DNA from: Diadema setosum
Taxonomy: Eukaryota; Echinodermata; Echinoidea; Diadematoida; Diadematidae
Reading direction: 5' to 3'
Length of the DNA: 64,000 nucleotides
Assembly: GCA_033980235.1 (NCBI GenBank)
Contig: CM067072.1
Span: 13,776,371 to 13,840,370, forward strand
Below, in pieces: positions 1 to 64,000 of the stretch. Made by a program: the position numbers and the translations under genes. The notes below the pieces were generated by a model. It saw only the letters and a program-made list of their open reading frames with translations. It was not told the origin of the DNA and made no database searches. How positions within the stretch are numbered: position 1 is the first letter of the stretch; each line of letters begins with the position of its first letter.

Positions 1-493
1 ACTGCCTTGCTTCCCCAATAAAGTTCTAAAGAGTTGTACGTAGTAACCGAATGGTTGGATGGTATGTTCCAAAACAAATTATTAGATTGAATTGATCTAG
101 GACTGGGCATTATTGTTTGTCTTCACTTGCCCATTTGTCATTAGGCAAGTGAAATCTTCAATATCCTTTTTTTTTCTTGCCCCAAAATGTTTCCCATATA
201 TTAGTTGGCTAATGTAATGTGATTTCATAGTTTACATGTACAAAAAAAAAAGTCACTTTCCAATCAGACAAGGAACTTTCTGCAGTCGTTTATTTTCAGT
301 TGTCGTCATTACAATTTTACTTGCCCTTGTTACAATGTTGAATGTGGGGAAGTACTAATGGCAGTTATTACTTGTGATTAACAGTATTTGTTTCTCCCAA
401 GAGTTCCTACATGCATCTAGTTAACCATGTTCTTACAGGCCTACATAGACATTTTTTTTTATTCAATCCTCTCTATGCTATTACTAATTACAG

Positions 494-630
494 GGTTCAG
501 CTGGCAGCATTGCATTACAGTGTACAACACAAATCCAGACCGGAGGCAAGCTCGAGGTGCAACAGGTGATCTGCTCTACAAGTACCAGATTGTGAAGCCG
601 AAATACAAGGCTGGGTCTTCTAGTGTGAAG
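494..630 (+). CDS. Putative exon of unrecognised gene, duplicate copy A
   Basis: A strong acceptor (T-run, TCTCTCT, a CTAAT branch-like site, then TTACAG) precedes this block. Two readings are possible. With a donor at GTGAAG|GTTCGT (630) the frame gives FSWQHCITV through YKAGSSSVK. With a donor at CAACAG|GTGATC (565) another frame gives GSAGSIALQC through KLEVQQ. The 6-base deletion in the second copy keeps the first frame open, which slightly favours it. No family was recognised. The preservation of the whole exon in both duplicate copies suggests it may be functional. Confidence 0.35.
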
Positions 631-1137
631 GTTCGTAAAGAATGGCGTAGATATTTTATGCAATATTGGAAGAAAATGAATTCACGTTACAAGACCAATT
701 ACAATGAAGAGAAAAATATTAGAATGGCACAATTTGTCAACTACACATTTTATTATTTGTTTGTCTTTGTAGAAGCATGGCTTTCTTGACCACTGAATAC
801 ACATAAAATGCTCAATTTTAAAAGGTCCCAAAATGTTTCCCATATTAGTTGACTAATGTAATGTGATTTCATAGTTTACATGTACAAAAAAAAAGTCACT
901 TTCCAATCAGACAAGGAACTTTCTGCAGTCGTTTATTTTCAGTTGTCGTCATTACAATTTCACTTGCCCTGGTTACAATGTTGAATGTGGGGAAGTACTA
1001 ATGGCAGTTATTATTTGTGATTAACAGTATTTGTTTCTCCCAAGAGTTCCTACATGCTTCTAGTTAACCATGTTCTTACAGGCCTACATAGACTTTTTTT
1101 TTTAATTCAATCCTCTCTATGCTATTACTAATTACAG

Positions 1138-1268
1138 GGTTCAGCTGGCAGCATTGCATTACAGTGTGCAACACAAATCCAGACCGGAGGCAAGCTCGAG
1201 GTGCAACAGGTGATCTGCTCTACCAGATTGTGAAGCCGAAATACAAGGCTGGGTCTTCTAGTGTGAAG
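1138..1268 (+). CDS. Putative exon of unrecognised gene, duplicate copy B
   Basis: This is the second copy of the exon candidate at 494-630, with the same acceptor context and the same alternative donors. It differs by a two-codon in-frame deletion and two base changes. Both copies have length 2 modulo 3, so exchanging one for the other keeps the downstream frame, as expected for alternative or mutually exclusive exons. It could also be a dead duplicate. Confidence 0.35.
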
Positions 1269-1515
1269 GTTCGTAAAGAATGGTGTAGATATTTTATGCA
1301 ATATTGGAAGAAAATGAATTCATGTTACAAGACCAATTACAATGAAGAGAAAAATATTAGAATGGCACAATTTGTCAACTACACATTTTATTATTTGTTT
1401 GTCTTTGTAGAAGCATGGCTTTCTTGACCACTGAGTACACATAAAATGATCAATTTTAAAAGGTCAAGATATACATTTTCTCTTTTTTTTTTAGGGGGGG
1501 GGGGTGGAGGGGCAG

Positions 1516-1664
1516 GTCTTATGCCTGTTCCACTAATCAGAAGTCATAGAAGGGAGGCAGTCAGTTTTCCATTCCCGAAGACCAACACTCCACATTCCAT
1601 GACCAATGGCTACTTTGGCATTCTCAAATCAAGTCTTTGCATTGAGGACAAACCCCAATTTTGA
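1516..1664 (+). CDS. Possible exon or open stretch, unrecognised
   Basis: After a T-run, a G-run and an AG there is an open frame that ends in TGA and includes VPLIRSHRREAVSFPFPK and NGYFGILKSS. The composition looks protein-like and the position between other exon candidates fits. The acceptor is poor because a G-run separates the pyrimidine tract from the AG. No family was recognised. Confidence 0.2.
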
Positions 1665-1817
1665 TATGAATTTGCAAAGATTTTTTTAATGTCATTATCA
1701 AAATGGTGGTTTCTGTTCATGACACCTCAAGGACTTTGTTGCTAATAACCAATGCAAACATCTTAATTCCATCTATTTTGTGTGTCCCTTTGTTTCTTTC
1801 TGTTGAATTTTCTACAG

Positions 1818-1900
1818 CACATGTTGATGATGTCCTTTCTGCTGTTGTGGAGTACGATGACAAAACTCCTGCATCCTGCCAGCCTTTAACGCCTCCCCTT
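1818..1900 (+). CDS. Putative exon of unrecognised gene
   Basis: An acceptor (TTTCTGTTGAATTTTCTACAG) opens an 83-nt exon that ends at the good donor CCCCTT|GTGAGT. It starts with two bases of a split codon, then reads HVDDVLSAVVEYDDKTPASC and ends QPLTPPL in phase 0. If the donor is not used, the frame runs on to a TGA at 1973-1975, which would make this a terminal exon with a 3' untranslated region after it. The exon candidate at 3390-3479 begins in the matching phase, which favours splicing. Confidence 0.4.
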
Positions 1901-1975
1901 GTGAGTGCCATCGTGTGTCATCCAAGGGAGGAAGTTATTGAATATCACAGGAGACAATTTGCTCCTGACAAATGA

Positions 1976-3300
1976 TGTGATGGTTTCAGGAATCCTTGCA
2001 ATTGAGATTGAAGTTCATATTATGTACAATATGATACAAATTTTTTGTGGAATGATTTTTTCATCTGTTCTTCTGTCAGATGTTGGATACAACACTCAAA
2101 ATTTTGTTATGCATACCCAGCATTCTTATGCGCTCTAATTATGAGTGATCATCTAAAGACAAGATAAGATCACCTTGGTTACTGTTGTGTCCCGTCTGTA
2201 TAACATGTATGTAGCATTTCATCACAAACAATATGATGCCAACTTGATATAGTGTTTCAAAGACCATTTCTTTGCCAATTGAATATTGTCCTTTTAATAG
2301 CAAAATCATAATTCATTTGCAATACAGGAGTCATGTGGATACAAAAGGAAAACTGTGTATTCTTTTGTTGGTGTTTAAAGCATAAATGACCATATTTATG
2401 GACAGATGAGCTTGCATTCTTAACACTATTCTGTAGAGATATTTAGTGTTGTATTAAAATGGTAAGTTTAGAAGATTTCTACATGAATGCTGTCCCTTAC
2501 TATGGTTTTATCATAGCATGTTTGCTGTTATAGATAAGAGCTCATCACTCTTATGATCAAATATTGATATTTTTGACAAGATAATTTAGAATCATATGTG
2601 CATGCATTATAGAACACAACACACTCAAAAGGGATTGAAAAAAAATTGTATATACATGTAGTTTTGAGAAGAAATGCAATAATTTACTCTTGGTATATGA
2701 TTCACAGATTTATGAAAAAGGAGAACAAGATGTGTTCTAAGCATTAACATTTTACATAATCTTCATCTGTGTTTAAGCAGACTTAGGCCCAGTTACTCAA
2801 GTTCCGAGACCTGGAATGCATCCACAGGGAGAATCCGCACTCATAATGCGATGCTTAAGTCTAGTTGGGGAATTATTCTGTTGATATCTATTATACATGT
2901 AGTTCTCCATACATAATCATTGAAGTCAAGCATTAAAAGTTAAGCATTGTTTTTTCTTATGAATATGGTGTCAGGGGTCTTATGAAAGAACAATTGCTAG
3001 GTCACTCAAACTCAGACATTCATAATTATTCATGCAGATAGGTACTTCTGAAAATGTGCACACAAGCAAACACCCACATGCACATATGCTCACATACATT
3101 CACACATTTGTACACATTTTTAAATGTGTGAAAGATTGAATAACATCACTCACCTGTATTGTTTTGTATATGTACACTTGCAATACATAATTATTTCTAT
3201 CCTAAATTTGAGTTCTGTAGAGATTTCTGTATAGTGAAGAAGAAATCACAAAGCTTTTGATTCAATGTTAACATGAGAATGTCTCATAATATTGATATGA
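1976..3300 (+). other. Intron or 3' UTR, no gene seen
   Basis: AT-rich sequence without a convincing exon or repeat. It is either the intron between the candidates at 1818-1900 and 3390-3479, or a 3' untranslated region if the TGA at 1973-1975 is used. TACATGTA-type words are frequent here, as elsewhere in the window. Confidence 0.4.
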
Positions 3301-3389
3301 AATATACAGTATGTATGTGGAAAAGATAACTCTTCCGGACTGATTTGATGTCAAATGTGGATGTCACTCATGCGTGCTTGACTGACCAG

Positions 3390-3479
3390 CTGCCATTGAT
3401 CCAGTGGAATAAATCCCATTTTGTTCCAACATTAGGATATGGAGATAACACACTGGTAGGGTTTTACAATCTCACTCCT
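3390..3479 (+). CDS. Putative exon of unrecognised gene
   Basis: This 90-nt, phase-0 stretch lies between an acceptor (CTTGACTGACCAG) and a consensus donor (CTCCT|GTAAGTAC). It encodes 30 residues beginning LPLIQWNKSHFVPTLGYGD and ending VGFYNLTP. Phase and strand fit the exon candidate at 1818-1900. The protein was not recognised. Confidence 0.35.
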
Positions 3480-3549
3480 GTAAGTACAATACCCCTCCCC
3501 TACTTTTCCTCACTCCCTTTTACTAATTTTCTTTGGTCTCCTATCTATA

Positions 3550-3900
3550 CACACATCAACACACACACACACACACCCTTTGCCATACTACACACATACC
3601 CACAAACACCTTCAAACAGGCATCACTTGAACACTCCCACCAACATGCAAATCGCATACATATGTACAATGCCATACAAATCTTACCTGTACATATATCT
3701 ATGAGGGGAATATTTCTATCCATTCCATGAGGGGGAACATCAGACAAACATAGGGCAAATATATCAATGATATATTCATCCTATGTGTGTCTGATGTTGG
3801 TGTGTGTTTGTATCTGATATGCATGAGTGTACTGAGGGTGTGTGTATATGTGTATGTTTGTGCATTTTCATGTGTCTGTATGAAGCTAATCTTTTTTTGT
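3550..3900. repeat. CA/TG-rich low-complexity stretch
   Basis: Short (CA)n runs around 3555-3615 are followed by TG-rich sequence at 3785-3870. The open frames over this stretch are products of the repeat and are not treated as genes. Confidence 0.7.
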
Positions 3901-4385
3901 TAATAAGGATGAATTTATACTGCATGTACTGTATTACTACAACCGCTCCAACTACATATAGAAAACACAACACACTTTTTTTTTTTCCATTTGCTTACAA
4001 AATATAATTGGTGTAATCAGCTGGAAGGAATGTTTGACAAATGAATACTGGTTCATGACAGAATACTACTATATGAGCCAGCTACATTCCAGTTCAATGA
4101 GTTCGTAACTAGACTTGGTCCTGTTCTCTAAATAGAGGCTGTGAAGCTATTGCCGAAAAGGCTACAGCATCTTAATTGTATTAGATCGTTGTTTGTTTTT
4201 TGTGACCATGATTGACAACATAGCTGTTCAACATGTCAATTCTACACAATCAAAATTACCTTCAGTTGTATGGTTGTGAAAGTGTCATTTTCCAATTGCT
4301 AAAACATGCAGTAGATCTACATTACAAAAGAGAGAGGGGGAGCATAGTAAGAGTAAGAATTGAGACAAGAGTGCATTTGACATAC

Positions 4386-4502
4386 GGTCGAATCTTGTTA
4401 TAATGAGGTACATTATGGGACCAGAGATATCACTCCTGTATATCAAGATCTTGTTATAACTACAGTTTGTCATAACACTGCTTATAATATTGAGGTTCCA
4501 CT
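4386..4502. repeat. TTGTTATAA-rich repeat remnant
   Basis: The words CTTGTTATAATGAGG, CTTGTTATAACTA and ATAACACTGCTTATAATATTGAGG resemble the termini of the TA-flanked pogo-like elements at 31459-31654 and 41124-41297. Clear ends are missing, so this is probably an old fragment. Confidence 0.35.
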
Positions 4503-4963
4503 AACATGCATCAATAAATTACAATAAAATACAATGTACTGTAGATCATTTGTACAGAGAAGCTGAAGTCCAACAGCATGTTTCTCAGCTGTGTGCCTTG
4601 ATGAGTTGGTGTTGGACGCTACATATCATCAGTATACCCAACATACCGGTAATGGACAAGGTGTCTGACAAAGTATACATGTGACATTTCGCAATGTACA
4701 AACTTATCTGATGCATTTCTACACTGTGACCACATTCCCGTTAAGCAGATCGCAATGTGACAAGTTGTCACATTCTACACTCAATATCAGTGCTGCATAT
4801 ACAGTCTTATTACACCCTGTGCAAAATGAAAGCCTGTCACTATTTCTGATGGATGAGTTTATCAGATTTTTCTAACAGCAGAAGATGGCAGTAGGACTCT
4901 CACATTTTGGCCCAGAAATGTCCAGCATCATCTCACCAGTTACCGGTATGCAACATGTCTTGA

Positions 4964-5345
4964 TCGCCTGATATTGAAACAAAAGTGAAACAAGATGGAA
5001 TGCAAAAGGAGTAAAATGTGATAATCCTATTATATGACATCATGTGTTCATCTAGGAATTTATCTTGAGAATAGGATTTAAATTAGACAATGTAAATGGG
5101 ACCCATGGGGTATGGTAGTCATTATTTTGGGGACGACTGTATAATGGCAGGATAAAATACATGTATAAAAACATGTATTGACTGCCTGAAATTGAAACAA
5201 AAATGAAATGAAATGGAATGCAATGGAATGCAAAGGGACTAAAATTTGATAATATATTACATAAGTGTTACTCTAGAAATCGTGAGAACAGGAATAAAAT
5301 TACACAATGTGAATGGATCTTTCATATGTAGAATCGTATAATGAC
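4964..5345. repeat. Diverged tandem duplication (period about 210 bp)
   Basis: The stretch 4964-5140 (CCTGATATTGAAACAAAAGT onward) is repeated in diverged form at 5180-5345 (CCTGAAATTGAAACAAAAAT onward). The order of shared words is the same, ending in the AATGGGAC/AATGGATC region. No coding potential is seen. Confidence 0.6.
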
Positions 5346-5491
5346 ACCATAAAATTCATTAGGAAATTATCAGGGATATGAAAAAAGCCTAATATTTATT
5401 GCAACATTTGGAAAATAAAATAGGGAATTAAATGTGCCTAACAAACTCACTTGTTATCTGCAGCATTTGTTCAAGCACCTTCTCCATAGGC

Positions 5492-5709
5492 CTACTGTTG
5501 GGTGTCCTGGTAGCTTCCAGTTTCTTTCGCCCATTCATCGAGGCCCACAGTTGAGAAACCTGGATGTGCTATAATACAGCGCATTGGAGCATCGAAATGT
5601 CTTTCGTTGTACCGTAATTCTCAATCTTGTCCATTATGTGCTCTGTCTCTTTGCAGCAAACGGATTCCCTGGCAGTGGTCATGTGGGAACACAGCTGCGA
5701 CAGAGGCAC
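5492..5709 (-). pseudogene. P2X7-like C-terminal cysteine domain, frameshifted
   Basis: On the minus strand a very good acceptor (T-run, CTTTGTTTTCAG) opens an exon in which three frames together spell the P2X7 intracellular (ballast-type) domain. One frame begins CLCRSC, resembling the C-x-C-G-x-C start. The next gives MTTARESVCCKE, including the hallmark adjacent cysteines after T-x-x-E. A third gives CIIAHPGFSTVGLDEWAKE, the usual I-x-x-H-P-G-F block, and ends at a TAG at 5492-5494. Moving from one block to the next needs two frameshifts, near the ACATG and near TGCGCTG, so this copy looks disabled unless the assembly is wrong. The domain is known from vertebrate P2X7 and from many stand-alone invertebrate proteins. 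No P2X channel part is present. Confidence 0.65.
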
Positions 5710-5719
5710 CTGAAAACAA

Positions 5720-6600
5720 AGAAAACATGAAAAAAAAAGAAGAAACATAACGAACAACACATTCCTATTTCCTTCTTTGTGTTTATTAGTTGGTGTTTTG
5801 AAGTATGTACTGCACTGTCACACAATGAGGTTTAGACTATAGGCCTATTAGTCATTAGTGAAATCATTGTTTGAGTTCTAGGCAAGTGTGAACAAAATAT
5901 CGTTCATGACTAGGCCTGTAGGAACCCCTACTGCCAGAGAGGTTACCACTGATACCAGACTCTTCAAACCACTGCTTAGCCCAGCCACATACAGTAATTG
6001 AAATTGCAGTTATGGTATGGCCGGCAAACACTTGTACCTTATTGCAAACAGCAGTTTTTCACTTATCCTTTCATAACTTGTCTTGTGCTCGGCAATTTAC
6101 ATGTGAAACTGTAGTAGGAGGGCCTAGTGGAAACAAACTTGGTTGGAATTTACCAGTCGATTACCTCATGATAGGAAGGTCCTTGGGGCCAGAGAAATGA
6201 CCTCCTTATATACCGGGTACATGCGTATACAGGTACAGTACTATGAATTACATCAAAGTTTATACCAGGACTCAAGTAAAATACTGTTAAATGCGGGAAA
6301 AACAATCGGGATCTGAAAATCAGTTTGTCCTTGTGACATTATGAATGAGATCGAGAGATATGAGAGCTCAAGTATGACATCTGCCTCGCCAGCTCAGTGC
6401 ATAGCCTTTCAATTCATACCGTCGTTTACCGATGTCCCTCTTCCACTCCAGTTTCACGTTCATGTTGTATTGTAAACAAAATTCTGTTTTGATTTTTCCG
6501 ACCCCAATCGACCTGCATTCTGTAAAAAAATTAACGTTAGGCCTAACGTTAGAGTGAACTATCTAGACTCTCAGCGTACTTGATACTAATGATAGTTACC
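5720..6600. other. No gene recognised
   Basis: Mixed-composition sequence upstream of the P2X7-like exon on the minus strand. No exon with good borders was seen. It may be an intron of that former gene. Confidence 0.4.
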
Positions 6601-6609
6601 AATTATTAT

Positions 6610-6975
6610 CTTCCAAGTCCCAACCTCGTCGCGGGCTCGTTGCCATCACCCTGTTCCTCGAGCAGCATCCTCACGGGCCACTGCCCCGGGGGCGGGAGGT
6701 GAAGAGTCGGGTTCATATACTCCAGAACGGTACGGCTACGGGCGGGATGAACTCAATACAGATTAGATTTAGGGTTGCGTGGGGCTGGAGCTGGAGCTGA
6801 CGAGGGGCTGCTTTACCTTCGCCTTCATCATCTCGGTGGGGGTAGCAGCCAGAAAGGCGAATCCAGGTCTGAATCCATATTGAGAACACTGTCTTGTTGA
6901 CCACGTACTGCTACCAGCTTGTTTACCGTGTATAAAGCTAATGCAACGCGATCTCCGCGGAGCTAGCTAGCAAAG
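6610..6975. promoter_or_regulatory. GC- and CpG-rich segment, possible promoter
   Basis: This stretch is much richer in G+C and CpG than its surroundings (CCTCGTCGCGGGCTCG, CCCCGGGGGCGGGAGG, GCGATCTCCGCGGAGC). Such islands often mark first exons or promoters. Orientation is not clear; it could serve the former P2X7-like gene to its left on the minus strand. No start codon with a convincing donor was found. Confidence 0.25.
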
Positions 6976-7055
6976 TATGCTGTTATCGTAAAAATTAGAG
7001 TGCCATCCAGTCTCCAGTTGAAATTTGTTGTTATCATCCATGCACACACACAGAG

Positions 7056-7885
7056 TCACAATGTACGGTCAGCAGTAAAAGCGGCTGTCTGTACGTCTAC
7101 TTGTCTTTTTCTCTCGCAGAAAATATCTAGTTTTTTCCAAACGTAAACTGGATCCAAAAAGGCAATTATCATAGGTAAAGTGTTCAAAAAAAAAGTCAGT
7201 GGCGTCACTGGGCCTCTACTAAAATGTCTAAACAACATATTCAAATCACTTTTGGGACGCAAAGATTGTCAGAGCTGGTTAAATCTTGATTTAAAAATAG
7301 ATAAAGTTTCACTCATTTTACATTGCCAACGCATTAGACGAACTCGGTGGCTTCGAGGGGTCTCCCCCCTCATACGTCAAATCGCATAAGCCAATCAGCT
7401 GCCAATTTTGGGGGGCGTTCCCAAATCAGTGAACATTTTGAGCGATTTCTTGTTACTGAGCAATTTTTGGTGGATAAAAACGCCAGAATCGTGTTAGTGA
7501 GCTCAAATACCTTCTATATAGCCCCAATGTCCGAGTTAAAAGACTCCCCCTTTAAGCTAATTGTACACTAGAACCAATTGAAAAACAGCCAGAAATGATC
7601 CTCGAGTTGGACGCTGCCAACAATCTTAAAACATCAAATTATTTTGCTTGAGGCGACAGGAAGATGAAGAAAAAGATGGTGTGTTAATCAGTTTTCATGA
7701 CTCTCAAGACGGTTAATGATAACTAATCCGACTCAGCCCTGAATCAAAGCTCTGTAACTACTCCCTCATCTTTATGGTCGCCATAGCTTGCATGAGTATG
7801 TCTTTTCTTGCCTTCATTAATATGTTCAGACGATACGCTTTCCCACTGCTTGTGTTTAGTGTTTCTTGCTGCCAGTGTGTGCGTC

Positions 7886-7919
<34 letters not shown>

Positions 7920-9360
7920 TGTGTGATTGTGCGTGTGTGTTTGTGTTGGGTGTGTTTGAGTTTGTTCATTACTCTACGTATAAGATCATAGACGGTTGTA
8001 TCAAACGTTTGTCCATAAGATTGCACTTTTTTCTTAAGCCAACAAGGAAACGGAGGAGAGGGTATGGGGGAGGGGTTGTCAAGATTTGTAATATATACAT
8101 AACGCCTCAGCATTAAATGGCGGACTTATGATTTAACGTGTTTTTCCCTATTTCTTCTCTGATAAGTCCTTTTCGATTTAGGTATTAGCACTAAAAAAGG
8201 TTCAGGGTGTTTCTGCGAAGCGTAAAAATAGAAAAGAAAAAAAAAAAGAAATCGAAACCCGTGAAGCGCTTTACTATACGTATGATATTTTAAGAAGAGA
8301 ATTGAGATATCCAAGTAGAAGATAACGAGAAGGCCGAGGACGACAATGTATTCCTTTTTGTTTATATGTCATATTGTCCCGTAAGAACATGCTTTTGTCG
8401 CGACTTTCTGGATTTAAAAGCATACAAGATGGTTCACTTCAATTCAGTTCACTTCCATTTATTTTCATTTTTTTCGACAAAAGGTGCGTAAAATTATGTT
8501 AGAGGAAAAACAAAATTCTCCATCATTAATTTGTCCGTTCAGCTGTATAACTGCACTATTTCTTTTTTTTAAATCAGACATTATAAACTCATATGTATCC
8601 TTTTTATCCCTCCGTCTCACTCTGGCATGTCTCTTTTTCTGTCGCTCGCTCTATATCCTATTTCTGAGGGAAAAAAATCTAAGAAAAGAAGGATGGACAG
8701 CAAGGAAACAGAAAAACAGACACACGGACAGACAAACAGAGTGGGGGGAATGGGGAGAAAGGAATACCAGCTGGTTTATATGTCATTATTGATGCAAGTA
8801 CAATTATATCATGATAGACGCATAGATGCCAAGTTAACGATGTTGTTTGCTTTCGATTCCAGAAAGTCGGGACAAAAGCGTGTTGTCAGGACCATATGAA
8901 ATATAGATATAAAGTATATTTTGATGTCTCCGTCCTTCTCATTGATTACATTCTCTAGAATGTAATGAGTGGTTGCTATGGTAACGTTCTGTGCGTGCTC
9001 TTTTGCCGGACAGACCGGTAATGAGCGAATATTGAAGGCGTGGTTATTTTCGTCGGTGGGGTCAACTGCAGATTCGTTTCGTCCATTCAGGGGAGCGATC
9101 GCGTGTAAAGTACTGGCTGGCCATCACGCTAGAATGGTCATTGGAATAGATGTTGAGAGAAATTAAAGCACGTTGTCGGTATGGTGACCGATCAAGGTGA
9201 TTATTAGTCTTCGTGATCTATCAATCAACGTTGGATTACTTCACCCTTCGCGCAACTCCCAGATCGCGTGAGGGTTTTGACAGCATTAACGAACGAACAG
9301 CTCTCTGTGATGCGCAAAATTAACGATTTAGTATAGTGATGCGTGCAGCTCTAGTCTATG
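7056..9360. other. Intergenic, no gene recognised
   Basis: Low-coding sequence with a (TG)n tract at 7875-7912 and purine-rich and T-rich runs. The open frames are short, lack good splice borders and look like chance. Confidence 0.4.
7875..7912. repeat. (TG)n microsatellite
   Basis: An uninterrupted TG dinucleotide run with short imperfect TG extensions on its right side up to about 7965. Confidence 0.95.
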
Positions 9361-9364
9361 CATC

Positions 9365-9606
9365 ACTCTGATAGGCGGAGGTTAGTTGCCTTTTCTTAGA
9401 AAACAACAACAACAAACAAACAAACATACAAACCTAAAGGATATTCTTCAGACTCACGTGTGTCTATTTTATAGTTAATGCAGTTTGAAACTATATGCGC
9501 CATTCTGATAGGCAGGGGTCAATTGCATTTTCTTGGAAACAAAAAATCTAAAGGATATTTTCCAGATTCACGTGTGTCTATTTAGAGTGAATGCAGTTTG
9601 AAACGC
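9365..9606. repeat. Diverged tandem duplication
   Basis: Two copies of a unit of about 125 bp. Each runs from CTGATAGGC(G/A)G(A/G)GGT through TAAAGGATATT and the CACGTGTGTCTATTT motif to AATGCAGTTTGAAAC. The first copy is expanded by an AAC/AAAC microsatellite. Confidence 0.8.
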
Positions 9607-9697
9607 TCACTTATCGCAATTCTGAATAGGCACATATTGAAATTTTCACTGAAACGTTTGAATTAAGAACAATCATAACCAACTGTGTTGTTGTTTC

Positions 9698-9990
9698 TAT
9701 CAGAAATACTTGCATGATGTATACAATTAACTTCTGGGATTTATTTCATTATTATTATTTTTTTTTTTTACAGGGCACGGGCATCATGATTAACCACCAT
9801 ACATATCGATACCATTTTCCCTGACTTCCGTTTTACAGTATTTCTATCAGAAGTACGTGCATGATGAATATGTATCTATGTGGTTTCTTTTTAACTCCAA
9901 GGCATCTTCCATACTTTTTTTTTTTTTTTTTGCAAATTGGTCTGCATATACCGTATTCTCTGACTTATGTTTTGCAGTATGCAAGCTATT
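9698..9990. repeat. Diverged tandem duplication (period about 145 bp)
   Basis: The words TTTCTATCAGAA(A/G)TAC, GCATGATG and CTGACTT(C/A)(C/T)GTTTT(A/G)CAGTAT occur twice in the same order, separated by T-runs. No coding sequence is seen. Confidence 0.6.
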
Positions 9991-10058
9991 TATCTGCTTT
10001 TTGCAACAGCTTATGTAAACATGGACACATTGCTAGAAAGTAATTCAACCCATATATC

Positions 10059-10061
<3 letters not shown>

Positions 10062-10113
<52 letters not shown>

Positions 10114-10160
10114 TTATGGGTTGTTGTTGTTGTTGTTGTTGTTGTTTTTTTTTTTTTGGG
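10062..10160. repeat. (TA)n, (TTG)n and poly-T/G tract
   Basis: A compound simple repeat: TA run to about 10113, TTG run about 10121-10145, then poly-T and poly-G. Confidence 0.95.
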
Positions 10161-10655
10161 GGGGGGTTGCATGACACTTTTTCTTCTTTTTTCTTTTACT
10201 AACTGTGTCAAGTAGGATGACATCTACTTCGAACACAAATGCCAGATAAATACAAGTTAAATTTGATTCAGTAATGATCAAAGCATATTATGTTCAGTAT
10301 GTGAGAAGTTTGACCACAAAATAGGCAAAAGCGACATTCTTAAACATTCCAAAGTAAATCCATCATCAAACAGCATAAAACAGAACTTTTCCAGTGATCC
10401 CTCACTTCTAGAATAACAAGGAATATTCTCGAAGTTATGATTAGAAATTATCCCATATTTTCTCATCATTTTCCTTGTTTTTAGCAGTCTCAAATATCTC
10501 AACTTAACAAATATGGATTTAAGTCGGTTTGCCATCAAATTCTCCACAACCATATTTACCAGTGAAACAGCCAGATGATCGTGAAGACTTTATTCCCGAA
10601 TGAAGGTGCCTCTCTTTGTTAGAAAATGACACGCGTCATTCAAGATACATTACAT

Positions 10656-11079
10656 TTAAAGAGATAGTATGGTATTGGTTGAGGTGAGAATTCAGTTTTA
10701 GTTTTTTTTTTTTGTGAGACACTTATAGAAACCACTTTATAAAATGTTAAATAGCATACAATTCTAGGCGGAATTCAAAGTTTATTTGCATAAAATCGGT
10801 TTTGAAATGGCTGAGATATCAAAAAACAAACAAACAAACAAACTAAAACAATGCGATCCCTATAAAAGGTTGGCCCACCTTTTATAAGGGTCGCTTTGTT
10901 TTGGATATCTCAGCCATTCTAAACCAATTTTAAGCAAATAAATTTTGAATTCTTCATATGAGTATTTTGTTCTTTCATATTTCATATGAAGTTTCTCTTT
11001 ATCTAAAAAAAAATCATCTTCAAAAAATGTTGGAAATGTTGGTCAACCCATCTCAACCGAAACTGTCCTATCCCTTTAA
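10656..11079. mobile_element. TTAA-flanked MITE, family A (AGGGATAGT)
   Basis: TTAA borders both ends. The inverted termini read TTAAAGAGATAGTATGGTATTGGTTGAGGTGAG at the left and the reverse complement of ACTGTCCTATCCCTTTAA at the right. An internal palindrome around CCTATAAAAGGTTGGCCCACCTTTTATAAGGG lies near the centre. It encodes no protein. A TTAA target and short termini suggest a non-autonomous piggyBac-like element. Related copies lie at 16647-17035, 56768-57157 and 62252-62531, with an end fragment near 30440-30479. Confidence 0.85.
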
Positions 11080-12026
11080 AACCAAATCTAAACCAAATAA
11101 GCCAGTTCACAGTTGCAATCTGAGCATGTGCAGATAAAGGTCATTACAGACCTTCTCTTGAAATGGATTTGCAACTGAGGTATTCAAAACCTAGATAGGG
11201 CTTCTTGACAACTTTGTTGTAAATGAACCAGGTGCAGATTGGTATTTACAGGTGAATGTGCATTCTTTCCAGCAACATTAACAAAAGCCATTCATGCAGC
11301 ACTGACATGTAAATTAACACTTCCTGCATTGCTGTTTTCAACTGCTCTTCTTTAAGACCATTCCATGTTTTGCAAAGTCTGTGGTTGGAGAGGTCCATTT
11401 GCAGACTAGTGCTAACCGTGAATTGGTTTATAGGATACATAGAGGAACGGAAATGCACATTCCCTTCCGAGTTACTTAAACCTGATTTCATTAGTGTGCA
11501 TATCGGTTTCATGCTAAGCTTACTATGCATATTGGTTTCATCACCCTACCTTTTCCTCAGGGCCGGCAGGCTGAATGCATGTTTTATATATCATAAATCA
11601 AAATGAAAGTCTTTCTGTCAAAGGAGCTTTGTATAATCGAGTTCGCTTGGGGGTCATTTTGATTGCCGAGATCTTAGTTTTCATATACGATGAGTTTGTC
11701 TTGACTGCATGCGTAATAATCGTGACAAGTACGGGCCAGTACTGGCTTTCCTGTGTATACTGTATTCAAATTCTGCTTCTTCGGTATCAACAGTAATTTA
11801 TTACACACACAGAGAATCTGAAAAAAAAAACCCAGATAAAGACCGTGTAATAAGGCCAGTCTATCTCTGAAGAGATACTTACAGACATAAATACACACAA
11901 TCTGTGTCCTACGACTATAGGCCCACCTCATGATTAACGCTCGTGTAATCACAGGCATACAATGGCAGATTTTTATCAATATCTGCAAAATACGATGCTA
12001 TTGCAAATTTTGTTCCCTCCCGGCAG

Positions 12027-12159
12027 AATGCGCAGCAGTACGAAGCGCTCTACAGCGAACGGGCCGGATCGGCGTACTTCTCTGCGCACACGTTCGTCTA
12101 CGATGCAGTGTGGGCTGTGGCGGCGGCGCTCAACGCATCCATTGAACCATTGGCGCAAC
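12027..12159 (+). CDS. GABA-B-type receptor, exon 1 of 6 seen (end of ligand-binding lobe)
   Basis: The acceptor TTTTGTTCCCTCCCGGCAG opens a 133-nt exon that closes at CGCAAC|GTAAGTTG. It starts in phase 0 and encodes NAQQYEALYSER, then HTFVYDAVWAVAAALN. The (Y/F)-x-YDAVWA-x-A-x-ALN block is characteristic of the extracellular Venus-flytrap domain of metabotropic GABA-B receptors, shortly before the domain ends. It is the first of six consecutive exons (to 18167) whose phases all match and which together give 219 residues. GABA-B receptors are class C G-protein-coupled receptors at the plasma membrane; type 1 binds GABA and type 2 couples to G protein. I cannot assign the subunit type. Upstream exons for the signal peptide and first lobe were not found. 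Confidence 0.9.
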
Positions 12160-12961
12160 GTAAGTTGAATATTATGCACAATCGAACGCATGCAATGTGA
12201 CAATGAAATATCAAATGTGTTGTAATTTTAAATAAGAGATGGGGAAAAACTCTACATGGTCGCCGAAACATTTGCAACTATAATACTTCTAGTTCTACTA
12301 ATTCGAGGGCATGTATTAGCTTCAGCCTATGCCATCTCGGGTTCTTTAAACGAAGTTGCCCGTCCAAACCTGTCTTTCTAGCGTGGCTGTCCTCAGTTCT
12401 TTAATGCTATCACGGCCTGTGTCCTTGATTTGCAACACACCGGAAATGTCGGTGTAAATCGACACAAATCTATAAGATCAAGAAAGAACTCACAATGATT
12501 ATTCGTCGTGAAACATTAAAACGTCTTATATGAGACTTAGTGCTTATATAAGACACACTTATCAGAGACTTCGTGAAATGGATATCTACTTCTCTACATA
12601 GCTACATGAGTGTCTTTGGCCATTCTGAAATTTATTCAAAGACCATTATGTTGTGACTTCACGAAAACGGGTAGCTGGTGTCACAAAGTCTACTTCTTGT
12701 AATTTTATTTCATCTATACTGGCATTAATTGTATATGATTAATTCTCTTTCATAAACCTTTTGGCTTGAATTCACACACAAAAAAATAGTTTAAATAACA
12801 TAGTCCAACATACACCCAACAAAGATTCTATGGTGAAACTATGATAACGAATCGCTCGAAAAATTGTGTGCCGAAATATGCTGCCGGTGAATACAGCATG
12901 AACTTGGTTTCAGTTTTATCATTTTTTAAAATGATATTATCACGCCAACATTTGGACAACT

Positions 12962-12963
<2 letters not shown>

Positions 12964-13002
<39 letters not shown>
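12964..13002. repeat. (TA)n microsatellite
   Basis: Uninterrupted TA dinucleotide run within the first GABA-B-type intron. Confidence 0.95.
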
Positions 13003-13008
<6 letters not shown>

Positions 13009-13468
13009 CATTTGTCGATTATCATACAATTCAATCATTGCTTCCCGTAAAGACATAATTCGAAGATATTACAAAAGTACAGTAGCTTGATAAGAATTGC
13101 TGTTGATTTCTTTGCAAAATCAAAGAAATTAAGTGAAAATTTTGCGCATGTCAACAGGAGACTACTTTGTAGGCGATCACATCATGACCTCATCTCATTT
13201 GCATATTTATTATCATTTTTCAAATTTATTTCACGAGCGATTTTGACGAAAAATCCTCTGTTCCGATTGTCATGATTGCTCTATTGATTTTTGCTATGTA
13301 TCACAGAAGTCAGTTTGTAACACTGGGCTTATAGGGAGGTATTTGTCTAAAGTCATTGTTAGCGCGTGACATATCCAACCTTCACGACTGACTCATGAAT
13401 ATGCAACAATAAAATGATCAACTCATCTCGAAACGGACTCTGACATTGATTTGTGTTATTTCTTTCAG

Positions 13469-13563
13469 TCAATAAAACGATCGACAATTTCAACTATGAA
13501 GATTCGGAGATGAGGGAAGTGTTTATGGAGAAACTGGACGAACTAGATGCCTATGGGATGTCG
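13469..13563 (+). CDS. GABA-B-type receptor, exon 2 of 6 seen
   Basis: The acceptor GTTATTTCTTTCAG and the donor ATGTCG|GTAAGTTG bound a 95-nt exon that completes a split codon from the previous exon and ends in phase 0. It encodes LNKTIDNFNYEDSEMREVF and ends DELDAYGMS. This matches the conserved 'LNKTI-x-x-F-x-Y' stretch and the helix before the 'F-x-G-V/M-S-G' turn in GABA-B ectodomains. A (TA)n tract starts about 26 bases into the following intron. Confidence 0.9.
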
Positions 13564-13586
13564 GTAAGTTGCTAATGTATCTACCG

Positions 13587-13589
<3 letters not shown>

Positions 13590-13632
<43 letters not shown>
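13590..13632. repeat. (TA)n microsatellite
   Basis: TA run followed by a short CA run, close to the donor of the exon ending at 13563. Confidence 0.95.
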
Positions 13633-13640
<8 letters not shown>

Positions 13641-14174
13641 TATGAATTTACCTCTTAAATGAGATAGCTTCATGTGAATAAACATAATATTGCTTTGATA
13701 TTGACAACAAATGCAACTGGAGAAAAATGTGCGACAACGTGACCACGGGTGACGACATTCATGGGTACTGTTTAAGAGATAGCACGCGAACAGTACTAAA
13801 ATATGTTTATATCGGCCTCATTGAAGACCACTGCAAATATAGCATCCATCGGTCTAAATGGATCTTCTGCGTTGCAACAAAAAGGCAGCCTCCTTTTATG
13901 ACCAAGATTAGAATCAGAGTCGCGTTCTGGTGTGTGAAAACATTTTTGTATTACTCTTTCTTTAAAGATTCGGGATATTAAGGAGAGAGAGAAAAAAAAA
14001 AGAAGGAAATATATATGTCGAATTTCCTCAGGGCACCAAGACCGGTTACGTTTCCGCTTCTACATGACACCACAGAAAGAAGAATAACTCATTACTTAAC
14101 GGGCTCAAGGCAGCTCGAAGATTTTCTTTTTAACTACAATGTTTGTGATGTTGTTCATGTCAATAATATTTCAG

Positions 14175-14235
14175 GGTCCGCTGGCGTTTTCAAATGGCGA
14201 TCGGTTGGGTCGCTTTGTAGTTGAACAGATTTGGG
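14175..14235 (+). CDS. GABA-B-type receptor, exon 3 of 6 seen
   Basis: A 61-nt exon follows AATATTTCAG and ends at TTTGGG|GTAAGT. It encodes GPLAFSNGDRLGRFVVEQIW. This is the G-x-(V/L)-x-F-x-x-x-G-D/S-R motif followed by the beta strand that closes the ligand-binding domain in GABA-B receptors. It starts in phase 0 and leaves one base for the next exon. A (TG)n microsatellite follows in the intron. Confidence 0.9.
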
Positions 14236-14345
14236 GTAAGTCAACCCGTTTCCTTCGAAATTTTGAAATCCACATAAACTTCGCACATAACGCACCAGAA
14301 TGTGATATGATTTTGTTGCCCTTGTTGCTGTTGTTGTTGTTTGTT

Positions 14346-14361
14346 TGTGTGTGTGTGTGTC

Positions 14362-14392
<31 letters not shown>
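14346..14392. repeat. (TG)n microsatellite
   Basis: TG run with a CTGTCTG interruption, in the intron after the exon ending at 14235. Open frames on both strands here come from the repeat. Confidence 0.95.
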
Positions 14393-14396
<4 letters not shown>

Positions 14397-14654
14397 GAAC
14401 AAATATCCCAAACTGCTGTTTCTTCTCGAAATGGTACTCTAAAGCAAAAATAAATGGTAACATTATCTGTTGGTTCTTTCTTTGAAATTGGCAGTTTAGG
14501 ATGTTCACGTAATCGTCGTGATGTATTCATCTATGTCTACTTCTTGACACTTTCTGATTTATTCTCTTATTACTTACTCACACACCACGATGTTGCCATA
14601 CTACGTATATGTGAACAGAAAGAGAGAAAAAATGGAAGAACAAAAACGAGAGAA

Positions 14655-14655
<1 letters not shown>

Positions 14656-14705
<50 letters not shown>

Positions 14706-14708
14706 TAT
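14656..14708. repeat. (TA)n microsatellite, left flank of a MITE
   Basis: TA run that ends at the left terminus of the inverted-repeat element at 14709-14956. A second TA run follows the right terminus at 14957-14979. Confidence 0.95.
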
Positions 14709-14956
14709 GAGGAGCTCATTTGCAAAAGGGGCTAGATCCACGTTTAGTACTTTAGAGGAAAACATGGTTTGTTTGTGAGAATTTGTACACAAGTGTATGG
14801 AAAATCAAAATCTAATTTTGCTATAATTTCTTTTCAAATAGTTGTCTGGAGTTGAAATTTTCGCTGTAACTAACTCAAATGGAATTCTGTGCAGTGATGC
14901 TAATAACTCAATTTTCATCAAAAATGGATCTAGCCCCTTTTGCAAATAAGCTCTTC
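14709..14956. mobile_element. Mariner-like MITE inserted in a TA repeat
   Basis: The 32-base termini are inverted repeats with about two mismatches. The left reads GAGGAGCTCATTTGCAAAAG, and the right is its reverse complement, ending CTTTTGCAAATAAGCTCTTC. Both are followed inward by the GGGGCTAGATCCA block. The element is 248 bp, encodes nothing and is flanked on both sides by TA runs, as expected for Tc1/mariner-type targeting of TA. Confidence 0.85.
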
Positions 14957-15268
14957 ATATATATATATATATATATATACTTATATATATTCACATATAG
15001 TTACAAATCTTACATATATAATATCTGGGGATAGGAAAAGATATATAAACAATCACATTTAACAACATGGTTATCTGAATAGTTGAGTCTATCTAATGAG
15101 TACACAAACCTATTGGAAATGCGGAAAAAGTCTTAAAAAGAAAAAAAAACCGATGTAAACGTATTTCGTATAGTTTGGGTTTGTTTGTTTGTTTGTTGTA
15201 ATTTTTTGTTTTGTTTTTGGTAATGTTTTCCTTTCGTCATTTTCGTGGTGTGTTGTTGTCATTTGAAG

Positions 15269-15352
15269 ATGGAGTTCCTCGGATAATCGGCTACTACTAC
15301 CAGGGCGACAGACGCTTTGACTGGAGTGGTCCTTACAATCTCACCTGGATCG
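15269..15352 (+). CDS. GABA-B-type receptor, exon 4 of 6 seen
   Basis: An 84-nt exon follows TTGTCATTTGAAG and ends at GGATCG|GTAAAAA. It encodes GVPRIIGYYYQGDRRFDW and ends PYNLTWI, corresponding to the 'I-G-x-Y-x-x-x-x-D' and 'L-x-W' segments at the end of the GABA-B extracellular domain. The phase matches both neighbouring exons. Confidence 0.88.
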
Positions 15353-16089
15353 GTAAAAAAAAAATAGAAATAAATGCCATTTTGATCGCTTTTCTGTACT
15401 GAGTCAGCTACACGGTTTTCTCCACGTTCCAATAGAATGTTGTCGAGATTGCATGAGCTTTAACGTTCATCTACAACGACATACTCGCAAAAGGAGAATC
15501 AAGAAGTATATCCAAAATGAAATGTCTATTCAAATTATTGTGTGTGTGGTTTGTTTGTTTGTTTGTTTTTTTCATCAAATTAAGCGATGGGGTGCATGGA
15601 ATTTTGGAAATGATGATACTTAGGAATTTTTCCTCCTTCGACAGTCTCTTCTATTCAAAATCCGACACGTTGTCTCTTTGCTTATCCAAAAAGCAAATGT
15701 TTATCCAGGCTGACATTTCGCCAAACCTCGCACAAATATCCTTTCGGTGAATTGTCCCTTTGTCCTCCATGTAAAAACACTTCCAAAAATCTGTTTCCAT
15801 TAAAATATTGTCAGTGACTTTTGGGTGCCATGGTTTTGAGGAGGTTGACGGAAATTCACTCGGAGAAAACTGCCGATTGAAACCAAACTTTAAAAACATA
15901 CATTGTGTCAATATCAACATAAAGAGAGTCATTTGGAATTAATAATTAATTAATGATTGCAATAATGATAACTAATTTCCGAGTATTTATACCATCGCAA
16001 ATCTTTTATTTTATTAGAAATTGGCATAATACAAAAAAACAAATCAGGGATGTGAATAAGCTTGCAGAGAACTATATACATGATAATCA

Positions 16090-16091
16090 TA

Positions 16092-16141
<50 letters not shown>

Positions 16142-16180
16142 ATACATATATATGTATATACAGTATATATATTGTATATA
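16090..16180. repeat. (TA)n microsatellite
   Basis: Long TA run with CA and TG interruptions in a GABA-B-type intron. Confidence 0.95.
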
Positions 16181-16446
16181 TGTATGTGTCAGTGTGTGTC
16201 ATAAGTATGTAATATAGAGAGAAATATGTGTGCTTATTTCACACCCCGTTATTCATTTCAATAAACACCCTTTGACGCCATGACTCTCTTATACCATAAT
16301 GTAAGTATATATAGGACATAATACATTATGCATTTTCGACTATCATCTCCAATAATCCCTTGCTTACCCGGTATAATGTCAGTGCATCGATTATGAATCC
16401 CCTTTTTTTCCGGGTAATATTCTCACACCTTCTGACGATTGCGCAG

Positions 16447-16597
16447 GCGACGGACCCCCTCACGACGAAATCTTCCTCGACAGCGAGATGCTCACTTTGC
16501 CGGTCTCGGTCTACGCCTCGATCGCAGGCCTCTCTTGCCTTGGGATAATTCTCGCTGCGTCCGTGCTCGCCTTCAACATTGCCTTCAGACGTCAGAG
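16447..16597 (+). CDS. GABA-B-type receptor, exon 5 of 6 seen (first membrane helix)
   Basis: The acceptor CTGACGATTGCGCAG opens a 151-nt exon that ends at GTCAGAG|GTAAAA. It encodes GDGPPHDEIFLDSEMLTLPV, then a hydrophobic helix of about 25 residues (VYASIAGLSCLGIILAASVL) and AFNIAFRRQR. The proline pair in GG/GD-x-P-P, the first transmembrane helix and the F-N-I-x-F-R end are typical of GABA-B receptors. They differ from mGlu and CaSR receptors, which carry a long cysteine-rich domain here. The helix is followed by basic residues, as expected for the cytosolic side. Confidence 0.9.
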
Positions 16598-16646
16598 GTA
16601 AAATAATAGTATTAAAAAAAACAAGAGACATGGTATTCCTGGCTTC

Positions 16647-17035
16647 TTAAAGGGATAGTGTAGTATTGGTTGCGGTGAGAATTCGGCTTTCAACTTTTTG
16701 CTAGATATGTAGAAACCACTGTATAAAATGTTAAAAAGCATACAATTCGAACAGGAATTCAAAGTTTATTCGATGAAAATCGGTTTTAAAATGACTGAGA
16801 TATATAAACACAAAGTAAAACACAGCGATCCTGAGATAAAAAGATGGGTCCCACATTTTGTTAGGATCGCTTTGTTTTGATATCTCAGCCAAATTCAAAC
16901 CGATGATTTTCATCAATATGAAAGTGTATTCCTCTTAGAATTCTATGCCTTTTCATATTTCTTAAGAGGTTTCTCGTCATCTCAAAAAATAATCATATAA
17001 AATCGTTGGAAACCTCAAGCCTCATCTCAATCAAT
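16647..17035. mobile_element. Family A MITE, right end lost
   Basis: The left terminus TTAAAGGGATAGTGTAGTAT and the internal palindrome (CGATCC...GGATCG, ATATCTCAGCC) match the family A element at 10656-11079. The right side decays after CTCATCTCAATCAA without a clear TTAA end. Confidence 0.75.
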
Positions 17036-17773
17036 TCAATATCAAAAACATTGTTAGCATGGAAGGCCATGAGACTTTTTAGATTTTTTTCTTGCATTAA
17101 TAACTTATTTATCAAAATGTCACAATGGACGGAAAGACGAACAAAGAATTCCATTAATATATCTCATTGTCCAAATGTGTACCTTCTGCTTTCAACTACT
17201 TTATATGTTGGAAACAAGCTTCAAGTTCTATACACATCATTCAATTGTTCTAGTAGAATACAGGTTAATTGATTAACATATCACATGCATGGATACTTGC
17301 CAGTATGGTAATACTTTATGAATAATCGTAAACTTGTCCTGTAATAAAGTATTAGTTCGACGAAGTTCGACAAAGTATGTGTTAAAGTTGACTCTATCGG
17401 TTTATCTGCGATCGAATATATAAGAATTTTTGTAACTGATTTCTTTGAGCATTGCAATTATGCATTTTTCCTCGTCTTCCTTCCCAAATATGGGTCTTCC
17501 CTTGAAGTGTACACCAATTTTCACTAAATATCTTATTTTTCAAAGAGATGAATAAGAATAAGATGATCATTCGCAATAATTTACTACTTTCTTGTAATAG
17601 CCTGTCAACAACATCTTTCTTTTCTTTTCATTTTTTTTTTGGAGTCTCATTTCCAACAAAACATTGGTTTTTATTGAATTTTAGTTTGATATGTAGGTTA
17701 TTTACTTGCTCCCTTTCAGCCCCAGTGTTTTTGTTCATATATTCTATATTACATTTATTTTGTTATAGTTGCA

Positions 17774-17965
17774 TTTGTAGGAATTTGTGATATTAAAGAT
17801 ACAATTTCATTCGCATTGAATTGAATTGAAATTAATTCTTCCAAATAAAGTCAACGTAGATATGTGCAGTTGTGGTTGCATTTGAATGAATTTGTGATAT
17901 TAAAATCACAATTTCATTCGAAATGAATTGAACTGAAATGAATTCTTCCGAATAAAGCCAACGTT
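17774..17965. repeat. Tandem duplication with GAATTGAATTGAA tail
   Basis: Two copies of a unit of about 105 bp, each containing AATTTGTGATATTAAA, ACAATTTCATTCG, a TTGAATTGAA or TTGAACTGAA run and AATTCTTCC(A/G)AATAAAG. The GAATTGAATTGAA pattern resembles 3' tails of some non-LTR retrotransposons, but no coding part is attached. Confidence 0.6.
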
Positions 17966-18034
17966 TGAAAGTGCACTGGCTCTCAGTCATGGAAATTTGA
18001 GGAATGATTTCGTGATTAATTTGTGTTCCGTCAG

Positions 18035-18167
18035 GGCGGTGAAGCTCTCGAGTCCCAACATCAACAACCTGATCATCCTAGGAGGCATCATGACCTTCCT
18101 GGCCGTCATCCTCATGGGAGCCGACGAGAACGTCGTCGACCTCGATCGAATGGACGACATCTGCAAG
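18035..18167 (+). CDS. GABA-B-type receptor, exon 6 of 6 seen (first loop and second helix)
   Basis: The acceptor GTGTTCCGTCAG and donor TGCAAG|GTCAGT bound a 133-nt exon. It completes the split arginine codon, then encodes AVKLSSPNINNLIILGGIMT, FLAVILMGADENVVDLDR and MDDICK. The S-P-N/x-N-NL-I-I-L-GG signature of the first intracellular loop and second helix, and the C before the third helix, match GABA-B receptors. The exon ends in phase 0. The third to seventh helices and the cytoplasmic tail were not found downstream in the window. Either the next intron is very long, or the locus is truncated or misassembled. Confidence 0.9.
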
Positions 18168-18848
18168 GTCAGTCAAAATCAAGATAACGAAAATATTGGT
18201 ATTTTGAAGAACGACGAGAAATCTGATGTTTACCGACTTCTTGAGGGACCGCCGACGCCCAAGAAGGTCGGCTGTACACAAACACGACAATCCAAGCGTT
18301 TGCCTCTCAGTTCGACTCTTCGCAAATATTTTCTTTTTTTAAAGGCATAATTTACCATTTGCAGATGAAACAAAAACCTAGCATTAGTGCTTCAAAATAG
18401 TTCTAAAATATGAGTTAGGGATAGAAACAACCACTGTAAAAATTTGAATCCCTATGATCGATGTTAAGTTTGTTAAATACACAAAATGTGAACAATAGTT
18501 ATAATAAGAATGTTTCCAGACTAAACCGTCTACAGTTACGGTTTATTGAGAAAAACACTGATATCTCCTTATATTTTAGGCTTTATTGCGAAAATTTTAT
18601 CTGGTAGGATGTTTTTTGATGCAACAGACCTACACATATGCATAAAATGTGATATCTTGAACATTTTTGAAATCGCTGCTCCCAAAGGTAAACTGGAACT
18701 TTAATGATTGTTCTTGAGATATTTGAATTTTCCTCGTCACATACTCATACACTCATATATAATTTTTTTTCATATAATTTATTTTGATTCACTCCTTATT
18801 TGCATTCATGTATACATCATCAGGTATACATCACACATACATATAAAA

Positions 18849-18865
18849 ATGTATATATATGTATG

Positions 18866-18952
<87 letters not shown>
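18849..18952. repeat. Long (TA)n microsatellite
   Basis: About 100 bases of nearly pure TA, followed by a TG run to about 18980. Confidence 0.95.
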
Positions 18953-18955
<3 letters not shown>

Positions 18956-19173
18956 GTGTGTGTGTGTGCATGTGTATGTGTGGTAGTGGTATGTATAATG
19001 TTATAGGGCCTATATGTAATTCGATTAGAAGTATATATTGCTCCACAATGAGCAGTTGGATAGTAAAACTCGTCGGCAGCAATGAAAATCTTTAAACATA
19101 CATATCGAACACTATGTGCAGACATGTAAAAAAAAAATATTCATGTATTCATTCATAATGACGGAAGGTTTGT

Positions 19174-19174
19174 A

Positions 19175-19230
<56 letters not shown>
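19174..19230. repeat. (TA)n microsatellite
   Basis: TA run with single-base interruptions. Confidence 0.95.
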
Positions 19231-19231
<1 letters not shown>

Positions 19232-19457
19232 GGAATGCATGTGTATGCGATATAATGTGCATGTGTAGATTTGTGCGCCTCCACTCATGTAGTTAAAAAT
19301 GGGAAAGGTTGTCTGACTCGTGTACGCCATTGCGTCCAGCGATGCGGGTGTACTTCCTAACGAGTGTACACACACACACACAAAAAAAAAAAAGAGAGAA
19401 AAAAAAAAACCTTAATGGTCGTACATGTATCATTCAAATATGCCACTGACTTCCCTC

Positions 19458-19460
19458 TCC

Positions 19461-19492
<32 letters not shown>
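19458..19492. repeat. Poly-C and (CT)n tract
   Basis: A C-run of about 12 bases followed by a CT dinucleotide run. Confidence 0.95.
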
Positions 19493-19493
<1 letters not shown>

Positions 19494-20519
19494 CACGTTT
19501 TGCGTGAGTGGTACGCGGCTCTATGGATAGCCCCCGGGTCACACTTTCATTGCATATATTTTTGTCAATTCAAAAGGAATCTCAACCTTTTATACAGAGA
19601 TGGAAAGAGCTTTTTGAGCTCTTTTAGGCTATGTTGGTTCATTTCATCATAGATGAGGTCTCTCTTTTTGATTTCTAGAAAAAATGAGGTTGACTTGTAC
19701 GGTTTGTTACTTATTGTATACAGTAAAACTGGCGCTAAGTGCTAATTCTGGAGGATCCTGATATCTTTTTTTAGGAAAAGTGGATTTGCTTCCAATTGAC
19801 TTATTTCACAAGTGAATATACTACTGAAGATGTTCCATCACTTATTTTATGATTTTATCATAATTTAGTATTTTTAAAAGTGAAATTTCAGATTAGGTCG
19901 GGGAGAGAGCATTTTGCCAAAATGCTTGCGTGGTACATTTTTAGGTTTTTGAAATTACTGTAATTCCTTTTTATTTTCTTAAATGAATTGGTAATGGTGT
20001 GAAAACAATTCAGATTTGAAGAGTCTTCCAGCATCTTCCGTCATATGGAGAGGATTATTGGTGTTATATATGAAAATTCAACTTTTTTTTAATCATCTCT
20101 ACACTTTTTATGTATATATACCTGTGGAAGAGTCATTTCTTAAGGGTGATTTCCAGTGCTAATTTTCTTTGTGTATTCACATAGTTTCCCCAATGTATTC
20201 ATCCTAATGTACTTTTGATGACTTCTCTTTCTTTATTTACACATGTTTTTTGTGATTGTTGAACATATTAGGTGTTTATTTTTTGTTTTAAATACTCATA
20301 TTTTGTCAAAATGTTATAACACGGGAAAGCGCCATCTATTGTCATTCAGTATGTAGTTAGTCTGCTACGGTTCTGTCTAGGCCTCGCATAACTTCATTTC
20401 GATGTATTTTTACGATGATTTGTTGGCATACTAAGAAGGAAATTGAGTAAGGATAAATATACCTCAATTTTACCTAGAATAAACCAATAGAATCCAGCAT
20501 GAAAGATATGATTGTACTT

Positions 20520-21260
20520 TGAAGAGGTCGACACATGGAACTTGGACATCCGAGTCTCTGCCCACCCGGCCGCACGTACCGCCGTGGTGAGAAACGTCCG
20601 CGGCGTGGTACAACGCTGGCGGCTGACACACGCTGCATACTGTATAAGAAGAGCGCTCTGTGTTTGAGCATAGCAGCTGGCCGAATCACATCATGGAAAC
20701 TAAACACTGCTTCGGATTTTGGAGTTTACACCACTTTGAATTTCAACATTTTGTAAGTACATCTATATGAATAGATTTATTCCTTTTGTTATTTTACCGT
20801 GTTTCGGTTGGCGACCAGTGGTTGCGTATCGATCGTACCCGTACTCTTGTTTTAAGCTTGTCTTTCCGTGTCTTTACGTCGCGTTTAGCAGGGCAGGGAG
20901 TTGGGTAACCCCGGGGCGGGGCCCGGGGCGCTACTCGGTACAGGTTGGGGTCGCTGGTGAGGTTAGGAATGTATTGGGCAGTGTCAGTTAGTTAGTTAGA
21001 TATCTACTATTCAGCACTCCCAAATTGGACCAAAACCCCGTGAACGTTTAGCTTACAGACTCACGTAATATCATGAATCAAATTTGTCGCTGCGCTGCGC
21101 GCTGGAAATGTTGGCATCAACCACGTCAACGTCGACTGTCACCCACACACGTCATCGTGCACGGAGTGTACGGGTGAGGTTAATGCTAACAGTAATACAT
21201 CCTTCTGAACGTATGGGACTACTAACAACGTTAGTCAAATGGACTTTTCATCTACATGTA
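20520..21260. promoter_or_regulatory. CpG-rich segment, possible promoter or first exon
   Basis: The sequence is strongly enriched in G+C and CpG against AT-rich flanks (GGCCGCACGTACCGCCGTGG, CCCCGGGGCGGGGCCCGGGG). Plus-strand donor-like sites occur at CCGCCGTG|GTGAGAAA and GGTACAG|GTTGGGG. No reading frame was recognised, so this may be a promoter or non-coding first exon of a gene not otherwise seen. Confidence 0.3.
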
Positions 21261-23025
21261 CTTTAGTTTGTACCTAGAAATAGTACGATTCTATTGCAAA
21301 ATCGGCATTATCAATCACGACGTAAATCTCGTGCGGTCTTCCAAATATGCCTATACAAAATCCATTTGCTATTCCATTTGTTGGTACAATTTAAGTGTAT
21401 AACATAAGTTACAAAGAAACATTTTGATCTGAATCAACCTAGACTACCTGGTATATGGACTATCGTTGAAAATTATCAATACCAATCCGTTATGGACAAA
21501 TAAATAAAACTGCCTAAATCCATTCTAGCAATATCTAACTTGCATCTGTTATTTATAAATTCACATCTGTGTAGGCTAAGTAGTAGGCCTACTAGTAAGT
21601 AGTACAGTAGTACTGCACGAAGTATGGTATGAATATTATTTAGATTCTACTACACGTATGATATCAATTTATTTCAGTAGCCAGGGTGTGCAGTATGCAG
21701 TCATCTGTGTACCTGTGCTGTGAATTGTCATTGTCACTTTATTTTATCGTAAAAGAAGTCTACTTATGTTGGCAGTGCTAAATCGTCTCTTCATAATTCA
21801 CAAAGTACATGAAGAGAGTAATCAAACTGTGAAATCAGACAGAAGGAATCCAAAGTCTGCTATTCTTCCCAAAGTTTACAGTCGTAAATCGTATTCTTGA
21901 GCATTTTCCCAATTAAACATGATAAAATGCAGACTTTAGAAGACCAGGGGTGTAAAACCAGAGGCAGACTGCATAAGGATAAAAAATTTACAGGTACAAT
22001 TCTTTAATACATGTATGTCAAATTGCACTTGGGACTAAATGTTTAAACTTATGACTATATTCTGGGTGTCATTTTGAATTTTGCTCAAGAGCCACTTGGC
22101 CTGGGGATGCCCATCACTGCATTTCAGTTGAATTCTAAATGTTTGTAAAGAAAAAAAAAAATAATGAAATGCTGATCTCTGTATTAATATACTGAATAAA
22201 GTGGGATTTTACTCAGCACCAGTGTTTCCTAAAAATTGGTCATTGTATTAAATGTATTATAGCACATTCTTTGTGCATTCTATTTTATTAGTACCGGTAC
22301 TACACAATCATAGTGGCTTCATTCAAATTCAAGAATGCTGAAATTTGGAAAAACCTGTGTAGAATGTAGTCTGCAGAGACAGAATGCAATAAGTAGGCCC
22401 AAAGTGTGTAGTTTGATCGAGCTTTATTTCAAATGCACCTTGATGTTTTTGAACATGGACATGAACTGGTAACATGAATCTGCCAATTACGTAGTATTTA
22501 AGTGATGACTTCTGTATATAATCATTTAGTTTCATGAAAGGGTTTACATGATGTTGATTTACAGTACGAGTTAGATGACTGAGATTTGTCATTGAGATTA
22601 CATGGAATAAGTCATGTCAATATTACTTGAGGTGTTTCAACATTAAATTATCCTTTCATGACTGTACTCCATTATGTTATTGTTATTGTTGTATTGCTTT
22701 TGTTTGGTATTGATCATACTAATGTTCATGGTCGAAATGAGCACTAATGTTCATTTTTCAAACTTATAGTGCCGTATGATTTTAAAAGTTGATATCTCCA
22801 CATTGAAATTACGATTCCAGCACTTCATTTGATTTTGATTTTTTTATCAGTTTTTTCTTTTCAGATATCTCTTACAGTATCTGAACATTTGTTTAGATAA
22901 GTTATTGATTCAAGATGTAATGCTTGTCACTTTTCACTTTTTCATTTGTTTTCAAATTTTCATTGATTTTATCTTATTAGGCTAACTCTTACCTAGCCAC
23001 TGTAGGACAGTTTCAGCATCTCTTT
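21261..23025. other. Intergenic, no gene recognised
   Basis: AT-rich DNA with words such as GTAGGCCTACTAG and TACATGTA, which recur in the window. No exon, RNA gene or clear transposon end was found. Confidence 0.4.
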
Positions 23026-23340
23026 GGCCGGAAGTTGTGGCGTGCGCCTGTAATCCAGCTTCCTTGGAGGCAAGGGTGGGGATTTGGATCCATCGGTAGC
23101 ACATCTACCTTCACATCTAAGAGTTTCAGGTTCGATTCCTGAGTCTCAAAGAGCAGTGAGTGTGTGTAACCATTTCAGCCCCTCTATTAAGAGGGAAACC
23201 ACTTTGTCTCACAGATAGGACATTAAAATCAAATGGAGGTTCCATTTGTGTGAGTTAGTCATGACACAGGCACATAAAAGATCCCATTTTCATTCATTTA
23301 ACTGAAAGACCAGGGGTGGTATTCTGAAAATCGTCATTTA
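23026..23340 (+). mobile_element. SINE with 7SL-like head and tRNA-like part
   Basis: The first 55 bases, beginning GGCCGGAAGTTGTGGCGTGC and continuing GCCTGTAATCCAGC and TTGGAGGC, closely resemble the Alu domain at the 5' end of 7SL (signal recognition particle) RNA. Next comes a tRNA-like segment with an A-box-like TGGATCCATCGGTAGCAC and a good polymerase III B box, GGTTCGATTCC at 23129-23139. A conserved-looking body follows, with AGGACATTAAAATC and GGCACATAAAAGATCCC, ending near GAAAGACCAGGG. The layout is that of a polymerase III-transcribed retroposon. The fusion of 7SL and tRNA heads is the odd point. The right end is not sharply defined. Confidence 0.7.
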
Positions 23341-23634
23341 TAAGTTTCTCCCTAAGTCAGACACTTAGGAAGTTCCTAGGAAAGATAGAATTGGTATTCT
23401 GAAATTTCTTCCTCGTAGAGGCACTTCTTAATGCAAATTAGATCATCCTTATCCCCGCCCACGTCTTTTTTTAAGCGCATACAAAATGCTGTATTATAAG
23501 GAACCAACCAATGACAATCGCATATTGCTATGACGTAGGGTCAAATATACGTGTGCGCAGCGTTATCTCTTTCTTTTTCTCTTTCTCTTTCTCAATGGTA
23601 ACGAAAACATAACCTCCTCCCTTGGCGGAGGTAG

Positions 23635-24185
23635 TATTAATGTGGATTGAGTGAAAGCAGTAACATTAGTAGAACACATCAGTGAAAGTTTGAGGAAAAC
23701 TGGACAATCGATGCAAAAGTTTTGAAGTTTTAAAGTTTTGGTGTTTGAACCGCTTGATGAGGATGAGACTACTAGAGGTTATGATGTATGAGTGGACAAA
23801 AAAGAAAATATTGAGGAAATACAACAAAAATTCACTTTTTCTAGCATTATGAAAGAGCACTTGAATAATGGCATTCAAAAAGCAGAGGGAATAATTGCTA
23901 CCCTTAACATATGTCAGCATCAAGTTAATGTAATTTTTAATTTTCAAGAAAAATGATTTTTTTTTTTGAATTTTCTTTATATTTTCTTTTTTGAATTTTC
24001 TTTATATTTTCTTTATAATGTTGTCCACTCATACATCATAACATCTAGTAGTCTCCTCATCCAGTGGTTCCAACACCAAAATTTTAAATATTCATAACTT
24101 TTGCATTGACTGTCCAATTTTCTTCAAATTTTCACTGATGTGTTCTACTGATGTTGCTGCTTTCACTCAGCTCACATTGTTATTT
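23635..24185. mobile_element. Foldback element with about 150-bp inverted arms
   Basis: The left arm (about 23641-23800: GATTGAGTGAAAGCAGTAAC, AACACATCAGTGAAAGTTTG) reappears as its reverse complement at about 24020-24180 (CAAATTTTCACTGATGTGTT, TGCTGCTTTCACTCAG). The arms are diverged by several indels, so the hairpin is old. The spacer encodes nothing. A single arm-like fragment of the same family lies at about 30540-30680. Confidence 0.8.
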
Positions 24186-24474
24186 GGGTTTGCCTTCCCT
24201 TTAATTGACTTAATGTCTTTTGTTTTCCTGAAAGAAAATTGGCATCTAGGCTACTTGTACAAGTGTCTGTCTGTCTTGACAAGGAACAAAAGATATAGAG
24301 GCTGAGGCATATCAGTGGACATTGTAATGTTTTATTTCATGTAGTGTGTGCTGAATTTGATGCTATATCTGCTTTGGCTCTGATAGACACTAGTCTTCAA
24401 ATCACTGGGATGAAATTTCCCACCTCTCCCCCTTCAGCTAAGAATCAATCAGGATCGTACAACATTTTTTTTTA

Positions 24475-26175
24475 ACTCCACACAGGTACTGCAGGAACTT
24501 TCTCATGGATCTGTGGCAGCATGGTAGTAGCCATATATCTTTTGCACCGATGTGGAGCATTGACAGTATTTCCTGTGTGAATCAAAAAATACAAGCACTG
24601 GATGGAGGTTGACCTGCTCTGAACTGTTGGGAGTTGGCCTATTCTGCAGTGGTTAATTCTTACAAGGCTCCTGTTTGCCATTGTAATATGGACTGTTTCC
24701 AGTGAATGCAGTTAACCACTAAACCTTGATTGTCTCAGCATGCTCCTTTGCGTCAGGCATCACTAGGACAAGGCCTGCACAGTAGGGATTACATTCATCA
24801 TGGGCCCTTATCATGTTGGATTGAAGAACAACTGTACGGTATGTGTCATGGCAAGTGCTCAATTATGCCATAATTACAAACTCTGAAATTATTTTAGGTA
24901 GTTTAGAAAATGAATGTTGTTATGCATGAAAATGGGCAATCATGCACTTAAGAACACACAACATCGTTAAAAAAGTGCCTCTTTATCTTAATCTTTAACA
25001 AAGGTATCAAAAAGTCATGTTCAAATATCATAAATGACTATTTCAAATTCAGTAAATTCTATTTTTTTTTCCTTTCCTTTTTGTGAGTTCTCAAACCATT
25101 ACTTAAAATGTACTTGTGGGACATGATACAAAATGCAAGATGGAGTGGGTCTTTATTCGTTCCTCCCAAGTTAAAGGGGAAAAAGATATTTTTAAAACTA
25201 TTGATCAAAATGCTAAGAATGTTTGTGGGAACATTTGTCATGATACATACATTAGAATAAATGCAACACTTAGAAGTAACTTGCATGAACTCCGCCCCCA
25301 TTTTTCTTTTTATTTCTTTTATTTCGACAGAAAACAAAGGGGAGGGGGGTATGCACTCGATGCCACCCTCCCTGGATCCGCCACTGATTAACCTAGACAG
25401 GGTGAATCTTTTTTTTAACATGATTTTGACATGATATGAATGGTGATTTATGAGTACAAAATAAAAATAAAAATTTGCTTGAATGTAACATTTATAAACA
25501 TTGTATTTCCCACCTTCTTAAAAAATAATAATTATAAGAAAAGAATTTTTGTTAAGGCACTAGAGAATATGTAGTTTGTATTAGCTCTTCTGCTTATGAG
25601 TGAACAACTTTTTGTACAGTATTAGTTCAAAATGACAATGGACACAATGGTTAGGAGAGTGAGGCACGATTAGTCTTCCATTCCTCAAGAAGAAAATTTT
25701 AACATACAAAACTACTGAATTCAAATGCTTGCTTATATGGAATTGTGGCATCCACATACATTTTTTGTAAGTACTGTGTAGAGATGTATGGTATTCATTA
25801 TAGTTGAAGGTGTTGATATTATGAAGAGATTTAAAGAAAATAGTATGAATATTATTATGCATATGTAGTGAAAAACATACATTGTAATCTGGTATGTGCT
25901 TAACTCTACACAGGTACTGCAATGGATACCAGGGACATGGATATCGTGGTGGTACCAGTTGTCATATTTGAAGCTAGTGAGGACTGTTATATGGTTGACA
26001 TGTGTGAATCACAAACAGCCTTGGTGAAGTATTTCAAGCTGAGAGGACTAACTGAAACTCTACTGTGCAGTGATCCTTGGCACCCTCCTGTATTCCACTG
26101 TCATATGGACTGTCTCTGTTGAATGCAAATAACAGCCTTATCAATACTTAAAGTTGTCTCTATGCGCTCCTGAAC
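24475..26175 (+). repeat. Two diverged copies of an unrecognised unit
   Basis: The block 24475-24763 starts CACACAGGTACTGCA and contains GTGTGAATCA, ATATGGACTGT and GAATGCA. It recurs at about 25906-26173 with the same order of words, including CACAGGTACTGCAATGGA, GTGTGAATCACAAAC and CATATGGACTGTCTCTGTTG. The second copy has a 66-codon open frame from 25922, but the first copy does not keep it, so coding is doubtful. Confidence 0.45.
24764..25905. other. No gene recognised
   Basis: AT-rich spacer between the two copies of the repeat unit. At 25370-25385 it holds CCCTGGATCCGCCACTG, the right end of a TGGCGGATCC-type element like the one at 31151-31303. Its left end was not identified. Confidence 0.4.
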
Positions 26176-26629
26176 ATATAAATAGATAGCAGCACAAAAA
26201 TTACTTTAAAGTGCTGTTTCTACACAGTTGTCATGGACCCCGAGTGTGTCTTTGTGCATGTGTGTGTGTGTGTTTGGGGGAAAAAGAACAAACACTACAA
26301 AGACTACCTTTAAAGCACCCCGTTAACACAGAGCTGATCCACATTAAAACATCAGTGGACATTTTCTGTGGATTGTGTCCTTTTGAAACCTTTGCAATTT
26401 AAGTGTGTGAAGTTGCATGATGCTACTATTACATCATTGTTACCAAGTCAATACATACTTTGTTCTTCTTCTTCTTCTTCTTCTAGTATATAGTTCAGTC
26501 CACCATGAGGTGTATCAGTATACTGGTTGGGTAGGCATTTTACAGTGGCAGTGCTCCATGTAAACTTCATGTGGGCTATGTACAGTGCTAGAAAAAATGT
26601 GCAGCTAAAAAAAAAAAACACTCCCACTG

Positions 26630-27025
26630 TCTAACAGAGCTGAAGATTTTGCACCTCCTCCTTAGGTGTAAATGGGGAGGTACATCTTACGAGCTGATCA
26701 GGTAGACTGTTCCAGAGTCGTGTTGCATCTGGTGTGAAGCTTTTTTGGTATGTCAGAGTGCGAGCATATGGAATATACAGCGCTTGTGAGTGTCCCTGGC
26801 GGGTATTTATAAGTGCAGGTAGGAGTCAGGTGGAATATCTACATGTGAGTTCAGGATGGAGTAAATCATGTACACTTTGGCTTGGGCTCTTCGTTCTTGG
26901 AGTGTGGGCTCTCCCAGTTTAGCCATCATGTCTGTGACACTGGTTGTGCTTCGATAGTCTTGGAACACAAAGCGAGTGTAGCGGTGTTGGACCATTTCAA
27001 GCCTGTTGATGTTGCACTGTGCAGT
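26630..27025 (-). pseudogene. LINE reverse transcriptase, C-terminal fragment
   Basis: The minus-strand frame includes NINRLEMVQHRYTRFVFQDY, MMAKLGEPTLQERRAQAK and, after a frame change, FTPDATRLWNSLPDQLV. This is the usual C-terminal end of a Jockey/CR1-type non-LTR polyprotein (the L-E-x-V-Q-x-R, T-L-x-x-R-R and L-W-N-S-L-P blocks). It joins the fragment at 28127-28640, from which it is separated by an inserted element. Stops and frameshifts mark it as dead. Confidence 0.85.
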
Positions 27026-28126
27026 CAGACCACAGCACGTATGCTAATGAGCCGATCCGGCAAGATTTATTCGGCACTCTCGTTGACGATCTTTGCGTTC
27101 GAAAGGTGTCTTGACGTGCGAGATTTTGCGAGAGTTTGACAGGGCTATGGTTTTCACAGTGTAGTGACTTGTACATACATTCGTCATGGCTACAAGTCAT
27201 GGTAAATTGTTCTCTAGACTTTGATCCTTATTTTGATACTAAATTTGCGTATAATATCGGATCTTACTATGACAATATAATCAGTTGAATTTGCGTAGAT
27301 TTTACCTGCTTTTTACAGAAGATTTTGTGGTCTAAAGTTCGTTTTCGGTTCCTGACCGGATTAAGAAACTGATGTTTCTGGTTTTGGCTTTTTCGTAGAG
27401 AGGAAACTTAGATACTCATCATATATTGCAGTCAAGGAGACGCAAACATGATTTATACTAGTTTTTCCGTTTTGAAATGTCTGTGAAATTCACTCCTAAG
27501 CCGGAAGTATGCTCCACACAAAGTGTATAGTGGTGCAAAAGAGCTCTCTCATTGGACAGTGCTTGCATTCAGAGCTTGAACTACACGAGTGCCAAGAAAC
27601 CGCAAGTGGCATGAAACTGTTATGTAGCAGCGTAATGACGTAATGCAAGTGCTGTCCAATGAGAGAACTTACTCTTGAGATTGCACGGTTTCAAGCTGAT
27701 CAGCACTGACATCGATGTATATTTTACTGGTTCCTGACCGGATTAAGCAACAAATTGTCAAGATATTTACATGGATACAAAGATTAAGAGATGGACTACC
27801 AAAATAATGCATTTTCATTGAGACACAAGTTGAATTTGGTATTCTTTGACGTCTTGAACGTGTACGGCATGAATGACTTTTTTCATCATTTTTCAAGCTC
27901 AAATTACGCTATGATATTTTTCATTTACAATAATTTGAGTAACATGTGAAGATAGTTAACATATTGTCGTTGAAATTGACACTAAATTTGTGAATACAAC
28001 ATGTATTTTTGTTGCCGAAAGCCAAAAGCCAAAATCCCCTTCCGCAGCTCATTACGTATGCAAGCCCCGAGCGGGATTGCATACGAGTTGAATAAATACA
28101 AGCGAATTGTCGGGTGCTGCGGTCTG
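27026..28126. mobile_element. DNA element (1.1 kb) inserted in a LINE
   Basis: The element separates two halves of one LINE reading frame. Its ends are imperfect inverted repeats: CAGACCACAGCAC at the left and the reverse complement of GTGCTGCGGTCTG at the right. Inside, CTCTCATTGGACAGTGCTTG at about 27547 is inverted at about 27640-27665, and TTCCTGACCGGATTAAG occurs twice directly. No transposase was recognised, so it is probably non-autonomous. The target duplication is not clear. Confidence 0.7.
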
Positions 28127-28640
28127 ATGCATCCCATATTATGCTAGCATATTCCATAATGGGTCGTAGGAGGGTCAGGTATCACAGCACTTTGATTTAT
28201 CATCTTGGGCAAGGGTGTATGTTTCTTTGGAGGAAAGCACTGGTGGAGTTTACTTTCTTGATTTGATTTATATGATGATTCCAGCTCAGGTTTTTATACA
28301 TGTATATGTGGATGGCAAGGTACTTTGCTGTATTACTGTCTGCCAGTGATTGCCCATGGATACTGTATGTCTGATAGGTGTCTGTTTGTTGGTGATACAG
28401 AGTGCCTGGCACTTGCTTTGACTGAATTCCATCAACCAGTCATTTTCCCAACGTTGCAGAGTGTCAAAATCATGCTCCAGTTTGTGGGTGTCTGCTTCTG
28501 ACTTGATTGTCCTGTCAACCATACAGTCGTCAGCAAATAACCTAGTGCAGCTGCTCGACAAATACTCAGGCATGTCATTGATAAACAGCAAAAACAACAA
28601 AGGCCCTGTAACACTGCCCTCTGGAACACCAGAGGTTACA
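28127..28640 (-). pseudogene. LINE reverse transcriptase, central fragment
   Basis: The minus strand encodes the reverse transcriptase core. It shows G-S-V-T-G-P-L-L-F-L-L-F-I-N-D, then LFADDCMVDRTIKSEAD with the catalytic F-A-D-D, then WENDWLMEFSQSKCQALCIT and, after a shift, AKYLAIHIYMYKNLSW, FLQRNIHPCPR and IMEYASIIWDAS. These are the palm and thumb motifs of a Jockey/CR1-like element. At least one frameshift, near 28290-28410, disables it. The 5' part, including the endonuclease, is absent. Confidence 0.88.
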
Positions 28641-29366
28641 TTCTTGATGTCAAATTGTTACTTTTGCTACAATGTACGTGTAAAAAATTCTCAGAAAATT
28701 GAACTGAAGTATATCATTTGTTATATCTTTTTTCAAAGGAAGTCACACAGTTCTCCTTAAATAGTAATTTAGTGCTTGTTTCATGCATACGGCCCAGTAG
28801 GGAGGTCAGACCAACTATGGATATCTTATGTTCACACGGTTAAACCTCACAAGGAGACCCAGTGAAATATCCCTTTTTGTCTATTCTGATGAAAAATTAC
28901 ATGTGAACTGAGAGGTCCCCTTCACATTTTCCTTGATATTCTTCCTCAAAACTCTGTGGAATATCGTCTGTAGAAGGGTGAACATTATTTATCATTGCAG
29001 GTGTATATAGTTTGTCATTATTTATAATGCTGTACATCATAATCATTCTTCTTAAACCAAGGTGCAAACCCAGAATTACTCCCATCTATAATTTCTTTCA
29101 AATCAAGGTCACTATTTTGCATTGTTCTTTGTAAAATTTTCCTCCTTCTATTGCACAAGAGAATATGTAGCAGCAATAGATATCTATAGATGCAAATTTA
29201 CAGTACCTAAATGTGATTACAATCATTCTAAGTTTGTTGACAATTACATAATAGTGCCTTCTGAACAAAGATCGTTACTCTCTTGTGTGATCAAGCTCCA
29301 ACTTTACATTAACTTTCCGATGCTTTTTCAACCATTTAAAAATTTTATATTGTAGTATCTTCTTCA
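28641..29366. other. No gene recognised
   Basis: AT-rich DNA between the LINE fragment and a TTAA-type element. No exon or RNA gene was seen. Confidence 0.4.
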
Positions 29367-29921
29367 TTTACTCTTCATGTGCCACAGAGGAAACCCCGAG
29401 TGCCAGATTATTCTCAGATACAAGCAAAGCCATGCCGTGAGAAAACATTTTTTTTTTTTTTTTTTTAAAATCTATATAACTTAAATAGATTTCTGGTGAA
29501 GTGGACTTGCAGGGAGCAAAGTTGTAAAGAAAATGCCAGATTTTGCTTTGATATAAATTCCATGACAAGTCTGTGATTGTTTTTCTTTCAAATGTCAATT
29601 ACTTTCAAATGTCAATGATTGTTTTTCTTTCAAAGGCCAACAACCTACCTATGTAAGAGCATGACTTTTGCTCCCAAAACAGTGACAGAAAATTTGAACA
29701 TACATGCAAATCCCTTAGGGAACACCGCTTGCTAGTCAATCACCAAATGGAATGCAAGCTACATGTGTATGTCAGAGAGAAATGGTTTCATTGTACTATG
29801 CTATTACATTTGGCGATTTATCATGCAGTTTGAGCGAGTATTTGCAAATGAGCAGATATAATGCAAAGTTTGCATGCCGTCGATTGAGTCACGTTTGTGA
29901 ACATGGCACATAAAGAGTTAT
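29367..29921. mobile_element. MITE, family C (CTCTTTATGTGCCA termini)
   Basis: The left end reads TTACTCTTCATGTGCCACAG and the right end GGCACATAAAGAGTTA, an inverted pair. Internal words (TTTTTCTTTCAAATG, CTCAAAACAG-like) are shared with the copies at 40322-40814 and 46853-47369. It encodes nothing. Confidence 0.7.
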
Positions 29922-31150
29922 CTCAGTAGTAATTGAATGTAATAATAATGTTGCACATCATAATTATTCTGTATTTTAACATGATTCATGTATAGAATTA
30001 TTCTGAATAATTTTGTTTCAAATTAATGAAATTTCACTTTTCTTTTCTTTGTCTAATGCACATAAGGATTTGTAACAACAATGAATATCTTTGCAGATGT
30101 AGCCTCTAAAGGTTATTTCATCTATTGGGTAGTTTAAGTCTCTGCCATTAGTAATCCCTTCTGAGCTAATTTCCTTGCCAGATCACTATCCACCGATATT
30201 GTTAACTTATACTACTTTCAAGCGTGTGAAAATTCCATATTGGCAGTCATTATTATTCTTAATGTCATACCGGTAGTTATTTTGAAAAGTTTGACTTTGA
30301 CAGTGAAGGATGTGGTGATCTTGTGGAAATCTGATGTTTTCTTAACCAATTGATATCAAATAAAATTTGTTTTTCTATTGGAATTGTCTGCTTTTCATTG
30401 CGCAAAGTTGTTTGTAGGTATCTCATAAAAAAACGAAAGCTGAATCATCACCTCAACCAATACTATACTATCCCTTTAAGAACAAATTTACTGTCATATT
30501 CAATGCACATGTGAATTGAGAGGTTGTAGCAATCTTAATACATGTATAACACATCAGTGAAAGTTTGAGGAAATACAATTGTCTATTCAAAAGTTATGGA
30601 TTTTTTGAAGTTCCAGCGCTGCCATTTCGAGATGAGAAAACTGTACTACAACTTGTGATGTCACATATGTATAATGATACAAGGAAAAAGAATTCAATAT
30701 AAAGAGATCTCAGTTAAAAATACCTGATAAAATCTGTAAAATATACCTATTTTTATCTGGTCCCCCAAATTGATTTCCTTTCTTTTGTATTGGTTATTGT
30801 CTATTGGTTCAACAAAATAACTGATGTAAAGAACAAATTGTTTTGGTCTTCTTCCCAAGGATTTTGTTATTACGACTGTATGTCTTTCAACTGAATTACC
30901 CTTACCATGTGTCACTGACAACTGACAAGGAATGTGTAATTTCTTCTTACAATTGTTTTGTGAAATTCTTTGTATATTTTAATACATCATGTTACTCGTG
31001 TGGCATAAAGTTTAGTCGTCTTCTTATCTAGCAGTGACAGTGCAGAAACTTAAAAAACAAAGCATAACTGTTGAACAGATTGTAACATTTTCATCAAACT
31101 TTCAATCATGCGTTTAACCAGTATTGCTGTATTCACTTAATATACATGTA
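29922..31150. other. Repeat fragments, no gene
   Basis: It contains the right end of a family A MITE (CACCTCAACCAATACTATAC then TATCCCTTTAAG, about 30440-30479) and a single arm of the foldback family (AACACATCAGTGAAAGTTTG, about 30548). The rest is AT-rich DNA without exons. Confidence 0.5.
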
Positions 31151-31303
31151 CAGTGGCGGATCCAGGGGGCGCAACCGGCGTACGTCCCCTTTATTTTTTG
31201 CTAAAAACAAAACAAAACAAAAAAATGAATGTAAGCCCAGAAGTGCCAACAGAAATATTAGTTGCGCTCCTCCCCCTTTACAGAATTCCTAGATCCGCCC
31301 CTG
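31151..31303. mobile_element. Short MITE with CAGTGGCGGATCC termini
   Basis: The left end CAGTGGCGGATCCAGGGGG pairs with the right end CCTAGATCCGCCCCTG. The element is about 150 bp, non-coding and A-rich in the centre. Similar termini are widespread in invertebrate non-autonomous DNA elements. Confidence 0.75.
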
Positions 31304-31458
31304 ATGTATATAAAGATAACTTGCTCTTTAGAAGGTACAGCAGCTACAATTAGTTTTGCAGGCCATAAAAATCTAGGTGAATTTTTCAGTTAATATTCAA
31401 ATCAATGGTATACCTGAAGTGTCCCAAACTAAGATTCTTTTATTGGAAATTATTAATA

Positions 31459-31654
31459 CAGTGCACTTTTATTATAATAAATGAGGTTATGATGAAATTT
31501 TAGTTAGTACACTCACAGTGAATTAAGAATTCAGGCCACAACATAATGTGCACACTGTTTTTACTGATTTTTTTCTTCTGGGTTATTATGAAATTTTAAT
31601 AAAACAATTGAAAACTGCCAGTCCTGAGGACTTCGTTATAGTGGTAGTCCACTG
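31459..31654. mobile_element. Pogo-like MITE with TA target
   Basis: TA flanks both ends. The left terminus CAGTGCACTTTTATTATAAT pairs with the right terminus CGTTATAGTGGTAGTCCACTG. The pattern 'CAGTG(G/C)AC...TTATAA(C/T)' is typical of pogo/Tigger-type non-autonomous elements. A related copy is at 41124-41297. Confidence 0.75.
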
Positions 31655-31697
31655 TATAATAAGCAAATAATCAACGTTGGTGAAGGGGATGGGTCAA

Positions 31698-31793
31698 ACT
31701 ATCACTTCTAAGGCGATCTGGATGTAGCTGTCTTTCCAAAGCGCAGCTGAGGAAAGATAGCATACACATTCAGATTGCCGAGGAAGTGATAGT
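31698..31793. repeat. 96-nt hairpin
   Basis: ACTATCACTTC at the left pairs exactly with GAAGTGATAGT at the right. Inside this the stem continues (GGCGATCTG with CAGATTGCC; GTCTTTCC with GGAAAGATA, with a 3-base bulge) to a loop at AAAGCGCAGCTGA. The size is that of a microRNA precursor, but the neighbouring sequence carries further inverted words (AACTATCA), so a transposon origin is more likely. Confidence 0.7.
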
Positions 31794-32258
31794 TGTCTCA
31801 TTGCCTAGAACTTAAAGTTGATCATTTGGCATGCATACATATTCCCATTTTATTCCACATCTGAAACAGTTTTAGCTGTCTTTATGTATCCTTAGGGCTC
31901 AGGCTTTGTACATGTACCTGTATTTTACTTGACATGTATGCACGTAGATGACAAAACAACTTTGCTCCGCGCACCGAATCATTCCAACTATCATTTGACC
32001 TATAGTTAGGTGATAGTCGACAGTGCAACGCACATTTATTTTGCATGTACTCATCTCACATTAGGACTGTATGGACTGTGGAGATCAGCGAAACAAAAGG
32101 GACTATCAACTTCAGAGTGCAACAAACTTTTCTTCTCAGGTGATGTGATGGGCAAAATTAAGCTTTGTCACGTGATCAGCTCTTGACCAATCCCATAGCA
32201 AGATTCTTAGTATGTGGAATATAATGAAATTTATGAGCAATAGTACTTGAATAATATT

Positions 32259-33434
32259 AGGTGTTTAAAAAAACATTTCCCACTTTTGATTCTTAAGAAT
32301 TCAAAAACTATATATATCAGACAACACTGTCATTGATATGAGTGATAGCTGAATAGTGTACAATTTGGTTGAAGGTGGTTTAAATATGAAAGCATGAATC
32401 AGTTTCATGAAATCCTTGATTAATTTCAAAGTTAGGTTACAGATTTTGCTCTATTTTCAACCCTCTGTACAAAATTTCACTTTGCACAATGGTCCTGAAC
32501 AATGGCCAGGGTTTGAATGCTTCATTATTTATTCATGAGAAATTCCACTATCACAACTAGCCTTTATTCAGCCCATGGCAGTATCTGTGAAAAGTCAAAC
32601 GCCTGCCGATACTGTAGTTGAGGGACGACAGTGCTCTCCCTACTTCTGAAAAACGAAATTACAATGAATACCTTCTGTTCTGTTGTAAACATGGTGACAG
32701 GAAGCAAAGAAAATCAATATAGAGTACTAGTACATGTATACACTTCTGTATATGGAGCCTGAAATAAATCTACTGTGAAACATCACCCCAATGAAAAATG
32801 CTGCTGAACTCTTTACCAAAAAATGATCTCTTTTTATCGAAAAAGCGACAAATTAGATTATTAGTAGACAGTTGTATTAAAATGAAGAACTCTAGATCAT
32901 TTATGCTTATTCATATCCCAGATTTAGTGAAGTGTTTAAGCAAAATTTCAAAATGATTGCAAGCTGGAATGAAATATGTTTGCGAGCACATGGAAGCAAG
33001 TGCTTACTTTTTTCATGTGCATGCATTTAACCCTTTACCGTGCATGGATTCTGACTAATAGTGCCTAGGGCGATCCACATGAATTATTGATTAAGCATTC
33101 ATGTGCCTGGGAGCGCGAGACTAACACCTAGTCAACAGGTGGTTCAGGCATGTCCATTGTTGAGGGCCATTGTCAGCACACACTCACATACACATCATTG
33201 GTTCCTGTGCGAAGTTCAATTTTTGTACAGAGGGTTAAAATTTTACCAAAATCTGAAACCTTACTTCAAAATCAATCTTAGATTTAATTAAACTGATTCC
33301 TGCTTTCACATCCAAATTACCTCCAACAAAATTGTACACTATTCAGCTATAACTCATATCAATGACAGTGTTATTACATGAATAGTTTTTGCACTATTAT
33401 TGATCAAAAGTGGGAAATGTTTTTTGAAACACCT
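32259..33434. mobile_element. Inverted-repeat DNA element, about 1.18 kb
   Basis: The left end AGGTGTTTAAAAAAACATTT then CCCACTTTTGAT is mirrored at the right end, ATCAAAAGTGGG then AAATGTTTTTTGAAACACCT. The similarity extends over arms of about 240 bp (32259-32500 and 33205-33434), for example CAACCCTCTGTACAAAATTT against TTTTTGTACAGAGGGTT. The centre has no recognisable transposase. Confidence 0.8.
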
Positions 33435-34976
33435 AGTACAAAAGATTGCAAGCTTTTATAGAAGTCATTTCAGACATTAAATGACAAGTCGATCAAACTT
33501 GTAGGAAATTTCCCCAGCCCACTCGTATTATCCTCCTAGGACTTGTCTTTGATGGAATTTCTTGTGGTTTTCATCTTTTTTTTTATGTTATATCATATCC
33601 TCCTTTTTGCTACTTTTTCTCTAAAGTTCACATTTCACTCTTGAAAAGGACACATAAAAAAAAAATAACACAAGCACATCATTTCATACATTTTCGTTCA
33701 CATTTCTCGAACATTTTGCACTAATTTCAATCTATCTGAACAAGGATATCATCTTTTTGTGGAAGAAATATACACAAACAATTGTGATGGAGTATGATTT
33801 CATATCTGAAAATCATCAGATATTCATTTATTTTTTAAGTGACAATTTACTCCAATACACTCTTCTTTGTCATAAGTCACAGACTGTATAATCAGTTGGC
33901 CCTTGGTGCAAATGTCATATGAGCAGATTTATTGATGGGTACAACTTTTCCTTCAGATATAGTTGTAGTACATCATGCAAAAAGACAATGTTTTGGTGGC
34001 AGTCTGACAAAGGGGGGGGGGGGGGATTGGTATGACTTGCTTCAAAATGATTGATAACAACAAATGAAGACTAGGTCTACTTATTCAAGGTTAACAAAAA
34101 CTGAACACATATTTCATGAGCATGAAATTCCTGGAATTGCTTTTGTAGGTATTTGAAAACAACTTTCAAATGAAACAAAATCAATTGTAAAATTTGACAG
34201 AAAGATAACAGGATACATGTATGTGTAGTTGCTGAAATTTCGACTATGGCCAGAAAGTTTGTCTTTGAAAGTTATAGCATGACACGTTATTAAATACATG
34301 TACAATGCCATGCGTTTATAATGATTTTGTTACAACACAGTAAGAAATTTCTTTTTTCTTCTTCTAAATTTTTTCTTCAACTTCAAGACAATGTACAACA
34401 GCACAACTAGGTAGATGGAAAGTTAATACAAAGGCAACAAGTACTATTATAATATAGTGTACTTAGCATATGGGCAAAATAACACTTGCATACACACTAC
34501 AGTACATAATAGGCTTGTCTGTTCTATTTAACAACAGACTTGCAAGAGAATCACATGTAATAAACAATGATTTACCTATGGGAAGACATGCAATTCCCCC
34601 CCCCCCCCCCAAAAAAAAAAAAAAAAAAAAAATGCATACAAATGTACAGGAGTACCATATACACAATGTAATACCTCATTTATAGGAACATTTTGCTATT
34701 CAAACAACTGGCAAGCACTTTCCAGTTACAAGCATCATGCATTCTAGAGATACATGTAACTTTCCTTAAACAAGTCTAAATGTTTTCAGATGTCTGAAAG
34801 ACATTTATAGCATTGTAAACAATCAATACTGATATAGCTTGCACTCCAATATCACATTTTCACTTTCCTGCATTTTTCAGACTATACATGTACAATGTAT
34901 TACCTAAAATTAACTGTTGTGGGGTTTTGAATACCTAGTCAACAATTTATTAATACTCAGAACACAAAACTTATTA
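33435..34976. other. No gene recognised
   Basis: AT-rich DNA with a G-run at 34013-34025 and a C-run followed by an A-run at 34596-34633. No exon, RNA gene or element ends were identified. Confidence 0.4.
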
Positions 34977-35404
34977 TCACTCAATGGCGGAAAGGTACTT
35001 TGATGGGTGTGTGAAATGCAGACCCAGTAGAGATCGAAGCAGTGGAACCAATATTTGGTGCCCTACAGTTAATACACAGCCAAGAGAAACTCCTTGATTT
35101 GTTAGTAAAGCATTAATATGAGTTTGGTGAGATGCCCATGCATGAAATGTGACACCAGTCCACAAGCATGTCAAAGGATGGCAGCATTCTCATTTAAGAC
35201 TGCCTTTTGACATACTGCACATGGGTAGTCTGGTTGGGCATTGTTTGTAGATGGCCCTGGATTTCTCTCAATTTGGCCACTCAGTAAAAGTAGAATAGCA
35301 AGATGGCTTGGAGATCTTAATTGAGCTGAATTCAAGAAGAAGTGCATGTACAACTGTACAGTACTTGACCCCTTAGCAAGGGATGCACACACTGCCACCT
35401 TCAC
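34977..35404 (-). pseudogene. Non-LTR retrotransposon N-terminus with 2A-like motif
   Basis: The minus-strand frame reads HLAILLLLSGQIERNPGP, a 2A-like ribosome-skipping motif (E-x-N-P-G-P preceded by a leucine-rich helix). It is followed by YPCAVCQKAVLNENAAIL, the start of a PHD-type zinc finger. After frame changes the zinc-finger remainder continues as CVNCGAPNIGS-like sequence down to about 34980. Non-LTR elements of sea urchins and amphioxus are known to carry 2A-like sequences near the N-terminus, usually before a PHD finger and endonuclease. The endonuclease and reverse transcriptase are missing and at least one frameshift is present, so this is a dead 5' fragment. Confidence 0.75.
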
Positions 35405-36000
35405 ACAATCAGATTCAAAGGATTCAGTGGAATTTACTTACTTGTTGGTCTTTGGTCATTACAAGTAGAATGAAAACAGTTGAAATGAAAACAAGCAGAA
35501 ATGAATGTTTTGTATTGTTCCAGGAACCCATATCGGTAGGAATTTCAAAATGTTCCTTAATTCCCAAATCTTTGAAGAAGAGTGTAAGAGTTGGCAGTGG
35601 TTGAGTGAAGTTCAACTAGAGCGGCGGTATTGTGTGTTTGGTCGCCCTCTAGATGCGAGTATATTGTAACAACAGTTGCTAGGCATGTTTCAGCCTGGTA
35701 TACACGTCCCGTTTATGTACATCTTGTGTGCTGTGATGCTACAGTTAGATCAGCCTCATATCATGTGTCTGCAGTTTTTCCACTCACAGTCCTGAATGGG
35801 TCAGTTGAAGGGATACCGAATGTGGTAGAGGATGAGTGGAGAAAGTAAAGCTAACAATGAAGTTTAAATGAATATTTGTTTTGTTTGTGGCAAATGTGTA
35901 TGGACGTTAGGGTAACGAAAGAACAGAGGAAGTAAGGGAAGCAGCGTGTGTGGATAGGACCAATGAAGTCCATCAAACGTTAGACGCGAGAGAGAAATAG
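35405..36000. other. Upstream flank of gypsy element, LTR not identified
   Basis: This segment precedes the gypsy polymerase remnant. It could hold a 5' LTR or leader, but no matching direct repeat was recognised downstream of 38500 and no gag-like frame was seen. Confidence 0.3.
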
Positions 36001-36021
36001 ACTGCTAGATCTGAGCCTGCC

Positions 36022-36600
36022 GTGAATGACGACTTTATGTCTAACGTTGACCTTTCTGACATCACTCTAGAACAACAAGAGAAGGTACGAGAAGTCCTAC
36101 ATAAGGAGAAGAATGCCTTTGCGAGAAATGACGATGACACAGGCACCATTCCGGATCTGCAAATGCACCTAAATCTCAATGACACCTCTGCGGTTCAGCG
36201 GACTTACATGTCGATTACGCGCCCACGTACTATAAGGGGAGGTGCGGAATTACATTGAGGACCTGATTAGCAGGGGGTTTGTCAAGAAGTAGACATCGCC
36301 ATATTCATCACCGGTAGTCTGCACCCACAAGAAAGATGGAGGCCTTCACCTCTGATGTATAGACTACCGGGAGTTGAATAAAAAGATCATATGAGATACA
36401 GTACACAACCCATCTCTCGCATTCAGGATGTTCTTGATGGCCTAGGAGGCAGTAGATGTTTTACGACACTAGACCAAGGGAAGGCATATCATCAAGGATA
36501 CATGACCGCCTTCGTTACACCCTGGGGCCTGTACCAATGGGTTTGTATCCCATTTGGGTTAAAGAATGCTCCAGCGATGTATCGCAACGTCGCATGGAAA
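36022..36600 (+). pseudogene. Ty3/gypsy reverse transcriptase, truncated
   Basis: Broken plus-strand frames show the N-terminal half of a gypsy reverse transcriptase: FARNDDDTGTIPDLQMHLNL, then across stops SRGFVKK, SPYSSPVVCTHKKDG, then SRCFTTLDQGKAYHQ, FVTPWGLYQWVCIPFGLKNA and PAMYRNV. The first catalytic aspartate block (T-x-L-D-x-x-x-A-Y-H-Q) and the F-G-L-x-N-A-P block are present. The expected downstream Y-x-D-D motif, the connection and RNase H are deleted, and the sequence passes directly to the pre-integrase region. In-frame stops at about 36256 and 36358 confirm inactivity. Confidence 0.9.
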
Positions 36601-37710
36601 GAACACTGGATGGCCTCACACACAAGTTCACATACAGTTTTCCTTCATGCTTTGTCAGCAGACGCCGTGGACGAAGTTGGAGGTGAAACCCCTGCGATGG
36701 ATCAAACACTGACAAGAGAGAATATCCGCCTTGCCCACGAGGAAGACCCCCAGATCAAACCCATACTGAGGGTCAAGTTGCAAGGTAAATTCCCCAGTCG
36801 GAAGAGTCAGATGAACTTGAACCCTACATCACGTCGCCTTTTGCATGAGTGGAAGCAGTTACAGGTGGCCGAAGATGGCATCTTGTTCCGGAAAACCACC
36901 AGCTGACAGCAAATGTTGCTCCCTGAGTGCCACCATCAAGTTGCATTGAAGTATCGCCATGATGATATGGGCCATCAAGGCGCAGATAGTGTCCTATCCC
37001 TCTTGCGAGACAGATTTTACTGGCCACACATGCAGTGCAATGTTGAACATTACATCACACAACATGCTCATGCATCAAGGATAAGAAACCCACCAAGAAC
37101 ACAAGGGCACCTCTCATCCCCACTGTCACTTCACAACCCTTCGAGTTAGTTTCGCTAGATTTCCTGCATCTCAAGAAAAGCACTGGTGGGCATGAATACA
37201 TCTTGGTCATTGCTGACCATTACACCAGATTTGCCCAGGCATACTCGACATCTAACAAGAGCGGGAAAACAGCAGCCACCAAGTTCTTCAAGACATTCTT
37301 CCACAGGATTCTCACCCTTCTTCCTACTCTACGGCAGATCTCCCCGCCAACCTGTCGATCTTGCTTTTGGACTCCACACCATGTAGGACCAGCATGCCTC
37401 TCGAGATCACACAGAGTATGTGAAAAGGTGGCAACAGCAGATGAAAAAGGCACATGCCTTAGCATCAAAGAGAATGTCAACTGCAGCAGGACTCCACAAG
37501 CAGGGGTATGACAAGAAGGTGTACACTTACGTTCTCGTGCCAGGTGACAGTTTCTTGGTCAAAAATAGACACTGTCTACACCCTTGTATCTCAAAGGGAG
37601 AGATGCCAGTGTATGAGATCGCTCCAGAGAATGGAAAGGGATGGACGCGAATCCTCCACCGGAATCATCTCCGTCCCTGCGACTATCTCAAATCACCAGC
37701 TGTATAGGTC
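36601..37710 (+). pseudogene. Ty3/gypsy integrase region, deleted and frameshifted
   Basis: The linker (LTRENIRLAHEEDPQIKPIL) is followed by the integrase zinc-binding module, HDDMGHQGADSVLSLLRDRF then YWPHM. Its expected cysteine pair is replaced by histidine, alanine and serine residues near 37065. The core starts as [20 protein letters not shown] with the first catalytic aspartate. It then jumps to [20 protein letters not shown], so the middle of the core with the other acidic residues is missing. The C-terminal part (NRHCLHPCISKGEMPVYEIA, GWTRILHRNHLRPCDYL) is recognisable. Stops and shifts separate the pieces. Confidence 0.88.
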
Positions 37711-38502
37711 TTCCACATGCCTCACAGCCCAGCCACAAACTCAGTTCTAAACAAGTAACTCCCAGAAGAGACAGAACAACTCAACGGCCCTCGCCACAAG
37801 TGGACTCAGACTCTGACGACTCAGAGACTGAATATTACATGGAATTTGCGCGACGTCAGGGACCCATTGACCCCTAAAATGAGGATCGATAGTCAAATGA
37901 GGAGCAGCCAATCACAAATCCTGTTGATAATGAACCCCATTCATTAAATGACTGAGGTAGATGGTGCAAATGATGTTAATGGCCAGCAAGAAGGTGTGGT
38001 TCCACCCCAGGTGATCCATCCAGAAGATGAAGGTCACCCTCCAGAAACTGCTGTCCAAGATCAACCGCCTTCACAAAATGTCTCACCTTCAGTGGGTAGA
38101 AGGACGTCTAGCCGTGCCAGAAGGCCTCCCACGCTTCTGACATATGACCAATTGGGACAACCTTCATCAAATATGTTGCAATTAAACAATATGGCAGCCC
38201 ACACCCACAAATGGCTGTATACCCATTCATCTTATCAGCCCACTCAAAAATCTAATCAACCCGTACATCACCTCCAGCCGATCCACCAACCGCATGGGGA
38301 GACATCACAGCCGCCTCCTCTCCAATCCTCCAGTCTTCCTCCATACCTCTTTCCAAACCAGTACCCCACCCATTTTCAGCACCAAACTCTCCCCCAATTC
38401 ATTGTTAACCCATATACACCACCGATGACTCTGTTCCAGACTTGTGGCCTGAGTAAAACTCATCACTACCATCAAGGCCCAGGTGTTTACCAGCGTGACT
38501 GA
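37711..38502 (+). pseudogene. Ty3/gypsy polyprotein C-terminal tail
   Basis: A proline- and glutamine-rich plus-strand frame, open from 37948 to 38502, contains GRRTSSRARRPPTLLTYDQL. This resembles the basic 'R-R-S-x-R-x-R-x-P-P' tail found after the integrase of many gypsy elements. It follows the integrase remnant directly. No env-like frame is seen. A purine-rich stretch at about 38966-38985 could be the polypurine tract, but no LTR was recognised after it. Confidence 0.6.
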
Positions 38503-39064
38503 AGAGGATAGACCACACCAGGACTCTACTTCCCAACAATGACCCCGAGACAGAGGAAACACCATGGGGAATGCCAGAGGGAGAGAGGAAAATAACCCAC
38601 CATATAACTGTGACTGTTGAGTTCATAATGAAGATAGCTTTGCAGGGGAAGACAGAGAAGTGAAGAGCAAACCTATGCGTAATGTTTCCAGACAAGTGAA
38701 TCGGGATGTAAGATTATGTCAGAGAATACATTGTGAAAAGGAATTATGTTGCAATGACAAACACAAATTTGTGTCTCAAGATAATGTCCTGATTCCCTGC
38801 ACTGCTTTTATCATTTGAACTGATGTTTATCGAATTGTACAGAAATATAAAACCTGTTTTAATCGAAATCTTGTAGATTTAATGGCTTGCACTCAACTGG
38901 ACTTATGCACTCCAGGTTTGAGGCCATGCCAAAACGGTTCCAGTATTAAAAAGGAGTAAAACTGGAAGCGAAGGGGAGAGATTCCTGACTCTGATTAATG
39001 AAATACAGGTACTCCAGGAGGTACGATAGAAAATGTTGTTTGAAGTGAAGTAATCATCAAATTA

Positions 39065-39325
39065 GCATTCGAAGGAGATAGATTTTTATTTTGCATTTAA
39101 TATCATGGGTATCCTGATGTTGAGTGTCGTGGAAGACATTATTTTAGGAGTAGAAGAGTGAAGAATGTTGAGAGGAAAGAGTGACGTGGAAGCTAAAAGA
39201 CCTTTGCTACATTGGCACAGGGTTTACAGATAAAAGCCAACATCAAACTTCAAACACAAGAAACACCTTGAATACAAGAAAACAAGTTCTCATTGCTACG
39301 TAGTAAGTAGCATACAACTAGCCCA
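39065..39325 (-). other. Probable 3' UTR of the micro-exon gene
   Basis: The sequence follows the TAA of the last exon on the minus strand. An AATAAA polyadenylation signal (reverse complement of TTTATT) lies at 39085-39090, about 240 bases after the stop. No other gene is seen here. Confidence 0.5.
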
Positions 39326-39433
39326 TTATTTCTCATAGTATTTTTTGCGAAATTGCTGGTGTCTGCACTTGTCCATAAATTGCTTCTTAGTGACCCGGTC
39401 ATCTATCTTCAGACTCTTGTAAACCAGTGTCAT
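39326..39433 (-). CDS. Last exon of the micro-exon gene
   Basis: On the minus strand the acceptor CTTGTTTTCACTGCAG opens this exon in phase 0. It reads MTLVYKSLKIDDRVTKKQFM and ends RHQQFRKKYYEK followed by TAA at 39326-39328, giving 35 codons plus stop. The peptide is rich in lysine and arginine and looks helical. Together with the previous exon it resembles the short basic, possibly SANT/Myb-like tails at the C-terminus of recombinase-derived animal proteins, but that is an inference. The acceptor, phase and stop make the exon itself well supported. Confidence 0.75.
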   Translation of the reverse strand: MTLVYKSLKIDDRVTKKQFMDKCRHQQFRKKYYEK

Positions 39434-40947
39434 CTGCAGTGAAAACAAGAATATGCCACACTATTTAGTTGTTATAATAAAAATGCCATAAATAGAAAAT
39501 GTACCAAAATTGTACTCATGGAATTATCATTTAACTTAGCAATTATATAGGGCAATATTACAAAGCTTCACCCAATTTTCTTGGCAAATACCTACATCCT
39601 GTGCATGAGTCAACTTTGCATTTTGCAGTCAATCACAGCACAAATTTACTTGGGGCATCTATGTATGAAGCTCTGATGAGCCATTATATGTATACTGCTC
39701 ATGTGAGATATACATGTATATGTTTTTCTTCATTTAGCATCTTGTTGCTTCTTGAAGAACAATACCTTGTGGAATCATAAATTGCCACCATCTTAATTCT
39801 TGACTGTAGACCTACAATATCAATGGCAACTTTCAAATTTACTGGCAACACAAAATGGAACTAATTAACAGTTTATTTACAAAAGTGTATGTCATCAATA
39901 TATAATTCATAAAAACAATTCGAGTGAACATTTTGATTTCTATTTATCATCCCACTGACAATAACTTGAGATATTGAATGTGACATGCCCATACGGCGTC
40001 ATAAAGTATTTTCATTTGCAACACATCCAAATTATTGTGCATCATCAATGGCCAGGTTGGACGCTTGCAGGCAATGGTAAATTAGTTCTAATGAACTAGA
40101 GTTTCCTGTACTAGTTTTCATAACCGGTTTAGGCAAGCTGTTCTTTGATATAACAGATAATTTCCATAGACATCATTTTAATTATACTTAAGACTATTCT
40201 TCAAGTTATTAACAAGGAGGAACACAATCATTGCAGTTGTTAGGGAAGCTTTTAAAATGAATTATTATTTATAGCAAAATTCTGAATTGCTGTTTATTGC
40301 ATTACTTTCATACTAAGTCTATTAACTCTTTATGAAACCACTAGTGTGCCACATTCTGAGATGCCAATGCCATGCTTTAGGAAAACCTGTTTTTCAAATC
40401 TATGACACTTTTACAGATTTCTGTTACTAGCCTGGAGATGAAGAGAGTAAAGTTGTGGAGGAAATCATCTATTTTTGCTTTGATGTTAATTGTACGAAAA
40501 ATCTACAGTGGATGACTGTTTTCCTTTCAAATGACCAGTGGCTACATCATTGTACAGGCATGATTTTGCACTCAAAACAGTTGCTGACATTTAGAATTTC
40601 CCTCCAAATCTAGTAGGTCACAACGCTCAATAGTCAAACATCACATAAAATGCAAGATGTGACAGGAATTGAATCGCAAGAAACTTCTTCACTGAGCCGT
40701 GGCTTTTGGCGATTTATGGCTTAGTGTGGTCAGATTCGCACATTTGAGAAGAATTTGCGAAGTTGCACACTGTTGACTGAGTTGGGTGTGCGAAAATTGT
40801 ACATAAAGACTTACGTAGCTTTCCATAACAGAATGCGATGTGCAAACACAGTTTCTAGCATTACGATCTTGTTCATTAAAAAAGAATGAAGAAATGACAC
40901 TGAAAGTGTTAAAATCATTTTGCCATGAGAGAAAAGTGCATCCTTAC
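39434..40947 (-). other. Intron of the micro-exon gene
   Basis: Intron between the exons at 40948-41046 and 39326-39433. It contains a family C MITE at 40322-40814. No further exon was recognised. Confidence 0.6.
40322..40814. mobile_element. MITE, family C
   Basis: The left end TTAACTCTTTATGAAACC and nearby GTGTGCCACA pair with the right end GTACATAAAGACTTA. Internal words match the copies at 29367-29921 and 46853-47369 (TTTTGCTTTGAT, CTTTCAAATG, CTCAAAACAG). It lies in an intron of the micro-exon gene. Confidence 0.65.
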
Positions 40948-41046
40948 CAGCTTCTGGTAGCTCTGCGGATGCTCCTTGGTTTTGTTGTGTGTACAAATGT
41001 TGATTACTCTGCTGAGCAATTTATGTTCTTCTTCAGGAGTGAGGAG
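40948..41046 (-). CDS. Penultimate exon of the micro-exon gene
   Basis: The acceptor TTTTCTTCCCTCAAACAATGCAG and donor AAGCTG|GTAAGG bound a 99-nt, phase-0 exon on the minus strand. It encodes LLTPEEEHKLLSRVINICTH and ends NKTKEHPQSYQKL. The L-T-P-E-E-E-x-x-L-L start suggests a helical DNA-binding-like module (SANT/Myb-type helix), continued in the last exon with K-x-x-x-R-V-T-K-K-x-F. I do not recognise a named family. Borders and phase are good. Confidence 0.78.
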
Positions 41047-41123
41047 CTGCATTGTTTGAGGGAAGAAAATGAAAATTGGGCATTCAATTAAAAAATCAAT
41101 AGAACCAAATGCACACAGTGATA

Positions 41124-41297
41124 CAGTACACTCCTGTCATAACAGACATGGTTAAAACGAAATTCTGGTTACAACGAAATAAACATTTAGACTGCAACAT
41201 TATCCTATGTTTTTTACTGTTCATTTGTTCGGTCACAATGAAATTTCTATATAACGAAACAAAATTGTTGAGAATTTGTTATAATGGGAGTCCACAG
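41124..41297. mobile_element. Pogo-like MITE with TA target
   Basis: TA flanks both ends. The left CAGTACACTCCTGTCATAAC pairs with the right TTGTTATAATGGGAGTCCACAG. This is the same family as 31459-31654. It lies upstream (minus-strand sense) of the exon at 40948-41046. Confidence 0.75.
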
Positions 41298-41359
41298 TAC
41301 ATCATGTATATTACTGTATGCAGTCACTTCAGAAAGCAGATGCCATATGATACAGGTTA

Positions 41360-42160
41360 TTAACCCTATTCTCACCGGAGGGGGGCCATTTTGCCCCCCC
41401 CCCTCGACGTTTCGCGTGATTATTCCGCAACGCATGATGCTTTTGCCACAACATTTTACGACTTTTTTCTTTCAAGTATTGTGCAACTTTTGAGACCAAA
41501 TTTGTTGCTCTCGGGCATACCGTTTTGAAGCCCCGCCCCTTTGAAAAAAATTTGTCGACCCAAAAATTGCTCAAGAACGTGATTTTATGTACGAATCCAA
41601 TGTAAATTGCGTTTTTGCAATTAATTCATATAAAATCAAATATTTTTACTTTCAATGGCTGATAATGATTAATTTCAGCCTGATTAAGCTTTTAAAAAGT
41701 TTTATGCGACAAATATTGATAAAAAAACCAACAGAAACAAAAAGTAAAAAAACAATGAAATACATGAGAAATTCAATAAACAATAAAATACATAAGAAAT
41801 AATTATGAAGCCGAATTTTTGCTTCAGTATCATTGTTGAGGATATTGAAAAGAATATGTTCACCAAAAATTAGAAGTCTTTGAGCTTTATTTTTTTATTT
41901 ATAGGCAAAAAAAAATATAATATTTTGCATAAATTAGCATAAATTAATAATATAAAATACATAAATTAAAATGTGAAAAATCTAACTATACGGTCTTGTA
42001 GATTATATTGGCCTCTTCCTCAGTGCAAATTTTCGCAAGGATCGCGCGATCCATGACTGAGATCTGAAGGGGATGGGGGGGGGGGGGGGGCCAAAAAGCC
42101 CCCCCCCCCCCCCCCCCGTGCTTTCAAGTCCCTCAAGAAACTCGGTGGGATTAGGGTTAA
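41360..42160. mobile_element. TTAA-flanked element, family D (CCCTAWTCYCACCG)
   Basis: The left end TTAACCCTATTCTCACCGG is mirrored by the right end CTCGGTGGGATTAGGGTTAA. C-runs and G-runs lie just inside both ends. The 800-bp interior is AT-rich and has no recognisable transposase. Confidence 0.8.
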
Positions 42161-43182
42161 ACGTTTGTAATTTCCTGAGTATTCTACTTTGTGATTTTAC
42201 CACTCCTAGTGTGATCCCAGCTGTGTCTGCGCTGTCTAGCTACGATTAGCATATTCCTAGGCATTTTGCGCCTTTCCTGAGTGATTCCAAGGACACTCCT
42301 ACAAAGACTTCCCTGGAGTGTCAAAAGGGCTTTTTACTTTCACAGATTTCTACTTTGTCCCGTACCAACGGTGAGTGTAAAAAGCTGCAAAGATTGGTAC
42401 GGGACTGACGATAGTCTTGGGTCAGCGAAAGTACGGGGTTAAGAAAGTGTAAAAAGGGCTTTAGGACATGAAGAACTTTTTTTTTTATTCTACCTATTTT
42501 TAATCTATCTTTTATTTTTTGCATTTGACGGAGTAAGAATGCCAAAATGATAGAATTTGCTTCAGCAACAGTAGACACCAGCCCTTACACAAAAACAAAT
42601 GCAAAATAACTGTTTGTTCCTGACATGCCATATGACAGTGTGAGGAAAGAGTCATGAAGCATTATTCTATCAAGGTATAGAATTGATCAATATTCAAACT
42701 AGAGAAGCACTTTGAGAGCGCAGACCTCCGCCAAGGATGCAAATCATTTTCACCACTGATCTTGTTCTTCCATGGAGATATCAGTGATTTCCACCCATAC
42801 GTACTTTAGGCCTGCGGATTGAGGCTGAATTTGGGGGTCAACTGGCAACTATCGTATAACAAACAAATTTTGTAATTTTTATCTGGATCTCTCTATTATA
42901 CTGACGCAATCTCGCCGTGATTTTTTTAAAAATAACTATGGGAGGAAAGGGGGATTCCCAACTCCTTGAGAACTCCTATACAAACACACATGAATTACAT
43001 ATTACTTCCAACATGATTAACATACATTACATCAAATTTCCTTCCAAATTGCTTACCTTCAGACATTTTAACATCCCCAAACATCCCCAAATGTAACAAT
43101 GAAAAGGTTGCAGTATACACACATGTGGTACTACAATGGGCTACATCAGTACATGTGTATGTATATGCACATGTATAAAGCA

Positions 43183-43259
43183 TTGAGTCTCCCGTATCCG
43201 GCCAAATCCCTTATCCGGATGAGCCCCGGTCCCGACTTGTCCGGATACGAGAGGTTCAA
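43183..43259. mobile_element. Very short pogo-like MITE (77 bp)
   Basis: The left end TTGAGTCTCCCGTATCCGG is mirrored by the right end CCGGATACGAGAGGTTCAA. The whole element is nearly palindromic. Similar TTGARYCTCxCGTATCCGG sequences are typical of pogo/Tigger derivatives. Confidence 0.75.
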
Positions 43260-43271
43260 CTCTATATGCAT

Positions 43272-43695
43272 GGCTCGACACTAACTTTTTTGTTTGGTGG
43301 CCCGATGGGGCCACCAAAATCCTAAATTTCAAATTTTTGGTGGCCCGAGAGAAAAATTTGGTGTCCCGAAAAAAACACAATAAAAAACATTAAAAGTCTT
43401 TTTTTTTCATGAGTCAAATATTTAAGATTTATGATAGTAAGAATTAGAAGTTGGACATATCTACTCATAAATAAACTTCAGCAAACTTGCAATACTCTTA
43501 GGCATTCATTCAGTCCTTTTCATCCATCCTTTGAACAAATTTAACTGATTTCCGGCGCAAAAAGTTACAAATTTATTGACATAATTTTCAAAAAATTTTG
43601 GTGGCCTGAGGCGGGCCACCAAATTTGCCCTTTTTAAAAATTTGGTGGCCCGACTTTCATTTTTGGTGGCCTCAGGCCACCGTTAGTGTCGAGCC
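43272..43695. mobile_element. Foldback element with GGGCTCGACACTAAC ends
   Basis: The left end GGCTCGACACTAAC and right end GTTAGTGTCGAGCC are inverted. Inside both ends the words GGTGGCCCGA and GGGCCACC repeat many times, giving several possible stems. It is non-coding. Confidence 0.8.
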
Positions 43696-43759
43696 CTGGT
43701 ATATGTCTTAAGAAACTTACCAGTAAAATTTACCCAGAATTTCTGCGTCAATACATGCC

Positions 43760-43800
43760 TCAAACCCCCCCCCCCCCAAAAAAAAAAAAAAAAAAAAAAA
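43760..43800. repeat. Poly-C then poly-A tract
   Basis: A C-run of 13 bases is followed by an A-run of about 22. Confidence 0.9.
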
Positions 43801-44551
43801 TGAATGGGAATTTTAGGATATCTCAAGTGTTCATAATACAACTGACCTTACTCATGAGATAAGTTGCCAGTGTATGTACATGTATTTCTTATTTCATGCC
43901 TTTTCTTCAAGCAAGATTGGGCCCAATTGCGACCTCTTTTTCAAAAAATCTGAGCCCAAATTAGGTCATTTCTATGGCAACTCTATACTGAAAACAAGTG
44001 ATTTTTCTCAAACAAAAAATGCAACACCCTCTCAACGATAAACACCATTTTAGATTTAAATAAGTATGTAAATTTAATTGCCTAGAGTTGAGACCTAACC
44101 TGTGAGAGACCATAGCTACCATGGTTACTCTCAAACTTGCCTGTAGCCATTATAGCACAGCTGTCCAGTTATCACAATTTTCATTTTTAGTGGTGTATTA
44201 TGTATACAAATTATTCCATCTTAGTAGCTGGATTTTTTGTTGTTTTTTGTTTTGCATTTGGCACAATCATAAGACAAGCTGACATTTTGTTCAAGCCAAT
44301 TAGGCATAGAACATAGATTAAGTCAATTTCTCATAAGATGAGACCCTCCTCCACCTCAGCCTCTACTCCCAATAAAAATGATTAGTTCATGCCTTTTCCT
44401 TTCTTGCAGTCCTGTAGGATGTTTCACCAAACTTCTCATTGGTTTCAGTTTCACTTCACTGGTTTCAGTCTCGCTATATCACTTTTCTAATTGGTATGTT
44501 TCAGTCACGAGGACTTGCTAACTAACTTTTCACGCCAAGCTGGGGTCGGTG

Positions 44552-44779
44552 TAGTGTAGTTTCTAGACGTTTTTATTTCGTCTTCATTTCTCTGAGTTAA
44601 AGGAAGCCGAGTGAGAGCGCATACCCAGTGATTGCGACGCCAGAATCGTTTTTTTGTCGCAATCACTGGGTATGCGCCCTCACTCGGCTGACGGCTGAGC
44701 GCCATACAGCGGGCTTCAATACACAAGCTGCAACTCAGAGAAATAAAGATGATATAAAAACGACTAGAAATTAAGACTA
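44552..44779. mobile_element. Foldback element with 9-bp target duplication
   Basis: GGGTCGGTG occurs directly at 44543-44551 and 44780-44788, immediately outside matching inverted ends (TAGTGTAGTTTCTAGACG at the left; right-end complement TAGTCTTAATTTCTAGTCG). An inner, nearly perfect stem pairs GCCGAGTGAGAGCGCATACC with the complement of GGTATGCGCCCTCACTCGGC around a short T-rich loop. A 9-bp target duplication is typical of Mutator-like elements, so this is probably a MULE-derived MITE. Confidence 0.8.
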
Positions 44780-45108
44780 GGGTCGGTGACGCTTGTAGCT
44801 ATTGGAGCACTGAAAATGACAAACGTATCACAGTTTTTACATTTATTTCATGAAGAATTCATCAAAACTGCATAAAACTATAAATGTACACGTTGCTAGA
44901 GATGTGAGCAATACAGTGGGATTCATTGTAAGTAGACAAAAGAACTCTGTTGAATCGTATGGAAAATGCGACTCGCGTGAGACAACTGGAAGCGAACAAA
45001 GGGCCGAGGAATCCCACAGTGCACCTGTGACAGAGCTCTTCAGCGTGCGCAGGAGTTTTTCACATTATTGGTGATAGCAAGAATTGATTTTTATGTTTGC
45101 ATGATTAC

Positions 45109-45168
45109 CTTTCCAGCAGCCACATTGGGTTGTTCATTTGGGAGCCATTCTGGGTCATCCAGTCTCTC
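45109..45168 (-). CDS. Exon of the micro-exon gene, 60 nt
   Basis: On the minus strand an acceptor (TGTTCTTAATAAAG) and a donor (GGAAAG|GTAATC) bound a 60-nt, phase-0 exon encoding ERLDDPEWLPNEQPNVAAGK. It lies directly downstream of the micro-exon array in transcript order and uses the same GTAAT-type donor. The acidic, proline-containing peptide looks like a flexible linker. No family was recognised. Confidence 0.6.
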
Positions 45169-46571
45169 CTTTATTAAGAACAATAAATGACAAGGTGCCT
45201 CAGTTATTCCATGTGAATCTAAGGCAATATTTAAACATGTTCATAATGAATAGATGGTATCATCTACAAAATTTCTATAGGATGTTATTGAAAACTTCTC
45301 TCATGTATGTGATTGTCTTTGAATGCCCTAGATAAGTTAACATTAACAGGGAAAGTTAATGTAACAAATAAAGTGAATATCAACAATCCACAAAAATCTG
45401 CAGAACTGTTTTCAATGAATTCCTCACAATAGTTAAATATAGAAATCAATGAAATGCATGGAGAAAATAGAGTTGATACATTTGTTACATTTACTTCATA
45501 CAATTACATTGCAGGGGAATCTTTGCAAGTTTCATTTTGGTTATTGGTATCATTATTATCATTTTATTCTGCATTTCAGACATTGCCTAGGTACATGTGT
45601 AAACACAACACACATTTGATTCATCATAACCAAAATTAATACCCGTACATGATCTGAATAAAAGAAAGCAAATATGATTCATATAACATAAGTTGCAATG
45701 ACTGGTCAGGACTCACATGCATGAACTCATTAACAATGAAATAAAAAGATTGTCGATATGATAAATGTGTGTACTCAAACATATGACTTCTCTTGGTAAA
45801 TCACCACCATGGGGAAAATTCATTGAAAAGCTATGCCACAGACTGAGTGTACATTGTGATCTTTTTCATTACCATTTACTTATAAGGGACTTCTTATACA
45901 TAGTGAAATAACTTTTAAAAACTTGGCCGATCATCACAATTTTGTGTGTGGTTTTACAGTTTTTACCTTGCGGGGGGTGCTCCGAGAGTTTGTCGATACC
46001 TTTGAATACAATGATGAAATAAAAGCACTCAGAAAACACAGGTCTCGACCGTGCCATGCAGCTCATTTTCACATAAACACACATGGTGAAATTAGCCCAA
46101 TTTTGCAATATATACAGTAAGCCTCTTGTTCACATCATCAGTGTCAAACTGCATGGCACCTCATCCAAGTATAGGGTTTGCTCTTTATGAAAAATTCAAA
46201 TATTGACATTGTAAGTTCATCAAACCTAAAAGGAGAAAAAAGCATGTACAAAGTCATAAATATTCCATGGTTCACTACCAAAAACTAACCATCTACTCCT
46301 TGTGTCATTATTGACTTTTAATGCTCGTCAGCACCATGAGCATCATTTATAAGAGGCAACTATTTTCTATCATTATGATGTTGTAAGGAAAATTATCTAA
46401 GATTGACTGGGTGGAAATTTAGGGCATGTCGCCTGCTTGAGGTTTTATCATGCTTGATCACAATATTGCAATGTCATACACATTTGGAGTAATGCTAGTG
46501 CCTTAATTCTATATTACAAAGCAGTTAAACATCCACATAATTCACAATTGCTTTACAATACAAAGCATTAC
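45169..46571 (-). other. Intron of the micro-exon gene
   Basis: AT-rich intron between the 60-nt exon and the last micro-exon of the array (46572-46601). No further exon was recognised. Confidence 0.5.
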
Positions 46572-46601
46572 CTTGGGAGGGGCAGCAATGGTCGATGATG
46601 G
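46572..46601 (-). CDS. Micro-exon, copy 12 in transcript order
   Basis: A 30-nt block lies between ...CCACAG and GTAATG on the minus strand and encodes PSSTIAAPPK in phase 0. This is the copy closest to the downstream coding exons. Of the acceptor context only the CATTTTTCGACCACAG variant remains. Confidence 0.65.
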
Positions 46602-46852
46602 CTGTGGTCGAAAAATGGATGAGATCTAGTATACTGTACAGTCATATTTGTATTAAAATTACTGTAGTCTTACACATTAGGAGTAATACAGGTGTCTAAT
46701 TTACTTTACATGTCTTCAAGTGTTCTTCACAAACTCAATGTACTTATTATAGTTATTAAAATCATTCTCCGAATAAGTTGAACTCATGATTGCACTGTTG
46801 AAAAATAATGTCCACGAGAATAAGCAAACATTTACAGCAGTAGCAGAATCCT

Positions 46853-47369
46853 TTAACTCTTTATGTGCCACGTTCACACGTCCGACTCGGTAGACGGCGT
46901 GCCAACTTCGCATATTCTGCTCAAACTCACTAATCCGCCTAATCCGATCGATAAATCACTGAATGCCGTGGTGCAATGAAAGCGTTTCTCACACTTCTGT
47001 TCCTCTCACATATAGCTTGCATTTCATGTAGTGATTGACTATCAACGGGTATCTCTACTGGATTTGAGGGTAATTTCTAAGTTCTGTCATTGTTTTGTGT
47101 GCACAAGTCATGCCTTTGCAGTAATGTAACTACTGGTCATGCAAAAGAAAAACAATTATAGATTTGTCATGGAATGATACATCAAAGCAAAACTTGGCAT
47201 TTTCTCTACAACTTTACTCACTATTTGCCCCAGCTCAACAGAAATCTAAAGAAGTTACAAAGACTTGAAAAAAAGAATAATGTTTTCTCAAAGCTTGAAA
47301 GCGTTAGTGTCTCAGGATATTGTGGCACAAAGGGGGTTTCCACCATTAAATTGGCACATGAAGAGTTAA
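46853..47369. mobile_element. TTAA-flanked MITE, family C, inside the array
   Basis: The left end TTAACTCTTTATGTGCCACG is mirrored by the right end TTGGCACATGAAGAGTTAA, with TTAA at both borders. The 517-bp element is inserted between micro-exons 12 and 11 and accounts for their wider spacing. It encodes nothing. Confidence 0.8.
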
Positions 47370-47401
47370 AAGTGTAAATGACTTTTAAGTGAGGAGTTTA
47401 C

Positions 47402-47431
47402 CTTGGGATGGGCAACAATGGTCGATGATGG
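47402..47431 (-). CDS. Micro-exon, copy 11, variant peptide
   Basis: This is the most diverged copy, with the same 30-nt length and splice borders (donor AAG|GTAAAC). Two substitutions make the peptide PSSTIVAHPK. The frame and both splice dinucleotides are intact. Confidence 0.6.
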
Positions 47432-48044
47432 CTGTGGTCAACAAAATGGAGGAGATGTACCGTACAGTCAAATTTGTATTACTGTAGTCTTACACACTTG
47501 GAGTAATACAGGTGTCTCATGTTCTCTACATGTCTTCAATCATTCTTGACTACTTCATTGTACTTATTGCAGTTACTTAAGTCATTCTCTGATTAAGTTT
47601 GATATATGAATGCTCTGTTAAAACATAATGTCCATAAGAAAATGCAAACATTTACAGCAGCAGCAGAATTCTTTCCAATTCAATGGAGTTAAACAGTGAG
47701 CAATTCCTACAGATTTTTGAAGAAATGACAAAAAGTCCTTTCACATCTCCTTTTGAAAGCAGTCACACGATCATAAAAAAGTAAAAATGTAAAAACACAA
47801 TATCTTATTCATCTCCTGGTCTAATATTGCGATATAATTTAAGAAAAGATTTCTTCTTGAACCAATTGAATAAAAAAAACATACAAGGTTGAACATTAGA
47901 GTGTGCGTCCCATTGTACGTTCAATGATGCGAGATCACCAGGTTAGTGGCATGCACTTGTACTACATAGTTTTAGTTGCTTATTTACACATTACACAGAA
48001 AACATCCAAATAATTCACAATTGCTTTTCAACATAAAACATTAC

Positions 48045-48074
48045 CTTGGGAGGGGCAGCAATGCTCGATGATAG
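48045..48074 (-). CDS. Micro-exon, copy 10, LSSSIAAPPK variant
   Basis: A 30-nt block with the acceptor TTTTGTTGACCACAG and donor AAG|GTAATG. Two base changes relative to the consensus give LSSSIAAPPK. The same variant occurs at 50568 and 53088, which tracks the block duplications. Confidence 0.65.
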
Positions 48075-48555
48075 CTGTGGTCAACAAAATGGATGAGATA
48101 TACAGTCATATTTGTATAACTAGTCTCGCACACTTGGAGTATTACAAACATTTACAGCAGTAGCAGAAGCCTTTATAAATGTAATTGATTGTAAGTGAAG
48201 AATTCTCCACTTTTTCAAAGAAATGAAGAGATGTTTATCACACCTCTTCCCTATCACAACACGATCGTACAAAGAAGAGTAGACAGCAGAAGAATAAAAT
48301 TATAAAAACACAATATCTTATCTGTCTCCTGATTCAAAATTCTACATATTGTAGGAAAAGGAATTGTTCTTGAAAAAAGAAACAAGAAACATGCAATATT
48401 GAAAAGGTTGAAAATTAAAGTGTGTGACCCATAATATGTTTTAAATTGCGAGATACAAGGATTAAGTGGCACACACTTCAAGTAGTTTTAGTGGCTATCT
48501 ACACATTACAAAGCAAACATCAAAATAAGAATTGTTCTAAAACATAAAGCATTAC

Positions 48556-48585
48556 CTTGGGAGGGGCAGCAATGGTCGATGATGG
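48556..48585 (-). CDS. Micro-exon, copy 9
   Basis: Consensus 30-nt block encoding PSSTIAAPPK, acceptor CATTTTGTCGACCACAG, donor AAG|GTAATG. It is the first of four micro-exons in the left copy of the 2520-bp tandem duplication. Confidence 0.68.
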
Positions 48586-49052
48586 CTGTGGTCGACAAAA
48601 TGGATGAGATATACAGTCATATTTGTATAACTAGTCTCGCACACTTGGAGTATTACAAACATTTACAGCAGTAGCAGAAGCCTTAAATGTAATTGATTGT
48701 AAGTGAAGAATTCTCCACTTTTTCAAAGAAATGAAGAGACGTTTATCACACCTCTTCCCTATCACAACACAATCGTACATAGAAGAATAGACAGCAGAAG
48801 AATAAAATTATAAAAACACAATATCTTATCTGTCTCCTGATTCAAAATTCTACATATTGTAGGAAAAGGAATTGTTCTTGAAAAAAGAAACAAGAAACAT
48901 GAAATATTGAAAAGGTTGAAAATTAAAGTGTGTGACCCATAATATGTTTTAAGTTGCGAGATCACAGACTTCAAGTAATTTTAGTGGCTATTTACACATT
49001 ACAAAGCAAACATTAAAATAATTAAGAATTGTTCTAAAACACAAAGCATTAC

Positions 49053-49082
49053 CTTGGGAGGGGCAGCAATGGTCGATGATGG
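49053..49082 (-). CDS. Micro-exon, copy 8
   Basis: Consensus 30-nt block encoding PSSTIAAPPK, with the same splice borders. A family B hairpin MITE (49233-49597) lies in the adjoining intron. Confidence 0.68.
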
Positions 49083-49232
49083 CTGTGGTCGACAAAATGG
49101 ATGAGATATACTGTACAGTCATATTTGTATTAAAGTTACTGCAGTCTTACACATTGCGAGTAATACAGGTGTCTACTTTTCTTCACATGCCTTCAAGCAT
49201 TCTCTACATATTCACTGTACTTACTTCACTTA

Positions 49233-49597
49233 TTAAAGGGGAAGGCTAGTAACTGATCAGTGGGAATCAGTGGAAATGCGGGGAGATGATTGTTCCAATC
49301 CTTATGGGATTCATCCAAGAGTACATTATATATCTATTGTTGTGTGAAAATGATTTGCTTCAGAATGGTCTCATATTCGAGTAATGTGCAGTTTAATGCT
49401 TCCAGGTTAGCGTCCCTGGTCAGTGACGGAGCATTAATCTGCACATTACTTGAATATGAGACCGTTCTGAAGCAAATCATTTTCACACAACAATAGATAT
49501 ACAATGAACTCTTGAATGAATCCCATAAGGATTGGAACAATCATCTCCCAGCATTTCCACTGATTCCCACTGATCAGTTACTAGCCTTCCCCTTTAA
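49233..49597. mobile_element. TTAA-flanked hairpin MITE, family B
   Basis: TTAA borders both ends. The whole 365-bp element folds back: TTAAAGGGGAAGGCTAGTAA and CTGATCAGTGGGAATCAGTGG are mirrored at the right end. The stem continues through TTGTTCCAATCC, TTGTGTGAAAATGATTTGCT and CTCATATTCGAGTAATGTGC to a centre at about 49405-49430. Because it is palindromic, both strands show the same short open frame; it is not a gene. Confidence 0.92.
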
Positions 49598-49911
49598 AGT
49601 CATTCTATGATTAAGTTAAAATCATGAGTGCTCTGTTAAAACAATAATGTCCATGAGAATATGCAAACATTTACAGCAGTAGCAGATATTGTAAGTGAAG
49701 AATTTCTTCATTTTTTCAACGAAAAGGAAAAGAAGTTTATCACACCTCTTCTCTATCACAATCACACGACCATCAGAAGAGTTGATGGCAGAAGAAAAAA
49801 AAAATTATTAAGGGTTAGTGGCACACATTTCAATTAGTTTTAGTGGCTATTTACACATTACAAAGCAAACATCAAAATAATCAAGAATTGTTCTACAACA
49901 AAAAGCATTAC

Positions 49912-49941
49912 CTTGGGAGGTGCAGCAATGGTCGATGATGG
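49912..49941 (-). CDS. Micro-exon, copy 7
   Basis: Encodes PSSTIAAPPK with one synonymous change (GCA for GCC). Acceptor ...TTCTTGACCACAG, donor AAG|GTAATG. The synonymous change leaves the peptide unchanged. Confidence 0.68.
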
Positions 49942-50567
49942 CTGTGGTCAAGAAATTGGATGAGATATACTATATACAGCCATGTTTGTATTACTGTACT
50001 CGTAAACACATTAGGCATAATACAGGTGTCTCATTTACTTTACATGTCTTCAAGCATTCTTCACATATTCAATGTACTTATTTTACTGTACTTATTTCTG
50101 TAATTAAGTTTAAATCATGAATGCTCTTTTAAAACATAATGTCCAACAGTATATGCAAACTTTTAAAGCAGCGCCAGAATCTCTCAAATGTAATGGAGTT
50201 ATAAGTGAAGAGTTTCTATACTTTTCCAAAGAAATGAAAGCAAAACAAACCTCCTGCTGATTTTAATCACATGTTTATACAAAAAGAAAATTCTTCTAGA
50301 AATTGACAGGAACAAAAAAAAAAATATCATCCATCTTCTGATTTCAAATTGTGATATAATGTTGGAAAATGATTGTTCTTGAAAAGAATATAAAAAAAAA
50401 TGCAAAATTGATTAGGTTGCAAATTAGAATACACGCCAATGGCATGTTTTATGATGTGAGATCACATGGTTAGTGGCAGAAAGTTTGAGTAGTTTTGGTG
50501 GCTTATTTACACATTACACAGAAAACATCCAAATAATTCACAATTGCTTTTTAACACAAAACATTAC

Positions 50568-50597
50568 CTTGGGAGGGGCAGCAATGCTCGATGATAG
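50568..50597 (-). CDS. Micro-exon, copy 6, LSSSIAAPPK variant
   Basis: The LSSSIAAPPK variant with intact splice borders. It marks the junction region between the two copies of the 2520-bp block. Confidence 0.65.
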
Positions 50598-51075
50598 CTG
50601 TGGTCAACAAAATGGATGAGATATACAGTCATATTTGTATAACTAGTCTCGCACACTTGGAGTATTACAAACATTTACAGCAGTAGCAGAAGCCTTAAAT
50701 GTAATTGATTGTAAGTGAAGAATTCTCCACTTTTTCAAAGAAATGAAGAGATGTTTATCACACCTCTTCCCTATCACAACACGATCGTACAAAGAAGAGT
50801 AGACAGCAGAAGAATAAAATTATAAAAACACAATATCTTATCTGTCTCCTGATTCAAAATTCTACATATTGTAGGAAAAGGAATTGTTCTTGAAAAAAGA
50901 AACAAGAAACATGCAATATTGAAAAGGTTGAAAATTAAAGTGTGTGACCCATAATATGTTTTAAATTGCGAGATACAAGGATTAAGTGGCACACACTTCA
51001 AGTAGTTTTAGTGGCTATCTACACATTACAAAGCAAACATCAAAATAAGAATTGTTCTAAAACATAAAGCATTAC

Positions 51076-51105
51076 CTTGGGAGGGGCAGCAATGGTCGAT
51101 GATGG
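51076..51105 (-). CDS. Micro-exon, copy 5
   Basis: Identical to the micro-exon at 48556-48585, exactly 2520 bases to its right, with identical flanking introns. Confidence 0.68.
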
Positions 51106-51572
51106 CTGTGGTCGACAAAATGGATGAGATATACAGTCATATTTGTATAACTAGTCTCGCACACTTGGAGTATTACAAACATTTACAGCAGTAGCAGAAG
51201 CCTTAAATGTAATTGATTGTAAGTGAAGAATTCTCCACTTTTTCAAAGAAATGAAGAGACGTTTATCACACCTCTTCCCTATCACAACACAATCGTACAT
51301 AGAAGAATAGACAGCAGAAGAATAAAATTATAAAAACACAATATCTTATCTGTCTCCTGATTCAAAATTCTACATATTGTAGGAAAAGGAATTGTTCTTG
51401 AAAAAAGAAACAAGAAACATGAAATATTGAAAAGGTTGAAAATTAAAGTGTGTGACCCATAATATGTTTTAAGTTGCGAGATCACAGACTTCAAGTAATT
51501 TTAGTGGCTATTTACACATTACAAAGCAAACATTAAAATAATTAAGAATTGTTCTAAAACACAAAGCATTAC

Positions 51573-51602
51573 CTTGGGAGGGGCAGCAATGGTCGATGAT
51601 GG
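51573..51602 (-). CDS. Micro-exon, copy 4
   Basis: Identical to the copy at 49053-49082, offset by 2520 bases, and encodes PSSTIAAPPK. Confidence 0.68.
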
Positions 51603-51752
51603 CTGTGGTCGACAAAATGGATGAGATATACTGTACAGTCATATTTGTATTAAAGTTACTGCAGTCTTACACATTGCGAGTAATACAGGTGTCTACTTTT
51701 CTTCACATGCCTTCAAGCATTCTCTACATATTCACTGTACTTACTTCACTTA

Positions 51753-52117
51753 TTAAAGGGGAAGGCTAGTAACTGATCAGTGGGAATCAGTGGAAATGCG
51801 GGGAGATGATTGTTCCAATCCTTATGGGATTCATCCAAGAGTACATTATATATCTATTGTTGTGTGAAAATGATTTGCTTCAGAATGGTCTCATATTCGA
51901 GTAATGTGCAGTTTAATGCTTCCAGGTTAGCGTCCCTGGTCAGTGACGGAGCATTAATCTGCACATTACTTGAATATGAGACCGTTCTGAAGCAAATCAT
52001 TTTCACACAACAATAGATATACAATGAACTCTTGAATGAATCCCATAAGGATTGGAACAATCATCTCCCAGCATTTCCACTGATTCCCACTGATCAGTTA
52101 CTAGCCTTCCCCTTTAA
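51753..52117. mobile_element. Family B hairpin MITE, duplicate copy
   Basis: Exact copy of the element at 49233-49597, carried along in the 2520-bp duplication; not an independent insertion. Confidence 0.92.
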
Positions 52118-52431
52118 AGTCATTCTATGATTAAGTTAAAATCATGAGTGCTCTGTTAAAACAATAATGTCCATGAGAATATGCAAACATTTACAGCAGT
52201 AGCAGATATTGTAAGTGAAGAATTTCTTCATTTTTTCAACGAAAAGGAAAAGAAGTTTATCACACCTCTTCTCTATCACAATCACACGACCATCAGAAGA
52301 GTTGATGGCAGAAGAAAAAAAAAATTATTAAGGGTTAGTGGCACACATTTCAATTAGTTTTAGTGGCTATTTACACATTACAAAGCAAACATCAAAATAA
52401 TCAAGAATTGTTCTACAACAAAAAGCATTAC

Positions 52432-52461
52432 CTTGGGAGGTGCAGCAATGGTCGATGATGG
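52432..52461 (-). CDS. Micro-exon, copy 3
   Basis: Identical to the copy at 49912-49941, including its synonymous change, offset by 2520 bases. Confidence 0.68.
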
Positions 52462-53087
52462 CTGTGGTCAAGAAATTGGATGAGATATACTATATACAGC
52501 CATGTTTGTATTACTGTACTCGTAAACACATTAGGCATAATACAGGTGTCTCATTTACTTTACATGTCTTCAAGCATTCTTCACATATTCAATGTACTTA
52601 TTTTACTGTACTTATTTCTGTAATTAAGTTTAAATCATGAATGCTCTTTTAAAACATAATGTCCAACAGTATATGCAAACTTTTAAAGCAGCGCCAGAAT
52701 CTCTCAAATGTAATGGAGTTATAAGTGAAGAGTTTCTATACTTTTCCAAAGAAATGAAAGCAAAACAAACCTCCTGCTGATTTTAATCACATGTTTATAC
52801 AAAAAGAAAATTCTTCTAGAAATTGACAGGAACAAAAAAAAAAATATCATCCATCTTCTGATTTCAAATTGTGATATAATGTTGGAAAATGATTGTTCTT
52901 GAAAAGAATATAAAAAAAAATGCAAAATTGATTAGGTTGCAAATTAGAATACACGCCAATGGCATGTTTTATGATGTGAGATCACATGGTTAGTGGCAGA
53001 AAGTTTGAGTAGTTTTGGTGGCTTATTTACACATTACACAGAAAACATCCAAATAATTCACAATTGCTTTTTAACACAAAACATTAC

Positions 53088-53117
53088 CTTGGGAGGGGCA
53101 GCAATGCTCGATGATAG
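53088..53117 (-). CDS. Micro-exon, copy 2, LSSSIAAPPK variant
   Basis: Identical to the copy at 50568-50597, offset by 2520 bases, with intact splice borders. Confidence 0.65.
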
Positions 53118-53584
53118 CTGTGGTCAACAAAATGGATGAGATATACAGTCATATTTGTATAACTAGTCTCGCACACTTGGAGTATTACAAACATTTACAG
53201 CAGTAGCAGAAGCCTTAAATGTAATTGATTGTAAGTGAAGAATTCTCCACTTTTTCAAAGAAATGAAGAGACGTTTATCACACCTCTTCCCTATCACAAC
53301 ACAATCGTACATAGAAGAATAGACAGCAGAAGAATAAAATTATAAAAACAAAATATCTTATCTGTCTCCTGATTCAAAATTCTACATATTGTAGGAAAAG
53401 GAATTGTTCTTGAAAAAAGAAACAAGAAACATGCAGTATTGAAAAGGTTGAAAATTAAAGTGTGTGACCCATAATATGTTTTAAGTTGCGAGATCACAGA
53501 CTTCAAGTAGTTTTAGTGGCTATTTACACATTACAAAGCAAACATTAAAATAAGTAAGAATTGTTCTAAAACACAAAGCATTAC

Positions 53585-53614
53585 CTTGGGAGGGGCAGCA
53601 ATGGTTGATGATGG
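53585..53614 (-). CDS. Micro-exon, copy 1 (first in transcript order)
   Basis: A 30-nt block encoding PSSTIAAPPK with one synonymous change (TCA for TCG). The acceptor CATTTTGTCGACCACAG and donor AAG|GTAATG are intact. A partial unit without a micro-exon follows to about 54030. Confidence 0.65.
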
Positions 53615-54149
53615 CTGTGGTCGACAAAATGGATGAGATATACTGTACAGTCATATTTGTAAATCATATTTGTAATACTGCAGTCTTACACATTAAGAGT
53701 AATACAGGTGTTTAATTTTCTTCACATGCCTTCAAACATTATCTTCACATATTCACTGCTCTTATTTCACGTATTAAAGTAATTATGAATGGTCTGTTAA
53801 AACATAATGTCCATGAGAATATATGCAAACTTTTAAAGGAATAGCAGAATCCTTCTAAATTCAGTTGCAGTTTCTACACTTTTTCAAACAAATAAAATAA
53901 GCCTTTCACACCCTTTTGATATCAATCACACGATCATACAAAGTAATGTATCAATACAGGTGTCTAATTTTTTTCTTCATGTCTTCAAGCATTATTGACA
54001 AATTCACCGAAAAAAAAAAAACTTATTTCATTTACTAATCTGAAGTGCTGTAAAGATTGTAAGATTCACAAAACATTAACTGCATCGACATTTCAAGAAC
54101 TTATAATTTAGATAATTGCCCTTGTAAAATGTTCCTCCTTGATTTGCAA

Positions 54150-54437
54150 ATCAATTCTCAGTTTTTGTCAGTTTTGTGTGCAGTAGTCATACCTCTATAA
54201 CAATGTAGCTACTTGTTATATGAAAGAAAGAAAAGAAAGCATTCATTTGTCATACAATCCACATTACACCAAAGCTCGGCATTTACTCACACTTTGACCT
54301 TTAAATGTCCAGGGTAACAAAAATCTTATAAGGATTACAGGCATTTGCAACAAAGAATCTTTTCCAAAAGCATGCATATTTTGTTGTCTCAGAATAATGT
54401 GGCAAACAGGAGGTTCCCATGGTACATAAAGACTTAA
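54150..54437. mobile_element. Family C MITE fragment
   Basis: The right end GTACATAAAGACTTAA and internal words (TTTTGTGTGCAGTAGTCAT, AAAGCTCGGCATTTACTC) match the element at 46853-47369. The left end is not clear. Confidence 0.55.
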
Positions 54438-54924
54438 ACTTAACTACAAATGGTAATAGTTCGATATTGTATAAATGAGGGCAAGTTACTCACCTAAATT
54501 GAATAAAGTTTTTTATTACAGAAATAGAGCATCGGTAGTAAAACTGTACAAGTTAAAGTCAGACTTTAGTAGTTCATAAAACAAAACAAAAAACACACAT
54601 GTTATTATATTACTATAAGAGTGATTTGAATTAAAATAAAAAAAAATAATCATCAAAGACATGCAAAGACAAGAAATTAAAAAAAAAATGATTCACACCA
54701 ACTGCAAAAGGGGAGTCTTATCTTTATCAATCACTTCTGTGCTATGAGTCAAATGTACACAAATGAAAAAAGTATCCTATGGACATGTAATTAATGTTGC
54801 ATAAAAATGGTTGAGATGTTCTATTTAACCTTTCAGGGGAAAAAGACATAAACATAGACTTGTATCTGTTAAGAAGCTGGTTTTATCAGTTGTTTGCCTT
54901 CGTCTGTGCCCAATCAAGAGGAAG

Positions 54925-55038
54925 CCGCATTATATCTGATCCTACCTGGAAATCAGCTTTTAATACTGAAGAATGGATCTACCAACCTGGACAACTTGCA
55001 AATGAACTCCGTAATGTGATGTTCCGGGGACAGATCAT
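54925..55038 (+). CDS. Possible exon, unrecognised, low support
   Basis: A plus-strand frame reads GSRIISDPTWKSAFNTEEW, IYQPGQLANELRNVMFRGQ, IM and stops at the good donor ATCATG|GTGAGAAAG. An acceptor-like TGTGCCCAATCAAG lies just before it. The orientation is opposite to the micro-exon gene in whose intron it would lie. It may be a transposon fragment or chance; the minus strand is also partly open here. Confidence 0.2.
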
Positions 55039-55039
55039 G

Positions 55040-55730
55040 GTGAGAAAGTGTACTTATTTTTACGATAAACTCTCAGACAAATGTAGCAAAAGTTGCCAAT
55101 AAGCTACTGAGCACTCGCTGTCAAATGACGTCAAAGGGGGCTGAATCTTCGTCAGAGACGAAATGAAAAAAATGAAGGGAAAGTAATCACAAAGACTACA
55201 CACACAGCAAGCACAGGCTGAAGAGGGCTTGGGATACAAAACAATGAAAACAGCAGGGTAGGGAGACAAATAGGCAAAGAGGGGAAAGCAAAGAGATGAG
55301 TGTACAAATGGAGAAGCCACAGCTTAGGATTCGTGAGGGCAATCCATGAATCTGTGGAGGACGAACATGAATAAGACCACAAACAATACAAAGAGGTAAG
55401 GGTAGACCAGTAGGAAGCCTGATAGGTGGTGTAATGAAGAGTGGCAGAACATGAAAATGAGAGACAACTGAATTTTGCTAAATAATAACATGTACATAAT
55501 ATGAAATTGTGATAAAATGTTATATACATTAATCAGCATTTATAACAAGCACAAAATTAAATTTCATATAAACATATCACACAGTCGAACTTGTCTAAAG
55601 TGTCCACCCACGGGAGACAGATGGCTGCTATAGACAGGTTATCCAACCTTGTGCATTGCCTACATGTATCCTCCATCCCATACCAGGGCAATTTTGAATT
55701 TCCAGTTATGAATTAATTGAACTGGGCCCC
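55040..55730. other. No gene recognised
   Basis: Purine-rich plus strand (GA-rich 55140-55480) that creates pyrimidine-rich open frames on the minus strand with no credible exon borders. Confidence 0.4.
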
Positions 55731-55732
55731 GT

Positions 55733-55902
55733 TGCAAGAAAGTTGCAATCAATTGCAAATAATTGCTAATTTTGAAACAACCATTCTGATTGGCTCAGGG
55801 TCTGCCCTATTAAGAAGACATGAATGCAACAATGATTTTGATTGGCCAGTGACAATCAGTTGCAAGTTGCGTTTAACGCAAAGTTTCTAGCAACGGGCCC
55901 CT
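55733..55902. mobile_element. Short MITE with GGGCCCCGTTGC ends
   Basis: The left end TGGGCCCCGTTGCAAGAAAG is mirrored by the right end TTTCTAGCAACGGGCCCC. The interior repeats GCAATCAATTGCAA-type words and GATTGGC. It is non-coding, about 170 bp. Confidence 0.75.
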
Positions 55903-56199
55903 GGTGCATATTTTTTATGATTTCTTTTTTTCCCTATCATCATTGAATATGTGACTGACTGGACATGTCCAGTCAGTGTTGCCTACAAATTCATGTAGAC
56001 AAAATCAATCACCTGGTTCTGTTTAATAAGGACTGGGAAAAGAAGGAATGTTCGAAGGTGGATTTCCATGTTTCTTTTAAACAAAAAAAAAAAAAAAAAA
56101 AGGTGTGCAACTTTGTTGCAGTACTTCAAAATGAACAAAATGGAAACAACTCCAGAATTGTTACATTAAAATCAACACAAATGCTATCTGAAAACAAAC

Positions 56200-56560
56200 T
56201 TAAAGGGGATGGCTAGTAACTGATCAGTGGGAATCAGTGGGAATGCTGCATGGAGGATAATTGTTCCAATCCTTGTGGGATTCATTTAAGAGTACATTAT
56301 GTATCTATCGTTGTGTGCAAAGTATTTGCTTCAGAATGGTCTCATATTCAAGTAATGTGCGGTTTAATGTTTCCAGGTTAGCGTGCCTGGTCAGTGACGG
56401 GGCATTAATCTGCACATTACTTGAATATGAGACCGTTCTGAAGCAAATAATTTTCACACAACTGTAGATATATAATGTACTCTTGAATGAATCCCACAAG
56501 GATTGGAACAATCATCCCTCAGCATTCACACTGATCGTTTACAAGCCATCCCCGTGAACA
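56200..56560. mobile_element. Family B hairpin MITE, diverged copy
   Basis: The left end TTAAAGGGGATGGCTAGTAA and the full internal hairpin match the element at 49233-49597. The right end (TTACAAGCCATCCCCGTGAA) has lost its TTAA. This is an independent, older insertion. Confidence 0.85.
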
Positions 56561-56767
56561 TAATTGACGGAAACACAAATTCAACAATATCATGAAATAG
56601 TGTAAAAGTTAATGCAACTCAAGAATATCAACTAATAACACAAAACAACAAAGTGAAGTAAAAACAGAGCAATTATGACAGTGCAAAGCAACTAAAACAA
56701 ATCAACGTGACAATAAAAGTATCTCAATGACAGCAACGATATAGAAAACAACACAAAGCAAACAAGT

Positions 56768-57157
56768 TTAAAGGGATAGTACAGTATTGGTGGAGATGAG
56801 AATTGGACTTTTAGCTTTTTGCGAGATAAGAAGAAAACACTTATGATATTGTACAGAGCATACCATTTTAAGAGGAATTCAAAGTTTATTTGATGGAAAT
56901 CAGGTTTGGAATGACTGAAACATCCAAAAAACAAAGTAAAAAAAAACGATCGTAATAAAGTGTGGGTCCCACACTTTATTAGAATTGCTCTTTTTTGGAT
57001 ATCTGAGCCATTTCAAAACCAATTTTCATCAAATAAATGTTGAATTCCTCATAGAATTACATGCTCTTTCATATTTCATAAGAGGTTTCTCATTATCTCA
57101 CAAAAAATGTTAGAAACCTGAAATTAGGTCTCAACCAAAACTATATGATCCCTTTAA
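56768..57157. mobile_element. TTAA-flanked MITE, family A
   Basis: The left end TTAAAGGGATAGTACAGTAT is mirrored by the right end ACTATATGATCCCTTTAA, with the central palindrome around GTGGGTCCCACACTTTATT. TTAA is present on both sides. This is the best-preserved family A copy in the right part. Confidence 0.88.
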
Positions 57158-57710
57158 AGTGACGCAACATTGTCCAACACAAGAGTACAGCCAGTCCATC
57201 TCCCTTTTCAACTGAGAGCTACACAACACAAAGGGTGAATCAATCATAATGTAACTTTACACACTCTTCCCTTAAAAATGCAGTGACATATCACCAAGAT
57301 CTATAGCAAGTGTATTTACATTTAGTATCATGTGAACATTACAATGTACTGTGAATTAAAAGCAATAATATCTTAACTAGATAAACATTTCTTGATAAGC
57401 AAATCATAAGCATATTGATTTGCATGAATTGTATCATAATAGTTCACTGCAACCAAATATTTACATGTCATGTGAATAAGGCGCCGTCAATGCGCTATCC
57501 TTAAACTTCCACAGCATGCAAACTGTCCCTTTGAAATACATCAATGACAGTAAATGTTAAAAAATCATTGAATTCAAGAGAGCGATACCATTTGGAAAGT
57601 AAACCTCTAGAAAGGAAGAGCCAGTAGCATACATCTATGCTATATATATTATTCTTGTTGCTTCCATTACCATGCACACAATATTAAGAAAACTATTACC
57701 CTCTGACATT

Positions 57711-57763
57711 ACAGAAAGTGCAGTGCTCTGGGGTCCATCCACTTGGTGTTTTCTAAATTACCA
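57711..57763 (-). CDS. Possible exon, unrecognised, low support
   Basis: On the minus strand AATTTAG|AAAACACC opens, and GAGG|GTAATAG closes, a 53-nt block. One frame reads KTPSGWTPEHCTFCNVR, which looks protein-like with a C-x-x-C pair. The acceptor is weak and its phase does not fit the phase-0 exons around it unless other small exons compensate. Confidence 0.2.
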
Positions 57764-58089
57764 ATGCAAATGAATACACTTCCTTTAATCTTTCCCTATG
57801 TTAGGAATCTGTAAATGAAGTCATGATGAATTCATGTACGTGTGCTTGTTTGTACTGTAAATGAAATGATTATTCACGCCAAACATTGCTCAATCTAAAA
57901 AGGTTAACTATATCAACCAACTACAAAATACATCAGTCATTATGCCCACACAGCAAAGTGAGTTTTGGAAGTAGTTTGGCAACTTCACTTGAAGGACAGA
58001 CCAACCCTTTTCACTAAATTGGCACAGTAATCCACACATGTACAAAAGATAGGTACTTCCATTTCACTATTTAACAACTTGAAATATCA

Positions 58090-58228
58090 CACATAGTATA
58101 AATGGGAGAAGAGGTTTTCTTGCCTCAACTTTTTGGACTGTTCTGTGGCTGGCAGAGGATTGATCTCGGCTGTCGATTGCGCAATTGCTATGAAAACGGG
58201 CACATACATTACCTGTGGCGTAATCTAC
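58090..58228 (-). CDS. Possible small exons or alternative 3' end, low support
   Basis: Two good minus-strand acceptors occur: TTTCATTTCTTATAG before a 20-nt block closed by a GTAATG donor (about 58207-58226), and CCCGTTTTCATAG before a longer block starting at about 58180. Joined, they read SVDYATAIAQSTAEINPLPA, TEQSKKLRQENLFSHLYYV and a stop. This could be an alternative terminal exon of the micro-exon gene, but the phase relation to the other exons is unproven. Confidence 0.2.
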
Positions 58229-58625
58229 TGAACTATAAGAAATGAAATTGTGCATTTGCAGGTGCATATCAAATTGTTGCACAGTAGCATGTGTACAGTC
58301 ATAAAGAAAGCAGGTGGTGATCACTGAACGTTGCCCATGAATGACTGGCACAGCTAAAAAGCAGAAAAACAGGCTGTATCATCAGCTTGGCTAGGCTCCA
58401 TGTGAGTATATGGCTGCTACAGACAGGCTAACATCTATTGCGGGAAACAAAATCCATAATTAATCATTTGACATGAAAAACTACTACATAATTATCATAT
58501 GTCGCATATAGAGAACAACACATATGTTTTACTTGAAATAAAATGATGAAGACACATCACACAGATGTTCTTACCTCATTACAAAGGATGAGGGACTAGA
58601 CCAGTTAGTCACAGGAGCAGGTTGT

Positions 58626-58718
58626 TTAACCCGTTGAGGACGGTTTAATTTTGCTACAACACGCATTTCACCTAGACCCCTGCCCGAGTATACTCGGGAC
58701 TCGTCCTCAACGGGTTAA
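58626..58718. mobile_element. 93-bp TTAA-flanked MITE, family E
   Basis: The left end TTAACCCGTTGAGGACG is mirrored by the right end CGTCCTCAACGGGTTAA, with TTAA on both sides and an internal CCCGAGTATACTCGGG palindrome. It is non-coding. Confidence 0.88.
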
Positions 58719-59024
58719 AATGATGTTGCCTGCTTGGACGCCTTCTCGAGAATGGTGAAAAGGAAGTGCTCCATCTCAATAACTTCAGGACTCCCTGTAC
58801 CCCTCACAGGGAGATTCCAATTATTTGAAGGGGGTGTGATCCCCATGATTATGCAAATTACCTCCTGACCTTACACCACAGTACCGTTGTTATCCAACTG
58901 CATTACTGTGAAATATCTTGCATATATATGTGGATAGGAAAGAAATAAAACGTACATAGAAATATTACATAGAATTAGCAGGTGCAAACATAAGGAAAGG
59001 GGGGGGGGGAGAAGGGTGTTTTAG

Positions 59025-59206
59025 AAATGTCTGACCAGTGAGATGAACTTGGTATATAGGGCTGTCAAACTTGACCATGATCTTCCAGAGACCTTTCTTC
59101 CTCTGCAAGTGTCTCCATGTAGACTCGCTTCTTTCTCTGTATTTCCTGGTATCACCTTGTCTTCTACAAATAGAGATCTCATTGCAGCAAGTATGAGCTA
59201 GTAATA
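59025..59206 (-). pseudogene. LINE fragment duplicated from 61483-61660
   Basis: About 180 bp almost identical to 61483-61660, from GACCAGTGAGATGAACTTGG to GAGCTAGTAATAA. On the minus strand it encodes reverse transcriptase sequence around the L-W-K-I-M-V-K-F-D block. It differs by a TATATA insertion and one base. No other part of the LINE is attached. Confidence 0.85.
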
Positions 59207-59579
59207 ATTAAGGAGGAAAGTTGTGCAGATGATGAGATACCAAATGCAAGTCGTTGGGGCAGTGATATTACCCTTGCTATGTTGAGAGAGTTCAGTACAG
59301 TTAATTCCAAAAGTGCATTCATGACATCATGATAAGCTACCAAATCTGAGGACGATGCAGGGGGATGAAGATGATTTTACTCGCTCCAGGTAAAGGAATG
59401 AGCCACACATACTCAAACACACGTGTATGCATACACACAAGTGGTCATGACGTAAACCACTACAATGACTATGACACCGTTTGGCACTTTTTTCTTCTTC
59501 ATATTTCTATTTCATGAGAGAATAACTGATGCAATGGTCACATTGTTAAAGTGGCAATGGATGAAAAAGATACAACGCC

Positions 59580-59716
59580 CTGTTGCATAAAACCCTTACC
59601 GCTGGACTTATACCGCTCCTTTCTAGCGGTAAGTCTTCAAATTAGCGTTAAATGTTATAATCCTTGATGCTGATTGGCTGTGACGCCAAATTTTGACGGT
59701 AAGTTTTATGCAACAG
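59580..59716. mobile_element. Short MITE with CTGTTGCATAAAAC ends
   Basis: The left end CTGTTGCATAAAACCCTTACC is mirrored by the right end GGTAAGTTTTATGCAACAG. An inner CCGCTCCTTTCTAGCGG stem is also present. It is 137 bp and non-coding. Confidence 0.82.
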
Positions 59717-60950
59717 ACCCACAGGTTAATTGGTAATCTGTACTAAATGAAGAGAAAACCATTTTATATTACAAAGACACCAGTGACATGAATAATATGC
59801 ATTCATAACATTGACAAGGGTACCTGGGAGGAAAGAAGGGTAACATCATTTCAGGATTCTTAACATTTGGTTTGATTAGATGTCAAGTAAAAAGAGTTGA
59901 CAAATATGCCAAGACCATCCGTGATGGAGACAAAGATGATCATATACATATCATTTAAAATGGAAGTTGAATCTAAATAAATCATACTTATAAATATAAG
60001 GGTGTGTTCAAATGACTGAAAGAGAAATAATTTAACATGTTAGTAGTTTGAGAAAGAGATATAATAACTTCAAGTATTTCCCTCATTTCAACAAGTACAC
60101 ATATTGGAATTATATCAATGAATACGAATTGTCCACTGAGAAAGGACAAATGACCAGTACATGATTTTACTCAGTAGGATTCAGTTACCACAACTTAAAA
60201 ACAGTAATACTTACACAACTGATGTTGTTAAGGCTATGATAAAAAATGTGCACCTGCTGAAAGACTTTACTACCATCTGAAGTCAGCAACCTTGTGAAGA
60301 TATGATCCTAATGGAAAAGAAACCAAACACAATTGTTAGATTATTCATGAAATCACTAAACAAAAAATAAGTACATTCTAAACAAATTACTCTTAATTCT
60401 TAAATCTCGAACCATTCAAGAAATTTTAAGACAGGGGCATTCAGCAATATTTCTTACCTACCTTTGATATGATATTATTTAGATATCAGTCGGTCATGCT
60501 TCAGTATGCATACTCTAAATGCAAAATTGTCGCTTTATAAAGTTCTGAAGCTCAATTTTGTAACTCTTTAATGCTATCAGAACAAATGTCAAATTTCAGC
60601 ATAAGAAGGTAGACGACATACACGTACATCATATGCGCATCTATCGTACCAAAATACTTGTGGGTAAAATTTCATGGTTGAGGGACTATGGTGTAAAAAT
60701 TACCAGTACTGCAGCTTTGACACGTTCATTGAACATTCAAAGTAAATGCCCCGTCCATCTGAGCAGGGTGCTTGAGCATCGCATGAATACTCTCCATCTG
60801 GGCTCTCTGTGGTATCTTGGTGTCTGTCACTTTGTCTTGCCATCTTGCCTTGTCTTGCAGCAAGTTTCAGAGGCATCTCATGAGGAAAGAGTTCAGCTGC
60901 CTGGCATGCCGGCTGTACACTGTCTATGTTTGGCAGGCATACACTTTGAA
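59717..60950. other. No gene recognised
   Basis: AT-rich DNA. Donor-like minus-strand GTAAG words (for example near 60210 and 60465) are not joined to open, bordered exons. Confidence 0.4.
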
Positions 60951-60954
60951 GACT

Positions 60955-61660
60955 TACTCCTCTTTTCTCCCACAACCTGTCTCCGAGTCTGTCGATGCTG
61001 ATATTTTATGACTGTTTTCTGCCAAGGTAGCAAATTTATCTGTCACTTTCAGCTTCTTGCCACTGACTGTGATGGTTGGCTCTGCGTATGGAATTGAAAA
61101 AGCTAGCTGATGCATCACTTCAGTCTTCTTTATGTTTATCATCAGACCAAAGTTATCACAGGTGTTGGAAAATGGGTCAATGATTCCTTCTAGATCAGAC
61201 TTCGTATTAGCCTGCAGGGCACAGCTATCAGCACAGAGAAATTCACAGGCGATATTCTCCTGAACCTTCAATTTTGTCTGCAGTCTCTGTAGGTTGATAA
61301 GCTTTCCTTCAGTTCTGAATTTGAAATTGACTCTGATGTCACCTTCGTGAAAAGCATGGCTGAGAGCATCGATTCTGAAAAGGGATGGGGCGAGGACGCA
61401 GCCTTGCTTTATGCTATTTGTGACAGGAAGAGCTACGAGCGTTCACCGTTATCCTGCATTCTAGCTTGCATGCCGACTGGGAAATGTATGACCAGTGAGA
61501 TGAACTTGGTAGGGCTGTCAAACTTGACCATGATCTTCCAGAGACCTTTCTTCCTCTGCAAGTGTCTCCATGTAGACTCGCTTCTTTCTCTGTATTTCCT
61601 GGTATCACCTTGTCTTCTACAAATAGAGATCTCATTGCCGCAAGTATGAGCTAGTAATAA
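60955..61660 (-). pseudogene. LINE reverse transcriptase fragment, catalytic site lost
   Basis: The minus strand shows, in order, L-W-K-I-M-V-K-F-D, then TNSIKQGCVLAPSLFRIDAL (palm motif with Q-G-C-V-L-A-P). Next come EFLCADSCALQANTKSDLEG, where the expected Y-A-D-D is C-A-D-S, and CDNFGLMINIKKTEVMHQLA, then EPTITVSGKKLKVTDKFATL. The layout is that of a widespread animal non-LTR element. The change of the second catalytic aspartate to serine and a frame change near 61440 show it is dead. N-terminal endonuclease and C-terminal parts are absent. Confidence 0.9.
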
Positions 61661-62251
61661 GGAAAGTCATGCATGATAAAATGAGAGGCTATTGAAACGT
61701 AGTCAGCAATGGATTGAATGTAACAATCATTAAACATAAAAACATATATATCATTAATTTTATTAAAAATTCATAATCATGAAGTTATCAGCAGTTTTTT
61801 TCTTTTCAAAAATTGAGGAAGTAAAGGAATTGTAAAAGATAAAGAAAGTAAAATAAAAAAGTTTGAGCATGAATTCCATAAGAATGCCCAGTGAAATCCA
61901 TCAGCAAATAGAGTAGTGCACATACTTGGCAGTTACAAACATTACACAAATCCAGAAATACCTAAGGAGCTAAAATGAATGATTAAAAGCACTGATTTCT
62001 CAAGGTCAATTTCACTATCAAAATATAGTTATTGGTGATATGATAACAATTATTTTATAAGTATGCAGTTCACACATTTAATCACTTTATAGGAAATGAG
62101 TTCAGACCATGGTTTAATTTTATTCGAAAGGAGAAATGCCATATAAACAATGGATACTGGGGTAGGTCCAGAACTTCAACAATTAAGCTGCATTAATTTG
62201 AATGTAATTTGACTTCATGACTTAATTCATTTCATATTGAATTATACACAG
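61661..62251. other. No gene recognised
   Basis: AT-rich intron-like DNA between the LINE fragment and a family A MITE. Confidence 0.4.
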
Positions 62252-62531
62252 TTAAAGGGATGGTATAGTAGTGGTGGAGATGAGAATTGGGCATTGGCCT
62301 TTTTTTTCATATCACCAAGAAACCACTTATAGTTGAGAGCATGCCATTCTAAGAGGAATTCAAAGTTTATTTGATGAAAATTGGTCTTGGAATGGTGTTT
62401 TAACTAATGAACTTTGAATTCCTCTTTGAATCGCATGGTCTTCCACATTTCATAAAAGGTTTCTCATTATTTCAACAAGAAATATTGGAAACCGGAAGTT
62501 ACGTCTCAACCAAAACTATACAATCCCTTAA
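62252..62531. mobile_element. TTAA-flanked MITE, family A, shortened
   Basis: The left end TTAAAGGGATGGTATAGTAG is mirrored by the right end ACTATACAATCCCTTAA, with TTAA on both sides. The central palindrome of the family is deleted, giving 280 bp rather than about 390-420. Confidence 0.85.
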
Positions 62532-62569
62532 ATCGTATAATGTGTATGACTAAACACTGATAGACTTAC

Positions 62570-62622
62570 CTTGACAACACTTGATGAGTCCCTAAATTCA
62601 TTTGTACATTGGAATACAGTAC
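62570..62622 (-). CDS. Possible exon, low support
   Basis: On the minus strand AATGACCAG opens, and GTCAAG|GTAAGT closes, a short block reading TVFQCTNEFRDSSSVVK. The donor is excellent but the acceptor lacks a pyrimidine tract and the phase (one leading base) does not match the phase-0 exon at 62828-62980. It may belong to the same gene through an unseen exon, or be chance. Confidence 0.25.
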
Positions 62623-62827
62623 TGGTCATTTATACTCTTCACAATGCTTTTCATAATACTCTTCATTCTTTAATATGAAATTGGGTGTACTTGTTGAAAT
62701 ATAGAGGGAAATACTTGAAAAAAGGACAGAAAAAACATAGAACAAATTCAAGAAGTAAACTTTAATACAGAAATGACTGTTTGTAGTTAAAATGATTGTA
62801 GTTTGTGTCTTCAACACAGGCCATTAC

Positions 62828-62980
62828 CTCCTCCCTCCACAAATTTTCTATGAATTCGGAGCAGCTAAAGTTCACGCTGCCACCTTGCAACGCGTTGTAA
62901 TAACGCCCTTGCGTCCTATGACTGTGCTGCATGAAATGCGCAAGATGCTCCGCATCTGCTGGTGGCAATTGCTGTCTGGC
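62828..62980 (-). CDS. Exon with tyrosine-recombinase-like C-terminal motif
   Basis: On the minus strand the acceptor AATTCTATTAACTTCATAG and donor GAGGAG|GTAATG bound a 153-nt, phase-0 exon. It encodes ARQQLPPADAEHLAHFMQHS, HRTQGRYYNALQGGSVNFSC and SEFIENLWREE. The L-A-x-F-M-x-H-S-x-x-T-x-x-x-Y-Y pattern resembles the end of tyrosine recombinases, where a histidine is followed about nine residues later by the catalytic tyrosine. Several animal gene families derived from Crypton-type or related recombinases keep this stretch. The earlier catalytic arginines would lie upstream, beyond the window or in unrecognised exons. It shares phase, strand and donor type with the micro-exons, so it is placed in the same gene. 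That link is an inference. Confidence 0.65.
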
Positions 62981-62989
62981 CTATGAAGT

Positions 62990-64000
62990 TAATAGAATTC
63001 ATCAATCAGGAAATGAGGATTCACTAATTGCATCACATTTTAAGTTGTAGCAATGGAACTGTTCCCAGTACCTACTGAGATTAAAACGAAAAAGAAATAT
63101 AGCATCAATGATCACATGAAATGTTAGAATAGTGGACATGGCATTTAATGTTTTGCAAACATTGACAGTGATGAATAAAGAAAGAAATGTTTTTTTTTTT
63201 TTTTTCATACTTAGGCAATCCTTACATATAAACTCCTCCAAAAAGGTTCTTCAATTCCAATTTGGTGTGTCATATTTCTCTTAAAGCTACATAATTTCAA
63301 TCAATGGTGGCATCAGAAGGAAGCATGATAAATTTTCATTGCAATGAAAACACATGTGTTTACACTATGCATTCATGGAAATCACAGTGGGACCAAGTGT
63401 GAGGAAAGGGCAAATGTGAAATGTTGCAAGATGGAGCAAACGTGTTGTGTCAAACAGTATAATTCCTGTTTGCTTAGGCGTTTCAGGGAAGGAATGTGCT
63501 TGAAAGGAATGCATGGTGAGATTATCATTGTATTCCAGGCTTCATCCATGAATTTGAAACTTCAGTAGTATCTGCAGATTAGAATTAAACATAACGGTTG
63601 ACCAAAGAGTCATCTAATGTAAAGGAAATGAGAGTTCTTGAAATTGCTCTCATTCCAATATTGACTATTCCAGTGGCCTTTTTTCATCAAACCTGTATAT
63701 TATCAATAGCAAAATTGTTGCAACATTTCACTTTTAATCTGTCCTCATACTCACCTGTTATGCACATTTCAAGAACATCAGATCATAGCAAGTGAAGTGT
63801 CATTTAAAAAATAATTCATCGGGATTTCTTATGACATTATAGTGTATAGGTAGAGTGAAATTTGCATTGTGATTGGTTGGATAGCATCACATGATTGTGG
63901 GAAAATACTGGTATAGTGGCACAGTCGTACCAATACTGACTGCTTACAGCGCATGTCTACGCTTTATATACGCAGAGATTCATGCAGGGAGGGACAAAGT
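62990..64000. other. Right end of window, no exon recognised
   Basis: AT-rich sequence. Upstream exons of the minus-strand gene are expected here or beyond the window, but no block with both a good acceptor and donor was found. A poly-T tract lies at about 63190-63205. Confidence 0.4.

Follow-up and report, generated by a model that had tools for sequence, protein, structure and literature searches.

On the minus strand of the 64,000-nucleotide window analysed here (the whole stretch of DNA, from Diadema setosum), a tandem array of twelve 30-nt blocks is likely, judging from its sequence, to be spliced as phase-0 micro-exons. The explanation that we favour, and hold to be probable, is that a linker of PSSTIAAPPK repeats, encoded by these micro-exons, would lie between the putative zinc-finger/tyrosine-recombinase-like region of a predicted host gene and its short C-terminal tail. 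Because the units are whole codons of symmetric phase, unequal exchange would shift the length of this linker in ten-residue steps with no frameshift. If spliced as predicted, the array would be a clean natural case in which the number of copies of a single tiny exon determines how long a protein linker is, and a sister array of different length sits in the same genome.

The array of 30-nt blocks

The array had been described in an earlier note on this DNA, and direct checking of the sequence bore out the number, position, length, splice dinucleotides and frame given there for all twelve blocks. Numbered from the 5′ end of the gene, eight encode PSSTIAAPPK: micro-exons 1 (53585..53614, with TCA for TCG), 3 (52432..52461, with GCA, unit type 6), 4 (51573..51602, type 5), 5 (51076..51105, type 4), 7 (49912..49941, with GCA for GCC, type 6), 8 (49053..49082, type 5), 9 (48556..48585, type 4) and 12 (46572..46601, type 1). 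Three of unit type 3 encode LSSSIAAPPK (micro-exon 2, 53088..53117; micro-exon 6, 50568..50597; micro-exon 10, 48045..48074), and micro-exon 11, of type 2, encodes PSSTIVAHPK (47402..47431). The borders are equally regular. CCACAG precedes all twelve blocks, including the CTATCATC copies, in which the note had seen merely an equivalent AG. The donor side reads GTAAT after eleven blocks, every one of them in the context AAG|GTAATG, and GTAAA (GTAAAC) after the block at 47402, the two forms that had been claimed. Every block is 30 nt long, in phase 0 and placed between exons that are themselves in phase 0, at 62828-62980 and 45109-45168, both of which had been proposed and do exist, with AG/GT borders.

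Both strands of the window were scanned for sequences that match the block at 22 or more of 30 positions, or at 18 or more when flanked by AG and GT, and these twelve were the only ones recovered. Across the whole genome (886 Mb), a 34-nt pattern allowed up to two mismatches found 19 matches, all on the minus strand, of which 12 lie here, on contig C14, and seven on contig C15. The reversed 34-nt pattern had no match on either strand of the genome, which rules out a chance origin of the blocks, and the confinement to two loci at this stringency led us to drop a simple dispersed repeat.

Copy number and the duplicate array

The array contains a higher-order repeat of four units: the 2,576 bp at 48176..50751 are identical to those at 50696-53271, at an offset of 2,520 bp and with zero differences. 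Units 48556 to 50568 and units 51076 to 53088 (micro-exons 2 to 5) fall in this 2,520-bp period, so that the twelve copies of the earlier note are all present, with eight of them distinct and four lying in an exactly repeated stretch. These four are either recent duplicates or an assembly error. That the assembly duplicated them, and that the true locus has eight units, is somewhat unlikely in our judgement. The complete lack of mismatches over 2,576 bp speaks for it, given that C14 and C15 differ by 0.87%; against it, a very young tandem duplication would look alike and, as the C15 array demonstrates, the number of units does vary.

The duplicate on C15 carries seven blocks and has diverged by 0.9% (127 mismatches in 14,532 aligned columns, counted over four collinear matches and leaving out a fifth, overlapping match and a match at 89-93 kb). 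Unit number thus differs between the two loci, twelve against seven. One C15 unit, B31403, is a fusion of two unit types, and it inflates the upstream count in the comparison of the two contigs, which gave 0/210 differences in the exon, 12/1741 downstream and 115/1704 upstream; with only 12/1741 differences downstream, this exon comparison has no power. The recombinase exons were not found on C15 within the 70 kb examined. Paralogues of the host gene lie on other contigs, and a search beside them for micro-exon-like blocks, accepting 19 or more matches of 30, or 16 where AG and GT flank the block, found none on C5 (about 18 kb on the downstream side), on C8 (20 kb) or in six 3-kb loci (L021, L023-L027); in the C8 and C5 stretches, the strongest match by DNA to the conserved block described below had an E-value of 0.033.

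Conservation of the putative micro-exons and their surroundings

When the six unit types are aligned, the exon has five variable columns of 30 and no gaps, and no gap in the exon columns occurs in any of the 19 units (12 on C14, seven on C15). The surrounding DNA is mostly variable beyond +6 or before -60: 22 of 30 columns vary on the downstream side, at +7..+36 (p = 2e-5 against the exon), and on the upstream side, at -61..-90, 20 of 29 do so (p = 6e-5). Gaps affect 14 of the 54 columns that precede the exon (-60..-1) and 19 of the 60 that follow it (+1..+60). Leaving out unit 47402, the odd one, weakens the contrast with the downstream DNA (3/30 against 13/30, p = 0.007). The claim that introns have diverged between unit types while the exon was kept therefore stands. 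The earlier note had held that divergence no lower in the exon than in the introns would refute the array; the array withstood this check, the exon diverging less than both these segments, although not distinguishably less than the nearest 30 nt upstream.

Nearer the acceptor the contrast is weaker. The segment -1..-30 (nine of 30 columns variable, p = 0.36) is not distinguishable from the exon, and -31..-60 (11 of 24, p = 0.03) differs from it weakly. The conserved block starts about 60 nt upstream of the acceptor and ends within a few bases after the donor; an example of its acceptor-side part, found upstream of each micro-exon, is the stretch with ATCTCATCCATTTTGTCGACCACAG at 49083..49144 on the minus strand. 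These limits fit an exon plus its acceptor signals, partial conservation of the upstream 60 nt being what one would expect of splicing signals. Since -1..-30 is as conserved as the exon, the signal belongs to exon and acceptor region together and not to the peptide, and constraint on something other than the coding exon is possible. The changes within the exon point the same way: the synonymous changes that had been noticed are real (two, at nine sites), but four nonsynonymous changes (at 21 sites) stand beside them, which is the expectation without selection, and there is no sign of selection on the peptide. Retention of any of the 11 inter-unit introns would lead to a stop after nine to 17 codons.

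The predicted host gene

The predicted gene lies on the minus strand, ends at 39.3 kb and reaches beyond the window to at least 83.9 kb. Its putative parts are zinc-finger exons (past the window, near 81358-81529 and 83738-83858 in window-continued coordinates), further exons at 76853-77024, about 71763-71992 and 66414-66665 (same coordinates), and the exon immediately upstream of the array (62828..62980; 153 nt, 51 amino acids), which carries an FMQHS..YY motif of the recombinase-like region. Downstream of the array follow a 60-nt phase-0 exon, ERLDDPEWLPNEQPNVAAGK (45109..45168), a 99-nt phase-0 exon, LLTPEEEHKLLSRVINICTHNKTKEHPQSYQKL (40948..41046), and the last coding exon, MTLVYKSLKIDDRVTKKQFMDKCRHQQFRKKYYEK with the stop (39326..39433). 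The 99-nt exon had two matches, here and on C15, in a protein search of the genome in which the best candidates were scored. The micro-exons would contribute 360 nt of coding sequence, and the nine longer exons, each 60-252 nt in length, together supply about 1,370 nt. The model is incomplete: the first exon and the exon with the first catalytic Arg were not found, and a search between 71763 and 66665 did not recover the missing exon or exons. A tentative exon at about 69661-69740 was discarded as its phase does not fit its upstream neighbour.

Comparison with the C5 paralogue argues that the two recombinase-like exons, 66414-66665 and 62828-62980, are under coding constraint. Over 135 codons there were changes at 60.8 of the 89.7 synonymous sites and at 31.2 of the 315.3 nonsynonymous ones; the resulting dN/dS is 0.06, a value whose size is hard to trust since the synonymous sites differ far more than the adjoining introns. 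Zinc fingers and recombinase-like region were assigned by reading and from weak Pfam matches; the only recombinase model to match, Phage_int_SAM_4, did so with an E-value of 1.4e-4 and 22.7 bits, below the 27-bit cut-off. No Pfam model matched the catalytic part in any of four family members, neither DUF3504 nor a phage-integrase catalytic model appeared at E-values up to 1, and no Ig or titin model matched the gene. In the alignment of the four members, R78, H103, Y111 and Y112 are invariant, and the His position of HxxR holds Arg in C14, Trp in C5 and Gln in C2; we tentatively take these positions to correspond to the R-H-R-(H/W)-Y catalytic residues. A homologue search with a preliminary 389-residue spliced model (seven exon pieces and three micro-exon forms, without the zinc-finger and missing exons) returned 3,143 protein candidates, none at an E-value of 0.001 or below. 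PDB gave no match by sequence and two insignificant ones by family profile (E-values 0.59 and 0.88), and Rfam had no match in the window.

Predicted linker length and alternative explanations

A linker made of these units, in which Pro, Ser and Ala abound, would be extended and flexible and would keep the tail at a variable distance. Skipping of subsets of units in cells would further yield several linker lengths, which is the least certain step of the proposal: of 16 acceptor positions, 11-12 are pyrimidines in the twelve micro-exons and 7-15 in nine other exons, and with acceptors so like those of other exons it is just as likely that most or all units are included. It is accordingly a serious possibility, falling only a little short of probable, that the micro-exons are real and all always included, giving a fixed 120-residue linker whose length is changed by evolution only. 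The uniform donors agree with constitutive inclusion, as does the absence of any sequence sign of regulation beyond the conserved upstream block. That partly conserved block of about 60 nt is present at the acceptor side of every unit, however, and could be extra splicing control, and exons of 30 nt are in general harder to define.

Whether the blocks are exons at all is a separate matter. They could belong to an unspliced intronic tandem repeat with units of about 500-860 bp, its splice-like borders fortuitous and its conservation due to recent duplication or gene conversion. The exact 2,520-bp period, the evident exchange between units that produced B31403, a peptide free of signs of selection and a C15 array with no recombinase exons in the 70 kb examined would all suit such a repeat. 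We consider it improbable nonetheless, as conservation among six diverged types begins about 60 nt before the acceptor and stops just past the donor, all 19 units keep AG, GT and 30 ungapped nucleotides, and the blocks keep the reading frame of a constrained gene, with a phase-0 exon on either side. That the unit descends from a duplicate, since broken, of the exon at 62828-62980, with the 'HFMQHSH' coding stretch turned into a new acceptor (CACAG), is very improbable. It looked promising on the acceptor side, where the internal site CATCTTGCGCATTTCATGCAGCACAG scored 20/32 against the unit acceptors, a score that four of 10,419 AG sites (itself included) attained, and on the donor side the score of unit 49053 was reached in four of 500 shuffles. 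The scores of two other units, by contrast, were reached in 239 and 94 of 500 shuffles. In paralogues the corresponding exon attains no more than 15-17 at the acceptor, and the resemblance on the donor side ranks 8th of 837 GTAA sites outside the array and does not rise above a background of 436 GTAAT sites that includes the array copies; this origin was not upheld.

Spliced micro-exons forming a linker array are the explanation that we retain. A bolder version of it, which we put forward tentatively and think rather unlikely, is that the array acts as a molecular ruler: a recombinase-like host gene would hold rapidly evolving, near-identical 30-nt cassette exons, exchange capping their number and splicing picking the count, with the spacing between the recombinase-like region and a C-terminal module tuned in ten-residue steps. 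Such a ruler would be an exon-level minisatellite that is unable to break frame. If the splicing prediction holds, the array opens three directly testable questions: what allows exons this short to be recognised twelve in succession, whether the cell chooses their number and how an exon array grows without breaking its gene. It also points to a constrained zinc-finger/recombinase-like host gene that the protein searches made here left unnamed.

Comparison with known systems

No paper title on this array was found in literature searches, in keeping with the earlier note, which had considered it undescribed. Arrays of short symmetric exons are nevertheless a known kind, as in titin PEVK and the schistosome micro-exon genes (MEGs), and what is new is the near-identity of the 30-nt units and their place in a recombinase-like gene. 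The likeness to PEVK-type arrays that had been suggested extends to the short exons and to tandem and block duplication. The short-exon array of titin has grown by tandem duplication, multi-exon blocks included, as in the human PEVK-C triplication (part of PMC6469411). The long run of short exons, the Pro- and Lys-containing stretch and the multi-exon block, which recalls the 2,520-bp block of four units, are shared with vertebrate titin. Unlike PEVK, which lies between Ig segments of a muscle spring, the array here repeats one 30-nt sequence nearly unchanged within a recombinase-like gene.

Tandemly repeated 81-base exons of S. mansoni were reportedly described by Davis in 1988. The MEGs of Schistosoma have very short exons (6-81 bp), mostly multiples of three, with long introns and alternative splicing (part of PMC10526429). 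Very short exons in multiples of three are common to both systems; MEGs encode secreted proteins with a signal peptide and have most of their coding sequence in micro-exons, whereas here one near-identical unit is repeated, flanked on either side by ordinary exons of a zinc-finger/recombinase-like gene. The domesticated DUF3504 genes derived from Cryptons are reported to have all lost the catalytic Tyr and the second Arg (PMC3212892). The present gene resembles them as an intron-bearing host with a tyrosine-recombinase-like region and might have its origin in such an element, but by reading it keeps Arg (LRK), His and YY at the catalytic places. Lastly, mutually exclusive splicing uses tandemly duplicated exons (part of PMC9741552), and the copies in our array likewise arose by tandem duplication within one gene; mutually exclusive exons substitute for each other, whereas the symmetric units described here could be added together.

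The micro-exon array and its predicted host gene

All twelve of the 30-nt blocks that the earlier note had placed on the minus strand were recovered, with low ends at 46572, 47402, 48045, 48556, 49053, 49912, 50568, 51076, 51573, 52432, 53088 and 53585. Every block is preceded by CCACAG and followed by GTAAT (11 blocks) or GTAAA (one), and the peptides encoded are PSSTIAAPPK (eight), LSSSIAAPPK (three) and PSSTIVAHPK (one). A scan of both strands found no further copies in the window. When the source genome (885,718,524 bases, 96 contigs) was searched with a 34-nt pattern allowing up to two mismatches, 19 matches were obtained, 12 on C14, the contig that carries the window, and seven on a second contig, C15; the reversed control pattern had no match in the genome.

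The blocks lie within a predicted minus-strand gene, which was followed for 40 kb to the right of the window with the numbering continued. In transcription order, the exon-like pieces are a pair bearing C2H2-type zinc fingers, one near 83858-83738 (CVLCNESTNRMMLHLRRKH) and one near 81529-81358 (CPFCPTSVQRLDDHFVRKH), followed by those at 77024-76853, about 71992-71763, 66665-66414 (VKDHKTSW..RNLRKTVSTK) and 62980-62828 (ARQQLPPADAEHLAHFMQHSHRTQGRYYNALQ..LWREE), the last standing directly before the twelve blocks. Exons at 45168-45109 and 41046-40948 follow the array, and the last exon, at 39433-39326, carries the stop codon. Phases are compatible at the joins that can be read by eye; at least one exon is absent from the model between 71763 and 66665, a tentative piece near 69700 mismatches its upstream neighbour in phase, and the first exon was not found. 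A zinc-finger-like fragment (CVLCHEETNRM, E 1.6e-5) lies on the minus strand at continued positions 82360-82456 beside a brief, stop-containing VKDHKT-like segment (E 0.25), and the pair is perhaps a decayed duplicate of host-gene exons.

The description of the gene as tyrosine-recombinase-like is tentative, drawn from a weak match to Phage_int_SAM_4 (E = 1.4e-4, under the Pfam cut-off) and from a reading of the motifs, namely a hairpin Lys, LRK, HS and YY. A zinc-finger model likewise matches weakly, under the cut-off (E = 0.003), and no relative was found in the protein collection searched or in the PDB.

Paralogues and constraint

A genome search with exon 62828-62980 gave eight matches among 11 scored candidates: itself on C14, two on C5 (86%, and 84% for a copy that contains one TAG), two on C12 (49% and 45%), and one each on C8 (73%), C21 (46%) and C2 (44%). 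The C5 copies (6553327 and 6554723) are a recombinase-like exon pair in tandem duplicate with an internal stop in one copy, and stops are also present in the neighbouring exon of the C8 copy and of one of the two C12 copies.

Over the 135 codons of exons 62828-62980 and 66414-66665, the C14 and C5 copies differ at 60.8 of 89.7 synonymous sites (about 68%) and 31.2 of 315.3 nonsynonymous sites, giving a dN/dS of 0.06 that is to be read with caution since the adjoining introns, which differ at about 13-17% of ungapped sites (19/145, 30/229, 13/78 and 9/71), are better kept than the silent sites. In this comparison C14 has 15 CpGs and C5 has 9. Despite the mismatch between introns and silent sites, the pattern of change by codon position still points to a protein-coding gene, and by this measure the host gene is under constraint.

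Tail exon 40948-41046 has two genome matches, on C14 and C15, among five scored candidates, and a scan for micro-exon-like blocks found none in the 18 kb that follow the C5 copy, in the 20 kb that follow the C8 copy or in six short paralogue loci. Within the regions searched, the array and tail therefore seem private to the C14 locus and its C15 duplicate.

Conservation of the repeated unit

The 12 C14 and seven C15 units were aligned with 250 nt on either side, and variable columns were counted on one unit of each of six types (46572, 47402, 48045, 48556, 49053 and 49912). The expectation that copies would diverge less in the 30 nt than in the introns was borne out in part. The exon, with five variable columns, is less variable than positions +7 to +36 (22/30, p = 2e-5) and -61 to -90 (20/29, p = 6e-5), with -31 to -60 intermediate (11/24, p = 0.03), but it is not distinguishable from -1 to -30 (9/30, p = 0.36). 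Unit 47402 diverges most on the donor side; when it is left out, variable columns number 3/30 in the exon against 13/30 at +7 to +36 (p = 0.007). Gaps occur on both flanks, including a single-base gap in unit 46572 roughly ten bases upstream of the exon, and never inside the exon in the 19 units. From these variable-column and gap counts, the conserved block is delimited as the exon together with its splice sites and some of the preceding 60 nt. A branch site and tract are expected in the 60 nt upstream of an exon, and the block has the shape that a spliced micro-exon would show. Exon conservation gives no evidence for the peptide itself, because the unit types differ by four nonsynonymous and two synonymous changes on 21 and 9 sites, respectively.

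Change in the array and the C15 duplicate

In the C14 array a 2,520-bp period that contains four units recurs, with perfect identity over 2,576 bp, which would reflect either an assembly error or a duplication of very recent date. The segmental duplicate (C15:8737218-8758001) corresponds to window 36993-54856 and continued 89095-92780, without the 34 kb between its two stretches. It differs from the first stretch at 127 of 14,532 aligned columns in four collinear matches (about 0.9%), and holds seven units against the twelve on C14, one of them the upstream side of one type fused to the downstream side of another. Its tail exons carry three changes in 267 nt (two nonsynonymous, one synonymous), and at the 99-nt exon the acceptor reads AAG instead of CAG. 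Five recombinase-region pieces (the two catalytic exons, Ea, Eb and the tentative piece at 69.7 kb) had no match in the 70 kb of C15 examined, so the gene there is probably incomplete.

Across the seven C14-C15 unit pairs there are 12/1741 differences downstream and 115/1704 upstream, the latter inflated by the fused unit. The exons differ at 0/210 bases, which is not significant because only about 1.8 differences would be expected at 0.87%.

Neighbouring elements

A 280-nt repeat at window 49285-49564, 51805-52084 and 56256-56535, which sits once outside the array and otherwise in the intron that separates two unit types, yields similar reading frames from its two strands (LFQSLWDS..), and is thus likely a palindromic mobile element. 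Gypsy-like retroelement remains lie on the plus strand at 36382-37149 (weak RVT_1, E 6e-4; Integrase_H2C2, E 2.5e-10), and the start of the C15 duplicate falls inside their second piece. Reverse transcriptase fragments are present on the minus strand at 28286-28657 (RVT_1, E 5e-11) and 60954-61442 (RVT_1, E 1.5e-5, under the cut-off). Class C receptor-like fragments, presumably GABA-B-like, occupy the plus strand at about 11949-12200 (ANF_receptor, E 0.0099, under the Pfam cut-off), 16377-16601 (no Pfam match) and 17937-18350 (7tm_3, E 0.0034, under the cut-off), and at continued 95217-95450 and 100710-100979. Two similar plus-strand stretches lie at 421-789 and 1092-1427, with ORFs ending ..FVNYTFYYLFVFVEAWLS.

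Proposed working and known systems

The anatomy, the phases, the constraint on the two recombinase-like exons and the difference in unit number are read directly from the sequence. The blocks are putatively spliced as exons, in which case they would provide a linker, predicted to be flexible, with as many as 120 residues, whose length would change in ten-residue steps. Pyrimidines number 11 or 12 in the 16 acceptor positions of the blocks, which are similar in this to the nine other exons (7 to 15). If any inter-unit intron were retained, the reading frame would run into a stop 9 to 17 codons on.

Tandemly repeated 81-base exons were reportedly described in S. mansoni in 1988. A search by title in the open-licence literature found nothing on the C14 array or on near-identical 30-nt exon arrays in a recombinase-like gene, in agreement with the earlier statement that no description was known. 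Domesticated tyrosine recombinases have already been described (PMC3212892). The C14 array, with its solid anatomy and predicted splicing, is attractive as a test system. Titin PEVK (PMC6469411) and the schistosome micro-exon genes (PMC10526429) are known cases of short in-frame exons in arrays, to which the C14 array is likened.
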